DNA of 64,000 bases. Origin: Listeria grayi DSM 20601. Its GTDB lineage: Bacteria; Bacillota; Bacilli; Lactobacillales; Listeriaceae. A model generated the notes under the pieces. That model was not told where the DNA came from, did no database searches, and worked only from the letters and a program-made list of their open reading frames with translations. Position numbers and translations under genes: made by a program. How positions within the stretch are numbered: position 1 is the first letter of the stretch; each line of letters begins with the position of its first letter. Below, piece after piece: positions 1 to 64,000 of this stretch. The stretch covers positions 558,001 through 622,000 of the forward strand of contig NZ_GL538352.1 of assembly GCF_000148995.1 (NCBI RefSeq), read 5' to 3'.

Positions 1-390
1 TTTCATGCCGAAGAAAGCATGGAGACACTGGTACTAGACGGCCCTTATCGCAGCGGGGAAATCAAAAAGCTTGTACCTGAAAAAGCGCAAAAACTACCAT
101 TGAACTATGATTTATTCGCCAATGATGCGTTGATCTTTGAAGGATTGATGGCAGATAAGATCTCGATTCGTTCACATAAGCATGCCCATTTTGTGACAGT
201 TGCCTTTCCAAACTTTCCATTTGTAGGAATTTGGACACCTAAACCGGGAGCACCTTTCCTCTGTATCGAACCATGGTTTGGAGTGGCTGATAGCGCTGGG
301 GATCCTGTGGAGATTCGGGATAAAGCAGGTATTGAACAGCTTGACCCAGAAGCGATATTTGCAACGGAATATGAGATTACACTTGGTTAA
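1..390 (+). CDS. Aldose 1-epimerase family protein (LacX-like), C-terminal part
   Basis: Only the last 129 codons are in the window. The frame is open from base 1 and the true start lies upstream, so the ATG at 19 is internal. The visible part carries the C-terminal end of the galactose mutarotase beta-sandwich fold, with the segment GIWTPKPGAPFLCIEPWFG near residues 74-92 that is typical of LacX-type aldose epimerases. This family interconverts sugar anomers in the cytoplasm; the substrate cannot be told from here. The gene ends 40 bp before the end of convergent plsY, and a bidirectional terminator separates them. Family assignment is confident, substrate is not. Confidence 0.8.
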   Translation, partial: FHAEESMETLVLDGPYRSGEIKKLVPEKAQKLPLNYDLFANDALIFEGLMADKISIRSHKHAHFVTVAFPNFPFVGIWTPKPGAPFLCIEPWFGVADSAGDPVEIRDKAGIEQLDPEAIFATEYEITLG

Positions 391-392
391 TA

Positions 393-429
393 AAAAAACG
401 TTCCTGCTAAAATAGCAAGAACGTTTTTT
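393..429. terminator. Bidirectional terminator between the epimerase gene and plsY
   Basis: The stem AAAAACGTTC / GAACGTTTTT carries an inner TGCTA / TAGCA pairing and has A and T tracts on both sides, so it can end transcription from both convergent genes. Confidence 0.85.
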
Positions 430-1026
430 TTACATCCACGTAATTTTCGGCTCGGTTCCGTTTTTGATACGGGCGATGTTCGTACGGTGCCGGTAGATCA
501 CAAAAATCGCGATGCAGGCGATCAGTAATGAGAGCACCCAATCTTTTGCAAATACTGACAAGAGCAAGGCGATCACAGCAGTAATCATCGAACTAAGCGA
601 TACATACTTGCTGATTTTGAGCGTGATCAAAAATACGATGATCACAGCAATAAATAGCAGTGGCGCATATCCTAAGATGATCCCGGCCGACGTGGCAACC
701 GCTTTTCCGCCTTTGAAGCCAGCAAAAATCGGGAAGCTATGACCGATGATCGCAAAAATCCCGGTCAGCAGATAAAAATGATGATCGACATGAAGGTGGA
801 AAACTAGCGGTAAAAGTGTTGCTAGCGTACCTTTCAAGATATCGATAGCCGTTACGATACTGCCCGGTAGCAAACCAAGTACTCGAAACGCATTCGTAGC
901 ACCCAAGTTGCCGCTTCCATGTTCCCGGATATCTTTTTGGAAAAATAGTTTTCCAATCCATAATCCAGAAGGAATGGAGCCAATCAAATAAGCTAAAACA
1001 ATTAGTAAGATAAAAGGCAAAATCAC
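430..1026 (-). CDS. plsY: Acyl-phosphate:glycerol-3-phosphate acyltransferase PlsY
   Basis: This 198-residue integral membrane protein carries out the first acylation of glycerol-3-phosphate with acyl-phosphate in phospholipid synthesis. The N-terminal signature GSIPSG and the glycine-rich motif [10 protein letters not shown] (about residues 36-45) are characteristic, and further hydrophobic helices cover most of the rest. The start is a GTG at 1026 with AGGAGA about 8 bases upstream. It lies directly upstream of and divergent to a permease gene and close to parE, which is the usual Listeria/Bacillus neighbourhood. Length is normal for the family (about 195-200). Confidence 0.95.
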
Positions 1027-1189
1027 GGTATTATCTCCTTTTATAAATCATATTCTGTACGCATTATAGCATAGAATGGCAAAAAAAACGATGCGTTTGT
1101 GTCGGAAATGTCAAGAAATGAGCGCTTTACAACAAAGCAGGATAGCGCTAAAATGTTTTATTGAGAATACAGAGGAAAGTTGGGAAAGT

Positions 1190-2476
1190 ATGAAAAAAGG
1201 AATTGCGGGAATCCAGTGGATGATTTTTATGATCGCAGCGGCAATTGTAGCACCGATTTCAATCGCCAATCAGTATCATTTAACCACCACGGAAACGTCA
1301 GGACTTCTGGCGCGAACTATTTTTGTATTAGGGATCGCAGGTATCTTACAAATTATTATCGGTCATAAACTTCCTATCCACGAAGGACCAGCAGGATTAT
1401 GGTGGAGCGTCTTTACCGTTTATACAGGGTTTATCGGGGTGCTTTATAGCACCAATATTGCCGCTCTACAGGCTTTATCTGGCGCAATGATCGTGAGCGG
1501 AGGATTCTTCATCATCCTCTCTTTTTTTGGGTTCATCGAAAAATTGGCTAAATTATTTACTCCGACTGTGACATTTATTTACTTGATGCTGCTCGTATTG
1601 CAGCTAAGTGGTTCGTTTATCAAAGGGATGTTTGGGATAACAGGAGAAAATGGCACGATTAATGTCAAGACAGCATTGCTCAGCCTAGTTGTCGTTTGTC
1701 TATCCTTTTTCTTTGGTAAAACAAGAATTTTATGGGTACGTCAATATTCTGTCGTTTTTTCTTTATTGATAGGCTGGTTATTGTTTATTGTTTTCCGTCA
1801 AGCACCAGCAGTAGCACATACTAGCAGTTGGTTTGCGCTACCAGAATTATTTCCGTTCGGCGCACCGTTATTTGACTTAGGCGGGATAACGACCGCGTTT
1901 TTCTTGACCTTCTTGCTGATCACAAACCTTGTCGCTTCCATTCGGCTTATGGAAACGATCGTCAACCCAAGCGGTACAGAAGACTCTTCGCGTTATCGTC
2001 GCAGTGGCTTTGTATCAGGGTTTAATCAGCTACTAGGCGGAGGATTCGGCGCAATTGGTTCTGTACCGATCAGCGGTGCGGCAGGCTTTGTCGCGCAAAC
2101 TGGGGAAAAAAGCAGATTGGCTTTTTTGATCGGTTGTGTACTTACGACAGTGATCACATTTTTCCCACCACTGATGCACGTAATGGCGGCTATTCCTGCG
2201 CCAGTTGGATATGCAGTTGTGTTCGTCCTATTTTCAAATATGGTCGTAATGGCGTTAAAAGAATTAAAAAATATTATTCGGCTGGAAAACGATACTTATT
2301 TGATTATCGGGATCTCGCTGATGACAGGCGTTGGGATCATGTTTTTACCTCCATCTGCAACTAGCCAGCTACCAGCTGCTTTGATAGCACTCCTCAATAA
2401 CGGCTTGATCGTCGGTAGCATGATCGGTATTTTATTAGAACAGCTACTACTTTATCGAAACCGCACTCAAAAGTGA
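1190..2476 (+). CDS. Uracil/xanthine-type nucleobase permease (NAT/NCS2 family)
   Basis: A polytopic membrane protein with about 12-14 hydrophobic segments. The segment from IHEGPAGLWW near residue 62 and the later IGSVPISGAAGFVAQTG segment resemble the substrate-facing helices of nucleobase:cation symporters. The frame is open back to an ATG at 1076, but that 38-residue extension is polar with several Cys and Lys, has no ribosome site and is not family-like. Starting at 1190 (428 residues, GAGGAAAG about 12 bases upstream) gives the expected length and a hydrophobic first helix. Substrate, whether uracil, xanthine or another base, is not decidable. No purine or pyrimidine genes adjoin it. 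Confidence 0.75.
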   Translation: MKKGIAGIQWMIFMIAAAIVAPISIANQYHLTTTETSGLLARTIFVLGIAGILQIIIGHKLPIHEGPAGLWWSVFTVYTGFIGVLYSTNIAALQALSGAMIVSGGFFIILSFFGFIEKLAKLFTPTVTFIYLMLLVLQLSGSFIKGMFGITGENGTINVKTALLSLVVVCLSFFFGKTRILWVRQYSVVFSLLIGWLLFIVFRQAPAVAHTSSWFALPELFPFGAPLFDLGGITTAFFLTFLLITNLVASIRLMETIVNPSGTEDSSRYRRSGFVSGFNQLLGGGFGAIGSVPISGAAGFVAQTGEKSRLAFLIGCVLTTVITFFPPLMHVMAAIPAPVGYAVVFVLFSNMVVMALKELKNIIRLENDTYLIIGISLMTGVGIMFLPPSATSQLPAALIALLNNGLIVGSMIGILLEQLLLYRNRTQK

Positions 2477-2494
2477 CGGTTATTGAAGAAAAAG

Positions 2495-2539
2495 TTGCGG
2501 AAGCAGAGTGATTTAGTATAATATGAGAATACATGTTCT
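2495..2539 (+). promoter_or_regulatory. parE promoter with a LexA-like box
   Basis: TTGCGG at 2495-2500 is followed after 16 bp by TATAAT at 2517-2522. Directly downstream, 2526-2539 reads AGAATACATGTTCT. This matches the Gram-positive SOS box core GAAC-N4-GTTC at all but one position (GAAT for GAAC) and overlaps the predicted transcription start. parEC has been listed as LexA-controlled in Bacillus subtilis, as I recall. Confidence 0.5.
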
Positions 2540-2636
2540 TTACATATAGCCCTTTATTATTTTAAAGGATAGTGCTATTCTGATAAGGTAGCTGATGAGA
2601 GCAGACACATCTCAGTGAGAGGAGAAAGAATGAAGT

Positions 2637-4610
2637 ATGAGCAAACCTATGAATGAATATAATGATGACTCCATTCAGGTACTGGAAGGTCTTGACGCAG
2701 TTCGCAAAAGACCGGCAATGTACATTGGATCGACAGATGTGCGCGGTCTACACCACTTGGTTTATGAAATCGTGGATAATTCTGTGGACGAAGCGCTCGC
2801 TGGCTTCGGGGAAAGAATCACTGTGAAAATATATAAAGATCAAAGTATCAGTATAGAAGACGAAGGACGCGGGATGCCAGTAGGTACCCATAAAACTGGA
2901 AAATCAACGGTAGAAGTTATTTTGACGGTCTTGCATGCCGGAGGGAAATTCGGTCAAGAAGGCGGTTATAAAACAAGTGGCGGGCTTCATGGTGTCGGAT
3001 CTTCCGTAGTAAATGCATTGTCGGAATGGCTAAAAGTCACTGTTTATCGCGATGGTGCCATCTATGAACAAAATTTTGCCGATGGCGGGAAGCCTGTCGA
3101 TAAATTAAAGAAAATCGGAAAAACGAAGCGGAGAGGAACCAAGATACACTTCAAGCCAGATCCAGCGATTTTCCCCATGACTTCGTTCAATTATGATACA
3201 CTTTCTGAGCGTTTACGTGAATCTGCTTTTCTTCTAAAAGGAATGGCGATCGAACTTAGCGATGAACGCACTGGCGCTGAAGAAATTTTTCAATTTGAAG
3301 AAGGCGTCAAAAACTTTGTGGAATATATCAATGAAGGAAAAGATGTCCTTCACCCAGTTGTTGATATTGATGGGGAAAGCGGCTCGATCGAGATGGAACT
3401 TGCTTTCCAATTCAATGACGGTTATTCCGAGAATATTTTAAGTTTCGTAAATAACGTTCGTACCAGAGGAGCTGGAACGCATGAATCCGGTATGAAAGCA
3501 GCCATGACACGTGTGTTCAACGATTATGCACGCCGCGTCGGTATGCTAAAAGAAAAAGATAAAAACTTAGAAGGAAGCGATATCCGCGAAGGGTTATCAG
3601 CTGTGCTTTCTATTCGTGTGCCTGAGAACTTGCTTCAATTTGAAGGACAAACCAAAGAAAAACTGGGAACGGCAGAAGCACGAGCAGCTGTTGATGCAGT
3701 CGTGACAGAGCACCTGGCGTACTTTTTAGCAGAAAATCCAGATACAAGCTCATTACTTGTCAAAAAAGCAATCAAAGCGCGAGAAGCGCGAGAGGCAGCT
3801 CGTAAGGCACGGGAAGAAACCCGTAACGGCAAAAAACGCAAACGCTCGGAAACGATTCTGTCAGGGAAATTAACGCCGGCACAATCACGGAATCCGAATA
3901 AAAATGAATTATATCTTGTCGAAGGGGACTCCGCCGGTGGATCTGCTAAACAAGGACGAGATAGACGCTTTCAAGCTATCCTGCCACTGCGCGGAAAAGT
4001 TATCAACACGGAAAAAGCCAAATTACCGGATATCTTAAAAAATGAGGAGATCAGCACGATCATCCATACAGTCGGCGCAGGTGTCGGTGCAGAATTTAAT
4101 TTAGAAGACTGCAACTATGACAAAATCGTGATCATGACCGATGCCGATACCGATGGTGCGCATATCCAAGTATTACTATTGACATTTTTCTATCGTTATA
4201 TGACGCCACTTATCGAAGCCGGCAAAATTTTTATTGCCTTGCCGCCGCTTTATAAAGTCAGCAAAGGTGCGGGCAAAAAAGAAGTGCTTGAATACGCTTG
4301 GACAGATGATGAATTAGAAGGTGCCATCAGCAAGATCGGTAAGGGTTACATGATCCAGCGCTATAAAGGGCTTGGTGAAATGAATGCCGATCAATTATGG
4401 GAAACAACCATGGACCCGGAAACACGCACGCTGATAAGAGTTCGGATCGATGATATTGCAAGGGCAGAGCGAAGAGTGGCGACACTCATGGGCGACAAAG
4501 TAGAGCCACGTCGCAAGTGGATCGAAAAACATGTCGAATTTACCATGGAAGATGATCAAAACATCCTCGAAAATGAAAACATGATGATTGAGGAGGCGAC
4601 TGACGAATGA
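2637..4610 (+). CDS. parE: DNA topoisomerase IV subunit B (ParE)
   Basis: ATPase subunit of topoisomerase IV, which decatenates daughter chromosomes. The GHKL ATPase domain is N-terminal (DNSVDEA near residue 47, [21 protein letters not shown]). The TOPRIM domain is later, with EGDSAGGSA near 427 and the metal-binding [11 protein letters not shown] near 500. It has 657 residues, a typical length, and lacks the insert of GyrB. The start ATG at 2637 has AGGAGAAAG about 10 bases upstream; an ATG at 2630 opens only an 8-codon out-of-frame peptide. It overlaps parC by 4 bp (ATGA), and luxS also overlaps parC, so parE-parC-luxS look co-transcribed. Confidence 0.98.
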
Positions 4611-7069
4611 GTTTACCAGAACAGCATATCCAAGATTTAGCACTGGAAGAAGTAATGGGAGACCGTTTCGGCCGTTACAGTAAATATATTATCCAAGAAC
4701 GTGCGCTTCCAGACGTTCGCGATGGATTGAAACCCGTTCAAAGACGAATCTTGTTCGCTATGAATGTAGAAGGCAACACCTCTGAAAAGGGTTTTCGAAA
4801 ATCTGCTAAAACAGTAGGGAATGTTATCGGGAACTATCACCCGCATGGCGACTCTTCTGTATACGAAGCAATGGTGCGGATGAGCCAAGATTTTAAAGTC
4901 CGCAACAGCCTAATCGAAATGCACGGTAACAATGGGAGTGTTGATGGTGATCCGCCCGCAGCAATGCGTTATACGGAAGCCCGGCTCTCCAAGATCGCCG
5001 CTGAATTGCTACGCGACATTGAAAAAGAAACCGTAGATTTTATACCAAACTTTGATGATACGTCGAGTGAGCCAACTGTACTGCCAGCAAGATTCCCGAA
5101 TCTGCTAGTTAATGGTTCTACCGGGATCTCCGCGGGTTATGCAACCGATATTCCGCCTCACAATCTCACTGAGATCATCGAAGCAGTGATCAAGAGATTG
5201 GATAAACCCGACTGCTCCTTAGCAGATATTATGAAAATCGTGAAAGGCCCGGATTTCCCAACTGGAGGTATCATCCAGGGGATCGATGGTATCCGTAAAG
5301 CATACGAAACAGGAAAAGGGCGCATTATCGTCCGCTCTAAGACGGAAGTAGAAGACCTGCGCGGTGGTCGCAAGCAGATCACGATCCATGAGATCCCATA
5401 TGAAGTCAATAAGGCTAATCTTGTAAAACGAATCGACGAACTACGAATCGAAAAACGGATCGAAGGGATTTCCGAAGTCCGTGACGAAACGGATCGCACA
5501 GGGCTACGGATCGCGGTGGAATTAAAGAAAGACGCCAACAGTGAAGGTGTTTTGAACTATCTTTTCAAAAATACGGACTTACAAATCAGCTATAATTTCA
5601 ATATGGTCGCTATCCACAATAAGCGACCAGAACTGATGGGCATTATCGCCATGCTAGATGCTTATATCAGTCATCAAAAAGAAATTATTACGAAACGATC
5701 AGAATATGATATCAAGAAAGCAAAAGCAAGACAGCATATCATTGAAGGTCTGATCAAAGCATTATCGATACTGGATGAAGTGATTCAATTGATTCGCGGG
5801 TCGAAAGACAAACGCGATGCGAAACTTAATTTGCAGCAAACCTATCAATTCAGCGAGCGTCAAGCAGAAGCAATCGTTTCCCTGCAATTATATCGCTTGA
5901 CCAATACAGACATCCATGACTTGAATAAGGAAGCAGCCGAATTAGCGGCACAAATAGATGCTCTAGAAAAGATCCTCGGTGATGAAGGCGAATTGGTAAA
6001 GACATTAAAAGCTGAACTTACAGAGATCAAGAAAAACTATAAAACACCGCGACTCACTGCAATTGAAAACGAGATCGCAGAAATCGTTATTGATAAAGAA
6101 GTGTTAGTAGCAAGCGAAGACGTTATTGTTTCTGTAACAAAAGAAGGCTATGTCAAACGCACTTCTTACCGATCCTATACCGCTTCAAAAGGCGACGAAC
6201 TAGCAATGAAAGAGACCGACCATGCGATCTTTATCGAGAAGATGAATACTATGGACGCACTGCTCTTATTTACCAGCCACGGTAATTTTATTTATCGGCC
6301 AGTCCATGAGCTACCCGATATCCGCTGGAAAAATCTCGGTGATCACGTCAGCCATATCGTCACAGAAATGGGCAGCGGCGAAGAAGTGATTCAAGCGTTG
6401 CCATTATCTAAAGCGAATGAAACCCAAAAATTAGTCTTTCTGACGCAAGCAGGAATGACAAAAGTCTCGCTGATCGCCAACTACCGGCCGCAGCGTTATT
6501 CAAAAGCGATGATGGCGATCAAATTGAAGGCTGATGACAAGCTGTTAAATGTGGCAGTTGCAGATGGCAGTGAAGATATTTTCATTGCGACTCGTAATGG
6601 CTACGGTCTTCGCTATCCAATCACTGAAATACCAGAATCAGGTACAAGAACGGCCGGCGTAAAAGCCATCAATCTAAAAGAAACCGATGAAGTTGTCGGT
6701 GGCGTATTGTTGCAAAGTGAAGAAAATCGCGGTATCATTTTGACAACGCAACGAGGTTCGATGAAGAAAATGAAGGCATCTGAATTTGAGGCGATCTCGA
6801 GAGCGAAACGCGGCTTGCTGATGCTACGCGAATTGAAAGCAAACCCGCACCGCTTTATCGATATCCGTTTAGCTGATAAAGACGATCGCCTGATGGTACT
6901 CACGAACAAAGAACAGACTGTCGAAATCCAGGTGGAAAATCTCCGTACCACCGATCGCTATTCCAATGGCTCGTTCATCCTTGATGAAACCTTAGAGGGA
7001 ACACCGATCGAAGTTTGGACAGAAATCCCAGAAATCAAAGAAGAAGAAGGGAAAGGTGAAGAAAAATGA
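4607..7069 (+). CDS. parC: DNA topoisomerase IV subunit A (ParC)
   Basis: DNA cleavage/religation subunit partnering ParE. The catalytic tyrosine is Tyr122 in the motif [11 protein letters not shown]. The quinolone-resistance region reads [10 protein letters not shown] at residues 78-87, so the positions matching Staphylococcus GrlA Ser80 and Glu84 are the wild-type Ser83 and Glu87. The C-terminal half carries the repeated blades of the DNA-wrapping beta-pinwheel. Its 820 residues are normal for Gram-positive ParC. It overlaps parE and luxS by 4 bp each. Confidence 0.98.
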
Positions 7070-7533
7070 CGGAAAAAATGAACGTCGAAAGCTTCAACTT
7101 AGATCACACAAAAGTGGCCGCTCCTTACGTTCGCTTAGCAGGAACAAAAACAGGCTACCACGGCGATGAGATTTATAAATACGACCTTAGATTCAAGCAA
7201 CCGAACAAAGAACACATGGAAATGCCCGCGCTTCATTCCTTAGAACATTTGATGGCGGAACTTTCCCGTAACCATACAGACAAAATTGTCGACATCAGTC
7301 CAATGGGCTGCCAAACTGGTTTTTATTTATCCGTGATCAACCATACAGATTTTGATGATGTCTTACGTATTTTAGAAGCTACACTGAAAGACATCTTACA
7401 AGCAACTGAAGTTCCAGCTTGCAACGAAGTACAATGTGGTTGGGCAGCAAGCCATAGTTTAAGCGGCGCCCAAGCATTAGCCAAAGAGTTCTTAGACAAA
7501 AAAGCAGAATGGAAAAACGTATTTGCAGAATAA
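7066..7533 (+). CDS. luxS: S-ribosylhomocysteine lyase LuxS (autoinducer-2 synthesis)
   Basis: Cleaves S-ribosylhomocysteine to homocysteine and DPD, the precursor of AI-2, as part of the activated methyl cycle in the cytoplasm. The metal site HSLEH (His57, Glu60, His61) and Cys124 are present, as is the catalytic Cys82 in GCQTG. The 155-residue length is exact for the family. It starts inside the end of parC (ATGA overlap) and ends at a strong terminator, so translation is probably coupled to the topoisomerase genes. Confidence 0.97.
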
Positions 7534-7573
7534 AAAGAAGCGTTACTCAGATAATGAGTAACGCTTCTTTTAT
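7534..7573. terminator. Bidirectional terminator between luxS and oatA
   Basis: A 16-bp perfect stem, AAAGAAGCGTTACTCA / TGAGTAACGCTTCTTT, with a 5-base loop and T-rich sequence on both strands. It serves the two convergent genes. Confidence 0.9.
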
Positions 7574-9420
7574 TTTTTCATTTTGTTGGTCAAAAGATCG
7601 ACATATGTCTGGGAGCCACGACCGGTCAGATGCACACCGTCTTTGGCGAAGTAATGGTTATTGTCTAAAGATTGTTTGTGCCAATCTATGACCGTGACAT
7701 TATCTTTGGAAGCAGCTTTTTCAATATATTGATTCACTTCCGATTCCCAGTTCCGCGGCACTCGAGTATTAATAAGGTAAATATGTGCTCTATTGAAGCG
7801 GCTTAACAACTTATCCAGCTGGTCTTCAGTGAAGGGGCCATTTGTCCCTAGTTCAAGAATGACCGCACTGCTAGAATTATTGAATTTCTGATAACTGTTC
7901 GCCAGCGGGATCGTGTCCCGAAGCTGTCTTCCTACTAAGCCGTCGATCGTAACATTTGGAACAGCATCCTTCAAGTCGGATTCAATATCGATCATGATCG
8001 AATCACCGATCGCCAATGTTTGCGCGTAAGGAATAGTTCCCGACTTCTTCACAGGATCCGCTTTGCCAGTTTTTGCAGGCACATTTTTCTTGGCTTTCTT
8101 AGCTTTTTTCGCTGGTGGATCTTCTTTTTTCTTTGCTTTCGTATCAGGAGATTTAGAAGTCACTTTTACATGCGTGGTTTGATTAGTTGCCTCTGAATGC
8201 GGAACAAACAAATTTGTCATTCCAAGCAGGAAAAACAGACTAAAAAGCGATACGCCTGAAATCGCGAGCCATTTGCCTACTGGTTTGTCCTGATAGGTAA
8301 AATAGCGGACATTTTTAAACCCTTTAAAGTAAGCAATAAAACCAACTTTCCGAATCGGCATTTCAAGGAAGCGATAGGAAAGTTCGGCAACAACGAAAGT
8401 AAGTAAAATCTGCAAGCAAGCTCGGCCGATATTTGGCTGACCGATTTCTAAAACCGGGGTCGTAAGCGTAATAATGGGATAATGCCATAAATAAAGACCA
8501 TAGGAGCGTTTTCCGATATAACGAAGCGGTGAAAAACTGAAAATCGACGCTAAGAAACTGGCAGGATGCGAGATGGTCGCGATCATTACTCCGCCGATCA
8601 ATGCCACGAGAAACAATCCGCCGCGGTATAAGAATGGCTGATATTCACTGATGAAGAAAGTGAAGAGACCAAAGAATAGCAAACTCATCGATCCAGCTAT
8701 ATTCAAAACGAGTTTACTTTGTTTTGGAATTGTTGGGCTGAGCTGTTTGAATGGCCAGATAAATGCTAGCCCGCATCCGATCAGCAGGTCAAAAGCCCGG
8801 GTATCTGTTCCATAATAGACACGGCTTGGATCTGCGCCTGGCGAATACAAAACGCCCATTAAAATAACAGAAAACAAACTCAGGCCAGCAATGATTTGAA
8901 GCAGCAATTTGGGATTCTTTACCCATTTTAGAAAGATCAATAAAAAGAGCGGCCAAAAAACATAAAACTGCTCTTCGATCGCCAGCGACCAAAGATTTTT
9001 CAAAAGCGATGGTGTACCAAAACTATCAAAGTAAGAAACATGGTGGAAAATAAACCACCAATTGCTACTGTAAAAGAAAGAAGCAATGGCGTCCCCATGC
9101 AAGCTTGCAAGTAATGGCCTAGCAAACAACGTTGCTAAAACGACCACAATAATGATCATAGTATATACGGCTGGTATCAAACGTCTAGCACGTCTGATCC
9201 AGAAAGATTTCAAATCGATTTTTTGGGTATTGTCCCATTCAGTAAGTAATAGATTGGTGATAAGGTAGCCGGATAATACGAAAAAGATATCCACGCCGAT
9301 AAATCCGCCTTTGGCCCAATTAAATTGTAAATGATAAAAAATAACAACTAAAACTGCGAGCGCACGAAGACCATCCATACTCGGAACATATTTCCTACTG
9401 TAGCGAGTAGTTCTTTTCAA
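7570..9420 (-). CDS. oatA: Peptidoglycan O-acetyltransferase OatA
   Basis: Two-domain membrane enzyme that O-acetylates N-acetylmuramic acid and gives lysozyme resistance. Residues 1 to about 400 form the acyltransferase-3 multi-helix domain (SMDGLRALAVLVVIFYH and FFVLSGYLIT near the N-terminus). A Lys-rich linker follows near 410-455, then an extracellular SGNH hydrolase domain with GDS (Ser474), GTN near 525-527 and the Asp-x-x-His pair at Asp594/His597. The start is a TTG at 9420 with AGGAGA about 9 bases upstream. In L. monocytogenes as I recall it, luxS and oatA are separated by internalin genes; those are absent here. Confidence 0.93.
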   Translation of the reverse strand: MKRTTRYSRKYVPSMDGLRALAVLVVIFYHLQFNWAKGGFIGVDIFFVLSGYLITNLLLTEWDNTQKIDLKSFWIRRARRLIPAVYTMIIIVVVLATLFARPLLASLHGDAIASFFYSSNWWFIFHHVSYFDSFGTPSLLKNLWSLAIEEQFYVFWPLFLLIFLKWVKNPKLLLQIIAGLSLFSVILMGVLYSPGADPSRVYYGTDTRAFDLLIGCGLAFIWPFKQLSPTIPKQSKLVLNIAGSMSLLFFGLFTFFISEYQPFLYRGGLFLVALIGGVMIATISHPASFLASIFSFSPLRYIGKRSYGLYLWHYPIITLTTPVLEIGQPNIGRACLQILLTFVVAELSYRFLEMPIRKVGFIAYFKGFKNVRYFTYQDKPVGKWLAISGVSLFSLFFLLGMTNLFVPHSEATNQTTHVKVTSKSPDTKAKKKEDPPAKKAKKAKKNVPAKTGKADPVKKSGTIPYAQTLAIGDSIMIDIESDLKDAVPNVTIDGLVGRQLRDTIPLANSYQKFNNSSSAVILELGTNGPFTEDQLDKLLSRFNRAHIYLINTRVPRNWESEVNQYIEKAASKDNVTVIDWHKQSLDNNHYFAKDGVHLTGRGSQTYVDLLTNKMKK

Positions 9421-9573
9421 AATAACATCTCCTAAAACATTCTGTCTATATGTCTTGTTCTATCTGTCTATAATACCATATTGGCACAATGTTGTAAGCG
9501 AGAAAGGTAGATATTTAAAAAATCTTTCTGAATCAGTTATAATAAAAACAGAAGCGAAATGGAGGGAATGACA

Positions 9574-10293
9574 ATGACAATGATCATGGCTCATCGAGGA
9601 AGCAGCGGAACACATCCAGAAAACACACTCGCAGCGATCAAAGAAGCAGTAAAAGCTGGTGCCGACTCGATCGAAATAGACTTGCAACTTACCAAAGATA
9701 ATATTCCGATCGTGATGCACGATAAAGACGTTAACCGCATGACAAATGGCAAGGGTTTGATTCGTTCTTTCACATATGAAGAAATCAAAAAACTACATAT
9801 CAAACGATCCGGCTGGAGAGCAATGTTGCCAATGAAGATCCCGTCGTTCCAAGAAGTATTGGACGCATTGAAAGAAACACCGATCCTGCTAAACATTGAA
9901 TTAAAGACAGATGAATTTGATTACCCGGGTATTGAAAAGATCGTGTTGGATCTTTGCAACGCACAAGGCGGAAAAACAAAGTTCTTATTTTCCTCGTTTA
10001 ATCCGGAAACACTAAAACGAGTTCGAACATTAAATCCAGTTGCGGACCTGGCATTGATAACAGGACGGGATCTGAAGACACTAGCTGAGATTCAGCAATC
10101 GATCGAGATTCAAGCCATCCATCCTGATAAACGGACTTTAGGCGATCCATTGCTAGCAGGTTTAAAGGTCCGCTATTGGACAGTGAATAAAGAAGCGGAC
10201 ATCCGGAAATTTCTTTTAAGCGGTGCAGACGGTATCATCACCGACTACCCGGCACGTGCGAAAGAGATACAGGCGAAATTAGCCGATCAATAA
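9574..10293 (+). CDS. Glycerophosphodiester phosphodiesterase (GDPD/UgpQ family)
   Basis: Hydrolyses glycerophosphodiesters to sn-glycerol-3-phosphate and an alcohol. The catalytic signature MAHRGSSGTHPENT is at the N-terminus, followed by EIDLQLTKDNIPIVMHD, which carries the metal-binding and acid/base residues, and a C-terminal WTVN-GITDYP motif. There is no signal peptide, so it is cytoplasmic. The ATG at 9559 overlaps the GGAGGG ribosome site, so the start is taken at 9574 (9568 is also possible), giving 239 residues. Its product feeds the GlpD reaction encoded next, a sensible functional pairing although glpD has its own leader. Confidence 0.9.
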   Translation: MTMIMAHRGSSGTHPENTLAAIKEAVKAGADSIEIDLQLTKDNIPIVMHDKDVNRMTNGKGLIRSFTYEEIKKLHIKRSGWRAMLPMKIPSFQEVLDALKETPILLNIELKTDEFDYPGIEKIVLDLCNAQGGKTKFLFSSFNPETLKRVRTLNPVADLALITGRDLKTLAEIQQSIEIQAIHPDKRTLGDPLLAGLKVRYWTVNKEADIRKFLLSGADGIITDYPARAKEIQAKLADQ

Positions 10294-10363
10294 GCAAGCT
10301 GCTTTTCTTTTTGAAAAGAATACGCTATACTAAAAATAAGTTAATAAATTGTCCGAGATTTGG

Positions 10364-10410
10364 AGAGACTGCAAAAAGCGTGCGCACGCTTATTTTGCAG
10401 TCTCTTTTTC
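10364..10410 (+). terminator. Intrinsic terminator in the glpD leader (likely antitermination site)
   Basis: AGAGACTGCAAAA (from 10364) pairs perfectly with TTTTGCAGTCTCT (to 10405). The stem encloses the inner palindrome AGCGTGCGCACGCT and is followed by TTTTTC. It lies about 90 bp before glpD and 70 bp after the preceding gene, with a TATACT hexamer at about 10326. A terminator in the leader of glpD is where the antiterminator GlpP acts in Bacillus subtilis; that this one is GlpP-controlled is inference. Confidence 0.75.
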
Positions 10411-10492
10411 TTTTGTTTCGTTTTCACCAAAAAGTGGAAAAGAAGAGAGTAATCGAATGGACGATTTAGTATATATCAAGGGGGAACATTAA

Positions 10493-12172
10493 ATGGTGCA
10501 ATTATTTTCTAGTTTTGACCGTGAAACGATCACACGCAAGCTGCAAGAGAAAAAATATGATATCGTCGTTATCGGCGGAGGGATCACTGGCGCAGGAATC
10601 GCGTTAGATGCCATTACCCGGGGACTTTCCGTAGCGTTAGTAGAAATGAAAGACTTTGCTAGCGGGACCTCTTCCAAATCCACCAAATTAGTACACGGCG
10701 GATTGCGTTATTTACAGCAATTCCAAGTAAAAGAAGTAGCAGAATTAGGGAAAGAGCGGGCCATCGTCTATGAAAATGGACCACATGTCACTACTCCCGA
10801 GTGGATGATGTTGCCATTCCATAAAGGCGGCAATATGGGTAAAACCACAGCTTCATTTGGTATCCGCGTTTACGATCATTTGGCTGGTGTCAAAAAAAGC
10901 GAACGCCGCAGAATTTTAAGCCCAAAAGAAACATTGGCAAAAAATCCATTTGTTAAAAAAGACGGCTTAAAAGGTTCCGGCTATTATGTGGAATATCGTA
11001 CAGATGATGCTAGATTGACGATCGAAGTTATCAAAAAGGCAGTAGAGCTAGGCGCAGAGATCCTGAATTATGTAAAAGTAGAAAATCTATTATATGATGA
11101 TGATCACAACGTTTCTGGCGTGACTGCTACGGATCAGGTTACTGGGAAAGCGTTTGAAATCAATGGACGCCGCGTTATCAATGCAGGTGGCCCTTGGGTA
11201 GACAAGATTCGTAATATGGATCATACCCGCAACAATAAACACTTACGTTTAACAAAGGGAATCCATTTAGTTATCGACAAAAAACGCTTCCCGATGGAAC
11301 AAGCAGTTTATTTTGATACACCGGACGGTCGAATGGTATTCGCGATCCCACGTGATAAGAAAGTGTATGTTGGTACGACGGATACTTTTTATGAAGAAGA
11401 AATCATCCATCCGCGTGCTTTGGAATCCGATCATAATTATGTTATCAAAGCGATCAATTACATGTTCCCAGATGTGAAGATAACGGAGAAAGATATTGAA
11501 TCAAGCTGGGCTGGAGTAAGACCGCTGATTTATGAAGAAGGAAAAGATCCTTCCGAGATTTCGCGAAAAGATGAAGTTTGGTTTTCCGAAAGCGGTTTGA
11601 TCACGATGGCTGGCGGTAAGCTGACCGGGTACCGCAAAATGGCGGAAAAACTATTGGATGATATCACCAAAGGAATCGAAAAAGAAACCAAGACCAAATA
11701 TAAAAACGTACAGACCAAACATTTGCCGATCTCCGGTGGGGATATCGGTGGCTCGAAGAACTTAGAAAACTTCCTTGCTAAAAAAGCGCAAGAAGGAAAC
11801 AATCGTTTCGGTTGGACGCTCGAGAAAGCACGCGAATTGGCAAAACGATATGGCACAAATATCGATCAACTCTTCACCTATGCGGAAGCGCATAAGGAAG
11901 ATCCAGAAAATCCGCTACCAAATAGTTTATATGCGGAGCTTCATTACAGCATTTATCATGAAGCAGTGCAGACCCCGGTCGATTTCCTCTTCAGAAGAAC
12001 CGGTTATCTATTATTCGATATCGACTATTTGCAAGAACACAAAAAAGCAGTGGTCGAAGAAATGAATAGAGTCTTCCACTGGGAAGAAGAGCGCCGTCAA
12101 GCATACGAAGAAGACCTGGAAAAAGAAATCCAAGATGCTGTAGAACCAGCTGACTGGCATGACCGTAAGTAA
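10493..12172 (+). CDS. glpD: Aerobic glycerol-3-phosphate dehydrogenase GlpD
   Basis: FAD-dependent, membrane-associated oxidation of glycerol-3-phosphate to dihydroxyacetone phosphate, passing electrons to menaquinone. The dinucleotide-binding motif VVIGGGITGAGIALDA lies near residues 24-39. The family signature FASGTSSKSTKLVHGGLRYL follows, then GTTDTFY and the GGKLTGYRKMAE motif near 373-384. Its 559 residues match Bacillus/Listeria GlpD. The start ATG has AAGGGGGAAC upstream. Regulation is probably through the leader terminator at 10364-10410. A strong terminator follows. Confidence 0.97.
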   Translation: MVQLFSSFDRETITRKLQEKKYDIVVIGGGITGAGIALDAITRGLSVALVEMKDFASGTSSKSTKLVHGGLRYLQQFQVKEVAELGKERAIVYENGPHVTTPEWMMLPFHKGGNMGKTTASFGIRVYDHLAGVKKSERRRILSPKETLAKNPFVKKDGLKGSGYYVEYRTDDARLTIEVIKKAVELGAEILNYVKVENLLYDDDHNVSGVTATDQVTGKAFEINGRRVINAGGPWVDKIRNMDHTRNNKHLRLTKGIHLVIDKKRFPMEQAVYFDTPDGRMVFAIPRDKKVYVGTTDTFYEEEIIHPRALESDHNYVIKAINYMFPDVKITEKDIESSWAGVRPLIYEEGKDPSEISRKDEVWFSESGLITMAGGKLTGYRKMAEKLLDDITKGIEKETKTKYKNVQTKHLPISGGDIGGSKNLENFLAKKAQEGNNRFGWTLEKARELAKRYGTNIDQLFTYAEAHKEDPENPLPNSLYAELHYSIYHEAVQTPVDFLFRRTGYLLFDIDYLQEHKKAVVEEMNRVFHWEEERRQAYEEDLEKEIQDAVEPADWHDRK

Positions 12173-12179
12173 ATCATCT

Positions 12180-12218
12180 AAAAACCCCTGCGTTTCGCAA
12201 GAAAACGCGGGGGTTTTC
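12180..12218 (+). terminator. glpD terminator
   Basis: AAAACCCCTGCGTTT pairs with AAAACGCGGGGGTTTT, followed by CTTTG. It is a near-perfect long stem just after the glpD stop codon. Confidence 0.85.
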
Positions 12219-12301
12219 TTTGAAAAATAAATTTTATAAGAAACTATTTTCAATAATGTCAATTCGTGATACATTTGTATCAGATGTAAGGAGGTTTTTG
12301 T

Positions 12302-13219
12302 TTGAGTGCTATTCCTGTAATCGTCATTGTAGGTCCGACTGCTGTAGGCAAAACAGCGTTAAGCATCGCTGTAGCTGAGAAATTCAGCGGTGAGATTATC
12401 AGCGGCGATTCCATGCAAGTCTACAAGGGTCTTGACATCGGTACAGCCAAAGTGACCACTGAAGAAATGCACACGATTCCCCATTATCTGATCGATGAGG
12501 TCGAGCCGCAAACGCCATTTACAGCAGCGAAATTTCAAAAGGCGACGAAGCAATATATCCACCAGATCGCAGGCCGAGCCAATTTACCTATTATCGTCGG
12601 CGGAACCGGATTATATATCCAATCCGTATTTTACGATTACAACTTTGGCACGATTGCTGAGGATCGTACATATCGAAAAGAATTGGAAAAACTAGATAAC
12701 GATGTTTTGTGGGAACAGTTGAAAGCGTTAGATAGTTTGAGTGCAGAACGTATCCATGCCAACAACAAGCAGCGTGTGATTCGTGCTTTAGAAGTCATCA
12801 AAGCTACGAACAAGCCTTTTTCAGCGATGCACACGCATAAAGAGCCGGTGGCTGATTTTCGGCCGCTATACATTGGTCTTGACCTTCCACGGGAACAGCT
12901 TTACACGAGAATCAATGCGCGTGTCGAGCTCATGCTGCAAGCAGGACTTGTCGAAGAAGCAAGAAACCTATATGAACAAGGCTTGGATAAAAATCTTCCG
13001 GCAATGAAAGGAATTGGCTATAAAGAACTATTCGCTTTCTTTGAAGGGGATACTAGTCTAGAGGCAGCAACCGACCAGATCAAGCAGAATTCACGTCGTT
13101 TCGCCAAACGGCAGTTGACGTGGTTTCGCAATCGTATGGATATTCACTGGCTAGAGGCCGACAGCCAAATGCTAAACAATACGGCAGAACAATTGATTAC
13201 TGACTTTTTAAAGAAATAA
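12302..13219 (+). CDS. miaA: tRNA dimethylallyltransferase MiaA
   Basis: Transfers a dimethylallyl group to adenosine 37 of tRNAs that read UNN codons. The P-loop GPTAVGKT is at residues 11-18, followed by SGDSMQVYKGLDIGTAK, which contacts the substrates, and the conserved GGTGLYIQS near 99-107. The 305-residue length is typical. The start is a TTG at 12302 preceded by AAGGAGG about 8 bases upstream. miaA followed by hfq is the common Bacillus/Listeria order. Confidence 0.97.
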   Translation: MSAIPVIVIVGPTAVGKTALSIAVAEKFSGEIISGDSMQVYKGLDIGTAKVTTEEMHTIPHYLIDEVEPQTPFTAAKFQKATKQYIHQIAGRANLPIIVGGTGLYIQSVFYDYNFGTIAEDRTYRKELEKLDNDVLWEQLKALDSLSAERIHANNKQRVIRALEVIKATNKPFSAMHTHKEPVADFRPLYIGLDLPREQLYTRINARVELMLQAGLVEEARNLYEQGLDKNLPAMKGIGYKELFAFFEGDTSLEAATDQIKQNSRRFAKRQLTWFRNRMDIHWLEADSQMLNNTAEQLITDFLKK

Positions 13220-13307
13220 AAGCGGATATCGGTTTTATTTCGACCCAGAAGGGTATTGGAAATCAGTACGACTTTAAAGAGTAAGAGAGAGATAGGAGAG
13301 ATATAAC

Positions 13308-13535
13308 ATGAAACAAGGTGGACAAGCATTACAAGATAATTTTTTAAATCAACTTAGGAAAGAAAAAATCCCGGTTACTGTTTTTCTAACTAACGGCTTT
13401 CAACTACGCGGAAGAGTAACAAGCTTTGACAATTTCACTGTTTTGCTTGATGTAGAAGGAAAACAGCAATTAGTATTTAAGCACGCTATCTCTACCTTTT
13501 CACCACAAAAAAATGTTACGCTCGTTACGGAATAA
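13308..13535 (+). CDS. hfq: RNA chaperone Hfq
   Basis: A 75-residue Sm-like protein that forms a hexameric ring and assists small-RNA/mRNA pairing. The Sm1 motif ([23 protein letters not shown]) and Sm2 motif ([14 protein letters not shown], containing the FKHA variant of the YKHA signature) are intact. It starts 88 bp after miaA with AGGAGAG as ribosome site and ends at a hairpin terminator. The next gene is a PLP lyase; I expected hflX here from the L. monocytogenes order, and it is absent. Confidence 0.97.
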
Positions 13536-13550
13536 AACAAAAAAAGTGAG

Positions 13551-13580
13551 CAGTATCTCTGATAGAGGAGATACTGTTTT
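13551..13580 (+). terminator. hfq terminator
   Basis: CAGTATCTC at 13551-13559 pairs with GAGATACTG at 13568-13576, followed by TTTTATTT. There is also an A-rich tract upstream. Confidence 0.8.
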
Positions 13581-13611
13581 ATTTAGAAATACATAGAGAG
13601 AGGTACGACGA

Positions 13612-14835
13612 ATGGATATTCAAACGCTGAAAAGCAATGTTGAAAAACAAATCGAACCGCTGCAAAAAGAAACGGATAAGATCGCGGAGATCAACCAAGC
13701 TAAAGTACTGGATAGTTTTCAAAAAAATCATGTCAGTGATCAGCACTTCAATCCGTCGACAGGGTATGGCTATGACGATGAAGGCAGAGATACGCTAGAA
13801 CGTGTCTATGCAGATGTTTTTCACACGGAAGATGCTTTGGTGCGCCCGCAGATCATCTCAGGGACACATGCGATCTCTACTGCATTGTTCGGCGTGTTAC
13901 GTCCGGGCGATGAATTGATCTATATCACAGGTTCGCCCTACGATACGCTAGAAGAAATCGTTGGGATAAAAGGAAGTGGCAAAGGATCGCTGAAAGAATT
14001 CCAGATCGGGTTCCAAGCGATACCACTTACAGAAGAAAAAGAAGTAGATGTCGATGCGGTAAAAGCTGCGATCACAACGAAAACAAAAATGATCGGTATC
14101 CAGCGCTCAAAAGGATATGCAGATCGCCGCTCTTTTTCAATTGCAAAAATAGCAGAAATGATCCAAATGTTGCGGACGATCAATCCAGAGCTGATCATAT
14201 TTGTAGATAACTGCTATGGTGAATTTGTGGAACTGCAGGAACCGACAGATGTTGGTGCGGATCTGATTGCCGGTTCGCTGATCAAGAATCCCGGTGGCGG
14301 TCTCGCTAAAATCGGTGGTTATATAGCTGGGAAAAAAGATTTGATCGAGCTTTGTAGCTATCGACTCACTACCCCCGGAATCGGAAAAGAAGCAGGAGCA
14401 AGTCTGTACAGTTTATTAGAGATGTATCAAGGTTTCTTTCTTGCCCCGCATGTGACAGCTCAAGCGGTAAAAGGCGCACGTTTCACTGCTGGAATGCTTG
14501 CAGGTTACGGTGTTGATGTCGAACCAAGCTGGGATGCACCGCGCACCGATCTGATCCAAAGTGTTTCCTTCCATGACAAAACAAAAATGATCCGTTTTGC
14601 AGAAGCCATCCAGCAGGCCTCTCCCGTGAATGCTTATGTCAGACCTGAACCCGCTTACATGCCTGGCTACCAGGACGATGTCATCATGGCAGCAGGCACA
14701 TTTATTCAAGGTGCAAGTCTAGAACTGACTGCGGATGGACCAATAAGAGCACCTTATCAGCTCTACATTCAAGGCGGTTTGACATATGAACATGTAAAAG
14801 TCGCAGTAACACGCGCCGTCACATCGATTTTATAA
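13612..14835 (+). CDS. PLP-dependent C-S lyase family protein (YnbB-like, 'aluminium resistance' family)
   Basis: A 407-residue fold-type I pyridoxal-phosphate protein of the family annotated as methionine gamma-lyase-like or aluminium resistance protein. The PLP-binding lysine is probably in AGSLIKNPGGGLAKIGGYIAG (near residues 221-241), a family-typical segment; RPQIISGTHAISTALFGVLRPGDEL is the conserved cofactor phosphate region. It is cytoplasmic. In Bacillus and Listeria this gene sits just before glnRA, as here. The true substrate has not been settled for the family as far as I know, so no specific reaction is assigned. Confidence 0.85.
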   Translation: MDIQTLKSNVEKQIEPLQKETDKIAEINQAKVLDSFQKNHVSDQHFNPSTGYGYDDEGRDTLERVYADVFHTEDALVRPQIISGTHAISTALFGVLRPGDELIYITGSPYDTLEEIVGIKGSGKGSLKEFQIGFQAIPLTEEKEVDVDAVKAAITTKTKMIGIQRSKGYADRRSFSIAKIAEMIQMLRTINPELIIFVDNCYGEFVELQEPTDVGADLIAGSLIKNPGGGLAKIGGYIAGKKDLIELCSYRLTTPGIGKEAGASLYSLLEMYQGFFLAPHVTAQAVKGARFTAGMLAGYGVDVEPSWDAPRTDLIQSVSFHDKTKMIRFAEAIQQASPVNAYVRPEPAYMPGYQDDVIMAAGTFIQGASLELTADGPIRAPYQLYIQGGLTYEHVKVAVTRAVTSIL

Positions 14836-14867
14836 AAAAAGTTTATCTTTTTAGATAAACTTTTTTC
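14834..14867 (+). terminator. Terminator after the PLP lyase gene
   Basis: A-rich GTTTATCT pairs with AGATAAAC around a short T loop and is followed by TTTTTTC. The perfect inverted repeat starts at the stop codon. Confidence 0.85.
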
Positions 14868-14908
14868 TTATATCCACTAACCTGTTGTCTATCAATGCAT
14901 TTCATTTA

Positions 14909-14959
14909 TGTTAGATTATCTTACATAAATTTGACAAAAGAACTAACGTTATTTATAAT
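14909..14959 (+). promoter_or_regulatory. glnRA promoter with GlnR/TnrA box
   Basis: TGTTAGATTATCTTACA at 14909-14925 fits the GlnR/TnrA consensus TGTNA-N7-TNACA at every defined base. It sits just upstream of a strong promoter, TTGACA at 14931-14936 and TATAAT at 14954-14959, spaced by exactly 17 bp. This is the arrangement expected for nitrogen-dependent autorepression by GlnR with feedback-inhibited glutamine synthetase. Confidence 0.88.
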
Positions 14960-15000
14960 GCATATAAAGATGACATATAAAAGTGGTTGGAGGGAATAGG

Positions 15001-15369
15001 ATGAGTGAAAAAGAAATTCGGAGATCGATGCCGCTTTTTCCAATTGGTCCAGTAATGAAATTAACGGATTTAACTGCAAGGCAAATACGTTATTATGAAG
15101 ATCAAGATTTGATTCACCCTGCAAGAAATCAAGGAAACCATCGCCTCTACTCCTTACAAGACATTGACACTTTACTTGAGATCAAAGATTACTTGAACGA
15201 TGGCTTGAATATTGCAGGAATCAAGAAAATGTATCAAATGCAACACACCGATGATAAATCACCATTGACTGACGAAGACGTGCGCAAGATATTGCGCCGA
15301 GAAATGCAGCAAGCAGGACGTTTTATCAAACAAGATGATTCAGGCAAGCGGCAGCTACCGCATTTTTAA
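15001..15369 (+). CDS. glnR: Glutamine synthetase repressor GlnR (MerR family)
   Basis: A 122-residue MerR-type regulator of nitrogen assimilation. The winged helix lies at the N-terminus (MKLTDLTARQIRYYEDQDLIHPARNQG about residues 18-44). The short C-terminal tail is the part that in the family interacts with glutamine synthetase. The frame extends upstream to 14983 but GGAGGG at 14988-14993 fixes the start at 15001. It is 55 bp ahead of glnA, in the same operon. Confidence 0.96.
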   Translation: MSEKEIRRSMPLFPIGPVMKLTDLTARQIRYYEDQDLIHPARNQGNHRLYSLQDIDTLLEIKDYLNDGLNIAGIKKMYQMQHTDDKSPLTDEDVRKILRREMQQAGRFIKQDDSGKRQLPHF

Positions 15370-15424
15370 TCGATATTTACTTTTTTAAAGTTAATATAAT
15401 TTGAATTTTGGGAGGATTTAGAAA

Positions 15425-16759
15425 ATGGCACAATATACGAAAGAAGATATTTTCCGCTTCGCAGAGGAACAGAACGTAAAATTCATTCGCTTACAATTCA
15501 CGGATATCCTAGGTATCATCAAAAACGTAGAGATTCCGATCAGCCAATTAGAAAAAGCGCTGGATAACAAAATCATGTTTGATGGTTCCTCCATCGAAGG
15601 TTTTGTAAGAATTGAAGAATCGGATATGTACTTATTCCCTGACTTGGATACATGGGTAGTGTTCCCATGGACAGCCGAAAAAGGAAAAGTTGCGCGGATG
15701 ATCTGCGATATTTACAACCCGGATATGACTCCATTTGATGGCGATCCTCGCGCCAACCTGAAACGTGTACTTACAGAAATGGAATCACTTGGCTTTACAG
15801 ATTTCAACTTAGGACCTGAACCGGAGTTCTTCCTTTTCAAACTAGACGAAAACCGCAAACCAACATTAGAGCTGAACGATAGCGGTGGTTATTTCGACTT
15901 AGCACCGACTGATTTAGGGGAAAACTGTCGACGCGACATCGTACTTGAATTAGAAGAAATGGGCTTTGAGATCGAAGCGAGTCATCATGAAGTAGCACCA
16001 GGACAACATGAGATCGATTTTAAATACGAAGATGCTGTAACGGCATGTGACAATATCCAAACATTCAAATTAGTTGTAAAAACAATTGCTCGTAAGCATG
16101 GTCTACACGCGACATTTATGCCAAAACCATTGTTCGGTGTAAATGGTTCCGGAATGCACTTCAATATGTCGCTCTTTAATAAAGAAGGCAACGCATTTTT
16201 CGATGAATCCGGTGAATTGCAATTGAGCAAAGATGCGTATCACTTCCTAGCAGGAATGATCAAACACGCGCCTAACTACACAGCAATCACAAATCCAACA
16301 ATTAACTCATATAAACGTTTGGTACCAGGTTACGAAGCGCCATGTTATATTGCATGGTCCGGTAAAAACCGCAGTCCATTGATCCGTGTACCAAGTTCAA
16401 GAGGGTTAAGCACACGCCTAGAATTACGAAGCGTTGATCCATCTGCCAATCCTTACTTAGCAATGGCTGCATTATTGCAAGCTGGCTTGGACGGGATCAA
16501 GAACGAATTAGAGCCGCCAGCACCAGTGGATCGCAATATCTATGGTATGAACGAAGAAGAACGCCACAAACACGGAATCTATGATCTTCCAGAAAGCTTA
16601 GGCCACGCGCTGAAAGAGCTTTCGAAAGATGAGATCATTAAAGAAGCACTAGGAGAACATATTTACGAACACTTTATCGAAGCAAAAGTAATCGAATGCG
16701 ACATGTTCCGTACTGCAGTTCATCCGTGGGAAAGAGATCAATACTTAGAAATCTATTAA
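15425..16759 (+). CDS. glnA: Glutamine synthetase type I-alpha
   Basis: ATP-dependent condensation of glutamate and ammonium, cytoplasmic dodecamer. Conserved landmarks are present: DGSSIEGF near residues 54-61, the GPEPEFFLF metal-binding motif near 130-138, NGSGMHFN near 240-247, the glutamate-binding [10 protein letters not shown] region near 318-327, and [16 protein letters not shown]. Its 444 residues and the lack of the adenylylation-region insert mark the Gram-positive feedback-inhibited alpha type. GGAGG lies upstream of ATG 15425. It is co-transcribed with glnR and ends at a shared bidirectional terminator. Confidence 0.98.
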
Positions 16760-17328
16760 TAAAAAAACGCTCCAGTCACTCTGGGGCGTTTTTTTATTTT
16801 GATATTTAGATGATATAAAACGTGATCAGCAAGAGGAGAATCGTGAGCTACCCGCGGATGTATAAACGCTCCTGCAAAAGTCATCCCGATCCTCTGCATG
16901 ACTTTTTGAGAAGGGAGATTTGCTTTTGCAGTGAAACTGATGGCCTCTTGGAGAGCAGTTTTCGCTGCTGCATAATCAAGCGCTCCTCTCGCTGCTTCTG
17001 TTGCATAACCTTGATGCCACTTTTCCTCGCAAAGTCGCCAACCAATCTCGGTAGCAGGTGTAAAGCTGCTTTCAAAATCAGCAAGATGAAAGCCAGTAAA
17101 GCCAATAAATGCTCTCGATCGCTTTTCTTCTAAAGCAAAAAGCCCGTAATTATTTGCCATCAGCAATAATTGGAGCTTTTCCATAAATACTTTCGATTCT
17201 GCCGCGTTCAACTTGTGCGGGAAGTAGCGCATCACAGCATCATCTTGATTCATTGCTGTAAACGCAGGCAAATCCTCCGGCTGATAATCTCTGGCGATCA
17301 GTCGTCTTGTTTCAAAATATACGGTCAC
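16756..17328 (-). CDS. GNAT acetyltransferase (RimJ/RimL-like)
   Basis: A 190-residue GNAT-fold protein. The N-terminal [16 protein letters not shown] and the acetyl-CoA-binding region [22 protein letters not shown] (about residues 92-113) are typical of RimJ/RimL-type N-acetyltransferases, which modify ribosomal protein N-termini or small amines. The substrate is unknown. It overlaps the end of lexA by 4 bp and should be transcribed with it, so it may be SOS-induced. Its last dozen residues ([12 protein letters not shown]) are encoded by the glnA terminator hairpin and are probably not functionally constrained as protein. Confidence 0.82.
16761..16797. terminator. glnA terminator, embedded in the end of the convergent acetyltransferase gene
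   Basis: AAAAAAACGCTCCAG pairs with CTGGGGCGTTTTTTT. The hairpin lies within the last codons of the minus-strand acetyltransferase gene, whose stop is at 16756, so one sequence is coding on one strand and ends glnRA transcription on the other. Confidence 0.85.
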
Positions 17329-17939
17329 ACGATATCTCGATAAAGCCCGATGACTTTGCCTAAAATAGATACTTGTTGCAGAATGATCGGTTCAAAAGCA
17401 TCATTTTCGGGTTGTAGGCGGAAATGATCTTGTTCTTTATAGAATCGTTTGCAAGTCGCTTCATTATCTTCGGTCATTGCTACAACGATCTCGCCGTTGT
17501 TAGCATTGCTTTGTTGTCTAACGATAACGCGGTCTCCGTCTAAGATCCCCGCTTTCATCATACTCTCACCATCGATCTCCAACATGAAAACATTGCTTTC
17601 GCCACTCGTCAAGTGTTCAGGAAGAGGAAAGTACTCTTCGACATTTTCGATCGCTGTTATTGGAGTACCAGCTGTAACTTTCCCGATGATAGGCACAGCA
17701 ACTGTACTTGGGATATCGATCTCATCTTCCAATGAAAGGATCTCGATCGCTCTTGGCTTCGTAGGATCGCGGCGGATAAGGCCTTTGGTTTCTAATCGTT
17801 CTAAGTGACCATGGACAGTGGAACTGGAGGCAAGTCCAACAGCTTCACCGATTTCCCGAACGGATGGCGGATAGCCTTTTGCTTTAACTTGTGCTTTTAT
17901 AAAATCATATATATCCTGTTGGCGTTTGGATAGTTTCAT
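17325..17939 (-). CDS. lexA: SOS repressor LexA
   Basis: A 204-residue repressor with an N-terminal winged helix ([29 protein letters not shown], about residues 27-55) and a C-terminal S24 peptidase domain. The self-cleavage bond is Ala90-Gly91 (VTAGTP) and the catalytic dyad is Ser126 (DGESMM) and Lys164. It is divergent from yneA, with four LexA boxes in between, consistent with autoregulation. Upstream promoter on the minus strand: TTGCAT at 18003-18008 and TATACT at 17980-17985, spaced 17 bp. Confidence 0.98.
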
Positions 17940-17986
17940 GTTTTCACCTCATCATTAATATGTATTCTTCTTATAACATAGTATAG

Positions 17987-18000
17987 CAAATGTCTGTTCG
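17987..18000 (-). promoter_or_regulatory. LexA box in the lexA promoter
   Basis: Read on the minus strand this is CGAACAGACATTTG, lying between the -35 and -10 elements of lexA. The left half-site is perfect and the right one (ATTTG) is degenerate. Confidence 0.7.
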
Positions 18001-18005
18001 ATATG

Positions 18006-18019
18006 CAAACAAAGGTTCG
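18006..18019 (+). promoter_or_regulatory. LexA box 2 between lexA and yneA
   Basis: CAAACAAAGGTTCG matches CGAAC-N4-GTTCG with one mismatch and overlaps the lexA -35 region. Confidence 0.65.
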
Positions 18020-18028
18020 ATTTTTCTG

Positions 18029-18057
18029 TTGACAAAAGGGAACAGTCGTTCTATAAT
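18029..18057 (+). promoter_or_regulatory. yneA promoter with LexA box 3
   Basis: TTGACA at 18029-18034 and TATAAT at 18052-18057 are spaced exactly 17 bp. The spacer holds GGAACAGTCGTTCT (18039-18052), a symmetric GAAC-N4-GTTC SOS box. This is a strong promoter directly blocked by LexA. Confidence 0.88.
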
Positions 18058-18066
18058 AATAAAAAG

Positions 18067-18080
18067 CGAACATATATTCT
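18067..18080 (+). promoter_or_regulatory. LexA box 4 downstream of the yneA start site
   Basis: CGAACATATATTCT has one perfect half-site (CGAAC) and one degenerate half-site, and lies between the yneA promoter and its ribosome site. Confidence 0.65.
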
Positions 18081-18095
18081 AGTGGAGGGATTTTC

Positions 18096-18428
18096 ATGAC
18101 TTTGAAAACATTTTGGAATAAATTTTATATGTCGATTATTTTCATAGCGATCTGTACGGTATTTGGTATGATATTACTCTTTATGTATGCAGGGGAGAAT
18201 ACAAAAGATTACAATAAAGTCTCTATTAAAGAAGGGGATTCTTTATGGGCACTTGCGGATAAGTATGCCGATGAAAGTTCCATGAACAAAGCACAGTTTA
18301 TCAGTTGGGTGGAGAATGAGAACGAGTTACAAGACGGCGAGGTAAAAGCGGGCGAGGCGATCGTCATTCCTGTGAAGCAGGATAATCGGTTAGAAAAGAA
18401 TGGCGAAATACAACTAGCAGACCAATAA
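18096..18428 (+). CDS. yneA: SOS cell-division suppressor YneA
   Basis: A 110-residue protein with an N-terminal membrane segment (about residues 10-32) and a LysM-like domain (VSIKEGDSLWALADKYADES to AIVIPV, about residues 42-98). YneA delays cell division during SOS induction from the outer face of the membrane in Bacillus and Listeria. The gene is divergent from lexA and controlled by LexA boxes within and around its promoter, which confirms the identity. Confidence 0.93.
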   Translation: MTLKTFWNKFYMSIIFIAICTVFGMILLFMYAGENTKDYNKVSIKEGDSLWALADKYADESSMNKAQFISWVENENELQDGEVKAGEAIVIPVKQDNRLEKNGEIQLADQ

Positions 18429-18516
18429 TTAAAAGAATACGCTGATTTATGTTATAATGAATGAAGTGGTCTTAGACTGCTTTCTTTTTCATTTTATAAA
18501 AAAAGGATGTTACGTG

Positions 18517-18744
18517 ATGTTAGAAAAATCGAAAATTGAACGGCTTAATTTACTAGCAAGAAAGAAAAAAGTAGGTACGCTGACGCTTCAAGAAAAGAAA
18601 GAGCAAGCGATCTTACGTGAAGAATATCTAAAAAATTTCCGTACGCACATGCGAGGTACGATTGAAAATACAACTGTCATCGATCCGAAAGGAAACGATG
18701 TCACCCCAGCAAAAGTAAAGGCTCTCAAGAAGAAAAAGAAATAA
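18517..18744 (+). CDS. ynzC: YnzC family protein (DUF896)
   Basis: A 75-residue basic, helical cytoplasmic protein. The segment IERLNLLARKKKVGTLTLQEKKEQAILREEYL matches the DUF896 helical hairpin. The open frame reaches back to 18457, but the ribosome site AAAAGGATG at about 18501-18509 supports ATG 18517. In B. subtilis ynzC lies in the SOS operon with yneA; here it may have its own -10 (TATAAT near 18454) as well. Its molecular function is not known. Confidence 0.88.
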   Translation: MLEKSKIERLNLLARKKKVGTLTLQEKKEQAILREEYLKNFRTHMRGTIENTTVIDPKGNDVTPAKVKALKKKKK

Positions 18745-18838
18745 GCAGCATAGAGATAAGATAGTTGTACAATCGGCTTAGAAAGATTATTATAGTGTAT
18801 AGGAAGTTGTAAAATCAAAAGAAGAGAGGATGTTAAAC

Positions 18839-20833
18839 TTGTTTGATAAAACAGATCAATTAGCGATCAACACAATCAGAACGTTATCTATCGATGCGGT
18901 ACAAAAAGCGAATTCAGGACACCCTGGATTGCCAATGGGGGCAGCTCCAATGGCCTACACATTGTGGTCAAAAGTATTGAACACAAATCCGGCTAATTCG
19001 CATTGGTTCAACCGTGATCGTTTTGTGTTGTCTGCTGGGCATGGTTCCATGTTATTATACAGCCTGCTTCATTTAAGCGGTTTCAAACTTCAAATTGAAG
19101 ATCTGAAAAATTTCCGCCAATGGGAAAGTAAAACTCCCGGACATCCAGAATATGATTATACAGACGGCGTAGACGCAACTACCGGTCCATTAGGACAAGG
19201 TATCGGCATGGCTGTCGGTATGGCAATGGCAGAACGTCACTTAGCAGCATTATACAATAAAGAAAATTATCCAGTCGTGGATCACTATACATACGCGCTA
19301 TGTGGTGATGGTGATTTAATGGAAGGAGTTGCGGCAGAAGCTGTTTCTCTTGCTGGTCACCAACGTCTTGGCAAATTAGTATTATTATACGATTCCAATA
19401 ATATCTCATTAGATGGTGATTTGGATAAATCATTCTCAGAAGATATTAAAGGACGCTTTGAAGCATACGGCTGGGAACACTTGCTAGTAAAAGATGGCAA
19501 TGACACAGCAGAGATTCTTGCAACAATCGAAAAAGCTAAACAAAATACATCCCAACCAACCATTATTGAAGTGAAAACAACAATCGGTTTTGGTGCTCCA
19601 AATGCTGGAACAAGCAAAGTCCACGGTGCTCCACTAGGCGCTGAAGGCGTAAAAGCAGCGAAAAAAGCATATGGCTGGGATTACGAAGAAGATTTCTACG
19701 TACCAAGTGAAGTGTATACACGCTTTAAAGAAACGATCGCAACACGTGGTGAAGAAGCAGAAACAGCATGGAATGAATTATTCGGTGCTTACAAAAAAGA
19801 TTATCCCGAACTTGCCGAAACATTTGAAGCAAGCTTAAAAGGTGAACTTCCAGAAAACTGGGATGCGGATCTGCCAACATACGGCGATGACAAAGCATTA
19901 GCTAGTCGAGCATCTAGCGGGGAAGTAATCAATGCGTTAGCAGATAAAATCACAACATTCTTTGGTGGTTCTGCCGACTTAGCAGGCTCCAATAATACAA
20001 CCATCAGCTCTGACGGTGAATTCACAAAAGAAAATCCAGCAGAACGTAATATCTGGTTCGGTGTTCGTGAATTTGCGATGGCAGCAGCATTGAATGGTAT
20101 GGCACTTCATGGTGGCTTGCGTGTATTTGGAGGAACATTCTTCGTATTCTCCGACTATCAACGCGCAGCGATCCGTTTAGCTTCTATCCAAAAACTACCT
20201 GTCACATACGTGCTGACACATGATAGTATTGCTGTTGGTGAAGATGGTCCAACTCATGAACCAGTTGAACAACTTGCATCGCTTCGTGCAATGCCTGGCT
20301 TATCCGTTCTTCGTCCAGCTGACGGAAACGAAGTAGTCGCAGCATGGAAGATCGCGATTAGTTCTAAAAACCAACCTCATGCACTCGTCTTGACACGTCA
20401 AGGCTTGCCGACATTGCCGAAATCTGCAGAATTAGCAGAAGAAGGCGTTGCTAAAGGGGCTTACGTGATTTCACCAGCTAAAAATGACAAACCAGAAGTC
20501 ATCTTGCTTGCAAGCGGCTCTGAAGTCAACTTAGTAGTGGAAGCACAAAAAGAACTTGCGAACCAAGGAATCGATGCATCAGTTGTCAGTGTTCCATCTT
20601 TCGACTTATTCAGCAAACAATCAGCGGAATATAAAGAATCCGTTCTGCCAAACGACGTAAGAAAACGTGTTGCAGTAGAAATGGGTACAACATTCGGCTG
20701 GGAACGTTTCGTTGGACTAGACGGAAAAATTATCGGGATCGACAAATTTGGTGCTTCTGCTCCAGGTAACACAATCATTGAAAACTACGGCTTTACTGTT
20801 GACAATGTTGTCAATGCCGTTCGTTCTCTTTAA
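18839..20833 (+). CDS. tkt: Transketolase
   Basis: Thiamine-diphosphate enzyme moving two-carbon units between sugar phosphates in the pentose phosphate pathway. The N-terminal domain has [16 protein letters not shown] and the ThDP motif GDGDLMEG...NN (about residues 150-182). The middle domain has [19 protein letters not shown]. The ATG at 18830 overlaps the GAGAGG ribosome site, so the TTG at 18839 is the better start, giving 664 residues beginning MFDKTDQLA. It is followed by a strong terminator, then yneF. Confidence 0.96.
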
Positions 20834-20847
20834 TAGAAAAGCTTTGA

Positions 20848-20880
20848 AAAGCAGAAGACACATGTCTTCTGCTTTTTTTG
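20848..20880 (+). terminator. tkt terminator
   Basis: AAAAGCAGAAGAC (20848-20860) pairs perfectly with GTCTTCTGCTTTT (20865-20877) around a 4-base loop, followed by T residues. Confidence 0.9.
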
Positions 20881-21051
20881 CTAGGGTAATAATCACATTG
20901 CGAAAGCGTTATGAAGATGATATAATGAAATGGTTGTTTGACAATGGGAGTCTTCTTTTATTGAATGAATAAACAAGAATATTTTTATTGTTTATAACAA
21001 AACAATCAAGTAAAATAAAAGAGGTAATAGGTCAAGGAGGAGAAAAAGTTT

Positions 21052-21291
21052 ATGTGGATATACATTCTCGTGGGTATCATTTGCTTGCTTCTAGGAGCAG
21101 TCGGCGGATTTTTTATCGCAAGACAATACATGATGAGCTATTTGAAAAAGAACCCACCTATCAATGAACAAATGTTGCAAGTAATGATGGCACAAATGGG
21201 TCAAAAGCCATCTCAAAAGAAAATCAACCAAATGATGAGCGCAATGAACAAACAATCAGCCCAAGCATCAACGAAGAAAAAATCGAAGTAA
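21052..21291 (+). CDS. yneF: YneF family small membrane protein, insertion target of a mobile element
   Basis: A 79-residue protein with one N-terminal transmembrane helix ([22 protein letters not shown]) and a basic Gln/Met/Lys-rich cytoplasmic tail, matching YneF (UPF0154). AGGAGG precedes ATG 21052. The last 35 codons and the stop lie in a 113-bp perfect direct repeat that recurs at 27163-27275 on the far side of an integrase-bearing region. The gene therefore is the attachment site of an integrated element, and the reading frame is kept intact on this side. Confidence 0.92.
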
Positions 21292-21297
21292 AAAGCT
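21185..21297 (+). repeat. Left attachment site repeat (attL), end of yneF
   Basis: These 113 bp are identical to 27163-27275 and encode the last 35 residues of YneF, the stop codon and six further bases. The first mismatches are A/T before 21185 and T/G after 21297, so the ends are sharp. Confidence 0.93.
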
Positions 21298-21380
21298 TAT
21301 AAGTGTTGATATAAAGCCATTCTAACAGCTTGCCAAAAAGCTGTCAATCATCAAATTTTCACGAAAACTTATCCTGTTTC

Positions 21381-21415
21381 ATTAAACCATCGCAAAAATT
21401 CACAAACGTGAAAAC
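21381..21415 (+). promoter_or_regulatory. Candidate integrase arm-type sites, left end
   Basis: ATTAAACCATC (21381-21391) and AAACGTGAAAAC (21404-21415) recur in the same order and orientation just inside the right end (27066-27076 and 27122-27133). Shared short motifs next to both att cores suit binding by the recombinase or an accessory factor; this role is inferred. Confidence 0.45.
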
Positions 21416-21485
21416 TTAATGAAATAGAGTATAAAACTTAATCAAATAAAAATCTGTTCGGTTATTTCATTAATCTATCAGTTGG

Positions 21486-21534
21486 AAACCCCTTTTCAGG
21501 GACTTTAATCAAAAAGTCTTTGGAGAGGGGTTTT
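21486..21534 (+). terminator. Terminator-like hairpin that buries the integrase ribosome binding site
   Basis: AAACCCCTTTTC (21486-21497) pairs over 12 bp, counting G-U pairs, with GGAGAGGGGTTT (21522-21533). An inner stem is formed by GACTTT / AAAGTC (21501-21506, 21513-21518), and TTTTT follows. The right arm is the only good Shine-Dalgarno sequence of the recombinase, whose GTG start is at 21536. The hairpin could stop read-through from yneF and keep the site closed for translation. Confidence 0.65.
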
Positions 21535-21535
21535 T

Positions 21536-22456
21536 GTGTTGTCAGAAATAGAAATGATAGCGAAAGAATTTTTGCTAGATTGCGAGATTAGGGGGCTAAG
21601 TGTAAAGACAATTAAAAATAGAAAGTTTGAGATTGGTAAATTTTTGGATTTTCTTTATACCGCAGGAGTTAAAGAAATAAGCGGAGTGAATCGAATGGTT
21701 ATTAAGCAATACCTAGCTTTTAAATCCAGTCAAAATTTAAGCAGGAGCAGCATACGAGCTTTCTATTTCTGCGTTAGTTCTTTCATAACCTTTTGCGAAA
21801 AGGAACGGTACTTACCGAAAAACATCATGGAAGGATTGGAGCCGCCGAAAATCGAACAACGCCAAGTAAATGCACTGACCTATGAGGAAGTTATCAAATT
21901 GCTAAATAGTTATACCACGCAAAGTTTCAAACAATTAAGAGGTAAGACGGCGATAGCCTTGCTTGCTGATACAGGAGTACGCTCGAATGAGTTGCTGAAT
22001 ATTAAACTTGACCACATTCAGCAGGACAGCATTTTTATTGAAAAAGCGAAAGGAAATAAGCAGCGCACCGTCTATCTGTCAGCACTAAGCACGCAAATAT
22101 TAAGCAAATATCTTAGGAGGCGTCAAGACTATTTTACAGACCATGCGTTGATTGATGAAGAATATTTATTTGTTTCTTCGACGGTAGGACGACAACTGAC
22201 CTATGCGGGCTTGTATCAGATTATAAAATTTGCAGAGAAAAAAGCAGGACTGAAAGATGTTAGACCTCACAAATTCCGTCATTTTTATGCGGTTCAAAGT
22301 CTGTCAAATGGCTTGGATTTGTTCTTCGTGCAGCGAGTCCTTGGGCATAAAAGTGTCTCGACAACAGCAAAAGTTTATCTCGGTTCCATGCAAGAAGCAG
22401 AAGTAAAACGAAATGCTAAGTTAAATAGTCCGTTGTTAAAAAGGAACAAGAAATAA
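21536..22456 (+). CDS. Tyrosine recombinase / integrase of the yneF element (XerD-like)
   Basis: A 306-residue site-specific recombinase. The N-terminal SAM-like core-binding domain spans about residues 1-95 and the catalytic domain about 110-300. The catalytic set is complete: Arg149 (DTGVRSNEL), Lys172 region, His245 and Arg248 (HKFRH), His271 (LGHKS) and nucleophile Tyr281. There is no separate arm-binding domain of the lambda/Tn916 type. The start is GTG 21536, with the TTG at 21539 as an alternative. It sits 238 bp inside the left att repeat, the normal place for the enzyme that made the insertion. Codon use is more AT-rich than the neighbouring core genes. Confidence 0.93.
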   Translation: MLSEIEMIAKEFLLDCEIRGLSVKTIKNRKFEIGKFLDFLYTAGVKEISGVNRMVIKQYLAFKSSQNLSRSSIRAFYFCVSSFITFCEKERYLPKNIMEGLEPPKIEQRQVNALTYEEVIKLLNSYTTQSFKQLRGKTAIALLADTGVRSNELLNIKLDHIQQDSIFIEKAKGNKQRTVYLSALSTQILSKYLRRRQDYFTDHALIDEEYLFVSSTVGRQLTYAGLYQIIKFAEKKAGLKDVRPHKFRHFYAVQSLSNGLDLFFVQRVLGHKSVSTTAKVYLGSMQEAEVKRNAKLNSPLLKRNKK

Positions 22457-22463
22457 ATAAAAA

Positions 22464-22495
22464 AAGCCTCCCTGTTACTAGCAGGAAAGGCTTAA
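22464..22495 (-). terminator. Hairpin after the integrase gene, U tract on the minus strand
   Basis: AAGCCTCCCTG pairs with CAGGAAAGGCTT around TTACTAG. The run of A before it gives a U tract only on the minus-strand transcript, so it would chiefly stop antisense transcription into the integrase gene. Confidence 0.5.
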
Positions 22496-22497
22496 GG

Positions 22498-22540
22498 AAT
22501 GTTGCAATAACAACACCTAAACTACTGTTATTGTAGCATT
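22498..22540. repeat. Imperfect inverted repeat upstream of the winged-helix gene
   Basis: AATGTTGCAATAACA (22498-22512) faces TGTTATTGTAGCATT (22526-22540), 13 of 15 positions pairing across a 13-bp spacer. It lies 40 bp before the start of the DNA-binding protein gene and could be its operator or an RNA hairpin. Confidence 0.5.
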
Positions 22541-22579
22541 TCTATCTGAAAAATTCAATAGATAGGAGTGTATTTTATT

Positions 22580-23170
22580 ATGTACAATTTTAGTCACTTA
22601 TCAGAATATGAAACAGATTTTACCAATAAAGAAGAAATGAAGGAAGCAATCAGCAAACATTTGGAAGCCCACAGCATGAAACTGAACACGAATCAAAGAA
22701 GAGTAATCGAATATCTTGCATTAATCGCAGGCAATAATAACGGCGTATGTCACGTATATCGTCAAACGATTGCAGACAGCTTGCAAGTGTCCCCTGTGAC
22801 CGTTTCACGTGCGTTTAGAGCGCTGAAAAAGCTAGGCATCATCAAGGTGCAGGCAACCGCTAAAAAGAGCGTAAACGGCGGAAGAGGGGCGTCTATTATC
22901 ACTTTTTGTGCCTACGATGATAAGCAACATGATAAGCAAGATGATAACTTGTTGATGTCCGATGAAGTAAGTGATAGCAAGGCGTTAGCTGGTGAAAATG
23001 GAGTTATAACTACTTTAACTACACAAAAAACATTAGTTAAAAACTTATTAACAGACGACCAGATAAATGAGGTATATAAGTCTTTTCCTAACCTGTCAAA
23101 GTCCTTATTTAATCGTATTATGGTGGAGTTTAATAGACAAGCTAATCAGAAGTGTAAAGGGCCATATTAA
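22580..23170 (+). CDS. Winged-helix DNA-binding protein, C-terminus cut off by IS21-family insertion
   Basis: The visible part (196 residues from ATG 22580; the GTG at 22568 lies on the ribosome site) has a clear helix-turn-helix at about residues 40-95: YRQTIADSLQVSPVTVSRAFRALKKLGIIKV. It is followed by a basic wing (KKSVNGGRGASIITF) and a polar linker. Such domains occur in replication-initiation and regulatory proteins of plasmids and integrative elements of Firmicutes. The last native residues are about NRQANQK, after which the frame runs into the IS end (CKGPY, stop). The IS at 23153 has probably removed a C-terminal portion, so function is doubtful. I cannot say whether it was a replication protein or a transcription factor. 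Confidence 0.7.
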   Translation: MYNFSHLSEYETDFTNKEEMKEAISKHLEAHSMKLNTNQRRVIEYLALIAGNNNGVCHVYRQTIADSLQVSPVTVSRAFRALKKLGIIKVQATAKKSVNGGRGASIITFCAYDDKQHDKQDDNLLMSDEVSDSKALAGENGVITTLTTQKTLVKNLLTDDQINEVYKSFPNLSKSLFNRIMVEFNRQANQKCKGPY

Positions 23171-23254
23171 AATGTAGGAAAAGGGCCATCGAAAATGTAG
23201 GTACATGACAAATCTGATATTCTTTTTCATGAAACTATCCAAGGAGAGTGAATC

Positions 23255-24481
23255 ATGAGAAAAGATGTCTTAGAAGGAGTGTTACTACACATTATGAATG
23301 AAATTCATCCTAATTTCGCAGCCCTTGCCAAACAATATAATTGTGATTATCGAACGGTTAAACGCTATTATGAAGCTGGATTGACGGGGGATTTAGATAA
23401 GCTTAGAGAGAGAAAACCTTCGGTCCCTCCTTTGCTTCATGGTTTTGAAGAAATTATTCGTGATAAATTAGAATTAAATTGTTCGGCAGCTTCTATCTTT
23501 TATTTCTTAGGTAAAAAAGGTTATAAAGGGAGTTATACAACGATTAAACGTTATTGTCGTAAATACCGGGAAGAAAAAGTACAAAAAGCAACGATTCGTA
23601 TTGAGACCACACCCGGTCTTTCTGCTCAAGTAGATTGGAAAGAAAACGTTAAAATGGTTAGCCGAGACGGTGAAGTGTTTTATTTCAATATTTTTCTCTA
23701 TATTCTTGGTTACTCAAGAATGAAGTACTTAGAGCTCACTTTTGATCGAACACAACCGACGGTTTTTCAGTGTTTAGTCAATGCCTTTGAATATTGCGGA
23801 AACGGTATTCCTCAAGAAATTTGGTTTGACAATATGAAAACCGTTGTCGACCGTAGTAAGAGTCAATTCACACAAACTGTTTTCAATGAAAAATTCCGGC
23901 AATTTGCGAAAGATGCTGGATTCCATCCGATTGCTTGTCGTCCTTTTAGACCCCAAACAAAAGGGAAAGTGGAAGCATTAGCCCGAACAGTTGAGCGTTT
24001 AATGGTCTTTAATTATGAATTTACAGATGTACAAGAGTTAAAACAGATCATATATGAATTGATGCAAGATCTGAATGGCTCCGTCTCACAAGCCATCCAC
24101 AACAAACCGACGGTTTTACTAAAGGAAGAGCTTCCCATACTAGCTCCCATCCATCGTTTAGAATTGCTCAGCTATGTTTCTAGAAATAAACGTCTACTGA
24201 GAAAGGTATCGATGGAGTCCATGGTTCAATATCAAAATGCTAAATATTCTGTTCCTGTTAAATATATTGGGAAAGAAGTGACGTTAGATATTCGTAGGGA
24301 CAATCTATTTGTTTGGTATGGGGATAAATGTATTCGAACCCATCCTATAAGTGAAAAAGCGCTTAATTATCAACGCGAAGACTCGCTTGAAATTTTGCGT
24401 TCCGATGTATTTAAATATTTAGAAGATGAAGAATTAGAGCGATTTGTCGATGATAATTTACATGCATATGACGATCTATAA
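23255..24481 (+). CDS. istA: IS21-family transposase IstA
   Basis: A 408-residue DDE transposase. It has an N-terminal helix-turn-helix (FAALAKQYNCDYRTVKRYYEAG) and an integrase catalytic core with Asp127 (QVDWKE), Asp192 (WFDNMK) and Glu240 (KGKVEALARTVERL). The C-terminal beta-barrel-like segment begins near residue 310. The length is at the short end for IstA but all catalytic residues are intact. It is followed by istB after 10 bp, and the pair is needed for transposition. Confidence 0.95.
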   Translation: MRKDVLEGVLLHIMNEIHPNFAALAKQYNCDYRTVKRYYEAGLTGDLDKLRERKPSVPPLLHGFEEIIRDKLELNCSAASIFYFLGKKGYKGSYTTIKRYCRKYREEKVQKATIRIETTPGLSAQVDWKENVKMVSRDGEVFYFNIFLYILGYSRMKYLELTFDRTQPTVFQCLVNAFEYCGNGIPQEIWFDNMKTVVDRSKSQFTQTVFNEKFRQFAKDAGFHPIACRPFRPQTKGKVEALARTVERLMVFNYEFTDVQELKQIIYELMQDLNGSVSQAIHNKPTVLLKEELPILAPIHRLELLSYVSRNKRLLRKVSMESMVQYQNAKYSVPVKYIGKEVTLDIRRDNLFVWYGDKCIRTHPISEKALNYQREDSLEILRSDVFKYLEDEELERFVDDNLHAYDDL

Positions 24482-24491
24482 GGAGGAAATG

Positions 24492-25247
24492 ATGTCCCAT
24501 TACCATCAATTGTTAAATCAACTAAACGAATTGAATTTATCTTGCATGAAAGAAAATCTACCTGCCCATTTAGATGAGGTTGCCAAAAGTGATAAATCGC
24601 TTGTAGACTCTTTATTCGAGCTCACCCAACAAGAAATTAGTTATCGTAAAAAAGAAAGTCAAAAAAAGGTATTAAAGCGTGCAATGTTCCCCTACCACAA
24701 ACGACTCCATGATTTCAATTTTGATTTTCAACCAAGGATAAAAAAGAAGGAAATGCAGGATTTATTAACATTACGCTTTTTAGACACATATGACAATATT
24801 CTCTTTATTGGAAATAGTGGTGTTGGAAAGACCCATTTAGCCGTTTCAATTGGATTAGAATGTATCGATCGTGGTTTAAGTTGTTTGTTCATTACGAGCA
24901 CTGAATTAGTGAATCGTTTGATCCGCGCTCACAAGCGCGGAACTAGCGAAACGATGCTAAAAAAATATTCGGGTTATTCGGTGTTGATTATCGACGAAGT
25001 CGGCTATTTACCTTTCTCCAAAGAAGGTTCCAACTTACTTTTTCAGCTGATTAATATGCGGTATGAAAGAAAATCTACGATTGTTACAACCAATATCCCA
25101 CTATCCCAGTGGTCCGAAATATTTGGAAACAAGAAGCTTACCAACGCGCTACTGGACCGGTTGGTCCATCACTCTAAATTGATCCAAATTACGGGGCCCT
25201 CTTATAGAATGAAGAGTTATAGCGAAAACAAAGAGGTGAAATCGTAA
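24492..25247 (+). CDS. istB: IS21-family ATP-binding helper protein IstB
   Basis: A 251-residue AAA+ ATPase related to DnaC that assists IstA in target capture and strand transfer. Walker A is GNSGVGKT (residues 107-114), followed by Walker B (VLIIDEVGYL) and the Arg-rich C-terminus. AGGAGG at 24481-24486 supports ATG 24492; the ATG at 24489 is too close, and an upstream in-frame ATG at 24444 lies inside istA. Confidence 0.95.
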   Translation: MSHYHQLLNQLNELNLSCMKENLPAHLDEVAKSDKSLVDSLFELTQQEISYRKKESQKKVLKRAMFPYHKRLHDFNFDFQPRIKKKEMQDLLTLRFLDTYDNILFIGNSGVGKTHLAVSIGLECIDRGLSCLFITSTELVNRLIRAHKRGTSETMLKKYSGYSVLIIDEVGYLPFSKEGSNLLFQLINMRYERKSTIVTTNIPLSQWSEIFGNKKLTNALLDRLVHHSKLIQITGPSYRMKSYSENKEVKS

Positions 25248-25382
25248 AAACGTTTAAACGATTTTCACCTACATTTTCAGTGGCCTAAAACCAATATTTT
25301 AATATGGCCCTTGACACCTTGCCTAATTGACAGGGCTTTTTCTGTATAAATAAGCAGGCATAAATACCTATTTATTATGTGA

Positions 25383-25396
25383 TTCTGTATACAGAA
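25383..25396. repeat. 14-bp perfect palindrome upstream of the secreted-protein gene
   Basis: TTCTGTATACAGAA is fully self-complementary. It lies 67 bp beyond the IS end and about 65 bp ahead of the promoter, and could be an operator; a similar half-site (TTCTGTATA) occurs about 55 bp upstream. Confidence 0.45.
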
Positions 25397-25422
25397 ATTG
25401 TAAATTTACATAAAATTTCAGT

Positions 25423-25488
25423 CGTTTAAGACAAAATATAAGCCGTTTAAGATATTTATTACAATTTAAAGACAAAATATGTTAAAAT
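25423..25488 (+). promoter_or_regulatory. Promoter of the secreted-protein gene with phased direct repeats
   Basis: TTACAA (25459-25464) and TAAAAT (25483-25488), 18 bp apart, form a plausible promoter. CGTTTAAGA occurs at 25423-25431 and 25444-25452, 21 bp apart, and ATTTAAAGA at 25464-25472 about 19-20 bp further on. GACAAAATAT also occurs twice (25430 and 25471). Repeats at two-turn spacing suggest an activator or repressor binding along one face of the DNA. Confidence 0.5.
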
Positions 25489-25533
25489 AATTACTGTTGC
25501 GCAACTAAGACTACATAGAAAAGGATGATTAAC

Positions 25534-26196
25534 TTGAAGAAAAATTTATTTTTCATAGCTATTGCTTTGCTAGCTTCTTTTATTATTTTTTCCCCTAGCC
25601 ATGCTAAAGCAGCCGAAAACATTGCTACTATCCATTCAGACGATATTGCAGCAGAATTTAAAGTAAATAGTGCATTGAAAGACGATAAAATAAATGTCGT
25701 TAGAGTGGTATCTGATAAAGATAATGCTAATACCACGCCTCCGAAAATTATGGCAGGAGGGACAAGCGCCGTCAAATATGACATTCGTCATGTTAAAAAG
25801 GCACCTGATTACATAGGCAAAACTGTTGTAAGAAAATTAAATGGAGAACCTGGTTTTAAATTGAAACTTAATTTTACAAAAGACGTAACGGCTACAACCT
25901 CCGCAACATTCGGGGCAACAAAAAAATTAATTAGCACAAGCGTTGGTTTTACGATTAGTAAAAAGTATAGCGTTTCGTATGACGGCGAATACAAAGTTCC
26001 TTCTAAAGTAGGTAAAAAGAAAGTGAAAAAAGTATCTATTGCTACCTATGTTGTATACGCTACTAAAAAATACGATGTATACAAGCTGACAAAAGTTACT
26101 TGGTGGGGCAAGCATGAGTTCAAGAAGCAAGGCACTGGGAAAGCCCATAAGCCATATGGTTTTGAATATAGAAAAACGTTCACATATAAAAAATAG
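25534..26196 (+). CDS. Secreted protein of unknown function, cargo of the yneF element
   Basis: The precursor is 220 residues. It starts with a classical Sec signal peptide: MKK, a hydrophobic core at residues 4-20, and an AKA cleavage site after residue 26. The mature part of about 194 residues is rich in Lys, Thr, Val and Tyr. It has an alternating beta-strand pattern and a central segment ATTSATFGATKKLISTSVGFTISKKYSV. That segment resembles small exported proteins found on plasmids and prophages of Firmicutes, none with a function I can name. The TTG at 25534 is preferred because the ATG at 25525 overlaps the AAAAGG ribosome site. Nine bases after it comes a tiny membrane protein gene. A toxin/immunity or surface role is only a guess. 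Confidence 0.72.
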   Translation: MKKNLFFIAIALLASFIIFSPSHAKAAENIATIHSDDIAAEFKVNSALKDDKINVVRVVSDKDNANTTPPKIMAGGTSAVKYDIRHVKKAPDYIGKTVVRKLNGEPGFKLKLNFTKDVTATTSATFGATKKLISTSVGFTISKKYSVSYDGEYKVPSKVGKKKVKKVSIATYVVYATKKYDVYKLTKVTWWGKHEFKKQGTGKAHKPYGFEYRKTFTYKK

Positions 26197-26205
26197 GGTA
26201 GGTAA

Positions 26206-26424
26206 ATGAAAATGAAAATAAAAATTATAATGTGTATTTTTGCAGTAATCGTTTGTGTATTGATATTTCTATCTCCTAGCATGATTTACAATAATCTAAG
26301 CGCAACTTATGATAATATCGAAAGTAAATTATTTAGTACAGATTATGCTATAAGAACCTGTGCAACAATTATTAGCTTGTTAGGGATATTGGCAAGCGGT
26401 TTAATAATTTTCAATAAGAAATAA
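26206..26424 (+). CDS. Small two-helix membrane protein paired with the secreted protein
   Basis: A 72-residue protein with a hydrophobic helix at about residues 4-24 and a second at about 50-68, joined by a polar loop with Asn, Tyr and Ser. It starts 9 bp after the secreted protein gene, and AGGGTAGG serves as ribosome site, so both belong to one operon ending at the terminator at 26431. The layout (secreted protein followed by a small membrane protein) is seen in bacteriocin/immunity pairs, but no sequence motif proves it. ATG 26212 is an alternative start. Confidence 0.6.
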   Translation: MKMKIKIIMCIFAVIVCVLIFLSPSMIYNNLSATYDNIESKLFSTDYAIRTCATIISLLGILASGLIIFNKK

Positions 26425-26430
26425 AACTGG

Positions 26431-26456
26431 AAGCTCGTTTATACGGGCTTTTTTTG
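26431..26456 (+). terminator. Terminator of the secreted/membrane protein operon
   Basis: AAGCTCGT pairs with ACGGGCTT (one G-U pair) around TTAT, followed by seven T. Confidence 0.8.
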
Positions 26457-26470
26457 TGCCTAAATACCTA

Positions 26471-26499
26471 TTGATAATAAGAACGTTTGTTCGTAAAAT
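26471..26499 (+). promoter_or_regulatory. Promoter with LexA box ahead of the YolD-like gene
   Basis: TTGATA (26471-26476) and TAAAAT (26494-26499) are spaced 17 bp, and the spacer contains AGAACGTTTGTTCG (26480-26493). This is a near-perfect GAAC-N4-GTTC SOS box in the same position relative to the promoter as in yneA and in the tag operon. Confidence 0.85.
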
Positions 26500-26530
26500 A
26501 AAGGTAATAAGATGATAGGAGAGGGATAAC

Positions 26531-26959
26531 ATGGAAGATATTTTCAATTTATCCAGCCAAGACACTTACACGGACAGAGGAATGCTAAAATACAATGGAT
26601 TTATTCTAAAAGAACATAGGGACACACTGAAAGAGTTTGAACGCCTATACGCTTTAGTAGACAAGCCTGTCATAGACGAGCAAGCCATGCAGGAGAACTT
26701 ACAGGCGCTCAAAGAAGCGCATGCGGATAACAGAGGGGTAACGGTCAAAGTGTTCCAGGAAGCTAATTTAAGGGACTATTTGACGGTCACAGATAGGGAC
26801 AGCGTACTATTAAGAGATTACGAGGGAATGGGAGAGATACTAACGTTAGAATGGGCGGTGCCTGTTTACTTTGAAACCGATAGCCAAATGGTTCAATTTG
26901 AATTACCTGTAGAGGTTATGGAGAGAATAGCCTTTGATGATATTTTGGAAGTGTATTAA
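26531..26959 (+). CDS. YolD-like family protein under LexA control
   Basis: 142 residues. The segment DRGMLKYNGFILKEHRDTLKEFERL followed by a helical stretch and a C-terminal beta-rich part matches the YolD-like family. In Bacillus those genes precede a Y-family DNA polymerase (UvrX/YqjW) in SOS-induced operons on prophages and plasmids. GGAGAGGG precedes ATG 26531 and a LexA box lies in the promoter. No polymerase gene follows; the next 200 bp lead straight to the right att site. The partner was therefore lost or never present. The C-terminus is somewhat longer than usual. Confidence 0.75.
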   Translation: MEDIFNLSSQDTYTDRGMLKYNGFILKEHRDTLKEFERLYALVDKPVIDEQAMQENLQALKEAHADNRGVTVKVFQEANLRDYLTVTDRDSVLLRDYEGMGEILTLEWAVPVYFETDSQMVQFELPVEVMERIAFDDILEVY

Positions 26960-27065
26960 AGTAAAAAAATCAGCAAATTTTGCGAGTGAAAAGGCAGCGC
27001 ATTGACAAAATTTTTTTATTTGATAAAGTTTCCTTACTGACGTATTTATTAAATAAGTCTTTTTG

Positions 27066-27133
27066 ATTAAACCATCTGCATGGATTTACCCAATAATTAG
27101 CAGAATTTTATAATTTGATTAAAACGTGAAAAC
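27066..27133 (+). promoter_or_regulatory. Candidate integrase arm-type sites, right end
   Basis: ATTAAACCATC (27066-27076) and AAACGTGAAAAC (27122-27133) duplicate the left-end motifs, 30 to 97 bp inside the right att repeat. The remaining sequence from 26960 to 27162 is AT-rich and holds no gene. Confidence 0.45.
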
Positions 27134-27162
27134 GGTTGGTATAACTGGATTTTCGCTTATTT

Positions 27163-27275
27163 TGATGGCACAAATGGGTCAAAAGCCATCTCAAAAGAAA
27201 ATCAACCAAATGATGAGCGCAATGAACAAACAATCAGCCCAAGCATCAACGAAGAAAAAATCGAAGTAAAAAGCT
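27163..27275 (+). repeat. Right attachment site repeat (attR), orphan yneF 3' end
   Basis: An identical copy of 21185-21297. It encodes the YneF tail from the second Met-Ala-Gln-Met-Gly onward but has no start, promoter or upstream coding part, so it is a by-product of integration and marks the right boundary of the element. Confidence 0.93.
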
Positions 27276-28203
27276 GTTTTGATCGTTTCCAAACATTTGA
27301 GGTATTATTATAAGTAGCTATTTTAGACTAGATACTAGTGGAAAAGAAACTAAATAATACGACGCATTTATCACATATTATTTAATTATCTATAGAAATT
27401 CCCTTTCTAATGACACGTACCAAAGTCATGGAAAGGGTTTTTTGTTATTATCGGAAATTTCCTACTAATTTTAATGATAGTTAGACAAATTTATAAACCG
27501 CTGATAAGAAACGATCTTAACTTGAAATAGAAGAAGCTTTCTAAGCATAAATCAATGGAATTTAATTCATTATAAGGAATTTGTATAAGATATTAAGAAA
27601 GAACTGATCCATAAGTACGCCATAATATCGTCACATTTGGAAAATAATTATGCTCATGAAAACCTAGTACCCTTTAAAAAATAACAATGAGTAAATAACG
27701 GCTAATTTATTCAAATATAGCGCTTATGAAACAATTGATCATTCTCTTTTTTGACATTTTGAAATAAAAGTTTTACGTGTTGAATCAAAATGAACCCCCT
27801 TATTATGCGAAAACACAGTTACAAATATATCTTTTTGTAACACATGACTCCTTTTTAAAAATTTTTTTCTATATGCATGAAAGTTGCATAAAATTACATT
27901 TGGCTAAACCGAGCAGAGAGTGGGGTATTAAAAAGAAAACGGTTAGTAGTCTATAAAGTCAGAAAATTGAGAATGTAAGGGCGACCAAGAGCGGAAAAAA
28001 CCTTGCAACTCACTTCATTGAATTAATAGCTGGAATAATCAGAATTTAATATCAAGGCTTACTATTCATCTGCTTGAATATTCGATTTACAAAGGCTTTA
28101 CAAAATCTATAAAAAATAAAAACGTTTAAACTATTGGTATCAAAGGGTTTAGAAGTGCTTTTGTCATGCAAAGTTACAAAGTGTGCAAGATGTAACGGAG
28201 GTC
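27276..28203. other. AT-rich stretch without a supported gene
   Basis: Over 900 bp between attR and the promoter of the coiled-coil protein gene. It contains the terminator hairpin at 27401 and a small hairpin GTTACAA / TTGTAAC at about 27817-27840. No open frame has both length and a ribosome site. It may include decayed coding sequence or small-RNA genes, but the sequence alone does not show either. Confidence 0.6.
27401..27443 (+). terminator. Terminator hairpin downstream of attR, possibly the original yneF terminator
   Basis: CCCTTTC (27401-27407) pairs with GAAAGGG (27431-27437), with an inner ATGAC / GTCAT, followed by TTTTTTTG. Before integration this would have lain about 125 bp after the yneF stop. 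Confidence 0.75.
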
Positions 28204-28231
28204 TTGTAAAGTTTCCGTAAATCCGTATACT
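28204..28231 (+). promoter_or_regulatory. Promoter of the coiled-coil protein gene
   Basis: TTGTAA (28204-28209) and TATACT (28226-28231) are spaced 16 bp and lie about 55 bp before the ATG at 28286. Confidence 0.6.
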
Positions 28232-28285
28232 TAGAAAAGGCTGGAAGGAATACCAGTGGAAAAATACCGAGGGGGCAACAATAAA

Positions 28286-28924
28286 ATGAAAAAAGTTTTG
28301 ATCCGAGTTTTTATTACTTTAGCACTGACAGTAGTGATGTTCGTTGGGGGAACATACGTCGCAGATGCTGCCAACACAATCTTACATGGTAAGGAAGACA
28401 AGATTCAACAAATTAACGCAGTATTAGATTCCTTAGACGGAAAACTTACTAGTAAAGTAAAACAAGTAAATGATTTAAACACACAAGTAAGTGACCTGCA
28501 AACACAAATCCAAACGTTAAAAGCGAACTACAACACTGCACAAGCAAACTACACACAATATCAACAACTATATGATGTGAAATCACAACAATATGATCGT
28601 GATATGCAACAAAAAAATGTAGAATTACAACAAAAAGATGTGCAAATTCAACAAAAAATCGCTGAAGGTCAACAACAAGTGGCTCAAATCCAAACACAGC
28701 TAAACGCCAAACAATCCGAATTAGATGCAGCTAACCAAAAATTAGGTACACTAAATCAACAAGTTTCTGATTTGACAAGCCAAAAAAATACATTGACAGC
28801 ACAATTAGCGGACAAAGATAAAAATCTAAGCGACATCACTGCTAAATATGAAAAACTAAAAGCTGATGTTGACAACACTGCGTCCCATGCTGCACAAGTC
28901 CAAAACAATCATTCCAACGATTGA
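28286..28924 (+). CDS. Exported or membrane-anchored coiled-coil protein
   Basis: 212 residues from ATG 28286 with GAGGGGG upstream; the frame is open to 28256 but that lacks a ribosome site. The hydrophobic segment at residues 4-25 (IRVFITLALTVVMFVGGTYVADA) is a signal peptide or anchor. Residues about 35-205 form a long Gln/Lys-rich coiled coil with heptad-like repeats such as VQIQQKIAEGQQQVAQIQTQL. No enzymatic motif is seen. It is monocistronic, between its own promoter and a terminator. A structural or cell-surface role is likely; the precise function is unknown. Confidence 0.75.
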   Translation: MKKVLIRVFITLALTVVMFVGGTYVADAANTILHGKEDKIQQINAVLDSLDGKLTSKVKQVNDLNTQVSDLQTQIQTLKANYNTAQANYTQYQQLYDVKSQQYDRDMQQKNVELQQKDVQIQQKIAEGQQQVAQIQTQLNAKQSELDAANQKLGTLNQQVSDLTSQKNTLTAQLADKDKNLSDITAKYEKLKADVDNTASHAAQVQNNHSND

Positions 28925-28933
28925 TTTTACAGA

Positions 28934-28970
28934 AACCTACTTGCGTTCCTATGCAAGTAGGTTTTTTTGT
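28934..28970 (+). terminator. Terminator of the coiled-coil protein gene
   Basis: AACCTACTTGC and GCAAGTAGGTT pair perfectly around GTTCCTAT and are followed by T residues. Confidence 0.9.
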
Positions 28971-28986
28971 GGGCAAAAACAGGATT

Positions 28987-29017
28987 AGAACTTGAGGGAA
29001 ACTCAAGTTCTTTTTCT
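28987..29017 (+). terminator. Second hairpin with U tract
   Basis: AGAACTTGAG (28987-28996) pairs perfectly with CTCAAGTTCT (29002-29011) around GGAAA, then TTTTC. It follows the previous terminator by 17 bp, as a back-up or as the end of a separate short RNA. Confidence 0.75.
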
Positions 29018-29054
29018 TTATTTTGAATTTTTTTGAAAAATTTAATTTTTCTTA

Positions 29055-29083
29055 TTGTAATTTTGTTTTAGATACGATAGAAT
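29055..29083 (+). promoter_or_regulatory. Promoter of the ABC exporter leader
   Basis: TTGTAA (29055-29060) and TAGAAT (29078-29083) are spaced exactly 17 bp. Transcription from here would cover the small ORF, the leader terminator and the two ABC genes. Confidence 0.65.
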
Positions 29084-29119
29084 AATATCGTTGCGAAAAA
29101 TAAGAAGGAGGTATGGAAA

Positions 29120-29212
29120 ATGAATTTACTACGAGGAAAAAATTCAGCAAAACATTATTATCAGCTATTATTCTGTCCATTTTCTTTCCATGCCTATGGG
29201 ATGCTTCCTTAG
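29120..29212 (+). CDS. 30-residue leader peptide candidate upstream of the ABC exporter
   Basis: ATG 29120 stands 8 bases after a perfect AAGGAGG (29105-29111) and opens a 30-codon frame beginning MNLLRGKNSAKHYYQLLF and ending at TAG 29210-29212. A 51-codon frame from ATG 29113 overlaps it in another phase but starts one base after the Shine-Dalgarno sequence. The ORF is followed by a terminator hairpin at 29270 and then the exporter genes. This is the layout of BmrB, the attenuator peptide of the homologous bmrCD exporter genes in B. subtilis. Attenuation by ribosome stalling is therefore a reasonable inference. Confidence 0.55.
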   Translation: MNLLRGKNSAKHYYQLLFCPFSFHAYGMLP

Positions 29213-29269
29213 GGAAAAAAGTGTCTTCTTATTGCATAGTATATAAAAATTGGATAAATGATATTTGAT

Positions 29270-29306
29270 AATAATGGACTTAGGTTAATGTCCATTATTT
29301 TTTATT
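29270..29306 (+). terminator. Leader terminator (attenuator) before the ABC exporter genes
   Basis: AATAATGGAC (29270-29279) pairs perfectly with GTCCATTATT (29290-29299), followed by a T-rich tract. It lies between the leader peptide and the ribosome site of the first ABC gene, so expression needs read-through. Confidence 0.75.
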
Positions 29307-29330
29307 TGTCCAAAAAAGGAGGGAACGGGC

Positions 29331-31082
29331 TTGAAAATTTTTAAGGAGCTGAGTTGGTTTTTTAAGGAAAGGTGGAAACATTATTTATTAGGCGTGAGCA
29401 TTTTATTCATGATTTCTCTACTCCAATTGATTCCTCCGCAAATCATCGGGATAACGATTGATGCGATTACTCAGCAGGTGATCACTTCCAAAAAATTATT
29501 TAATTGGATGCTGATCTTAGTTGTTACTGGTATTTTCACTTATCTGGGAAGGTACGTATGGCGGAACATGATCTTTGGTTCTGATAATCGTTTGCAGCGG
29601 ACATTGCGACTGCGACTGTTCGAGCATTTTACAAAAATGTCGCCGTTTTTCTTTCAACGTTATCGTACGGGGGATTTAATGGCGCATGCGACGAATGATA
29701 TCAATGCGATCCAACAAGTGGCGGGAGCAGGTGTGCTTCAGTTAGCGGATTCTGTATTGACCGGCAGTACAGTCATTATTACGATGGCAATCACGATCGA
29801 TTGGCGACTGACGCTGATCGCGCTTCTCCCGATGCCGTTTATGGCGCTTGGGAGTTCGATGCTGGGAAGACGGATGCACGCGCGCTTTCACAAGGCGCAG
29901 GAATCTTTTTCAAGATTAAATGATAAAACGCAGGAAAGTATTTCCGGAATTAAAGTAACACGCACATTTGGTCAAGAAAAAGAGGATGTTCAGGACTTTA
30001 GCAATCAAGCGGAAGTGGTCGTGAAAAATAATGTTTCGGTTGCAAAAGTCGATGCCTTATTCGAACCGATGATTTCTGTGATCGTTGGGATCTCCTTTGT
30101 ATTATCTATCATTTTTGGTTCTAAGTTTGTAGTGGATGGTTCTTTGACGATTGGACAGGTCATCGCGTTTACGAACTATTTATTCTTATTGATTTGGCCG
30201 ATGTTGGCGTTTGGCTTTTTGTATAATGTCATCCAACGCGGAAGCGCTTCTTACGACCGGGTCATGCATTTGTTGAATGAAAAAGAGGATATTATTGAAG
30301 AAGAAGGGGCAATCACAACCAAGCCTTCTGGAGCGATTCAAATGAATCTGGAAAGGTTCACATATCCTGATGAAAATGAAGCTGTTTTGAAAGCGATCGA
30401 CTTTATACTTCCAGCTGGCGGGACGCTTGGGGTCGTTGGGAAAACAGGCGCCGGGAAGACGACATTATTGAAGCTATTGATGCGGGAATTTGATGACTAC
30501 GAAGGGGAAATCAAAATTGGCGGGAGATCGATCAAACAATACTCGTTGAAAGCACTTCGAAGTTCGATCGGCTATGTTCCGCAAGATCAGTTTTTGTTTT
30601 CGACAACGATTGAAGGGAATATTCGTTTCGGGAAACCAGAGGCGTCACATGAAGAAGTAGAGCAGGTTGCTGATCTAGTGGCCGTCCATGAAGATATAGT
30701 CGGATTTGAGCAAGGTTATCAAACTGTGGTCGGGGAGCGCGGGGTTTCACTTTCCGGTGGACAAAAACAACGCTTGGCGATTGCTAGAGCTTTGATTTTA
30801 GATCCAGAACTATTGATTTTGGACGATGCTCTCTCTGCGGTTGATGCAAAAACCGAAGAGCAGATCCTGCATAATCTTAAAACAACGCGTACTGATAAAA
30901 CCACGATAATCGCGGCTCACAGACTTAGTTCAGTCGAACATGCCAATGTCATTATTGTTATTGATGGTGGCCGGATCATTGAGCGCGGGACGCATTCGGA
31001 ACTTATGGCGCAAGATGGTTGGTATGCCGAAATGTTCCGTAATCAGCAGCTTGAACAATCTTTAGAGAAAGGGGGCGAATAA
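29331..31082 (+). CDS. Heterodimeric ABC exporter half with degenerate ATP site (BmrC/LmrC-like)
   Basis: 583 residues: a six-helix transmembrane domain (about 15-310) followed by a nucleotide-binding domain. Walker A is GKTGAGKTT near residue 373 and the signature is LSGGQ. Walker B is LLILDDALSAVD, where Asp replaces the usual catalytic Glu, the mark of the degenerate half of a heterodimeric exporter. The start is TTG 29331 with AAGGAGGG 7 bases upstream. Its partner begins 1 bp after its stop. The family exports drugs and lipids; the substrate is unknown. The leader terminator at 29270 suggests induction by ribosome-targeting compounds. Confidence 0.9.
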   Translation: MKIFKELSWFFKERWKHYLLGVSILFMISLLQLIPPQIIGITIDAITQQVITSKKLFNWMLILVVTGIFTYLGRYVWRNMIFGSDNRLQRTLRLRLFEHFTKMSPFFFQRYRTGDLMAHATNDINAIQQVAGAGVLQLADSVLTGSTVIITMAITIDWRLTLIALLPMPFMALGSSMLGRRMHARFHKAQESFSRLNDKTQESISGIKVTRTFGQEKEDVQDFSNQAEVVVKNNVSVAKVDALFEPMISVIVGISFVLSIIFGSKFVVDGSLTIGQVIAFTNYLFLLIWPMLAFGFLYNVIQRGSASYDRVMHLLNEKEDIIEEEGAITTKPSGAIQMNLERFTYPDENEAVLKAIDFILPAGGTLGVVGKTGAGKTTLLKLLMREFDDYEGEIKIGGRSIKQYSLKALRSSIGYVPQDQFLFSTTIEGNIRFGKPEASHEEVEQVADLVAVHEDIVGFEQGYQTVVGERGVSLSGGQKQRLAIARALILDPELLILDDALSAVDAKTEEQILHNLKTTRTDKTTIIAAHRLSSVEHANVIIVIDGGRIIERGTHSELMAQDGWYAEMFRNQQLEQSLEKGGE

Positions 31083-31083
31083 A

Positions 31084-32880
31084 ATGGAGAAAACGGTAGA
31101 AGAGCTGGAACTGACGACGATGTCAGGAAAAGAGCATCGATATGTCATCAAACGAATGCTTAGCTACACGAAATATCATATTCCACTATTGATCGTTATC
31201 ATGGTACTGGTTTTATTAGCGACAGTGGCAGATGTTTTTGCGCCGCTTGTGATCAAGACGTTTTTGGATGATCATTTAACAAAATTGGATATTTCGACAA
31301 AAATTATTTTGATTTTTAGTTTTGGCTATTTCGGTATTATCTTGGGACAATCGATCATTCGATATTTTCAATTATTCCTTTTTCAAAAAATTGCTTTTAA
31401 GATCATCAAACAGATGCGGGTCGATATTTTTTCGAAATTACAGTCGCTGGGAATGCGTTATTTCGATAAAACGCCGGCCGGAAGTATTGTTTCGCGGGTG
31501 ACGAATGATACGGAAGCGGTCAAAGATATGTTTATCGATGTTCTATCTACTGCGATCCAAAGCTTCTTCATGCTGATCGGTATCTATGCGGCAATGTTTG
31601 CGCTGGACGTGACATTAGCACTTTATAGTCTGATCGTCTTCCCATTGATTTTGTTGATCATCTTTGTTTATCGGAAGTACAGTTCCAAATTTTACCGAGC
31701 ACGTCGGGAGAAGCTGAGTCAGCTAAATGCCAATATCAGCGAGTCGATCTCCGGGATGTCGATCATTCAGCAGTTTAATCAAGAAAAACGGCTGACAAGT
31801 GAGTTTGAGGAGATAAATGCGGATTACTATAACGTAAGTTTAAAAAACATCAAGTTCAATGCGCTCTTACTTGGGCCTGCGATCGATCTGCTCTATGCTT
31901 TCGCAGTCGTAGTGATATTAAGCTTCTTCGGTGTTAACGCGCTTACAGGCACTGTAGCGATCGGGATGATCTATGCCTTCATATCTTACTTTGACCGCTT
32001 TTTAGAAGCAATCTATGCAGTTATGGAGCGGCTGGCGATCTATCAAGAAGCAATTACCTCGGCAGCACGGGTTTTTCGGGTCATGGATGAAAAAGAAGCG
32101 GCGCCGAAACAGCTGGAAACTTCAGAAAACCGTATCAGTGCCGCTAAAATCGAGTTCCAAGATGTTTCTTTCGCCTATGACGGACGAAATGATGTCCTCA
32201 AGCATATCAGTTTTACCGCGGAACCTGGGCAGACTGTTGCCTTAGTCGGGCATACTGGTAGTGGGAAAAGTTCGATCATCAATCTAATGATGCGCTTTTA
32301 TGAGTTTGAGCGTGGCGAGATTTTGATTGATGGCAAGTCGATTCGCTCCTATCCGATCGCAGAACTGCGCAAGAAAATGGGATTAGTCTTGCAGGACAGT
32401 TTTATGTTTTACGGAAATGTTAAGGACAACATCCGGCTTTACAATAAAAATATCTCTGATGAAGAAGTCGAATCAGCAGCAGAATTTGTTCAGGCGGATA
32501 AATTTATCCAAACGTTAGATGGGAAATATGATCATAAAGTGATTGAACGGGGCGCTTCGTTTTCAAGTGGACAAAGACAACTGATCTCCTTTGCTAGGAC
32601 GGTGGTGACCAATCCGCAGATCTTGGTGTTAGATGAAGCGACTGCCAACATCGATACAGAAACAGAAACACTGATTCAGACAGGACTTCAAAAAATGCGG
32701 AAAGGGCGTACAACGATCGCGATCGCGCATCGATTATCGACGATCAAAGACGCAGACCTGATTCTTGTGCTTGCAAAAGGAAGCATCATCGAAAGCGGGA
32801 CACATGAGAGTCTCATTGGCGAAAAAGGTGTGTATTATTCGATGTATCAGCTGCAAAAAAGCGGAATGGATATCGAATAG
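31084..32880 (+). CDS. Heterodimeric ABC exporter half with canonical ATP site (BmrD/LmrD-like)
   Basis: 598 residues, with a slightly longer N-terminal tail than its partner and six transmembrane helices (about 35-320). In the nucleotide-binding domain, Walker A is GHTGSGKSS and Walker B is ILVLDEATANID with the catalytic Glu. The signature is the variant FSSGQ rather than LSGGQ. One canonical and one degenerate site between the two proteins is the standard plan for this exporter class. It directly follows the partner gene and is translated from the same message. Confidence 0.92.
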   Translation: MEKTVEELELTTMSGKEHRYVIKRMLSYTKYHIPLLIVIMVLVLLATVADVFAPLVIKTFLDDHLTKLDISTKIILIFSFGYFGIILGQSIIRYFQLFLFQKIAFKIIKQMRVDIFSKLQSLGMRYFDKTPAGSIVSRVTNDTEAVKDMFIDVLSTAIQSFFMLIGIYAAMFALDVTLALYSLIVFPLILLIIFVYRKYSSKFYRARREKLSQLNANISESISGMSIIQQFNQEKRLTSEFEEINADYYNVSLKNIKFNALLLGPAIDLLYAFAVVVILSFFGVNALTGTVAIGMIYAFISYFDRFLEAIYAVMERLAIYQEAITSAARVFRVMDEKEAAPKQLETSENRISAAKIEFQDVSFAYDGRNDVLKHISFTAEPGQTVALVGHTGSGKSSIINLMMRFYEFERGEILIDGKSIRSYPIAELRKKMGLVLQDSFMFYGNVKDNIRLYNKNISDEEVESAAEFVQADKFIQTLDGKYDHKVIERGASFSSGQRQLISFARTVVTNPQILVLDEATANIDTETETLIQTGLQKMRKGRTTIAIAHRLSTIKDADLILVLAKGSIIESGTHESLIGEKGVYYSMYQLQKSGMDIE

Positions 32881-32952
32881 CTCAATTTTGTGTTTTTCTT
32901 GAAAAACGTATATAATAAATGGCGGAATTGAATTGCATAGGGAGGAATGATT

Positions 32953-33435
32953 GTGTCATTACTTGTATCAATCATCATAACATTTATTTTCGGGACAGGA
33001 ATCATCTTTATTCGGATGAAAGCATCGAAACGCCCGGCAAATGTAAAAGGTATCCTGATTCCGCCAATTATGATGTCAACTGGCGCATTGATGTTTGTGA
33101 TCCCGTATTTTTGGGTGACGACGCTTGATATTATCGAAGCGGTGGTTCTAGGATTGATTTTCTCAGTTATTTTGATCGCAACGACAAAGTTTACAGCGAA
33201 AGATAATTTTATCTATATCAAGAGAACCAAAGCATTTCCCATTATTTTGATGGCACTACTTTTGATCCGAATCTTTATCAAATACTGGATCAGTGGCAGT
33301 GTAGATGTCAGTGAATTACCAGGGATGTTTTGGATCATGGCATTTGCGATGATTGTTCCATGGCGAATTGCCATGTATTACCAATTTAAAGCAGCAGAGC
33401 GCCGACTTTTAACAACTGGAGAACTGACGAAATAA
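32953..33435 (+). CDS. CcdC-like integral membrane protein (DUF1453)
   Basis: A 160-residue protein with about five hydrophobic helices; the RMKASKRPANVKGILIPPIMMSTGALMFVIP segment is typical of the CcdC family. CcdC was named from a Bacillus cytochrome c maturation locus, but its role is unclear and no ccdA lies nearby. GGGAGG at 32940 favours GTG 32953 over the ATG at 32947, which is only two bases from it. It has its own TATAAT-like element upstream and is a single gene. Confidence 0.78.
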   Translation: MSLLVSIIITFIFGTGIIFIRMKASKRPANVKGILIPPIMMSTGALMFVIPYFWVTTLDIIEAVVLGLIFSVILIATTKFTAKDNFIYIKRTKAFPIILMALLLIRIFIKYWISGSVDVSELPGMFWIMAFAMIVPWRIAMYYQFKAAERRLLTTGELTK

Positions 33436-33437
33436 TG

Positions 33438-33466
33438 TTGTAATCATTTAGTAAAATGTTTATAAT
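33438..33466 (+). promoter_or_regulatory. Promoter of the lipoprotein gene
   Basis: TTGTAA (33438-33443) and TATAAT (33461-33466) are 17 bp apart, giving an untranslated leader of about 115-120 bases. Confidence 0.7.
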
Positions 33467-33472
33467 ATAATA

Positions 33473-33585
33473 AGTTACATCGCGAGTAACATATGAAAAA
33501 TCAGCACGTGTAATGGCGAGAGTTCCCTACTGACGCGGCCAGTAAAATAGGCAGACTCCCAAGACACCGCAAACCAAGGAGGAAT
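33473..33585 (+). ncRNA. Candidate structured leader RNA before the lipoprotein gene
   Basis: The leader between the promoter and the ribosome site is much richer in G and C than the surrounding intergenic DNA. It can form GTTAC / GTAAC (33474-33490), a hairpin TACTG / CAGTA around ACGCGGC near 33529-33545, and a long-range GTGT / ACAC pairing (33508 with 33564). I do not recognise it as a known riboswitch class. Confidence 0.35.
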
Positions 33586-33591
33586 TTAGCA

Positions 33592-34095
33592 ATGAAAAAA
33601 TGGCTCGTAGCAGCCTTTACTCTACTATTAGCAGTAGCTTTAGTAGCGTGTGGTTCCGGCAATGATTCAAACAAGGACAAATCGAAAAGTGTTTCTAAGA
33701 CAACCGTGTTAGACTACTACATGAACCTTTCTGATAAAGTCAGCGACAAAGTACATGATCTAAGCGCTTATCAAAATATGACTGGGCTAGATCCAAAACC
33801 TTCGGAAGCAGATCTTAAAAAAGCAGCTAAACCAGCTAGCGAATCTGCACAACAAGCAAGCGATGAACTGAAAAAAGAAAAAGTTCCCGCGAAGCTTGGT
33901 AAATATCAAAAAGACCTGCAAGCAGGGGTAGATCAATTAGCGGAAGGCTATGCCGATGAAGCAAAAGCATTGCAAACGCCTAAGCGCGATACTGCTGCAG
34001 CAGATAAGAAATTAGCTGAAGCTTCTTCTAAGATCGGTAGCGTTCTTGAAAAAGCTGGTCTTAGCAAATCCGATATTTTAACAGACGTACATTAA
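33592..34095 (+). CDS. Putative lipoprotein, helical
   Basis: 167 residues with a lipoprotein signal peptide: MKKW, a hydrophobic core, and the lipobox LVAC with the lipidated Cys at residue 20. A Ser/Asn/Lys linker follows. The rest is predicted helical with many Ala, Lys and Asp residues (for example DLKKAAKPASESAQQASDELKKEKVPAKL) and no catalytic motif. It should be anchored on the outer face of the membrane. AAGGAGG precedes the ATG. A long structured leader suggests post-transcriptional control. Function unknown. Confidence 0.82.
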   Translation: MKKWLVAAFTLLLAVALVACGSGNDSNKDKSKSVSKTTVLDYYMNLSDKVSDKVHDLSAYQNMTGLDPKPSEADLKKAAKPASESAQQASDELKKEKVPAKLGKYQKDLQAGVDQLAEGYADEAKALQTPKRDTAAADKKLAEASSKIGSVLEKAGLSKSDILTDVH

Positions 34096-34100
34096 TAAGA

Positions 34101-34136
34101 AAAACGGATATCATTTTTTGATATCCGTTTCTTTTA
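34101..34136. terminator. Bidirectional terminator between the lipoprotein gene and plsC
   Basis: AAACGGATATCA pairs perfectly with TGATATCCGTTT, with A and T tracts on both sides. It lies at the 3' ends of two convergent genes and covers the last codons of the acyltransferase. Confidence 0.88.
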
Positions 34137-34722
34137 TTTCTGCTCGTAATTTCGTAAATGTTTCCATCAATGCTTGTGACTTTTCTTCTAATATTTCTTT
34201 TTGTTCTTGTTCTGTGGATTCAAAATCGATCGCATCACCAAAACGAATGGTGATTTTTTTGCGTTTTAGCAGTTCTTTCACTGTTTTTGGACCCTCATAT
34301 ACTGCGGGTAGCATTGGAACGCCTGCTTTGTAGGCAATCGTCACAGCACCTCTTTTTAACTGGATATTACTGGTATTGCGTGTGCCGCTTGGAAAGATAC
34401 CTACCACTTTCCCTGAGCGAAGCAGCTTGATTGGCGCTTTGATAGCACTTGGTCCCGGCTTTTCGCGGTTGACTGGAAAAGCTCCTAAATGGAGGAGGAC
34501 CCAGCTGAACACTTTGTTCTTAAAGAGTTCTTGCTTCGCCATAAAATAAATCTGCTGCGGTGTGAGCGCACGGCCCAGATAGAGGATCTCGATCCAAGTC
34601 GAATGCGGAGAGACGACAACAAAAGGACCTTCAATGATTTTCTCTTTGTTTTGTATACGAAAATGGCCGCCGATAAGAAATAAAATGACGGCAACAACGC
34701 CTTTGGCAAATTTATAAAACAA
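34111..34722 (-). CDS. plsC: 1-acyl-sn-glycerol-3-phosphate acyltransferase (PlsC family)
   Basis: Acylates lysophosphatidate to phosphatidate in phospholipid synthesis at the inner face of the membrane. The catalytic HxxxxD box is VSPHSTWIE, FPSGTRN is the substrate-binding motif (usual form FPEGTRS), and GVPMLPA is the third conserved block. The N-terminus is a hydrophobic anchor. The frame opens at 34737, but GGGAGTG about 8 bases ahead of the TTG at 34722 gives a better start (203 residues, MFYKFAKGVV). It is divergent from sbcD. Confidence 0.9.
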   Translation of the reverse strand: MFYKFAKGVVAVILFLIGGHFRIQNKEKIIEGPFVVVSPHSTWIEILYLGRALTPQQIYFMAKQELFKNKVFSWVLLHLGAFPVNREKPGPSAIKAPIKLLRSGKVVGIFPSGTRNTSNIQLKRGAVTIAYKAGVPMLPAVYEGPKTVKELLKRKKITIRFGDAIDFESTEQEQKEILEEKSQALMETFTKLRAEIKETDIKK

Positions 34723-34828
34723 AATCTTCACTCCCAAAATTGACTAATCTTTGTTACTATTAAGTATACTGAAAAAACACGGAATTTGCATTAAAAACTT
34801 CTAGTTTGGAATAGAAAAGAGGATGAAC

Positions 34829-35956
34829 ATGAAAGTTTTACATACAGCCGATCTGCATTTAGGTAAAATCGTTGCCGGCGTGTCGATGCTTGCGGAGCAA
34901 CGAGAGGTATTGAAACAAATCACGACCATCGCGCTCGAAGAAAAAGTAGATGCTATCATCGTTGCAGGTGACCTTTATGATCGTTCGATCCCGCCTACAG
35001 ACGCGGTAGAGTTATTAGATGAAGTGCTGCAGACTTGGAATGTAGAACATCGCTTTCCGATTTTAGCGATCAGTGGCAATCATGACAGTCAAGAGCGGCT
35101 TGCTTTCGGCTCGACATGGTATGAAAATAACAAGCTGTTTTTAAAGGGGAAATTGACAAATAAGATGCAGCCGATCGAGCTAGATGATACGCAATTTTGG
35201 CTTGTTCCTTATCATGAACCGGCTCAAGCAAGAGAGATTTTTCAAGATGATGCTATTCGCAGTCATGAAGATGCCATGCAGCGTGTCGTTGCGGAAATCA
35301 AGAGAAACTGGGACCCGACGAAAGCACAGGTATTGATTGGGCATGCTTTTGTTGCCGGCGGAGTTCCAAGTGATTCCGAACGTCAACTGGCAATTGGGAA
35401 TGTCGACCGTGTCGCGACCCAATTCTTTGAAGCGTTTACGTATACCGCGCTTGGTCACTTGCACCACCCACATGCAATCAAACATCCGACCATCCATTAC
35501 AGCGGTTCGCCGCTCAAATATTCCTTCTCCGAGGCCGAAGATCATAAAAGCGTCCGGATCGTCGAATGGGATGCAGAAGGGCTGATCTCTGTGAACGAAC
35601 GCGAATTAACGCCTGTCCACGATATGCGGATATTGACAGGGACATTGGAAGCACTCACGACTCATATAGATGGTTCCCCGGAAGATTATTTACAAATTCG
35701 TTTGCTAGACGCTGGTGCGTTGATCGATCCAATTGGAAAATTACGCGCCTTTTATCCGAATATCTTGCACTTGGAACGTGTGAAGCCAAGACTTGAAAAG
35801 GCGAAAAAAGAAGCTTTTAAAGAAGTGATCCAAAAGGACGAACGTGATTTATTCCAGCAGTTCTTCCATTATACAACGGGAGAAACATTATCGGCTGATC
35901 AAAACGAGGTCTTAGAGGAAGTTATTGCCGAAGTCAGAGGAGCGGATGAAAATTGA
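34829..35956 (+). CDS. sbcD: Nuclease SbcD (Mre11 homologue)
   Basis: Metallophosphoesterase subunit of the SbcCD nuclease that opens DNA hairpins and blocked ends. Motifs in order: ADLHLG (residues 7-12), GDLYDRSIPP, GNHDSQERL, GHAFVAGG and GHLHHPH. 375 residues. The ATG at 34823 abuts the AGAGG site, so 34829 is chosen. The stop codon overlaps the TTG start of sbcC (TTGA), which points to coupled translation. Confidence 0.96.
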   Translation: MKVLHTADLHLGKIVAGVSMLAEQREVLKQITTIALEEKVDAIIVAGDLYDRSIPPTDAVELLDEVLQTWNVEHRFPILAISGNHDSQERLAFGSTWYENNKLFLKGKLTNKMQPIELDDTQFWLVPYHEPAQAREIFQDDAIRSHEDAMQRVVAEIKRNWDPTKAQVLIGHAFVAGGVPSDSERQLAIGNVDRVATQFFEAFTYTALGHLHHPHAIKHPTIHYSGSPLKYSFSEAEDHKSVRIVEWDAEGLISVNERELTPVHDMRILTGTLEALTTHIDGSPEDYLQIRLLDAGALIDPIGKLRAFYPNILHLERVKPRLEKAKKEAFKEVIQKDERDLFQQFFHYTTGETLSADQNEVLEEVIAEVRGADEN

Positions 35957-38900
35957 AACCTTTAAAATTAACGATGCAGGCTTTTGGCGCATATGCGGGT
36001 AAAGAAACAATTGATTTTACGGAACTACAGCACGAACAGATTTTTATCATTTCCGGAAAAACGGGAGCAGGTAAATCGACCATTTTCGATGCGATCAGTT
36101 TTGCGATCTTTGGTAAAAACAATACCAGCGATCGTGATGGAATCTCCATGCGAAGCCATTATGCGAGTGCGGACGAACTGACAGAGGTGAGTCTTCTTTT
36201 TAAATTAGGAACACGGATCTTCCGAATCGAACGAACACCCCAACAGGAGATCACAAAAAAACGCGGTGAGGGTACACGTACCGTCAACCAAAAAGCGGTC
36301 TTATATGAAATCATGGATGGCGAAGAAAAACTGCTCGCCAGTGCGATTCGTGATGTCGATAGCAAGATCAGTGAACTCATGCAGCTGACAGTCGATCAGT
36401 TCCGCCAGATCTTGATGATCCCGCAAGGCGAATTTCGCGAACTGCTGACATCAGACAGCAAAGAAAAAGAAGCAATCTTACAGCGGCTAGCACACACCTA
36501 TATTTATAAGCAAATGGAAGATAAGTTATGGGAAAAAGAGAAAAAATTGGCAGATGAGATCCAGCAAAAACGTCAAGCGGTAATATTGCTTGCAGAAAAT
36601 GGATTAGATGAAAAGGCCATGCTCAGCGGGATGACGACTGAGGAAATCAGCCAGCAATTTCAAACAGAGATCAGCCAAAAAGAAGAAGAACAGATCGAGA
36701 GCGAACTGCAGTTGAAAAAAGTGCGGAAAGAAGCAGATGAAGCTGCAGAAAAATGGACACTCGCAAAAAATATCCAAACGGATTTTCAATACTTAGAACG
36801 ATATCAAGCAGAATTAGCGCAATTCGAGGCTAAACAAGAAGCAGTCGAGTCTCAAATCCACACCCTACAGCGTGCCAAACAAGCACTGCGCCTCCAATCT
36901 CAAGATGCAAACTGCATACAGCTCAAAGCAAGGCTTACAAAACGGGAACGTGAACTAGCTGAGATCGAACGCGAACTAGCCGAAGCGACCACACGTTTGC
37001 AGACGATCCGGAAAGAAAGCGACGCTATCGAAGCTAAAGCAGGTTGGATCGAAGAAAGACGCAAAACGTTCTATTATTTGGAAAATCTAGAACCAAAAAT
37101 CATAAAATGGGAAGCTTTAAAAACCAAGGCAGAAGACGAGCAGTTGGCAAAGTTAGCAGCAGCTTTAGAACAGAATGCGCAGCAAATCAAAGACCTGGAG
37201 CAGCAAAAAGCGGGATTTGATCGGCAAAAAGAACAGCTTGTGGATGTGGAAATAAACCAATTAAAGCGGGCAAATGAAAGTGCACAACAGGAACGTGAAT
37301 TAGAAATTTGGCGTCAAAAAAAACAGCAACTTGCGGAATTAACCATTTACAGAGAAAAGCAAGCCTCAACTCTGGGGCAACTAGCTGCCTATGAACAGCA
37401 ATTAGCACCGCTGGAAGAACAGGTGGAAGCGCTAGAATCCCAGCAAAAAAATCAGCAAGCCGCCGTCTTAGCCGGTCATCTGCACGAAGGAGAAGCCTGC
37501 CCAGTATGTGGTTCCACTACGCATCCAGAGCTAGCCGTTTTCAGCAACGAAGTGGATCTGGAATTACTGGCACAAACACAAGAAGATTTACAGCATTTGC
37601 AGAGTAAAAAAGAACAATTAAAGGCGGAAAATCAACAAATAACCTGGCAAATGAGCCAATTGACACGGGAAGAGCTGCCAAATGCAGAAGAAATAAACGC
37701 CAACATCGCCAGCCTTACTGAAGCCTTGCAAAAGCTTGCTTCTCAAGCCGCCGAAGCTGAGAGGATGCTACAGACCAAGCAAACACTTCACTTGGAAATA
37801 GAGAAAGCGATCGCTGCCCAGCAAGAACTAGAACAGACCATTACGAAACAGCAGCAAAGCTATGAAACGCTCAAACAGCAAAGCGAACAAATAGCCGCCG
37901 AACGAACTTTCTTGGAACAGGAAATACCAGCAGAATACCAAAATCTACAAAAGTTTCAACAAGAAAAGCAGCAGCTACAAGAACAGATCGTCAGCCATGA
38001 TAAACAAGCAAAACAACTGCAAGAAGAACTTCACAGCATAATAGAAGAAGTTAGCCGTAAAGATGCTGCGAAAGGCAACGTGAAGCAGGATATGGCACGC
38101 ACGCAGCAAGAATTGGACGAAGAACGTGCAAGTTTCAAGCAATTGCTAAAAGAACAAGAATTTGCTTCGTATGACGCTTATAAGCAAGCGTCACTTACCG
38201 ATGAGGAAATGGACAAACTCGAAAAGCAGATCCAAGCTTTCCAAAATGACTTTGAAATCGCCAAATCAAGGTATCAGGATCTATCGACTAAGCTCGCAAA
38301 TACAACTTATCCGGATCTAGATCACTTAGAAGAAGTCTGGCAAGAGAAACAACAGCAAAGGGAACGTTTGGAAGAGCAGACCGTGAAACTTCGTGATCGC
38401 CTGACTTTCAAGCGAGAGAACTTCCAACGTTTTGAAAAAGAAATGCACCATGTTGCTAAACAAGAGCAGAAATATGCTGAACTCGGATTCTTAGCAGATA
38501 CGGCACGAGGGAAAAATGAACGCAAACTCACTTTTGAACGTTATGTGCTAGGAGCTTTCCTCGACACGATCATCGAACGAGCTAATCTGCGTCTTGCAAA
38601 AATGACAGGTGGCAGATTTCAGCTCAGCCGCAAACTGGACCGTTCTAAGGGGAACGCACAAAGTGGACTCGAATTAGAAGTTTATGACGCATATACAGGC
38701 TATATGCGCCATGTGCGAACGCTTTCGGGAGGTGAAAGCTTTAAAACCTCTCTTGCGCTGGCACTTTCCCTGGCAGAAGTCGTTCAAGAGATGGCTGGGG
38801 GAATCTCCTTGGAAACGATGTTTATTGATGAAGGATTTGGCACATTAGACCCCGAATCACTCGAAATGGCTGTAGAGTGCCTACTAGAAACACAAGAGAG

Positions 38901-39018
38901 CGGGCGCCTAGTCGGAATTATTTCCCATGTGCCGGAACTGAAAGAACGTATTCCAGTTCGGTTAGAAGTCACTGCCACTAATCACGGTAGCACGACGGAA
39001 TTTATTCATATGCTTTGA
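35953..39018 (+). CDS. sbcC: Nuclease SbcC (Rad50-like ATPase)
   Basis: 1021 residues of the SMC/Rad50 class. It has an N-terminal Walker A (SGKTGAGKST near residue 35), long Gln/Glu-rich coiled coils (about 180-500 and 540-850), and the zinc hook CPVC at residues 516-519. The C-terminal ATPase half has the signature LSGGESF near 924 and Walker B MFIDEGFGTLD near 956. It works with SbcD in processing DNA hairpins and double-strand ends. The start is a TTG within the sbcD stop codon. Confidence 0.96.
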   Translation: MKPLKLTMQAFGAYAGKETIDFTELQHEQIFIISGKTGAGKSTIFDAISFAIFGKNNTSDRDGISMRSHYASADELTEVSLLFKLGTRIFRIERTPQQEITKKRGEGTRTVNQKAVLYEIMDGEEKLLASAIRDVDSKISELMQLTVDQFRQILMIPQGEFRELLTSDSKEKEAILQRLAHTYIYKQMEDKLWEKEKKLADEIQQKRQAVILLAENGLDEKAMLSGMTTEEISQQFQTEISQKEEEQIESELQLKKVRKEADEAAEKWTLAKNIQTDFQYLERYQAELAQFEAKQEAVESQIHTLQRAKQALRLQSQDANCIQLKARLTKRERELAEIERELAEATTRLQTIRKESDAIEAKAGWIEERRKTFYYLENLEPKIIKWEALKTKAEDEQLAKLAAALEQNAQQIKDLEQQKAGFDRQKEQLVDVEINQLKRANESAQQERELEIWRQKKQQLAELTIYREKQASTLGQLAAYEQQLAPLEEQVEALESQQKNQQAAVLAGHLHEGEACPVCGSTTHPELAVFSNEVDLELLAQTQEDLQHLQSKKEQLKAENQQITWQMSQLTREELPNAEEINANIASLTEALQKLASQAAEAERMLQTKQTLHLEIEKAIAAQQELEQTITKQQQSYETLKQQSEQIAAERTFLEQEIPAEYQNLQKFQQEKQQLQEQIVSHDKQAKQLQEELHSIIEEVSRKDAAKGNVKQDMARTQQELDEERASFKQLLKEQEFASYDAYKQASLTDEEMDKLEKQIQAFQNDFEIAKSRYQDLSTKLANTTYPDLDHLEEVWQEKQQQRERLEEQTVKLRDRLTFKRENFQRFEKEMHHVAKQEQKYAELGFLADTARGKNERKLTFERYVLGAFLDTIIERANLRLAKMTGGRFQLSRKLDRSKGNAQSGLELEVYDAYTGYMRHVRTLSGGESFKTSLALALSLAEVVQEMAGGISLETMFIDEGFGTLDPESLEMAVECLLETQESGRLVGIISHVPELKERIPVRLEVTATNHGSTTEFIHML

Positions 39019-39068
39019 TAAGAAATGCTTCGTAAAATGGATGATGCTAATTGCGGTTTTTACTGCCT

Positions 39069-39102
39069 AAAAAAGCATTTTCCGTGATACGGAGCGTTTT
39101 TT
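39069..39102 (+). terminator. sbcC terminator
   Basis: TCCGT pairs with ACGGA around GAT, with A-rich and T-rich arms (AAAAAGC before, CGTTTTTTT after). The pairing is less regular than in the other terminators. Confidence 0.6.
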
Positions 39103-39180
39103 TGCCTTATCATAGCAACTGCCTGCGAGTTGTTGTATAATGATATATTAGAGTAAGAGAGAAATAGAGGAGGAATTTCA

Positions 39181-42100
39181 GTGTATATTTCACTTGAAAA
39201 ACAAATGATCCCATATAGTATCAAGCAAAAGGGACGGGCGCTGTTCAAAGAAAATGCGATGACTGCATTTCGCGTGCCTGAAGATTCTTCCATCTATAAA
39301 ACGATGTTTACAGATCACGAAACGGTCAAAGACGATAATAACGGGAATTATCACTGCAGCTGCCAGACATTTGCCGAAAAGCAGTATTGCGAACATGTTT
39401 ATGCCGTTTCTCTGCAGATAGAAGAAGAAAATCAGCAGAAAAATAAAATCAATTTTAAAAACCGTATTTTACAGCAAGAAGCCGCGACACTTTTATCTTT
39501 ATTTCAAGAAAATCTATCCGCACATTATGACAGCGGGGCATCACAAAAGAAAAAGCTCCATGTCGGTTATTTTCTCCGGCTGAAAATCGAAGAGGATGGT
39601 ACCAGTCTGTCACTTGAGATCAAAGTTGGGACAGAGCGTGATTATGTGGTGAAAAATATCAGTAATTTTGTTACAGCCGTTGATAAACAGCAATTAGTCA
39701 GCTTTAATAAAAATTTCACTTATGATCCTAACGAATATTACTTTTCCGAAAAAGACCAGCAGATTCTCCAGCATTTATTCCAAATCAGTAAAGTAGCTGA
39801 AATGTATGATACCGATACGATCTATTGGAGTAAGAGTTATGAGGAAGAAAAACAGTTGATCATCCCGCCGACATTCGCGACCGAGTTGTTGCAACTGTTG
39901 GACGGGCAAGATGCTTCTTTGACAGTGATGCGTGATAAAGAAGCCTTATTCAAATATAACCGTATCGTACTTGAAACGACAAAACCAGATTTTACCTTTA
40001 AATTAAATAAAGATAGCGAAGCTCACTACATTTTGGAAATGGAAGATGTTCAGCAGTCGATCTTTTTAGAAAGCTACCGTCTGCTTTTTTTGGATGGAAC
40101 TTTCTACGCGCTATCTACTGAGGATTGGCAGGCGCTGCAACCGTTTATTTCTTTTCAACATATTACGAAGAATGAAATCGTACAATTCAGCGAACAGCAG
40201 CTTAGCGAAGTGATCTCTTACGTGCTTCCGAGTTTGCAAAAGAGCGGCGAACTAGAGATCGACACAGCGATTCAGGATCGTTTGGTGAAAAGACCGCTGG
40301 AAATCGAAGTGCATGTTCAGAAAGTGGAGAGACAGCACACTGTTGACATTGCTTATCACTATGGCGAGCAAAGTTTTCATCCCTTCCAAATCGAGGAACA
40401 GTTGGAAAATCAAGCCGCGATCATCATTCGCGATGTGGAAAAAGAGACGCATTTTATGCAGATCATCGAGAATGCGCCGCTGCATATCTCTTCTAATCAG
40501 CTAGTCGTGGATGATAAAGAAGCATCTTATTACCAGTTCTATGCACGTACAGTCCCGGCTTTATCAGCGCTTGCGGATGTTTATTTGGACGAAGAATTAG
40601 AAACACTGGTAGAAAAAGATGTACTGCCGACAACGACACTCGATGTTTCGACAGAACTCAATTATTTATCGATCGCTTTTGATTTCAAAGGGATCGATCC
40701 AGTAGAAGTCCCGGATATCTTAAATGCGATCCGCGAACACAAAAAATATTATCGCTTGGAAAACGGTCATTTTATTTCGCTAGAAGAAGAGCGCTTCAAA
40801 CAGATGGAACGAATCTTGACATTGATCGATATTCGTAAAAAAGATTTGACTACGGAAGTTCACGTCCCGCTTTATCGCGGACTACAGATCTATGACACGA
40901 TTGCCAGTACTCCCAATGAAAATCGAAAGTTCACACGCAGTTTCAGACATTTGATTGAAGACATCACGGCATTTCAAGAGGAGATTTTCACATTGCCAAC
41001 TAATATCCAAGCAGAACTGCGAGATTATCAAATCGTTGGTTTTGAATGGATGAAATCATTGGCAAAATATCAATTGGGCGGGATTTTAGCTGATGACATG
41101 GGACTTGGAAAAACCCTACAGACGATCACTTTCTTAGCATCGGAGATCGAGGGAGCGGAGGCGCTTGACCCGATCCTTATCGTTACCCCAGCATCGCTTT
41201 TATACAACTGGCAAAATGAATTTGAGAAGTTCGCTCCAGCTTTAAAGGTGCAGATCATTGACGGCAACAAGCAAAATCGGGAAACGATCATCGCGAATCT
41301 AGAATCAAATGCGGTTTATTTGATTTCTTATCCTTCGCTGCGGCAGGATATCACCTCTTTCCAAGAGCATACTTTTTCGTCTGTTATCCTAGATGAATCG
41401 CAAGCAGTGAAAAATTATCATACAAAGACATCACAAGCTGTTCGGGCGCTTCATCGCTATCAAACTTTTGCACTCAGCGGGACGCCACTGGAGAATAATC
41501 TAGATGAGTTGTGGACGATTTTTCAAACCCTAATGCCGGGATTTTTCCCCTCACTACGAAAATTCAAACTGTTGGAAAACGATCAGATCGCCCGTATGAT
41601 CCGTCCATTCTTGTTAAGACGAATCAAACAAGATGTGCTTAAAGAGCTACCCGATAAGATCGAAACGAATTTATACTCTGAATTGACCGAAGAACAAAAA
41701 GTCGTTTATCTGGCATACTTAGAGCGAATCCAAACAGAACTTGCCCAGGATGATGAAACGAACCGGATGAAATTGCTAGCCGGATTGACGCGCCTTCGCC
41801 AGATATGTTGCGATCCAACTTTATTTGTCGACGGCTATCAAGGCGGTTCCGGGAAATTACTCCAACTGCTGGATACGATCCAAACAGCAAGAGAAAATGG
41901 TAAGCGGATGCTGATTTTCTCCCAATTTACAAGTATGCTTGGTATTATCCAGTCTGAGCTGAAAAAAATTGGCATGGAATATTTTTATATGGACGGCCAA
42001 ACACCTTCTAAAGAACGAGTGAATTTAGTCAATGCGTTCAATGAGGGAGGAAAAGATATTTTCTTGATTTCCTTGAAGGCTGGTGGAACAGGACTTAACT

Positions 42101-42372
42101 TGACGGGTGCGGATACCGTGATTTTATATGACTTATGGTGGAATCCGGCAGTGGAAGAACAAGCAGCTAGCCGTGCTCACCGTATTGGACAAAAAAATGT
42201 CGTACAGGTTATAAGAATGGTCGCAAAGGGTACAATAGAAGAGAGGATCTTCGACTTACAGAAGAAAAAACAAGCATTGATCGACGACATCATCCAACCA
42301 GGCGAAAAACTCCTGAATACACTTTCCGTCGATGAATTAAAGGCCTTATTATTAGAAAATAGGAAGGAATGA
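39181..42372 (+). CDS. SNF2-family helicase with N-terminal SWIM zinc finger
   Basis: 1063 residues. A SWIM-type zinc finger is near residues 55-75 (CSCQTFAEKQYCEHVYA). A long middle region of the bacterial SNF2-associated type follows. The DEAD-like half has DDMGLGKT near 638-645 and LDESQAVKN near 737, with ESQ for the usual EAQ. The helicase C half has FSQFTSMLGII, LKAGGTGLNLTGA and AASRAHRIGQ. These are DNA-dependent ATPases/translocases; in bacteria the RapA/HepA relatives act on RNA polymerase or DNA, but the job of this one is unknown. The start is a GTG with GAGGAGG upstream. Its 3' end overlaps the next frame by a few bases. Confidence 0.9.
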   Translation: MYISLEKQMIPYSIKQKGRALFKENAMTAFRVPEDSSIYKTMFTDHETVKDDNNGNYHCSCQTFAEKQYCEHVYAVSLQIEEENQQKNKINFKNRILQQEAATLLSLFQENLSAHYDSGASQKKKLHVGYFLRLKIEEDGTSLSLEIKVGTERDYVVKNISNFVTAVDKQQLVSFNKNFTYDPNEYYFSEKDQQILQHLFQISKVAEMYDTDTIYWSKSYEEEKQLIIPPTFATELLQLLDGQDASLTVMRDKEALFKYNRIVLETTKPDFTFKLNKDSEAHYILEMEDVQQSIFLESYRLLFLDGTFYALSTEDWQALQPFISFQHITKNEIVQFSEQQLSEVISYVLPSLQKSGELEIDTAIQDRLVKRPLEIEVHVQKVERQHTVDIAYHYGEQSFHPFQIEEQLENQAAIIIRDVEKETHFMQIIENAPLHISSNQLVVDDKEASYYQFYARTVPALSALADVYLDEELETLVEKDVLPTTTLDVSTELNYLSIAFDFKGIDPVEVPDILNAIREHKKYYRLENGHFISLEEERFKQMERILTLIDIRKKDLTTEVHVPLYRGLQIYDTIASTPNENRKFTRSFRHLIEDITAFQEEIFTLPTNIQAELRDYQIVGFEWMKSLAKYQLGGILADDMGLGKTLQTITFLASEIEGAEALDPILIVTPASLLYNWQNEFEKFAPALKVQIIDGNKQNRETIIANLESNAVYLISYPSLRQDITSFQEHTFSSVILDESQAVKNYHTKTSQAVRALHRYQTFALSGTPLENNLDELWTIFQTLMPGFFPSLRKFKLLENDQIARMIRPFLLRRIKQDVLKELPDKIETNLYSELTEEQKVVYLAYLERIQTELAQDDETNRMKLLAGLTRLRQICCDPTLFVDGYQGGSGKLLQLLDTIQTARENGKRMLIFSQFTSMLGIIQSELKKIGMEYFYMDGQTPSKERVNLVNAFNEGGKDIFLISLKAGGTGLNLTGADTVILYDLWWNPAVEEQAASRAHRIGQKNVVQVIRMVAKGTIEERIFDLQKKKQALIDDIIQPGEKLLNTLSVDELKALLLENRKE

Positions 42373-42377
42373 TCCGT

Positions 42378-42797
42378 ATGAAACCATGGCAAGTTTACAC
42401 CGTATTAGATATTCAAACCGCAAAAACCACCATTGAGAATTTGATTGCAGAAGGCTACGACAAAGAAGATATCTCGTTGCTTGTCAAATCTTCCAATGAA
42501 GAAATCAATGCGTTTATTGAAGCGGAAAATATTTCCTTGGAACATCCAGTAAATGAAAATGCGTTTGGCGTTATTTCAGGAATCTTACAATCTTTAAGCG
42601 GAGGTTTGGTTATCCCGCAAGTTTATAATCCTGATTACGGCGCTCTATATGCAGCTGGTCCATTCGCCAAATGGTTTTCCAAGACAGATGATAAGACTGT
42701 CAGAAATCTGTTAGAAGATTTTGATCTAACCGAAGAACAAATCGATTCTTTTATCCGTAATCTTGACGCCGGTAATTTACTTATATTAGCGCGATGA
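42378..42797 (+). CDS. General stress protein 17M-like protein (YflT domain)
   Basis: 139 residues from ATG 42378; an ATG at 42369 overlaps the stop of the preceding gene and lies on the AGGAAGG site. The N-terminus (QVYTVLDIQTAKTTIENLIAEGYDKEDISLLVKS) matches the YflT/GSP17M alpha-beta domain, where a flexible glycine-rich middle is common. Such proteins are often sigma-B regulated stress proteins; I see no clear sigma-B promoter here. It is translationally close to the SNF2 gene and ends at a terminator. Confidence 0.75.
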   Translation: MKPWQVYTVLDIQTAKTTIENLIAEGYDKEDISLLVKSSNEEINAFIEAENISLEHPVNENAFGVISGILQSLSGGLVIPQVYNPDYGALYAAGPFAKWFSKTDDKTVRNLLEDFDLTEEQIDSFIRNLDAGNLLILAR

Positions 42798-42812
42798 GCA
42801 ATGGATTAGCTG

Positions 42813-42842
42813 AAAATCTACCTTTTGAGGTAGATTTTTTTG
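42813..42842 (+). terminator. Terminator after the stress protein gene
   Basis: AAAATCTACC pairs with GGTAGATTTT around TTTTGA, with a following T tract. Confidence 0.88.
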
Positions 42843-42843
42843 T

Positions 42844-42910
42844 ATAAGTAAAACTTATTGATTATTTCTAAAAACAATTAGTTTACTTATCAAAGATATT
42901 TAAGTAAAAT
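42844..42910 (+). promoter_or_regulatory. citB promoter with CcpC-type dyad
   Basis: ATAAGTAAAACTTAT at 42844-42858 fits the CcpC dyad ATAA-N7-TTAT exactly. The promoter TTTACT (42882-42887) and TAAAAT (42905-42910) follows with 17-bp spacing. In Bacillus and Listeria, CcpC represses aconitase and releases on citrate. Confidence 0.72.
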
Positions 42911-42955
42911 AAAAGATGTACTCGCAACCGTTTCGAGAATAAGGAGGAAGCGAAA

Positions 42956-45664
42956 ATGCCTAAATGGAAAGAAAAAGCGAAGTCATCCTTTGAATTGCAT
43001 AATAAAACGTATCATTATTATCAACTAAAAAGTGTAGAAGACGAACTGAATACGAAGATCGACAAACTACCCTATTCGATTCGGGTATTACTGGAATCGG
43101 TCATTAGACAGTCAGACGGAAAAGTGATCCAAGATGGTCATGTCGAAAAGCTAGCGCTATGGCAGCCAAAAAAAGAAAACAAGGGGGAAGTTCCATTCAA
43201 ACCAGCGCGCGTGATCTTGCAGGACTTTACCGGAGTTCCGGCAGTCGTGGATCTGGCGTCACTGCGAAAAGCGATGGCAGATATTGGCGGCGATCCAGAA
43301 AAAATCAACCCTGAGATTCCTGTTGATCTCGTGGTCGATCACTCCGTCCAAGTAGACAGTTACGCGACGCCGGAAGCACTACAAATCAATATGAATCTGG
43401 AATTTGAGCGCAATATGGAACGCTATCAATTTTTAAATTGGGCGCAAAAAGCATTTGACAATTATCGCGCAGTCCCACCAGCAACTGGCATCGTGCATCA
43501 AGTCAATCTGGAATATCTGGCGAACGTCGTAAATGTGTTGGAAAAAGACGGGGAAGTTACAGCTTTTCCAGATACATTAGTAGGAACAGATAGCCATACG
43601 ACCATGATCAATGGCCTTGGCGTACTTGGTTGGGGAGTCGGCGGAATCGAAGCCGAAGCAGGAATGCTTGGACAGCCGTCTTATTTCCCTATCCCAGAAG
43701 TCATTGGTGTCAAATTAACAGGCGCATTGCCTAACGGCGCGACAGCAACTGATTTTGCTTTGAAAGTCACCCAAGCACTGCGTGAGAAAAAAGTAGTGGG
43801 CAAATTTGTGGAATTTTACGGACCAGGTGTTTCCGAACTACCACTTGCGGACCGGGCAACAGTAGCCAACATGGCTCCAGAATATGGTGCGACCTGCGGC
43901 TTTTTCCCTGTGGATAAAGAGGCGCTTACTTACCTGCGTTTAACTGGCCGTTCTGAAGAACAGATCGATTTAGTTGAAAAATATCTAACAGCAAATGATC
44001 TATTTTTCACTCCAGATAAACCAGAGCCGTCCTATACGGATACGCTCGAAATCGTTCTATCTGATATTGAACCTAACTTAGCTGGACCAAAACGTCCACA
44101 AGATCTAATCCCGCTTTCAAAAATGAAAGAGACTTTCCAACAATCGATCGTAGCTCCAAGTGGTAACCAAGGCTTCGGTCTGGAAAAGACTGATTTAGAC
44201 AAAGAAGCGGTCGTGAAATTTCATAACGGCGATGAAGCAGTAATGAAAACCGGATCGATCGCGATTGCTGCAATCACAAGCTGTACCAATACATCCAATC
44301 CTTATGTTATGCTCAGTGCCGGTTTAGTGGCTAAAAAAGCTGTAGAAAGAGGCTTAGAAGTTCCTAAATTCGTTAAAACATCATTAGCGCCGGGCTCTAA
44401 AGTCGTAACTGGCTATTTGGAGAAGGCCGGTTTACTGCCATTCTTGGAGAAACTAGGCTTTGACTTGGTTGGTTACGGTTGTACAACGTGTATCGGTAAT
44501 TCCGGTCCTTTAAAAGAAGAAATCGAAACCACTATTCAAGATAACGATTTGCTGGTTTCTGCTGTATTAAGTGGGAACCGTAATTTTGAAGGAAGAATCC
44601 ATGCTTTAGTAAAAGCGAACTTCCTCGCTTCACCACCGCTTGTCGTTGCCTATGCACTTGCTGGGACAACAAATATCGACTTGCAAGGTGAGGCGATCGG
44701 CTACGATCAAAATGGCGAAGCAGTTTATCTGAAAGATATTTGGCCGGCAACAGATGAAGTAAAAGCATTAGTAGAAGCAACGGTCACACCAGAACTTTTC
44801 CGTGAACAGTATGAACATGTCTTTACAGAAAATGAAACGTGGAATGCGATCGAAACTACAGACGAACCGCTTTATCAATGGGATGATGCTTCTACCTATA
44901 TCGCTAATCCGCCATTCTTTGAAAACCTAGCGAAAGAAGCAGGTAAGGTAGAAGCATTGAATGATTTGCGTGTAATTGGAAAATTTGCTGACTCTGTCAC
45001 GACGGACCATATTTCTCCAGCCGGAGCAATCGGAAAAGATACTCCCGCTGGTCAATATTTACAGTCACGCGACGTGAAGATCCGCGATTTCAACTCGTAC
45101 GGTTCACGCCGAGGGCATCATGAGGTAATGATGCGCGGAACCTTTGCCAACATTCGGATCAAAAATCAGATTGCTCCTGGAACAGAAGGCGGGTATACGA
45201 CTTATTGGCCGACAGAAGAAGTGATGTCAATCTATGATGCATCCAGATTATATCAGCAAACAAACACCGGGCTTGTCATTTTGGCTGGCGATGATTATGG
45301 CATGGGTTCTTCCCGTGATTGGGCCGCGAAAGGTACTAATCTACTAGGTATCAAGACAGTTATCGCGAAAAGCTATGAACGTATCCATCGTTCCAATCTC
45401 GTAATGATGGGTGTCTTACCACTTCAATATCAAGCGGGGGAAGATGCCGATTCACTTGGATTGACTGGAGACGAAACGATTCATGTCGCAATCGATGAAT
45501 CTGTTCTGCCACACGATCTTGTTGCAGTAACAGCAGTAAAACCAACTGGTGAAAAAATACAATTTCAAGCAGTTGTCCGCTTTGATTCCGAGGTGGAGAT
45601 CGATTACTATCGACACGGCGGTATCTTACCTATGGTATTGCGCGGCAAGTTGAGCGAAGCCTAA
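42956..45664 (+). CDS. citB: Aconitate hydratase (aconitase)
   Basis: Interconverts citrate and isocitrate in the TCA branch that makes glutamate; in Firmicutes it can also bind RNA. 902 residues, AcnA type. The 4Fe-4S ligands lie in SCTNTSNP near residue 442 and [10 protein letters not shown] near 510. The substrate-binding swivel domain has [23 protein letters not shown] and [23 protein letters not shown] precedes the ATG. Near by, glnA and the trp genes draw on related metabolism, but there is no operon link. Confidence 0.97.
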
Positions 45665-45675
45665 ATAAAAGTATG

Positions 45676-45705
45676 ACCCAAGCTATTAATCGGCTTGGGT
45701 TTTTG
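45676..45705 (+). terminator. citB terminator
   Basis: ACCCAAGC (45676-45683) pairs with GCTTGGGT (45693-45700), then TTTT. Confidence 0.85.
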
Positions 45706-45706
45706 C

Positions 45707-45735
45707 TTGCATAGCAGGAACAAACGTTCTATAAT
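45707..45735 (+). promoter_or_regulatory. LexA-controlled promoter of the tag operon
   Basis: TTGCAT (45707-45712) and TATAAT (45730-45735) are 17 bp apart, and the spacer holds the symmetric SOS box GGAACAAACGTTCT (45717-45730). The genes behind it end with the DNA glycosylase tag. I recall the L. monocytogenes counterparts lmo1640-lmo1639 among LexA targets. Confidence 0.85.
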
Positions 45736-45773
45736 GAGAGTAAGAAATACATATTGAGAGGATGTGCCTCGCT

Positions 45774-46007
45774 TTGAGGACCAGAGTGCTTCTTTTAGGT
45801 ATAACGATACTTGCCGGCATACTTAGTGGTTGGGCATTGATTTGGAGAGGCGTTCCTGTTCTCGCATCCATACCGATTTGGGCGCGTCTACTTTTTTTGG
45901 CAGCCTGTATCGGCATAGCCGTTATGGAATGGAAAGGGCGCTTTATCTGGGCACTAGCAGGTTTGTTTTTCGCAGTTGTGATCAGTGTCTTATATGTTTT
46001 TGACTAA
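45774..46007 (+). CDS. Small SOS-controlled membrane protein
   Basis: About 77 residues with three hydrophobic segments (LLLGITILAGILSGWALIW, ARLLFLAACIGIAVM, IWALAGLFFAVVISVLYVF). The frame opens at ATG 45762, which directly abuts GAGAGG; the TTG at 45774 fits the ribosome site better, but the start is uncertain. It is the first gene behind a LexA-boxed promoter and 17 bp before tag. Function unknown; co-induction with a DNA glycosylase suggests a damage-response role. Confidence 0.72.
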   Translation: MRTRVLLLGITILAGILSGWALIWRGVPVLASIPIWARLLFLAACIGIAVMEWKGRFIWALAGLFFAVVISVLYVFD

Positions 46008-46024
46008 TAGAGTGGAGTGAGAAA

Positions 46025-46600
46025 ATGACAGAAGGAACGATTTGTACATGGGCACAAAACGATGAAGTAATGGAAGCTTACCACAATACCGAATGGGGAT
46101 TCCCAAGTTACGATGACAACTATTTATTTGAGTTGCTTAATTTAGAAGGTGCGCAGGCTGGTCTCTCCTGGAAAATAATCTTACATCGGAGACACGCCTA
46201 TCAAGAAGCTTTTTTCGGATTTGATATTGATCGCTGTGCTGCCATGACTGATGAAGAAATTACCGAGATCCTGCAAAATCCAGGGATTATCCGTAATAAA
46301 CTGAAAGTAAATGGTGTACGAAAAAATGCTAAAAGTGCGCTTCGTGTACAAGCAGAGTTTGGCAGCTTAGCAAATTATTTCTGGCAGTTTACTGACAATA
46401 AGCCAATCGTCAATCATCGGAAAAGCGATAAGGAGCTCCCGGCAAAAGATGAGTTATCAGAGAAAATCAGTAAAGATCTACGAAAACGCGGCTTTACCTT
46501 CGTTGGTCCGGTCATCATTTATTCCTACTTGCAGGCGATCGGCATCATTGACGATCATGTGACGACCTGTCCTTATCATACCGATAATCGCAGCAAATAA
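46025..46600 (+). CDS. tag: DNA-3-methyladenine glycosylase I (Tag)
   Basis: Removes 3-methyladenine from alkylated DNA. 191 residues with the family-typical N-terminus CTWAQNDEVMEAYHNTEWGFP and LLNLEGAQAGLSWKIIL, KFG-type helix region and C-terminal FVGPVIIYSYLQAIGIIDDHVTTCPYH. The zinc ligands are expected to be Cys8, His21, and the C-terminal His and Cys (DDHVTTC). It is in one operon with the preceding small membrane protein under a LexA box, so base-excision repair is tied to the SOS response here. Confidence 0.93.
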   Translation: MTEGTICTWAQNDEVMEAYHNTEWGFPSYDDNYLFELLNLEGAQAGLSWKIILHRRHAYQEAFFGFDIDRCAAMTDEEITEILQNPGIIRNKLKVNGVRKNAKSALRVQAEFGSLANYFWQFTDNKPIVNHRKSDKELPAKDELSEKISKDLRKRGFTFVGPVIIYSYLQAIGIIDDHVTTCPYHTDNRSK

Positions 46601-46629
46601 AAAAGAGTCCATATATGGACTCTTTTTTT
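46599..46629. terminator. Bidirectional terminator between tag and the ABC permease gene
   Basis: AAAAAGAGTCCATATATGGACTC is followed by TTTTTTT. The perfect stem has A and T tracts on both sides and serves two convergent genes. Confidence 0.9.
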
Positions 46630-46630
46630 G

Positions 46631-47695
46631 TTACGTTAAAGCAACATCTCGTTTTTTGAAGATATAGAAGCTTAATCCGAGAATAATAACGGTATAGATC
46701 GCTAAGCCGACTAATGCCTGCCAAAAATCAAGATTGCCGGGAATCTTATCTCCAATAGCATAATAATTAATGTTCAGCAGGTTGAAAAATACCCACTTGA
46801 TCCATTCGTATTTGCCGATCGCGATTTGTAAGATCCCTCCTAAGATATTGCTGGCAAACATCACACCTAAGCCAACACCGATCGCTAGCGCTTGCGAGCG
46901 AATTACAGATGAGAAGAAGAAGGACAAGCTTGCGTATACGATCATCAGTACAAAGGAGATCGCAATCGAGCGAAGTGCGATATCAAAAGCACTTAATGAG
47001 CCTGTGTAAGTTGCCATTGGCAGGAACGCTGATTGATGTGGCAGCATAAAGGAACAGAGGTAGCTGACGACGATCAAGATAATGAGCGTTACAAGTCCAT
47101 ATAATAAAGTCACGATCAATTTAGATAACAGGATCTGACTACGGGAATAAGGACGTGTCAATAACAGTTTGATCGTTCCACCTGAGAATTCCATTGCTAC
47201 CATCATGCTGCTCATGATCACGACTAAAACTAAGGCTATAAAACTCATTCCACCTAAGTTAGAGAAGAAAGAAGCACTTCCGTAACCGCTAGGAACATCA
47301 GGCGTTTTGCCTGCATCCGCATATCCTTGATAATAATCGATCTCTTTTTGAAGTGTTTCGCGCTCTTCTTTACTAGAAACAGCCGTTTTTTGTTTTTTTA
47401 GTTCGGTAACAGAGTCTTTAGGAGACAATATTTTTTCTTTATAGGCACTTGATTTACTATCAGAGAGCGATTGGTACTGTTCTTCGGAAATCGTGCTGCC
47501 GTCACTAGATTGATAAACGATCACGCCGTTTTCTGAAGTTGTAACACCGTCTTCTGCTGAATTTCCTAACATATTGGAAAGGGAAAGGAGCAGGATAGCA
47601 GAACCAATAATAAAAACAATTAAAATTAATTGCAAAATCCATGAAGATTTACGCGCCATTAGTTTGCGCCATTCGTTATTTACTAAAGCCATCAT
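46631..47695 (-). CDS. ABC transporter permease (ABC-2 type)
   Basis: 354 residues. One N-terminal helix (about 18-40) precedes a roughly 100-residue extracytoplasmic Ser/Lys-rich loop. A block of five helices then runs from about 150 to the end (MSFIALVLVVIMSSMMVAMEF onward). The plan matches ABC-2 permeases such as those for antimicrobial-peptide or bacitracin resistance and for natural-product export. It overlaps the ATPase gene by 4 bp (ATGATG). Substrate unknown. Confidence 0.87.
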   Translation of the reverse strand: MMALVNNEWRKLMARKSSWILQLILIVFIIGSAILLLSLSNMLGNSAEDGVTTSENGVIVYQSSDGSTISEEQYQSLSDSKSSAYKEKILSPKDSVTELKKQKTAVSSKEERETLQKEIDYYQGYADAGKTPDVPSGYGSASFFSNLGGMSFIALVLVVIMSSMMVAMEFSGGTIKLLLTRPYSRSQILLSKLIVTLLYGLVTLIILIVVSYLCSFMLPHQSAFLPMATYTGSLSAFDIALRSIAISFVLMIVYASLSFFFSSVIRSQALAIGVGLGVMFASNILGGILQIAIGKYEWIKWVFFNLLNINYYAIGDKIPGNLDFWQALVGLAIYTVIILGLSFYIFKKRDVALT

Positions 47696-48612
47696 TGTTG
47701 AGTACCCCCAGTGCTTGTTAATTCTAAGAATCGTTTCTCTAGTGAAGCCTTTATTTTCACGAATTCCAAAACATCGACATTAGCGTGGATGAGGTTGCGG
47801 ACCAAGTGAACGCTTTGTTCGTGAGTCAACTCGATCTCAAACTGATTGTTTTGCTGATTGATGATCTTAATGCCGCTATCTTCAAGCAGCGAAGCAGTGA
47901 TCGCGGGATTAGTCACTTCCAGCAGATAGCTGATGTGATTTTCATCCGTCAATGAAGCAATATCTTCAATATGTGTTACAATACCTTGATTGATGATCGC
48001 AAAACGTTGGGTGATCTGTTGGATCTCGCTGAGTAAATGGCTAGAGATAAGAACAGAAGTACCGTTTGCTGCTAACTGCGTAATCAAATCGCGAAATTCA
48101 GCCATCCCTTGTGGATCAAGTCCATTGGTCGGTTCGTCCAAAATCAAGAGGCCAGGGGAGTGGATAAGCGCCTGTGCTACACCTAGACGTTGACGCATCC
48201 CAAGGGAATAGGTCTTTACTTTTTTTCTAATAGCAGGAGTAAGCTTGACCGTTTCCACGATGCGCTTTAATTCGTCATCGGAGATTTTTTTTCGGCTCAT
48301 CCTTGCAAATTGTTTCAGATTATCCCAGCCGCTCATGAACTTGTAAAATTCAGGGTTTTCAATGATCGCGCCGACATTAGAAATCGCGGATTTAAAATCT
48401 TTTTTGATATTTTTTCCAGCGATCCATACCTCTCCTTCAGACATTGAGATCAGTCCGACAATCGAGCGGATGATAGTAGTTTTTCCGGCACCGTTTGGTC
48501 CGAGAAGACCAAATACCTCGCCTTTATGTACGTCGAAGGAAATATCTTGGATAATCTTTTTCTTACCGATTTTTTTGGATATTTGCTTGACTTGTAAAAT
48601 AGGTTGTTCCAT
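47692..48612 (-). CDS. ABC transporter ATP-binding protein (BcrA-like subfamily)
   Basis: 306 residues. Walker A is GPNGAGKTT, the signature is LGMRQR in YSLGMRQRLG, and Walker B is LLILDEPTNGLDPQG; the H-loop is SSHLLSE. The C-terminal extension of about 90 residues is common in the DrrA/BcrA group. The frame opens at 48669, but AGGAGGGC in front of ATG 48612 sets the start. It works with the permease encoded next. A TATACT-like element lies about 50 bp upstream. Confidence 0.9.
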   Translation of the reverse strand: MEQPILQVKQISKKIGKKKIIQDISFDVHKGEVFGLLGPNGAGKTTIIRSIVGLISMSEGEVWIAGKNIKKDFKSAISNVGAIIENPEFYKFMSGWDNLKQFARMSRKKISDDELKRIVETVKLTPAIRKKVKTYSLGMRQRLGVAQALIHSPGLLILDEPTNGLDPQGMAEFRDLITQLAANGTSVLISSHLLSEIQQITQRFAIINQGIVTHIEDIASLTDENHISYLLEVTNPAITASLLEDSGIKIINQQNNQFEIELTHEQSVHLVRNLIHANVDVLEFVKIKASLEKRFLELTSTGGTQQ

Positions 48613-48707
48613 AGTAGCCCTCCTTATGTAGTATGTTTTCAGTATAACAATTAATATTGGGAAAATCATCTGTCAATAGTATAAGAAAAGTATAAGTCCT
48701 AAGACGT

Positions 48708-48745
48708 AAAAAGGCTGGAGACGATTATTGTCCCCAGCCTTTTTA
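48708..48745 (-). terminator. adhE terminator
   Basis: AAAAAGGCTGGAGAC pairs with GTCCCCAGCCTTTTT around GATTATT. It follows the adhE stop on the minus strand. Confidence 0.88.
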
Positions 48746-48760
48746 CAAGTGGCACTTAGA

Positions 48761-51361
48761 TCAAACGCCTTTATATGCTTCTTGATAGATTGCTTTTAGT
48801 TCACTTACAAGTGGTTGTTTTGGATTGGCAGTTGTACATTGATCCATGAAAGCACGGTCTGCCAAAGTGTCTACCACTGCATCGAAGTCTTTTTTATCGA
48901 CATTTTGTCCTTTTAGACTCATATCGATGCCAACATCTTTTCCAAGTTTGATGATCGCGTCAACTAATGATCTTACCCCTTGTTCTGTCGTTGCGGCAGG
49001 CAAACCAAGGATGCGAGCGATTTGTGCATAATCTTCGTCTGCTTTGTATGATTCGTATTTAGGGAACAACGCATGTTTTTTCGGTTTAGTTGCATTGTAG
49101 CGAATAACATGGGGCAGTAAGATCGCATTGGCACGGCCATGCGGAATATGGAATTCTGGCCCGATCTTATGCGCCAAGCTGTGATTAATGCCAAGGAAAG
49201 CATTGGCAAATGCCATTCCGGCAAGGGCAGAGGCGTTATGCATGCTTTCGCGAGCATCTGGATCGGCTTTCAATACTGAGTTGCGTAAGTTTTCAAAGAC
49301 TAACTGTACGGCACGGATCGAAAGTCCTTTCGTATAATCGCTTGCCATTACAGAGACATAAGATTCGATCGCATGTGTCAGTACATCCATTCCGGTATCT
49401 GCAGTGATATGTGCAGGAACAGTTGTGACATATTGTGCATCTACAATAGCTACGTCAGGTGTTAATGAGTAATCAGCTAGTGGATATTTGATATTATTTT
49501 CTTTATCTGTGATAACAGCAAATGGTGTTACTTCGGAACCTGTTCCGCTGGTAGTAGGGATAGCAACGAATTTTGCTTTGTCACCTAATTTAGGATATTT
49601 GAAAGTACGTTTGCGGATATCCAAGAATTTTTGTTTTAATCCGAAGAAGGAAGCTTCTGGGTGTTCGTAGAATAACCACATACCTTTCGCTGCATCCATT
49701 GCAGAACCGCCACCAAGGGCAATGATCGTGTCGGGTTTGAAGTCGCGCATCAATTCCGCACCTTTATAAACAGTCACATCGGATGGATCTGGTTCAACAT
49801 CAGCGAACACTTGATAGTCTACTTGATTGCTACGTTTTTTCAGATGTTCGATGACAACATCGACATATTTGAATTGTACCATTCCCGGGTCAGTTACGAT
49901 AAAAACACGTTCGACACCTTCCATTTTTTGCAAGTATTGTGTGGAGTATTTTTCAAAGAAAATTTTAGGTGGTAATTTGAACCATTGCATATTATTTCTC
50001 CGATCAGCAATTCGTTTGACGTTTAGAAGATTCGTAGCACTAACATTTTGAGAAACAGAGTTTTTGCCGTAAGATCCACAGCCAAGCGTTAGAGAAGGAA
50101 TGAAGCCGTTATAGATATCGCCGATTCCGCCTTGTGCAGAAGGTGCATTCACAATGATCCGGCAAGCTTTCATGCGAAGGCCAAATGCTTTTTGAGCGGC
50201 TTCATCTGTGGAGTGGATAACTGCCGAGTGTCCTAGACCACCGAATTCAAGCATCGCTTCTGCTAGATCGAATGCTGCTTTTTGGTCTTTTGCTTCCATA
50301 AATGCAAGTACTGGACTTAGTTTTTCATGAGATAGCGGATAATCACTGCCTGCACCTTTGATTTCAGCAATAAGGATCTTGGTATCTTCAGGAACGCTGA
50401 AGCCAGCTTGTGCTGCGATCCAAGCAGGAGATTTACCAACAACATCCGGATTTAAAGTTCCTTTTTCAGGATTGATCACATAGCTTTCTAATTTTTTGAA
50501 TTCCGCACCTTTAACGAAATAGCAGTTGTTGCGAGTAAATTCTTCTTTTACTTCTTTAACAACTTCCTTATCCACGATAACGGCTTGCTCAGAAGCACAG
50601 ATCATGCCTTGGTCGAATGTTTTAGAAAGGATCAGGTCGTTGACTGCACGTTTGATTTTTGCCGTTTTATCGATGTAAGCAGGTACGTTACCAGAACCAA
50701 CGCCTAGAGCTGGCTTACCAGTAGAATAAGCGGATTTGACCATTCCTGGTCCGCCTGTTGCAAGCACTAATGCAACTTTTTCGTGATTCATAAGTTGTTT
50801 GGTAGCTTCGATCGATGGTGTCTCGATCCATTGCACACAGTGTTCCGGAGCGCCTGCTTTTACAGCTGCTTCATAAACTACTCTTGCAGCTTCAGCGGAA
50901 CATTTTTGAGCGCTTGGATGGAAAGCGAAAATGATCGGGTTACGTGTTTTGATAGCGATGATCGCTTTGAAAAGAGTAGTAGATGTCGGGTTAGTTACCG
51001 GTGTTACACCAGCGATAACGCCAACCGGTTCTGCGATCTCGATCACGCCGTTTTGTTTATCTTCATGGATGATGCCGACTGTTTTGTTTGTTTTGATGCT
51101 ATTCCAGATGTACTCAGTAGCGAAGATGTTTTTGATACATTTGTCTTCGTAAAGACCACGTCCTGTTTCTTCAACTGCCATTTTTGCAAGTGGCATATGT
51201 TGATCAAGTCCTGCTAATGCCATTGCGTGCACGATGTTGTCGATTTGTTCTTGTGTGTAAGTATCAAATGCTTTCAACGCCTGTTGTCCATTTTCTGCTA
51301 GTTGGTCGATTGTTTGCTGTACTGCTAAAACTTCTTTTTGGTCGGTTTCTTTTACTGCCAT
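48761..51361 (-). CDS. adhE: Bifunctional acetaldehyde-CoA/alcohol dehydrogenase AdhE (Listeria adhesion protein)
   Basis: 866 residues. The N-terminal half is a CoA-acylating aldehyde dehydrogenase (catalytic Cys in FDQGMICASEQ, GVGSGNVPAYID). The C-terminal half is an iron-dependent alcohol dehydrogenase (GGGSAMDAAKGMW, GTGSEVTPFAVI and the metal ligands in GINHSLAHKIG and GRANAILLPH). It converts acetyl-CoA to ethanol in fermentation and forms spirosomes. The L. monocytogenes orthologue is also the surface adhesin Lap. AGGAGGAC before ATG 51361 rules out the longer frame to 51391. A Rex-like box and a good promoter lie upstream, pointing to redox control. Confidence 0.96.
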   Translation of the reverse strand: MAVKETDQKEVLAVQQTIDQLAENGQQALKAFDTYTQEQIDNIVHAMALAGLDQHMPLAKMAVEETGRGLYEDKCIKNIFATEYIWNSIKTNKTVGIIHEDKQNGVIEIAEPVGVIAGVTPVTNPTSTTLFKAIIAIKTRNPIIFAFHPSAQKCSAEAARVVYEAAVKAGAPEHCVQWIETPSIEATKQLMNHEKVALVLATGGPGMVKSAYSTGKPALGVGSGNVPAYIDKTAKIKRAVNDLILSKTFDQGMICASEQAVIVDKEVVKEVKEEFTRNNCYFVKGAEFKKLESYVINPEKGTLNPDVVGKSPAWIAAQAGFSVPEDTKILIAEIKGAGSDYPLSHEKLSPVLAFMEAKDQKAAFDLAEAMLEFGGLGHSAVIHSTDEAAQKAFGLRMKACRIIVNAPSAQGGIGDIYNGFIPSLTLGCGSYGKNSVSQNVSATNLLNVKRIADRRNNMQWFKLPPKIFFEKYSTQYLQKMEGVERVFIVTDPGMVQFKYVDVVIEHLKKRSNQVDYQVFADVEPDPSDVTVYKGAELMRDFKPDTIIALGGGSAMDAAKGMWLFYEHPEASFFGLKQKFLDIRKRTFKYPKLGDKAKFVAIPTTSGTGSEVTPFAVITDKENNIKYPLADYSLTPDVAIVDAQYVTTVPAHITADTGMDVLTHAIESYVSVMASDYTKGLSIRAVQLVFENLRNSVLKADPDARESMHNASALAGMAFANAFLGINHSLAHKIGPEFHIPHGRANAILLPHVIRYNATKPKKHALFPKYESYKADEDYAQIARILGLPAATTEQGVRSLVDAIIKLGKDVGIDMSLKGQNVDKKDFDAVVDTLADRAFMDQCTTANPKQPLVSELKAIYQEAYKGV

Positions 51362-51484
51362 GATAAAGTCCTCCTTATTTTTTCGGGTCATTCAATGTCC
51401 CTGTGTTACAATAAACGTCCCGATAGGTTTAAAAAAATAGGCTTTGCCTGCATGCATGATGTCATTTCTTTTGTTTACAAGCTT

Positions 51485-51513
51485 AGTATAAAACATCCAA
51501 AAAAGTTTGTCCA
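51485..51513 (-). promoter_or_regulatory. adhE promoter
   Basis: On the minus strand TGGACA (51508-51513) and TATACT (51485-51490) are spaced 17 bp, about 120 bp ahead of the start codon. Confidence 0.65.
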
Positions 51514-51516
51514 CTA

Positions 51517-51538
51517 TTTCACGTGAAAAGTTTCACAA
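51517..51538 (-). promoter_or_regulatory. Rex-like operator upstream of adhE
   Basis: On the minus strand TTGTGAA-ACTT-TTCACGT (51521-51538) matches the Rex consensus TTGTGAA-N4-TTCACAA except for the last two bases. It overlaps the perfect palindrome TTTCACGTGAAA (51517-51528). Rex senses NADH/NAD and commonly represses adhE. Confidence 0.65.
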
Positions 51539-51589
51539 AAATAGAAAATAAGAAAAAAGACCTATTTTAGCAGAAAATAATCGGTGTTC

Positions 51590-51618
51590 TTGACAGAGGA
51601 GCAGAATTTTTGTATGAT
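51590..51618 (+). promoter_or_regulatory. trp operon promoter
   Basis: TTGACA (51590-51595) and TATGAT (51613-51618) are separated by exactly 17 bp. Transcription would start near 51625, giving a leader of about 575 bases that holds two T-boxes. Confidence 0.85.
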
Positions 51619-51629
51619 AGGGACAATAT

Positions 51630-51908
51630 AAGTGACGTAGAAGAAGAGTAAGTAGTCTAGTGGCTATTTTCAGAGAGCTGATGGTTGGTGAGAATCAGTA
51701 GTAAAAGCTAGGTGAATGGGCTTCTGAGTCCTGTACTGAAAGCAGTTTGCGAGTAGGTGGCAGCGTGTATGTCTTGTCGTTATCCAAGACACCATTCAAT
51801 GATTGGATGGATAAAGTGAATTGGTATTTTACCAATTAATTAAGGTGGCAACGCGGAGCTTTCGTCCTTGTTTAATTTATTTAAACATGGAGGAAGCTCC
51901 TTTTTTAT
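51630..51908 (+). ncRNA. Trp T-box riboswitch 1 of a tandem pair
   Basis: Stem I includes GAGAGCTGATGGTTGGTGAGAAT-type sequence and a specifier loop GTGAATGGGC with the Trp codon TGG at 51717-51719. The conserved T-box AAGGTGGCAACGCGG is at 51842-51856 and overlaps the antiterminator/terminator switch. The terminator is formed by GGAGCTTTCGTCC and GGAGGAAGCTCC (51855-51900) plus TTTTTT. Uncharged tRNA-Trp should favour read-through. The UGGC tetranucleotide would pair with an acceptor end GCCA. Confidence 0.92.
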
Positions 51909-51919
51909 AGTCTAAAACG

Positions 51920-52172
51920 ATGAGTAGGAAGAGTAACAAAACAGATGCTGATCCAGAGAGCTTACGGGTGGTGTGAGTAAGCAAAGCGGTTTTGCGAATG
52001 GGCCTATGAGTAAGATCCTGAACGAAGAGTAGGGATTTTCGGCGCTCCCGTTAACGAGTGATTCCAGATATCTGGAAATAGAGATGATCAGTGTTTCTGC
52101 TGATCAACATGAGGTGGTACCGCGATAATTCGCCCTCTAAAGCTGTAAATACGGCTTTAGAGGGCTTTTTTA
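51920..52172 (+). ncRNA. Trp T-box riboswitch 2 of a tandem pair
   Basis: A second complete element follows, with specifier GCGAATGGGCC (TGG at 51999-52001) and T-box AGGTGGTACCGCG at 52112-52124. The terminator GCCCTCTAAAGC / GCTTTAGAGGGC (52132-52165) is followed by TTTTTT. It differs from element 1 in the discriminator-reading base (UGGU rather than UGGC). Both terminators must be passed to express trpE, giving a tighter AND-type switch. Confidence 0.92.
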
Positions 52173-52199
52173 TTTGGAAAGACGAAAGGAGAAAAGAAA

Positions 52200-53561
52200 A
52201 TGCGATTATATAAGAAGCTACCAGCTGATACATTGACTGCGATCGTGGTGTTCAAGCGAATCCAGGGTGAAAATAAATGTTTGCTTGAAGGAGCTGCGAA
52301 AGATGCTGATTCTGGAAGATACTCTTTGCTAGCAAGTGATCCTGTGCATGATATCCAAGTTTATCAAGACCGTTTTTTCTTTGATGGCAAAGAACAGCGC
52401 ACGCAAGATCCACTTCGAGAAATCGATCGATTGACGCTAAAAGAGGAAAAAGAAAGCGAGCTTCCCTTTGAAGCGGGAGCCATTGGTTATGTTGGTTATG
52501 ATACCGTTGCTTTATATGAAAGCATCGGTACGATTCCAGAAGATGATCTCCAGATCCCGGATTGTCACTTTTTCCTCTATGAATCATTTGTTATTTTTGA
52601 TCATCAAGAAGAACAATTGTTTATCGTCGAAGATAACTGCTACAGCGGCCGTCCTGAAGAAGTACTTCGCGAGGCAATGGCCTTTCGTGAAAAACAGCTA
52701 ACGACACCGCTGGCGGACGAAAATACGATTACAGCAATCAAAAAAATGACTTATACCAGCAACGTTACCAAAGAGACCTATCAACAGATGGTAGAACATG
52801 CGAAACAGCATATTGAAGCGGGAGATTTCTTTCAAGTGGTTTTGTCGCAGCGTTTAGAAGCAACATTTACAGGTGATGCTTTTGATTATTACCGAAAACT
52901 GCGGCTGCTTAATCCCTCGCCTTACTTATTCTATTTAGATTTCGGCGAAACAAAGCTGATTGGGTCTTCGCCGGAGAGCTTGATAAGTAAACAAGGCCGC
53001 AAGATCACGACAAATCCGATTGCCGGAACTCGAAAACGCGGTCAGACCAAAGCAGAAGATCGCGAGTTGGAGGAAAGTCTGCTGAGCGATGAAAAAGAAC
53101 TGGCAGAACATCGCATGTTGGTAGATCTCGGTAGAAATGATATTGGTAAAGTGGCCAGAATCGGCACTGTTAAAGTGCCGGTCTATCTAACAATCGAGCG
53201 TTATCGCTTTCTCATGCACTTAGTATCCGTAGTGGAAGGCGAATTGAAGGAAGGTTTGACAGCACTTGACGCCTTGCGATCGACATTGCCGGCCGGAACC
53301 GTTAGCGGCGCACCAAAAATTCGGGCAATGCAGCGAATCTATGAATGGGAAAATCGCAAGCGTGGTCCTTATGCAGGAGCAATCGGTTATCTGACAAAGC
53401 ACGGTGATGCTGATTTTGCGCTAGCGATCCGGACAATGGTACTTCATAAGCAAAAAGCATACGTCCAGGCTGGTGCGGGGATCGTTTATGACTCAGATCC
53501 AGAATCGGAATATCTGGAGACATTGCAAAAAGCGAAGGCACTTTTGGAGGTGGGAGAATGA
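52200..53561 (+). CDS. trpE: Anthranilate synthase component I
   Basis: Converts chorismate and ammonia or glutamine nitrogen to anthranilate, first step of tryptophan synthesis. 453 residues. The C-terminal chorismate-binding domain has [38 protein letters not shown] and the [22 protein letters not shown] block. AAGGAG precedes the ATG. It overlaps trpG by 4 bp and is the first gene of trpEGDCFBA. Confidence 0.97.
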
Positions 53562-54166
53562 TCGTTTTAGTAGATAATTATGATTCTTTTACATTTAATT
53601 TAGAACAATATCTGTCTGAGTATACCAAAGTTTCCGTGATCAGAAACGATGATCCAAAGCTACTGGAAGCAATCCGACATGCCGATGGTATCGTACTCTC
53701 ACCGGGACCGGGACATCCGAGCGAAGCAAATTTGCTTGAAAAAGTCATTCAGAGCTATCAGCATACGAAGCCGATCCTGGGCATTTGCCTAGGACACCAA
53801 GCGCTTGGTGAAGTAAATGGTGGAAAGGTAGCACGAGCCTCCCAGATCCGTCACGGTAAAGTTTCGATGATGCAACGAATCGCGGATCCATTGTTTGCTG
53901 ACATCCCCGAAGAGTTTCCGGTCATGCGCTACCATTCGCTGATCGTGGAAAAAGCCAGTTTGCCAAAAACGCTAATATCGATGGGAACCGCGCTGGATGA
54001 TGGCGAAATGATGGCGATGAAGCTCCAAGGTAAAGCCGTATATGGCTTGCAGTTCCACCCTGAATCGATCGGAAGTCCTTATGGGAAAACAATAATTCGT
54101 AATTTTGTTACGTTAGTAAAGGATGAGGTGAAAAATAATGGAAAATTTATTACAGAAAGTTTATGA
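53558..54166 (+). CDS. trpG: Anthranilate synthase component II (glutamine amidotransferase)
   Basis: 202 residues of the class I amidotransferase family supplying ammonia to TrpE. The nucleophile is Cys77 in GICLGHQ; the His-Glu pair is in LQFHPESIGSP. DNYDSFTFNL is the N-terminal signature. It overlaps trpD by 29 bp, an unusually long overlap that alters the C-terminal tail ([10 protein letters not shown]). Confidence 0.96.
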   Translation: MIVLVDNYDSFTFNLEQYLSEYTKVSVIRNDDPKLLEAIRHADGIVLSPGPGHPSEANLLEKVIQSYQHTKPILGICLGHQALGEVNGGKVARASQIRHGKVSMMQRIADPLFADIPEEFPVMRYHSLIVEKASLPKTLISMGTALDDGEMMAMKLQGKAVYGLQFHPESIGSPYGKTIIRNFVTLVKDEVKNNGKFITESL

Positions 54167-55157
54167 TCAAGAAAATTTAACTCGGCAAGAAATGAAACAA
54201 TTATCAGAAGCAATTTTTAAAGGTGAAATCGCAGATGCCCAAATCGCAGCCTTTTTAATGGCTCTTAAAATCAAAGGTGAAACAACTGCGGAAATGGTCG
54301 GGATTGCCGAAGCGATGCAAAGCATGTCACTTTCGATTCCTTATACAAACGCGGATGCGATGGATAACTGCGGAACTGGCGGCGACAAATCAAACAGTTT
54401 CAATATCAGCACGACCTCTGCTTTCGTACTTGCCGCAGCAGGGATAAAAGTGGCAAAGCATGGCAATCGCAGTATTTCCAGCCGTTCTGGGAGCGCCGAT
54501 GTCTGTCAGGAGCTCGGTATTGATATTGACTTAGAACCAACTGCTGTAATGGATCTATTAGATAAAACCGGCATCGCCTTTTTATTCGCACCGCATGTTC
54601 ACCCCAATATGAAATATGTGATGGGTGTGAGAAAAGCACTTGCGACGCCGACGATCTTTAATTTGATCGGGCCGCTTACTAATCCGATCAAATTAAAAAC
54701 TCAGCTGATGGGCATTTACCGCAGAGATTTATTGGAACAGACAGCAGTTGTATTAGGTGAGCTAGGAAGAGAACGTGCCATTGTAGTAAATGGGGCAGAC
54801 TATTTAGATGAAGCAAGTCTGTCTGGTGAAAACCACTATGCATTGCTGGAAAACGGTAAAGTGACTTTGCATACGATCACGCCAGAGGATGTAGGGCTAA
54901 ATCGTTATCCGCTGGAAACGATCCGCGGGAACGGACCAATCGAGAACGCCGCAATATTACGCGATGTGCTAGCTGGGAAACCTGGCGCGCCATTAGATAC
55001 TGTTTTACTAAATGCCGGTTTAGGTTTACTGGCAAATGGGAAAGTGACAACGGTGCAAGCAGGTGTCGAGTTAGCGAGGGAATTGATCCTCTCCGGAAAA
55101 GCAGAAGCAAAATTGAAGGAACTATTGCACATGCAGAAAGAGGTAATGGCAGGATGA
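54138..55157 (+). CDS. trpD: Anthranilate phosphoribosyltransferase
   Basis: Attaches phosphoribosyl to anthranilate. 339 residues. Motifs: [25 protein letters not shown] (PRPP and metal binding), [21 protein letters not shown] and the DEAS motif (YLDEASLSG). The start ATG 54138 lies inside trpG; a GATGAGGTG-type ribosome site precedes it. It overlaps trpC by 4 bp. Confidence 0.97.
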
Positions 55158-55921
55158 CATTTTTAGAAAAAATACTGACCGCAAAACGCGAAGAAGTGGC
55201 GGCAATGGAGCAAGAAACGCTTCGGCCTATTAGAGAGACCTATTCTTTTTATGATTATTTACAAGCACATCCGGAACGCATGCAACTGATTGGAGAGGTC
55301 AAACGTGCCTCACCTTCCAAAGGAGCAATCAAATTAGATGTGGATCCGATCGAACAAGCCCTTGCTTATGAACGTGCGGGTGTGGCAGCAATTTCCGTCC
55401 TCACTGATCCAAGTTATTTCAAAGGATCCATTGAAGATCTGCGGCAAGTTGCAAGCCGAGTAAGTATTCCTGTGTTATGTAAAGATTTTATCATTCATGA
55501 AAAGCAGATCAGCCGGGCAAATAATGCTGGTGCCACGATCATTTTGCTGATTGTGGCTGCGCTAGAGGCAAAACGGCTGGAAGAACTATACCGCTTTGCC
55601 CGGTCGATCGGATTGGAAGTACTGGTGGAAGTGCATAACGAACAGGAGTTGGAAACAGCAACTAAATTAGGCGCTACGATTATCGGTGTCAATAATCGCA
55701 ATCTCCACAGTTTTGAAGTAGATATCGCGGTAAGTGAAACATTAGCGACGAAAAGGGCTGCAAGCGGTGAAAAAGTCTGCTATATCAGCGAGTCCGGCTT
55801 TAAAACACCGGAAGATGTCGAACGAGTAAAACAAGATTACCGCGCTGTCTTAGTCGGCGAAGCATTGATGCGGGATGATCAGCCGGAGAAAGCAGCAGAA
55901 CGTCTGCGGGTACTGCGATGA
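55154..55921 (+). CDS. trpC: Indole-3-glycerol phosphate synthase
   Basis: Closes the indole ring. 255 residues, TIM barrel. [10 protein letters not shown] near residues 48-57, [13 protein letters not shown] near 112-124 and [14 protein letters not shown] near 177-190 carry the conserved catalytic residues (Glu, Lys and Asn). It overlaps both trpD and trpF by 4 bp, so translation is coupled. Confidence 0.97.
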
Positions 55922-56529
55922 AAGTGAAAATTTGCGGACTTAAAAAAGCAGCGGACGTCCAAACAGTCATTGAGAATGGCGGTGATATGATCGGCTTTGT
56001 TTTTGCTCCGAGCAAACGGCAAGTTTCCATTAAACAAGCACAAGAGCTGACGAAACAAATCCCCGCGTCAATCAAAAAAGTCGGTGTATTCGTGAACCCG
56101 ACTTTAGAAGAAGTAAAGACAGCCATTACGCAAGTGCCGCTCGATCTTGTTCAACTCCACGGCGAAGAATCTGAATCTTTGATCGCACAAATCGAACGAC
56201 CGGTCATTAAAGCGTATAAAGCAGATGGCGATCTAGCTCGATTCGAAGAGTGGTTGCCAACAACAAAGGCTACTTATATTTTATTAGACACGCCAGGAGA
56301 ACAATTTGCTGGTGGGAGCGGAAAAACATTTGATTGGGAAAAATGGCAGCATATCAAGCTGGCAAATAAAAAAATCATCATTGCAGGCGGATTGACTCCT
56401 GAGAATGTAAAGAAAGCCGAGGAAATTTTCCAACCTTATGGAGTGGATGTTTCTTCTGGCGTAGAAACGGCGGGTGAGAAAGATCCGCAGAAAATCAAAA
56501 CCTTTTTACAAAATGCTAAAGGAGTGTGA
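55918..56529 (+). CDS. trpF: Phosphoribosylanthranilate isomerase
   Basis: Amadori rearrangement step between TrpD and TrpC. 203 residues, TIM barrel. KICGL at residues 4-8 has the catalytic Cys, and the LLDT block near 122 the catalytic Asp. The phosphate-binding [10 protein letters not shown] and DVSSGVET blocks are near the C-terminus. Confidence 0.96.
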
Positions 56530-56535
56530 AGCACC

Positions 56536-57735
56536 ATGTATCAAGCACCAAATCAAGATGGCTTTTACGGTGAGTTTGGTGGGAAATTTGTCCCGGAAAC
56601 ATTAATGAAAGCTGTAAAAGAATTAGAAAAAACATATGAGGATTCTAAACAAGACAGCGACTTTCAAAAAGAATTGAACTATTATTTAAAACAATATGTA
56701 GGCCGGGAAACACCGCTTTATTTTGCTGAACAGTTAACAAAACATAGCGGTGGAGCGAAGATCTATTTAAAACGAGAAGATCTCAATCATACCGGTGCCC
56801 ATAAAATCAATAATACAGTAGGACAAGCTTTATTAGCGCGAAAAATGGGGAAACGGAAGATCGTGGCAGAAACTGGTGCTGGTCAGCACGGCGTGGCAAC
56901 TGCGACTGTAGCTGCTTTATTTAAAATGGATTGTACGATCTTTATGGGGGAAGAAGATGTCAAACGACAAGAACTGAATGTTTTCCGCATGGAGCTTTTA
57001 GGTGCGAAAGTTGTAAGTGTCAAAGCTGGGAGCCGTACGCTGAAAGATGCAGTCAATGAAGCGCTGAAATATTGGGTCGCGAATGTAGAGGATACGCATT
57101 ATGTGATGGGCTCTGTTTTAGGCCCGCATCCATTTCCTGAGATCGTTCGGGATTACCAAAGTGTGATCGGTTCCGAAGCAAGGCAGCAGCATTTAGATGC
57201 GGAAGGCAAACTGCCGGATGCATTGGTAGCATGCGTTGGCGGAGGAAGCAATGCAATGGGGCTTTTTTATCCGTTCGTCAATGATAAGGATGTGGCAATG
57301 TATGGTGTGGAAGCTGCTGGACTTGGACTAGATACGGAAAAACATGCGGCTTCGCTGACGAAAGGGAGCAAAGGAATTCTGCACGGGGCATTGATGGACG
57401 TGCTTCAAGATGAAAACGGGCAGATTCAAGAAGCATTTTCGATTTCTGCTGGACTGGATTATCCCGGCATCGGACCAGAGCACAGTTATTTCAAAACGCT
57501 TGGTAGAGCTACGTACGTATCAGTTACAGATGCACAGGCAGTCGAAGCTTTTCAATTGCTTTGCAAAACAGAAGGCATTATTCCGGCACTTGAAAGTTCG
57601 CATGCGATCAGTTACGCTGTTGAACTAGCTGGTCAACTATCGCCTGAGCAATCGATCGTTGTTTGCTTATCTGGAAGAGGCGATAAAGATGTAAGTCAAA
57701 TCAAAGACCGATTGGAAGGTGAACAACATGACTAA
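56536..57735 (+). CDS. trpB: Tryptophan synthase beta chain
   Basis: PLP enzyme joining indole and serine. 399 residues. The PLP lysine is Lys90 in HTGAHKINN, and the phosphate-binding loop is [10 protein letters not shown] near 235-244. [13 protein letters not shown] is the N-terminal signature. It overlaps trpA by 8 bp. Partner of TrpA in the alpha2beta2 complex. Confidence 0.98.
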
Positions 57736-58495
57736 ACCTCTGACAAAAGCGATTCGAGACAAACAAGCAAATGGAACTGCCGTGATCGTTCCTTATATCA
57801 TGGCTGGAGACGGCGGTTTGGAAAATTTGGAAGCCAAGCTACAGTTATTAGAAGCAAGCGGGGCGACTGCGATTGAAGTCGGCGTTCCATTCTCTGATCC
57901 GGTAGCAGATGGTCCAGTGATCCAATCAGCCGGATTACGCGCCTTGCAAGACGGCGTATCTCTGCGAGTGATCCTGCAAACCTTGCAGACCAGCCGCGTG
58001 AAGCTTCCGCTCGTTATTATGAGTTATATCAATCCGATTTTCAAATATGGCATCAAGGAATTCATCCAAGCTATTCAAACGACCCCAGTAAAAGGATTGA
58101 TCGTTCCAGATCTACCTTATGAACACAGAGAGCTGATCAGTAATTTGTTGGTGGATACAGATATCGCTTTAGTACCGCTCGTTTCACTTACTAGTTCCGA
58201 AGCAAGGATGCAAGAGATCGCTTCCGAAGCAGAAGGATTTATTTATGCGGTAACAGTAAATGGCATCACTGGTCAGCGCCAAGCGTTTGCCGATACATTA
58301 GAAACACATTTTGCACAATTGAAACGTGTTAGTCCGGTTCCGGTATTAGCAGGTTTCGGAATCTCGACCCAAGCACATGTCGCACATTTCCATGCGATTT
58401 GTGATGGCGTCGTGATTGGTAGCAAGTTCGTGCAACTATTCCATGAAAACAAAGAGCAGGAAGTTCAGCAATTTCTAGAAGAGGCGACAAAATAA
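57728..58495 (+). CDS. trpA: Tryptophan synthase alpha chain
   Basis: Cleaves indole-3-glycerol phosphate to indole and glyceraldehyde-3-phosphate. 255 residues, TIM barrel. The catalytic Glu is in [18 protein letters not shown] (near residues 47-64) and the catalytic Asp in [17 protein letters not shown] ahead of ATG 57728 sets the start; the frame's GTG at 57719 is not favoured. It is the last gene of the operon, followed by a terminator. Confidence 0.97.
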
Positions 58496-58506
58496 GTTGG
58501 AAAGGA

Positions 58507-58541
58507 GCAAACATTCCCTTTTTTAGGAATGCTTGCTTTTT
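58507..58541 (+). terminator. trp operon terminator
   Basis: GCAAACATTCC (58507-58517) pairs with GGAATGCTTGC (58526-58536) with one mismatch, then TTTTTC. Confidence 0.85.
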
Positions 58542-58607
58542 CAATAGGAATTAGTGGGTATTTTTGCTATATTTTAAGTAGCGAAAAAAGCATAGAAAAG
58601 GTGACTT

Positions 58608-59297
58608 ATGGAAAAAATATTGATTGTTGATGATGAAAAAGAACTTTCCCTGCTTTTGAAACGAATATTGGAAAAAGAGGGGCTTTCGGATATTTCTATC
58701 GCGCAAAATCTAGCAGAAGGCTATACAAAATTTGAAGCTGAAAAGCCGGATCTTGTGTTACTGGATATCATGCTGCCAGATGGAGAAGGTTATGACCTCT
58801 GCAAAAAAATCCGCGAAACTTCCATTGTACCGATTTTATTTATGTCGGCCAAAGGAGAAGAGATCGATAAACTGCTAGGATTAGCGATCGGCGGCGATGA
58901 CTACATTACGAAGCCATTCAGCCCGAAAGAGGTTGCTTACCGCGTCAAAGCGCATCTTCGCCGTGCTAATTTTACCGTCCCGCAACAAAAAGCACTACAG
59001 GTCGGCCCATTTCAGTTCAATGACAATGAAACAGAACTGCGAAAAGCAGGCGAACCGTTGGAACTGACTGCAAAAGAGATCGCATTGATGCGTGTGTTCA
59101 TGCATAATCCTAACCAGATCATCAGTAAAGAAACACTTTTTGAACGGGTCTGGCAGGAAACTTTTTTAGGTGCAGATAATACATTGATGGTCCACATTCG
59201 CCGGTTGCGCGAAAAAATCGAAGCTCAGCCTTCAAAACCGGAATATCTGATTACGGTGAAAGGATTAGGATATAAATTCCTAATAAGGGATATTTAA
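58608..59297 (+). CDS. OmpR-family response regulator
   Basis: 229 residues. The receiver domain has the acidic pocket DDE at residues 8-10, the phospho-acceptor Asp53 (LLDIMLPDG), and Thr/Ser and Lys sites (FMSAKG, ITKPF). A C-terminal winged helix follows (about 130-228, LTAKEIALMRVFMHNPNQIISKETLFERVW). It is followed 1 bp later by its sensor kinase gene. Likely target: the promoter of the convergent BceAB-type transporter, where CAACCTTAC repeats lie; this is inferred. Confidence 0.93.
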   Translation: MEKILIVDDEKELSLLLKRILEKEGLSDISIAQNLAEGYTKFEAEKPDLVLLDIMLPDGEGYDLCKKIRETSIVPILFMSAKGEEIDKLLGLAIGGDDYITKPFSPKEVAYRVKAHLRRANFTVPQQKALQVGPFQFNDNETELRKAGEPLELTAKEIALMRVFMHNPNQIISKETLFERVWQETFLGADNTLMVHIRRLREKIEAQPSKPEYLITVKGLGYKFLIRDI

Positions 59298-59298
59298 A

Positions 59299-60699
59299 AT
59301 GAAATGGCGTCTAACAAGTCGATTTGTGCTATCCATTATTACCGTCGTGCTGATCGTTATACTCGTCAACTCGATTCTGACAGTAGGTTTTTTTATTACC
59401 CGTGCCTCTGGCTATTGGGGAAATAAGGAAGCAGAATCAGCCGAAGATTTTACAAGAGCGCTTGAAAAACATATCCAGTTAAAAGACGACAAACCTGTTC
59501 TCGATGCAAGTGGTAAGAAGAAGCTGACGGAAAGAAAAGCATGGGTCCAATTTTTGAATAAAGCCGGGCAAGAAGTAGGCAGTTACAAAAAGCCAAAAAA
59601 AGTACCGACTGCTTATGCGCCAATCGATATCGTTCAACAATATAAATATAAAGAAGTAGATGCACAGACGACGACTTATTTTGGTCAAAAAGGATCGCTC
59701 ACTTATATGGTAGGTGTGGCAGATTCGAAAAACCAACGAATCGTTTTCAACTTGAATAAAGACAGTTTATTTCTGCTTTCTAATAAGGTCTTGCTGTTCT
59801 TTCTAGTTGTTGATTTGCTGATTGCTTTATTAGTGGGCTTCTTTTTCAGTAAACGATTGGCAGCACCACTTTATAAATTGATCGAAGGAATCAGACAGCT
59901 TCAAAAACGACGGTTCAACAAACAGCTCCCGATCCCAAGAGGGGTTTATGCAGAAGTATTCAATAATGTCAATGACTTAGCCGCAACACTTGATCATTAT
60001 GAAAAGCAGCGCCAACAGTTAGAAGAAATGCGGGAAGATTGGATTCGCAATATTTCTCATGATCTGAAAACACCGATGGCATCGATTCGCGGCTATGCAG
60101 AATTTATCAAAGAAGATGCCGCAACGCTTAAAGTAGAAGAACTGAAAGAATATACGCAGATCATTGAGAAAAAATCGATTTATATCCAAGAACTGATCGA
60201 TGATTTGAATTTAACCACAAAATTGAAAAATCCAGCACAATCGCTTACCAAGCAGTCTACTAATATGGTAAGTTTTATGCGCGAAATGGTCATTGAATTG
60301 CTGAATGATCCGAAATTTCAAGCCGCAGAGCTAGAATTTATAGCTGAGGAAACAAATATTGAAACTTCGATCGATCAAAAATTGATCAAACGAGCTTTGT
60401 TAAATATTATTTACAATGCCCTGCTTCATAATAAGGAAGATGTGCAAGTGCAAGTCCAAGTGGAAAAGGCAGAATCACCATATCGGGTCAAAATTCGGAT
60501 AGAAGACAATGGAAAAGGCATACCAGCTAGGGAACAGCCCTTTTTATTCGAACGCTATTATCGGGGGACCAATACAGAAAATAATTATGGAACAGGTCTA
60601 GGAATGGCGATCGCTCGCGATATTGTCCAAGCACATCAAGGCGAGATCGAACTGACCAGTAAAGAAGGAAGCGGTACGAAGTTGAATATCTACTTATAA
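59299..60699 (+). CDS. Sensor histidine kinase with extracytoplasmic domain
   Basis: 466 residues. TM1 is at about 10-35, a loop of about 120 residues outside the membrane follows, and TM2 is at about 158-182, then a HAMP-like linker. The HisKA domain has phospho-acceptor His254 (RNISHDLKTPMASI). The HATPase domain has NIIYNALLHNKED, EDNGKGIP and GTGLGMAIA. The sizeable outer domain separates it from BceS/YxdK-type kinases, which have almost no loop, so it may sense a ligand directly rather than through the adjacent transporter. Confidence 0.92.
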   Translation: MKWRLTSRFVLSIITVVLIVILVNSILTVGFFITRASGYWGNKEAESAEDFTRALEKHIQLKDDKPVLDASGKKKLTERKAWVQFLNKAGQEVGSYKKPKKVPTAYAPIDIVQQYKYKEVDAQTTTYFGQKGSLTYMVGVADSKNQRIVFNLNKDSLFLLSNKVLLFFLVVDLLIALLVGFFFSKRLAAPLYKLIEGIRQLQKRRFNKQLPIPRGVYAEVFNNVNDLAATLDHYEKQRQQLEEMREDWIRNISHDLKTPMASIRGYAEFIKEDAATLKVEELKEYTQIIEKKSIYIQELIDDLNLTTKLKNPAQSLTKQSTNMVSFMREMVIELLNDPKFQAAELEFIAEETNIETSIDQKLIKRALLNIIYNALLHNKEDVQVQVQVEKAESPYRVKIRIEDNGKGIPAREQPFLFERYYRGTNTENNYGTGLGMAIARDIVQAHQGEIELTSKEGSGTKLNIYL

Positions 60700-60724
60700 A
60701 AACAGCCCTCCTAAAAGGGCTGTC
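60700..60724 (-). terminator. Terminator between the kinase and the YxeA-like gene
   Basis: ACAGCCCT (60702-60709) pairs with AGGGCTGT (60716-60723). The A run before it gives a U tract on the minus-strand transcript, so it mainly ends the YxeA/ABC operon, and less clearly the kinase gene. Confidence 0.7.
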
Positions 60725-60843
60725 AGCTTGGCGAAAAACGCTCATCTTCGTCGTTAAAGCCTGCGTTCCGATTCACGCGTCACAAGTACGCTCCGCTTCG
60801 GTACTCGGCTTTGCCTAGAATCTAATCATTTTTCACCAAGCTG
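60724..60843. repeat. 120-bp inverted-repeat element (MITE-like or structured intergenic repeat)
   Basis: CAGCTTGGCGAAAAA (60724-60738) and TTTTTCACCAAGCTG (60829-60843) are inverted repeats with one mismatch. They enclose about 90 bp of GC-richer sequence that itself can fold (for example GTAC...GTAC around CTCCGCTTCG near 60786-60804). No ribosome site or meaningful frame is present. It sits between convergent genes, where such dispersed repeats often lie. Confidence 0.6.
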
Positions 60844-60881
60844 AAAACAGTAAAATAATGATTGAAATGGTGTTTTTCTTC

Positions 60882-61244
60882 TTAGTTTATTAATTTAGCT
60901 GTAACCTTATCCGGCAATTCGCTTTGTTTTACTTCGTCATAAGAAGTCACGCGATCTGCTTTTTTGACATAGAGCTTCAGAAAAGCGTGGCTGCGCAATT
61001 CTTTAGAAGCAGTGAAAGTGAGTGATTTTTTGTTGCCGTTTTTATCATAGGCAGGCAACTTATAATGATATGTTTTGTACACCACTCCGCTTGCGTCTTT
61101 ATCCTCTGTGATGTGATCGCTTTTGGTGATCTCTGCGTAATAAGCCTGCTTTCCCAAGCGGTTGAAGTCGACCGATAAAAGAGCCGCAGCCCCAACGACA
61201 AGAACCAGTAAGATTCCGATAATGATCCATAATGTTTTTTTCAT
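60882..61244 (-). CDS. YxeA-like small exported protein (DUF1093)
   Basis: 120 residues with an N-terminal signal/anchor helix (LWIIIGILLVLVVGAAALLSV) and a small beta domain (KTYHYKLPAYDKNGNKKSLTFTASKELRSHAFLKLYVKK) of the YxeA/DUF1093 type. It begins right after the stop of the ABC permease, the same order as yxdLM-yxeA of B. subtilis. Its role is not known; it may shield the cell surface or assist the transporter against cationic peptides. Confidence 0.82.
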   Translation of the reverse strand: MKKTLWIIIGILLVLVVGAAALLSVDFNRLGKQAYYAEITKSDHITEDKDASGVVYKTYHYKLPAYDKNGNKKSLTFTASKELRSHAFLKLYVKKADRVTSYDEVKQSELPDKVTAKLIN

Positions 61245-63149
61245 TTAAATAGCCTCCGTTCGAATGGTTTGTTTGATGACTTTCATATAAGCGTGGACAG
61301 TTGCGAAATAATACAGAATATAGATGACTGTAAAGGCGATCATCCACAGCATGATTGGAAGGAACAACTGCACACCTAGCAATGCGGAGAAAGCTTTTAG
61401 CGCGATTGCACTATGTGCTAGCCCAATGATCAGTGGGATAACAAAAAAGGCGGCGATCTGAGCAGCGATCGTTTTTCGTAATGCTTGGATGTTATTTCCA
61501 AGTTTGAAAAGCATCAGATATTGTTCTTTGTCTGCTTCCGCTTCTGTCAGCACTTTAAAGTAAATAATGCTGCCCATGGCAATAAGAAAAACGATGCCGA
61601 GGAAGCTACCGATAAACAGCATGACGCCGATGCCTTCAAAGCTAGATTGGATATCTTCCGGTTGGCTGCTAAACAGTGTTTTCGCAGTGATAAAGCTGTG
61701 CAATTTTTTGGTATCATCTGCTTTCAAAAGCGGATCTTGGATCAAGCGGATGAAAGTCGTTTGATGTTTGGCTTGAAATTCCTTGAAAGCAGTATCGCTG
61801 ACAATAACGGCATTGGATCCGCTGATTGCATTTAAGACTGTTTTGGTACGGAACCCTTGTAACTTGATTGTTTGGTTTTTGCTGGTAATGGTTTTATTGG
61901 TATAATCCGGCGAGAAGCGTTTGTCATAAGCACTATCCAGCATAAGGCCGTTATTTTTCGTTAGTTGGAGACGCGGCTTGTGTTGTTTGCCGGCGAGTTG
62001 ATTGTAATTAGAAACAGCCATGACAGGCAAAATACGTTCATCCTCCGCATTTTGATTGATCGATTTCGCTTCAAATTTTGCTTCCACCACTGGGATGATC
62101 ATGTCATAGGTCGGATGTTTTAAAATAGCATCGGCGTGTTTGTTGAGAGCGGCGTTTGCTGTGAACATCAGCGTATTTGGATCTGCTTTTTTTACAGAAC
62201 TGGTCGTATTATAGTAAATGCCAAAAATCGCGCCGCCTGCTGTGATCGTCGTTGCACTTAGAACAGCGATTATTGTAAGGATCCTTGCATTGGCGCGGAT
62301 ACGGTAGGCCAATTGGGAGATCGTGATGAGTCGCAGATTTTTCCACAATAAAGCCGGTGCTTTTTTCATATAAATAAAGAAATAGCCGACTAAGCTGTGG
62401 AAAAGGAGAAATGTGCCAGCGATCACGAGCACTAAAATCAGTAACGGCGTGGTCAACATGCCGAATAATTCCCACCATTTTGAGGTCAAGATATTCTCTA
62501 ACGCTAGATAATACCCTGCCGCAATCGAGAGGATGGCAATCAGTGCCAACCACAAGGAAGGCTTCGGCATCGACTCGCCTTTTCCCTCTGCATGGAAAAG
62601 TTCAATCAGTTTAAAGCGATAGATCAAGCGGTAGCCTTGCAAAGAAGTAATGAAAAATAGCAGAAAGAAAACAAGTGCTGTCTGCAAGACCGCAGTTAGT
62701 GAAAAGGTAAAACTGACCGTTTCCGAACTATGGATAAAAACGAGCAGTAGCATTGCAAATCCTTTGGAGAACAAGAAGCCAAGTGCGGTTCCGATAATTA
62801 AGGCGATCAGACCAATCAATAAGTTTTCAAAAAATAGCATTTTACCGATCTGGCGCTTTCTTAGCCCGAGTAACGCATATAGCGCCACCTCTTTCTTACG
62901 CTTTTTCAAGAAAAAAGAATTAGAATAGAAGATAAAGATCGCTACAAAAATCAGTAAAATAACAGAAGCTCCGCCCATCAAGGCACTTACTTTCGTGGAA
63001 GTTGTCATTTTTTGAGCTACGCTGTCGCTGTATTTCAACGCAACAAAAGTAAAATAAATGGCAATGCTCACTACCATCGAAAGCATATAAAGGAAGTATT
63101 GCGAAAAATTACGGCTGACATTCCGTTTCGCAAGCGTAAAGAGAGTCAT
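61245..63149 (-). CDS. BceB/YxdM-type ABC transporter permease (FtsX-like)
   Basis: 634 residues with ten predicted membrane helices and a large extracytoplasmic domain of about 200 residues between helices 7 and 8 (about 310-515). That is the hallmark of BceB-type permeases in peptide-antibiotic resistance and sensing. FtsX-like blocks are at both ends (FLKKRKKEVALYALLGLRKRQIG near residues 80-102). It overlaps the ATPase gene by 4 bp. Confidence 0.92.
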   Translation of the reverse strand: MTLFTLAKRNVSRNFSQYFLYMLSMVVSIAIYFTFVALKYSDSVAQKMTTSTKVSALMGGASVILLIFVAIFIFYSNSFFLKKRKKEVALYALLGLRKRQIGKMLFFENLLIGLIALIIGTALGFLFSKGFAMLLLVFIHSSETVSFTFSLTAVLQTALVFFLLFFITSLQGYRLIYRFKLIELFHAEGKGESMPKPSLWLALIAILSIAAGYYLALENILTSKWWELFGMLTTPLLILVLVIAGTFLLFHSLVGYFFIYMKKAPALLWKNLRLITISQLAYRIRANARILTIIAVLSATTITAGGAIFGIYYNTTSSVKKADPNTLMFTANAALNKHADAILKHPTYDMIIPVVEAKFEAKSINQNAEDERILPVMAVSNYNQLAGKQHKPRLQLTKNNGLMLDSAYDKRFSPDYTNKTITSKNQTIKLQGFRTKTVLNAISGSNAVIVSDTAFKEFQAKHQTTFIRLIQDPLLKADDTKKLHSFITAKTLFSSQPEDIQSSFEGIGVMLFIGSFLGIVFLIAMGSIIYFKVLTEAEADKEQYLMLFKLGNNIQALRKTIAAQIAAFFVIPLIIGLAHSAIALKAFSALLGVQLFLPIMLWMIAFTVIYILYYFATVHAYMKVIKQTIRTEAI

Positions 63150-63904
63150 TTCTGCTCGCCTCCCATTTGTGCGATCGTTTCAAGAATTTCTTGATAAAAG
63201 GTTTCTCGGCGCTGTGAACCGCGAAGTAGCTCATGTGATAATTCGCCATCACTAATAATAAGGATACGACTGCAGAAACTCGCTGCAAATGCATCATGCG
63301 TAACCATCATGATCGTCGCGTCTTGTTCTTGATTTAGTTGGAACAAGCTGTTCAATAGGTTAGTTGCAGATTTGGAATCAAGCGCTCCCGTTGGTTCATC
63401 TGCGAAAATCAGCGATGGTTTCGTAATGATCGCCCGCGCAACAGCTGTACGCTGTTTTTGCCCGCCGGAGATCTGATAGGGGTATTTATCCTTCAACGCA
63501 GCAATCCCCAGTAACTCCAAAATCGCATCTAAACGTTCTTGGATAGCAGCTGCCGTAACCTTTGCAATCGCAAGGGGAAGGAGGATATTCTCCTGAACGG
63601 TCAGGGAATCCAGCAAATTGTAGTCTTGAAAAATAAATCCTAGATGATCGCGCCGAAAGTCGGCTAATTCACTTTCTTTCAATGTTTGGATATCTTTTTG
63701 ATTTAGCGTGATCGTACCGCTAGTTGCATGATCGATCGTTGCTAAAATATGAAGTAGTGTCGATTTCCCAGCACCGCTAGGCCCCATTATTCCAACGAAT
63801 TCACCTTCTTGGATGGTAAAAGAAATGTCTTTCAGCGCTCGAAATTGATTATCGCTTTTACCGTATACTTTATTTAACTGTTCAACCTCTAATAAATGCT
63901 TCAT
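63146..63904 (-). CDS. BceA/YxdL-type ABC transporter ATP-binding protein
   Basis: 252 residues from ATG 63904 with AAGGTGG upstream; a GTG at 63916 also opens the frame. Walker A is GPSGAGKST, the Q-loop is FIFQDYNLL, the signature is ISGGQKQR and Walker B is [12 protein letters not shown], all of the MacB/LolD/BceA subfamily. With the permease it forms a BceAB-type exporter/flippase-like module against cell-wall-active peptides. Substrate not known. Confidence 0.94.
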
Positions 63905-63934
63905 TTTTATGACCACCTTGTCTTTGATAACCTA

Positions 63935-63977
63935 AGTATAGTGGGGCAACCTTACGTCATTGTTGTTCCAACCTTAC
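63935..63977 (-). promoter_or_regulatory. Promoter region of the BceAB-type operon with direct repeats
   Basis: On the minus strand GTAAGGTTG occurs twice (63969-63977 and 63947-63955), 22 bp apart, upstream of a TATACT -10 element (63935-63940) that lacks a good -35. Two-turn-spaced direct repeats ahead of a weak -35 are typical of activation by an OmpR-type response regulator. Confidence 0.55.
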
Positions 63978-64000
63978 ATAAAGCTTACTTTTAAAAAAGG

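Follow-up and report, generated by a model that had tools for sequence, protein, structure and literature searches.

The question raised by this locus is why DNA following yneF in Listeria grayi DSM 20601 carries the end of that gene a second time. In the window, as we call the whole stretch of 64,000 nucleotides analysed, two copies of a 113-nt sequence, 100% identical and in direct orientation, lie on the + strand at 21185-21297 and 27163-27275, with a start-to-start distance of 5978 bp. The left copy (attL side) covers the 3′ end of yneF, whose ORF is intact (21052-21291, +; Pfam UPF0154, E 1.3e-30), with tkt at 18830-20833. From the sequence and an ORF check, the attachment repeats derive from the end of the target gene, which has been restored; the yneF 3′ end from about 21185 onwards was probably supplied by the element, and the right copy (attR side) is probably the displaced end of the host gene. 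The insertion spans 5978 bp, or about 3.8 kb without its insertion sequence (IS), and the element without the IS has a G+C content of 35.2% in comparison with about 41% in the flanks. In 15 of 35 relatives, yneF has the ABC transporter gene of position 29331 on its downstream side, a host gene order that counts for an integrative element. We consider it likely, with good confidence, that this is a small integrative element that entered the 3′ end of yneF by means of a tyrosine recombinase (Int) and restored the gene. The preliminary description had proposed such an element, with the recombinase inside the left of two perfect repeats and a protein gene as the target instead of a tRNA gene. Repeat, ORF and profile searches bore this out, including the UPF0154 match and the lack of any tRNA gene in the 64-kb window, and further support came from other Listeriaceae.

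The recombinase adjoining the left repeat is intact (306 aa; 21536-22456, +; Phage_integrase E 3.6e-29), and its sequence includes the words of what we take to be the R-K-HxxR-H-Y catalytic set. In a second genus (genome G032), the yneF tail is likewise duplicated, at 102 of 105 positions (L029, 2285-2389 and 5692-5795), and the 3.4 kb element between these repeats holds a frameshifted recombinase 38% identical to Int over 249 aa (147 bits). Among the loci compared, the next best match reached 124 bits and was a recombinase elsewhere in the genome of the window, and an unaltered 148-aa piece of the broken recombinase matched only itself and Int in 36 family genomes (E ≤ 1e-12). A third genome, G035, keeps the left end only of such an element, with 80% identity over 177 nt including a hairpin and the int start. 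No recognised cargo gene is common to the G032 and window elements, nor was the IS of the window found in the former. Altogether, a related recombinase accompanies the yneF site in 3 of the 36 Listeriaceae genomes, the window's own included, and the remaining 33 species (one genome each) have a single yneF with no match to Int beside it. A check for duplication apart from the integrase region found the duplicated tail, among these 36, only in the two genomes where yneF adjoins a matching recombinase, whether intact or broken. As judged from such comparisons, the related remnants at yneF in two further species point to a small family of such elements.

Searches beyond the family drew its limits. 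The duplicated yneF C-terminus was found in 2 of 395 genomes of the order, again the window's genome and G032, after the 45 genomes listed with more than one yneF match had been searched again; other second matches were rejected as weak (E above 5e-4), as a frameshifted yneF (G017) or as a double at a contig end (G039). A long yneF interval in G028 was also discarded as an element, as it contains what we read as a transporter-like gene. In a class survey of 299 genomes with the C-terminal 44 aa of yneF (E ≤ 5e-4), 124 had a match and a real duplicate was seen in the window's genome only, the other 175 being uninformative; attachment repeats that span far fewer than 30 codons would escape these searches. 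Int itself matched 3407 plasmid and 728 phage records, all below 60% identity. At E ≤ 1e-45, a cut-off that excludes the broken G032 recombinase, only the window's own Int was recovered from the 36 family and 395 order genomes, and the same was true at E ≤ 1e-38 for 398 genomes of the class; at most five candidates per genome were scored in the order and class scans, which broken or remote copies may escape. A scan of genome contigs with Int gave two distant recombinases (27% identical), and scans of viral contigs with Int, the winged-helix protein and the secreted protein gave no relatives. Plasmid, phage, order and class searches thus found no close Int outside the Listeriaceae, which leaves an intact gene, a broken one and a stub as the basis of the family. 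In an open-access library of papers, surveyed mostly through listings, we found no described element family that uses yneF.

At the left end, a terminator-like hairpin (21484-21535, +; −31.7 kcal/mol, z −5.67) stops directly 5′ of the int start codon, and its 3′ arm holds, as judged by eye, the purine-rich RBS-like stretch of int. Folding revealed the same arrangement before int in G032 (−25.6 kcal/mol, z −5.63) and G035 (−19.5 kcal/mol, z −3.56), and two further stretches folded were unremarkable (z −1.90 and 0.41). A terminator scan of the window listed the pre-int hairpin among 5 sites, with 4.0 expected; a terminator scan of G032 leaves out the hairpin there, which was seen by folding alone. 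Both ends also carry the motif TTTSATTAA, a weak candidate for a protein-binding site, with five copies at 21377-21513 and two more at 27062-27122, that is, 7 of the 8 copies in the window, for which 4.9 were expected overall. As an Int-binding site the motif was rejected: the window total does not exceed chance (8 against 4.9, reached in 11 of 100 shuffles), the post hoc control was weak (reached in 11 of 200 shuffles), and the G032 total, with one mismatch allowed, does not exceed chance either (12 against 10.7 expected). Promoter-like sites occur at the right end (27002-27029 and 27085-27114), in a window with 32 of them against 23 expected. In G032, 5 such sites stand against an expectation of 8.2, and the + strand has none close to the right end of the element, which counts against the idea of a promoter acting upon int in a circular form.

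The cargo begins with a winged-helix gene of replication type (22580-23152, +), which matches the phage family phrog_1835 (E 7e-20) and of which 191 codons are left. Four of its relatives are longer, 257-270 aa, and a fifth, on pLIS55, has 326 aa. The protein probably once served maintenance or copying of the element, as its relatives would suggest. The gene was already listed as truncated in the preliminary description, which overlooked the cause: after codon 191 it is cut by a complete, later-inserted IS21-family element of 2164 bp (23153-25316, +), with istA (23255-24481, +; IstA NCBIfam E 6e-69), istB (24489-25247, +; IstB E 9.8e-81) and terminal inverted repeats. This copy shares 99.9% identity with its best matches on Listeria plasmids and is one of four full-length copies in the genome. 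No target-site duplication was observed at these four, so DNA next to the winged-helix gene may have been lost; the element was perhaps crippled by the IS.

Following the IS comes a secreted protein of 223 aa (25525-26196, +) with an N-terminal signal-like hydrophobic segment and relatives on small plasmids; single-sequence AlphaFold2 gave a mean pLDDT of 35.7. It is followed by a 72-aa protein (26206-26424, +) with two hydrophobic segments by hydropathy. The relatives of the secreted protein include those of pEXIG01 and of a 7-kb plasmid of B. altitudinis, in which, as in the element, a short two-segment membrane protein comes next, the likeness being one of position, and the stretch in the B. 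altitudinis plasmid being open but unannotated; in contrast to the element, these are free plasmids with no integrase among their annotated genes. The last gene (26531-26959, +; Pfam YolD E 1.9e-8) is YolD-like and is preceded by a promoter-like TTGATA-17-TAAAAT (26471-26499, +), with a LexA-type box of one mismatch (26480-26493) inside the 17-bp spacer. A lax LexA-type pattern matches the window 31 times against 22.9 expected, 5 times with one mismatch, so the box weighs mainly by its position; such a layout suggests that the YolD gene is probably under SOS control.

An element lacking phage genes was also proposed at the outset, which holds for structural, packaging and lysis genes, none of them recognised among its scanned ORFs, but not for the winged-helix protein with its phage-family match. 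A temperate prophage that formerly used the yneF attachment, and decayed until nothing remained but int, one early gene and cargo genes of the post-lysis kind, seems rather doubtful to us. Phage ancestry is indicated in G032 by a C-terminal piece of an endolysin (phrog_2338, E 2.3e-32), while a secreted protein in the remnant of G035 belongs to a phage family (phrog_22993, E 4.9e-42). In one Bacillus phage, a stretch of some 3 kb includes a relative of the winged-helix gene together with a tyrosine integrase and a gene annotated as YolD-like. However, that integrase is 24% identical and that YolD-like protein is not significantly similar (E 0.061), and the phage records matched by Int all stay under 60% identity. 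That no structural, lysis or packaging gene was recognised in the window beside its intact int, and the similarly small size of both two-repeat elements (3.8 kb without the IS and 3.4 kb), also speak against decay.

A small replicon resembling a plasmid or a phage satellite, with yneF as its integration site, its own maintenance and transfer by a helper, is a plausible if tentative proposal, and is a closer reading of the integrative element instead of its opposite. In its favour, the genes near winged-helix relatives include one that we read as ParA-like (on a contig of 41.8 kb in G034), one for an AAA-ATPase (on a plasmid of Brochothrix) and, in a G026 island, integrase, repressor and primase-like genes beside the relative (likewise our labels), and secreted-protein relatives reside on plasmids of 4.9 and 7 kb. 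Against this, no primase, partition gene or relaxase was recognised in the element, whose winged-helix gene is truncated; no transfer gene and no complete replication gene were recognised, and none of its seven scanned ORFs, very short ones aside, encodes relaxase or conjugation functions. A duplication of the yneF tail that was segmental or due to an IS, with no site-specific recombination, could appeal to the IS21 copy inside and to its four full-length copies in the genome, but is highly improbable: some 1.85 kb separate the IS from each of the repeats, and G032, of another genus, has this gene end duplicated next to the closest relative of Int, where this IS was not found.

PICI-like phage satellites combine int, a repressor, primase or replication genes and packaging interference. 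The window element is comparable in being small, with int and a replication-type gene and no structural genes, but of that set it has only int and the truncated winged-helix gene, no repressor, primase, interference or packaging gene being recognised. Streptococcal tyrosine-integrase ICEs and IMEs are reported to occupy the 3′ ends of rpsI, rplL, rpmG, lysS and guaA (PMC4701971, PMC5357655), and they share with the element a terminal Int, direct repeats and a restored target gene; they differ from it in their targets, yneF occurring in neither paper, and in that no relaxase or conjugation gene is recognised here. Prophages of L. monocytogenes similarly enter Listeria-family chromosomes site-specifically, whereas they are reported to be of about 40 kb, with phage genes, at comK, tRNA genes, EF-Ts and rpsI (PMC8303350, in which yneF does not occur). 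For repA-family Listeria plasmids, one account describes UvrX-YolD modules, YolD with a LexA-type box and IS21-family elements (PMC8508797); unlike these, the YolD gene of the window has no Y-family polymerase within the element.

The integrative element is read from what is seen in the sequence, namely the repeat, the intact int, the same-site element and remnant in another genus, the predicted hairpins and the IS. From these we infer the direction of strand exchange, a circle, helper-mediated transfer and all gene functions. A XerD-like Int would recombine the circular form of the element, which brings its own version of the yneF 3′ end within its attachment site, with the end of the gene, giving a whole yneF at the left and leaving the original tail at the right as a dead fragment. 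While integrated, the pre-int hairpin would end yneF transcription and silence int. The winged-helix protein would probably have maintained or copied the element until the IS21 copy arrived and cut its gene; the plasmid-type secreted/membrane-protein pair and the YolD gene, probably SOS-controlled, would be its cargo, and the element a hitch-hiker moved by a helper. A more far-reaching version seems unlikely to us: a minimal family of 3.4-3.8 kb specific to Listeriaceae and yneF, with a hairpin-silenced int switched on from the right-end promoter-like sites only at circle closure, a secreted antagonist paired with an immunity protein in the membrane, and a YolD-SOS link.

The mechanism is ordinary and of a familiar kind; what is new is yneF as an attachment gene. 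A recombinase with a 100-bp site is a potential integration tool, and the pre-int hairpin gives a concrete candidate for a control feature. The secreted/membrane pair, which other Bacilli carry on small plasmids, may act as an antagonist and its immunity protein, of a type as yet uncharacterised. For the Listeria-family bacteria, the protein-coding yneF is an added site of integration.

The window (558001-622000 of contig C1, in a genome of 2.6 Mb) contains a tkt-yneF region about 75% identical to its Listeria monocytogenes counterpart, which places the host in the Listeria family, with yneF (21052-21291) lying downstream of tkt. The final 107 bases of this gene and the next 6 make up an exact 113-base repeat (21185-21297), whose second copy (27163-27275) is found 5978 bp downstream, and an intact tyrosine recombinase (Int, 21536-22456) sits just inside the left copy. 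All the open reading frames assigned to the element share a single reading direction. Host DNA resumes past the right repeat, since the ABC-transporter gene at 29331 follows yneF in 15 of 35 relatives. Between this transporter and the right repeat, 28286-28924 encodes a coiled-coil-like protein, hydrophobic in an N-terminal segment, which had no match in the fetched yneF neighbourhoods of the 35 relatives. At the opposite side, lexA (17325-17939, identified by reading of the open reading frame) is found near yneF (span 17325-21291), and four LexA-box-like sites occur at 17987-18080 in the lexA-yneF region.

The preliminary description advised looking for homologues of Int beside yneF elsewhere, which bore fruit in a different genus. 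Within a set of 36 Listeriaceae species genomes including the window's own, where the yneF neighbourhoods of the other 35 were fetched, G032 was the only one of those 35 with an Int match at this locus. This genome carries a second yneF-tail copy (2285-2389 versus 5692-5795 of its fetched locus L029, 102 of 105 aligned positions identical) and a frameshifted recombinase with 38% identity to Int over 249 aa (147 bits, tblastn), the next-best recombinase among the loci compared, elsewhere in the window's own genome, reaching 124 bits. Moreover, a 148-aa unaltered piece of the G032 recombinase matches only itself and Int in the 36 genomes (E<=1e-12). In G035, from the same genus as G032, yneF is immediately followed by the remaining left end of an element like that of G032, with 80% identity over 177 nt spanning a hairpin and the first int codons; the remainder of int is gone and a search for the right repeat did not find it. 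Altogether, an element or remnant occupies this exact position in 3 of the 36 genomes, and the other 33 keep one yneF with no match to Int beside it. The duplicated yneF C-terminus was detected only in the window's genome and G032 among 395 genomes of the order, and only in the former in 299 genomes of the class, of which just 124 matched at the cut-off. A frameshifted yneF in the draft genome G017 (C14:23553-23790) may be either real or a sequencing error.

A crossover inside the repeat would leave the host 5′ part of yneF joined to the tail copy of the element at the left, and the host's own tail at the right. Tyrosine integrases acting in gene ends usually produce this arrangement, with the target gene joined to an element-borne tail and the displaced host tail opposite. 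As the repeat copies are identical although other members of the genus differ from this species by ~17-21% in yneF DNA, we infer that the tail of the element came from the same species or was recently exchanged. Streptococcal elements with tyrosine integrases in gene ends, as depicted in excerpts of PMC4701971 and PMC5357655, resemble the arrangement proposed here. A strong promoter-like site on the minus strand (21347-21319, 11/12) points from the left end of the element back over the yneF tail.

The int start codon is directly preceded by a predicted hairpin (-31.7 kcal/mol, z -5.67) with T residues after its stem, an arrangement repeated at the left ends of G032 (-25.6 kcal/mol, z -5.63) and G035 (-19.5 kcal/mol, z -3.56); a simple terminator scan of the window and G032 lists the former hairpin and not the latter. 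Such a hairpin would end yneF transcription and hold int silent, because a sequence resembling the int ribosome-binding site lies within its 3′ arm. A promoter scan gave two sites at the right end of the element (27002-27029 and 27085-27114), which would face int only after closure of the circle. That int is driven from them in the closed form is a hypothesis, as the scan count in the window is little above chance and no promoter-like site of this kind was found near the right end of G032.

Regarding the cargo, the preliminary description reported a truncated winged-helix gene and overlooked a complete IS21-family insertion sequence (23153-25316), whose IstA and IstB score above the curated cut-offs of NCBIfam models. 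Once it is subtracted, the two repeats start 3814 bp apart. Counting this one, four full-length copies are present in the genome, with no target-site duplication visible at any of them, and 146 plasmid records match the sequence, 92 with at least 99% identity; the best ten of the 146 are all from Listeria (99.9%). The winged-helix frame (22580-23152) runs for 191 codons and then enters the insertion sequence, the relatives seen whole having 257 to 270 aa, or 326 aa in pLIS55. Members of this family, which matches phrog_1835, turn up where plasmids, phages and islands have their replication or control genes: relatives occur on a Brochothrix plasmid, in a Bacillus phage with a tyrosine integrase and a gene annotated as YolD-like close by and, labelled by reading of open reading frames, on a contig of the compared genome G034 with a ParA-like gene and in an island of another, G026. 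Four of the 36 family genomes match the protein, the window's among them, and G032 and G035 do not. The G026 island (L086 2365-8805) looks like a phage satellite, with integrase, repressors, the winged-helix relative and primase-like genes by the same kind of reading. The pLIS55 relative (L071 1078-2058, 39% identity over 46% of the query) is a candidate replication initiator; excerpts of PMC8508797 present pLIS55 as a Listeria plasmid without a known replication system.

The 223-aa secreted protein (25525-26196) matches three plasmid records and, besides the window's own genome, 2 of 198 genomes of the order. In two of these plasmids, one of 7 kb from B. altitudinis and pEXIG01 (4.9 kb), its relative is followed by a short protein with two hydrophobic segments, or by an open stretch, a likeness to the window by position; our guess is that the secreted protein and the short membrane protein form an antagonist with its immunity partner. 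Upstream of the secreted-protein gene lies a perfect 14-bp palindrome, TTCTGTATACAGAA (25383-25396), a possible operator, and a 21-nt near-repeat (86%) is shared between this region (25358-25378) and that upstream of the YolD-like gene (26458-26478). The latter gene (26531-26959) has a LexA-type box between its promoter hexamers. In other Bacilli YolD goes with UvrX-type polymerases, according to portions of PMC6511836 and PMC8508797; this element has none. The cargo of G032 and G035 differs from that of the window and includes an endolysin fragment and a phage-family secreted protein, so a phage ancestry of the elements using this site is possible.

The preliminary description knew of no described family using yneF, and none was found in the open-access library searched, where no paper mentioned yneF together with integrative elements and integration sites, a coverage that does not amount to proof. 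Within the open-access text retrieved, yneF with attB led only to an E. coli context, UPF0154 with integration to other subjects, and the sole mention of tkt in PMC7006209 concerns a sugar-utilisation cluster. Likewise, yneF goes unmentioned in PMC8303350 on Listeria prophage sites and in two papers on streptococcal sites (PMC4701971, PMC5357655). The integration mechanism is ordinary, and yneF appears not to have been previously described as an attachment gene.
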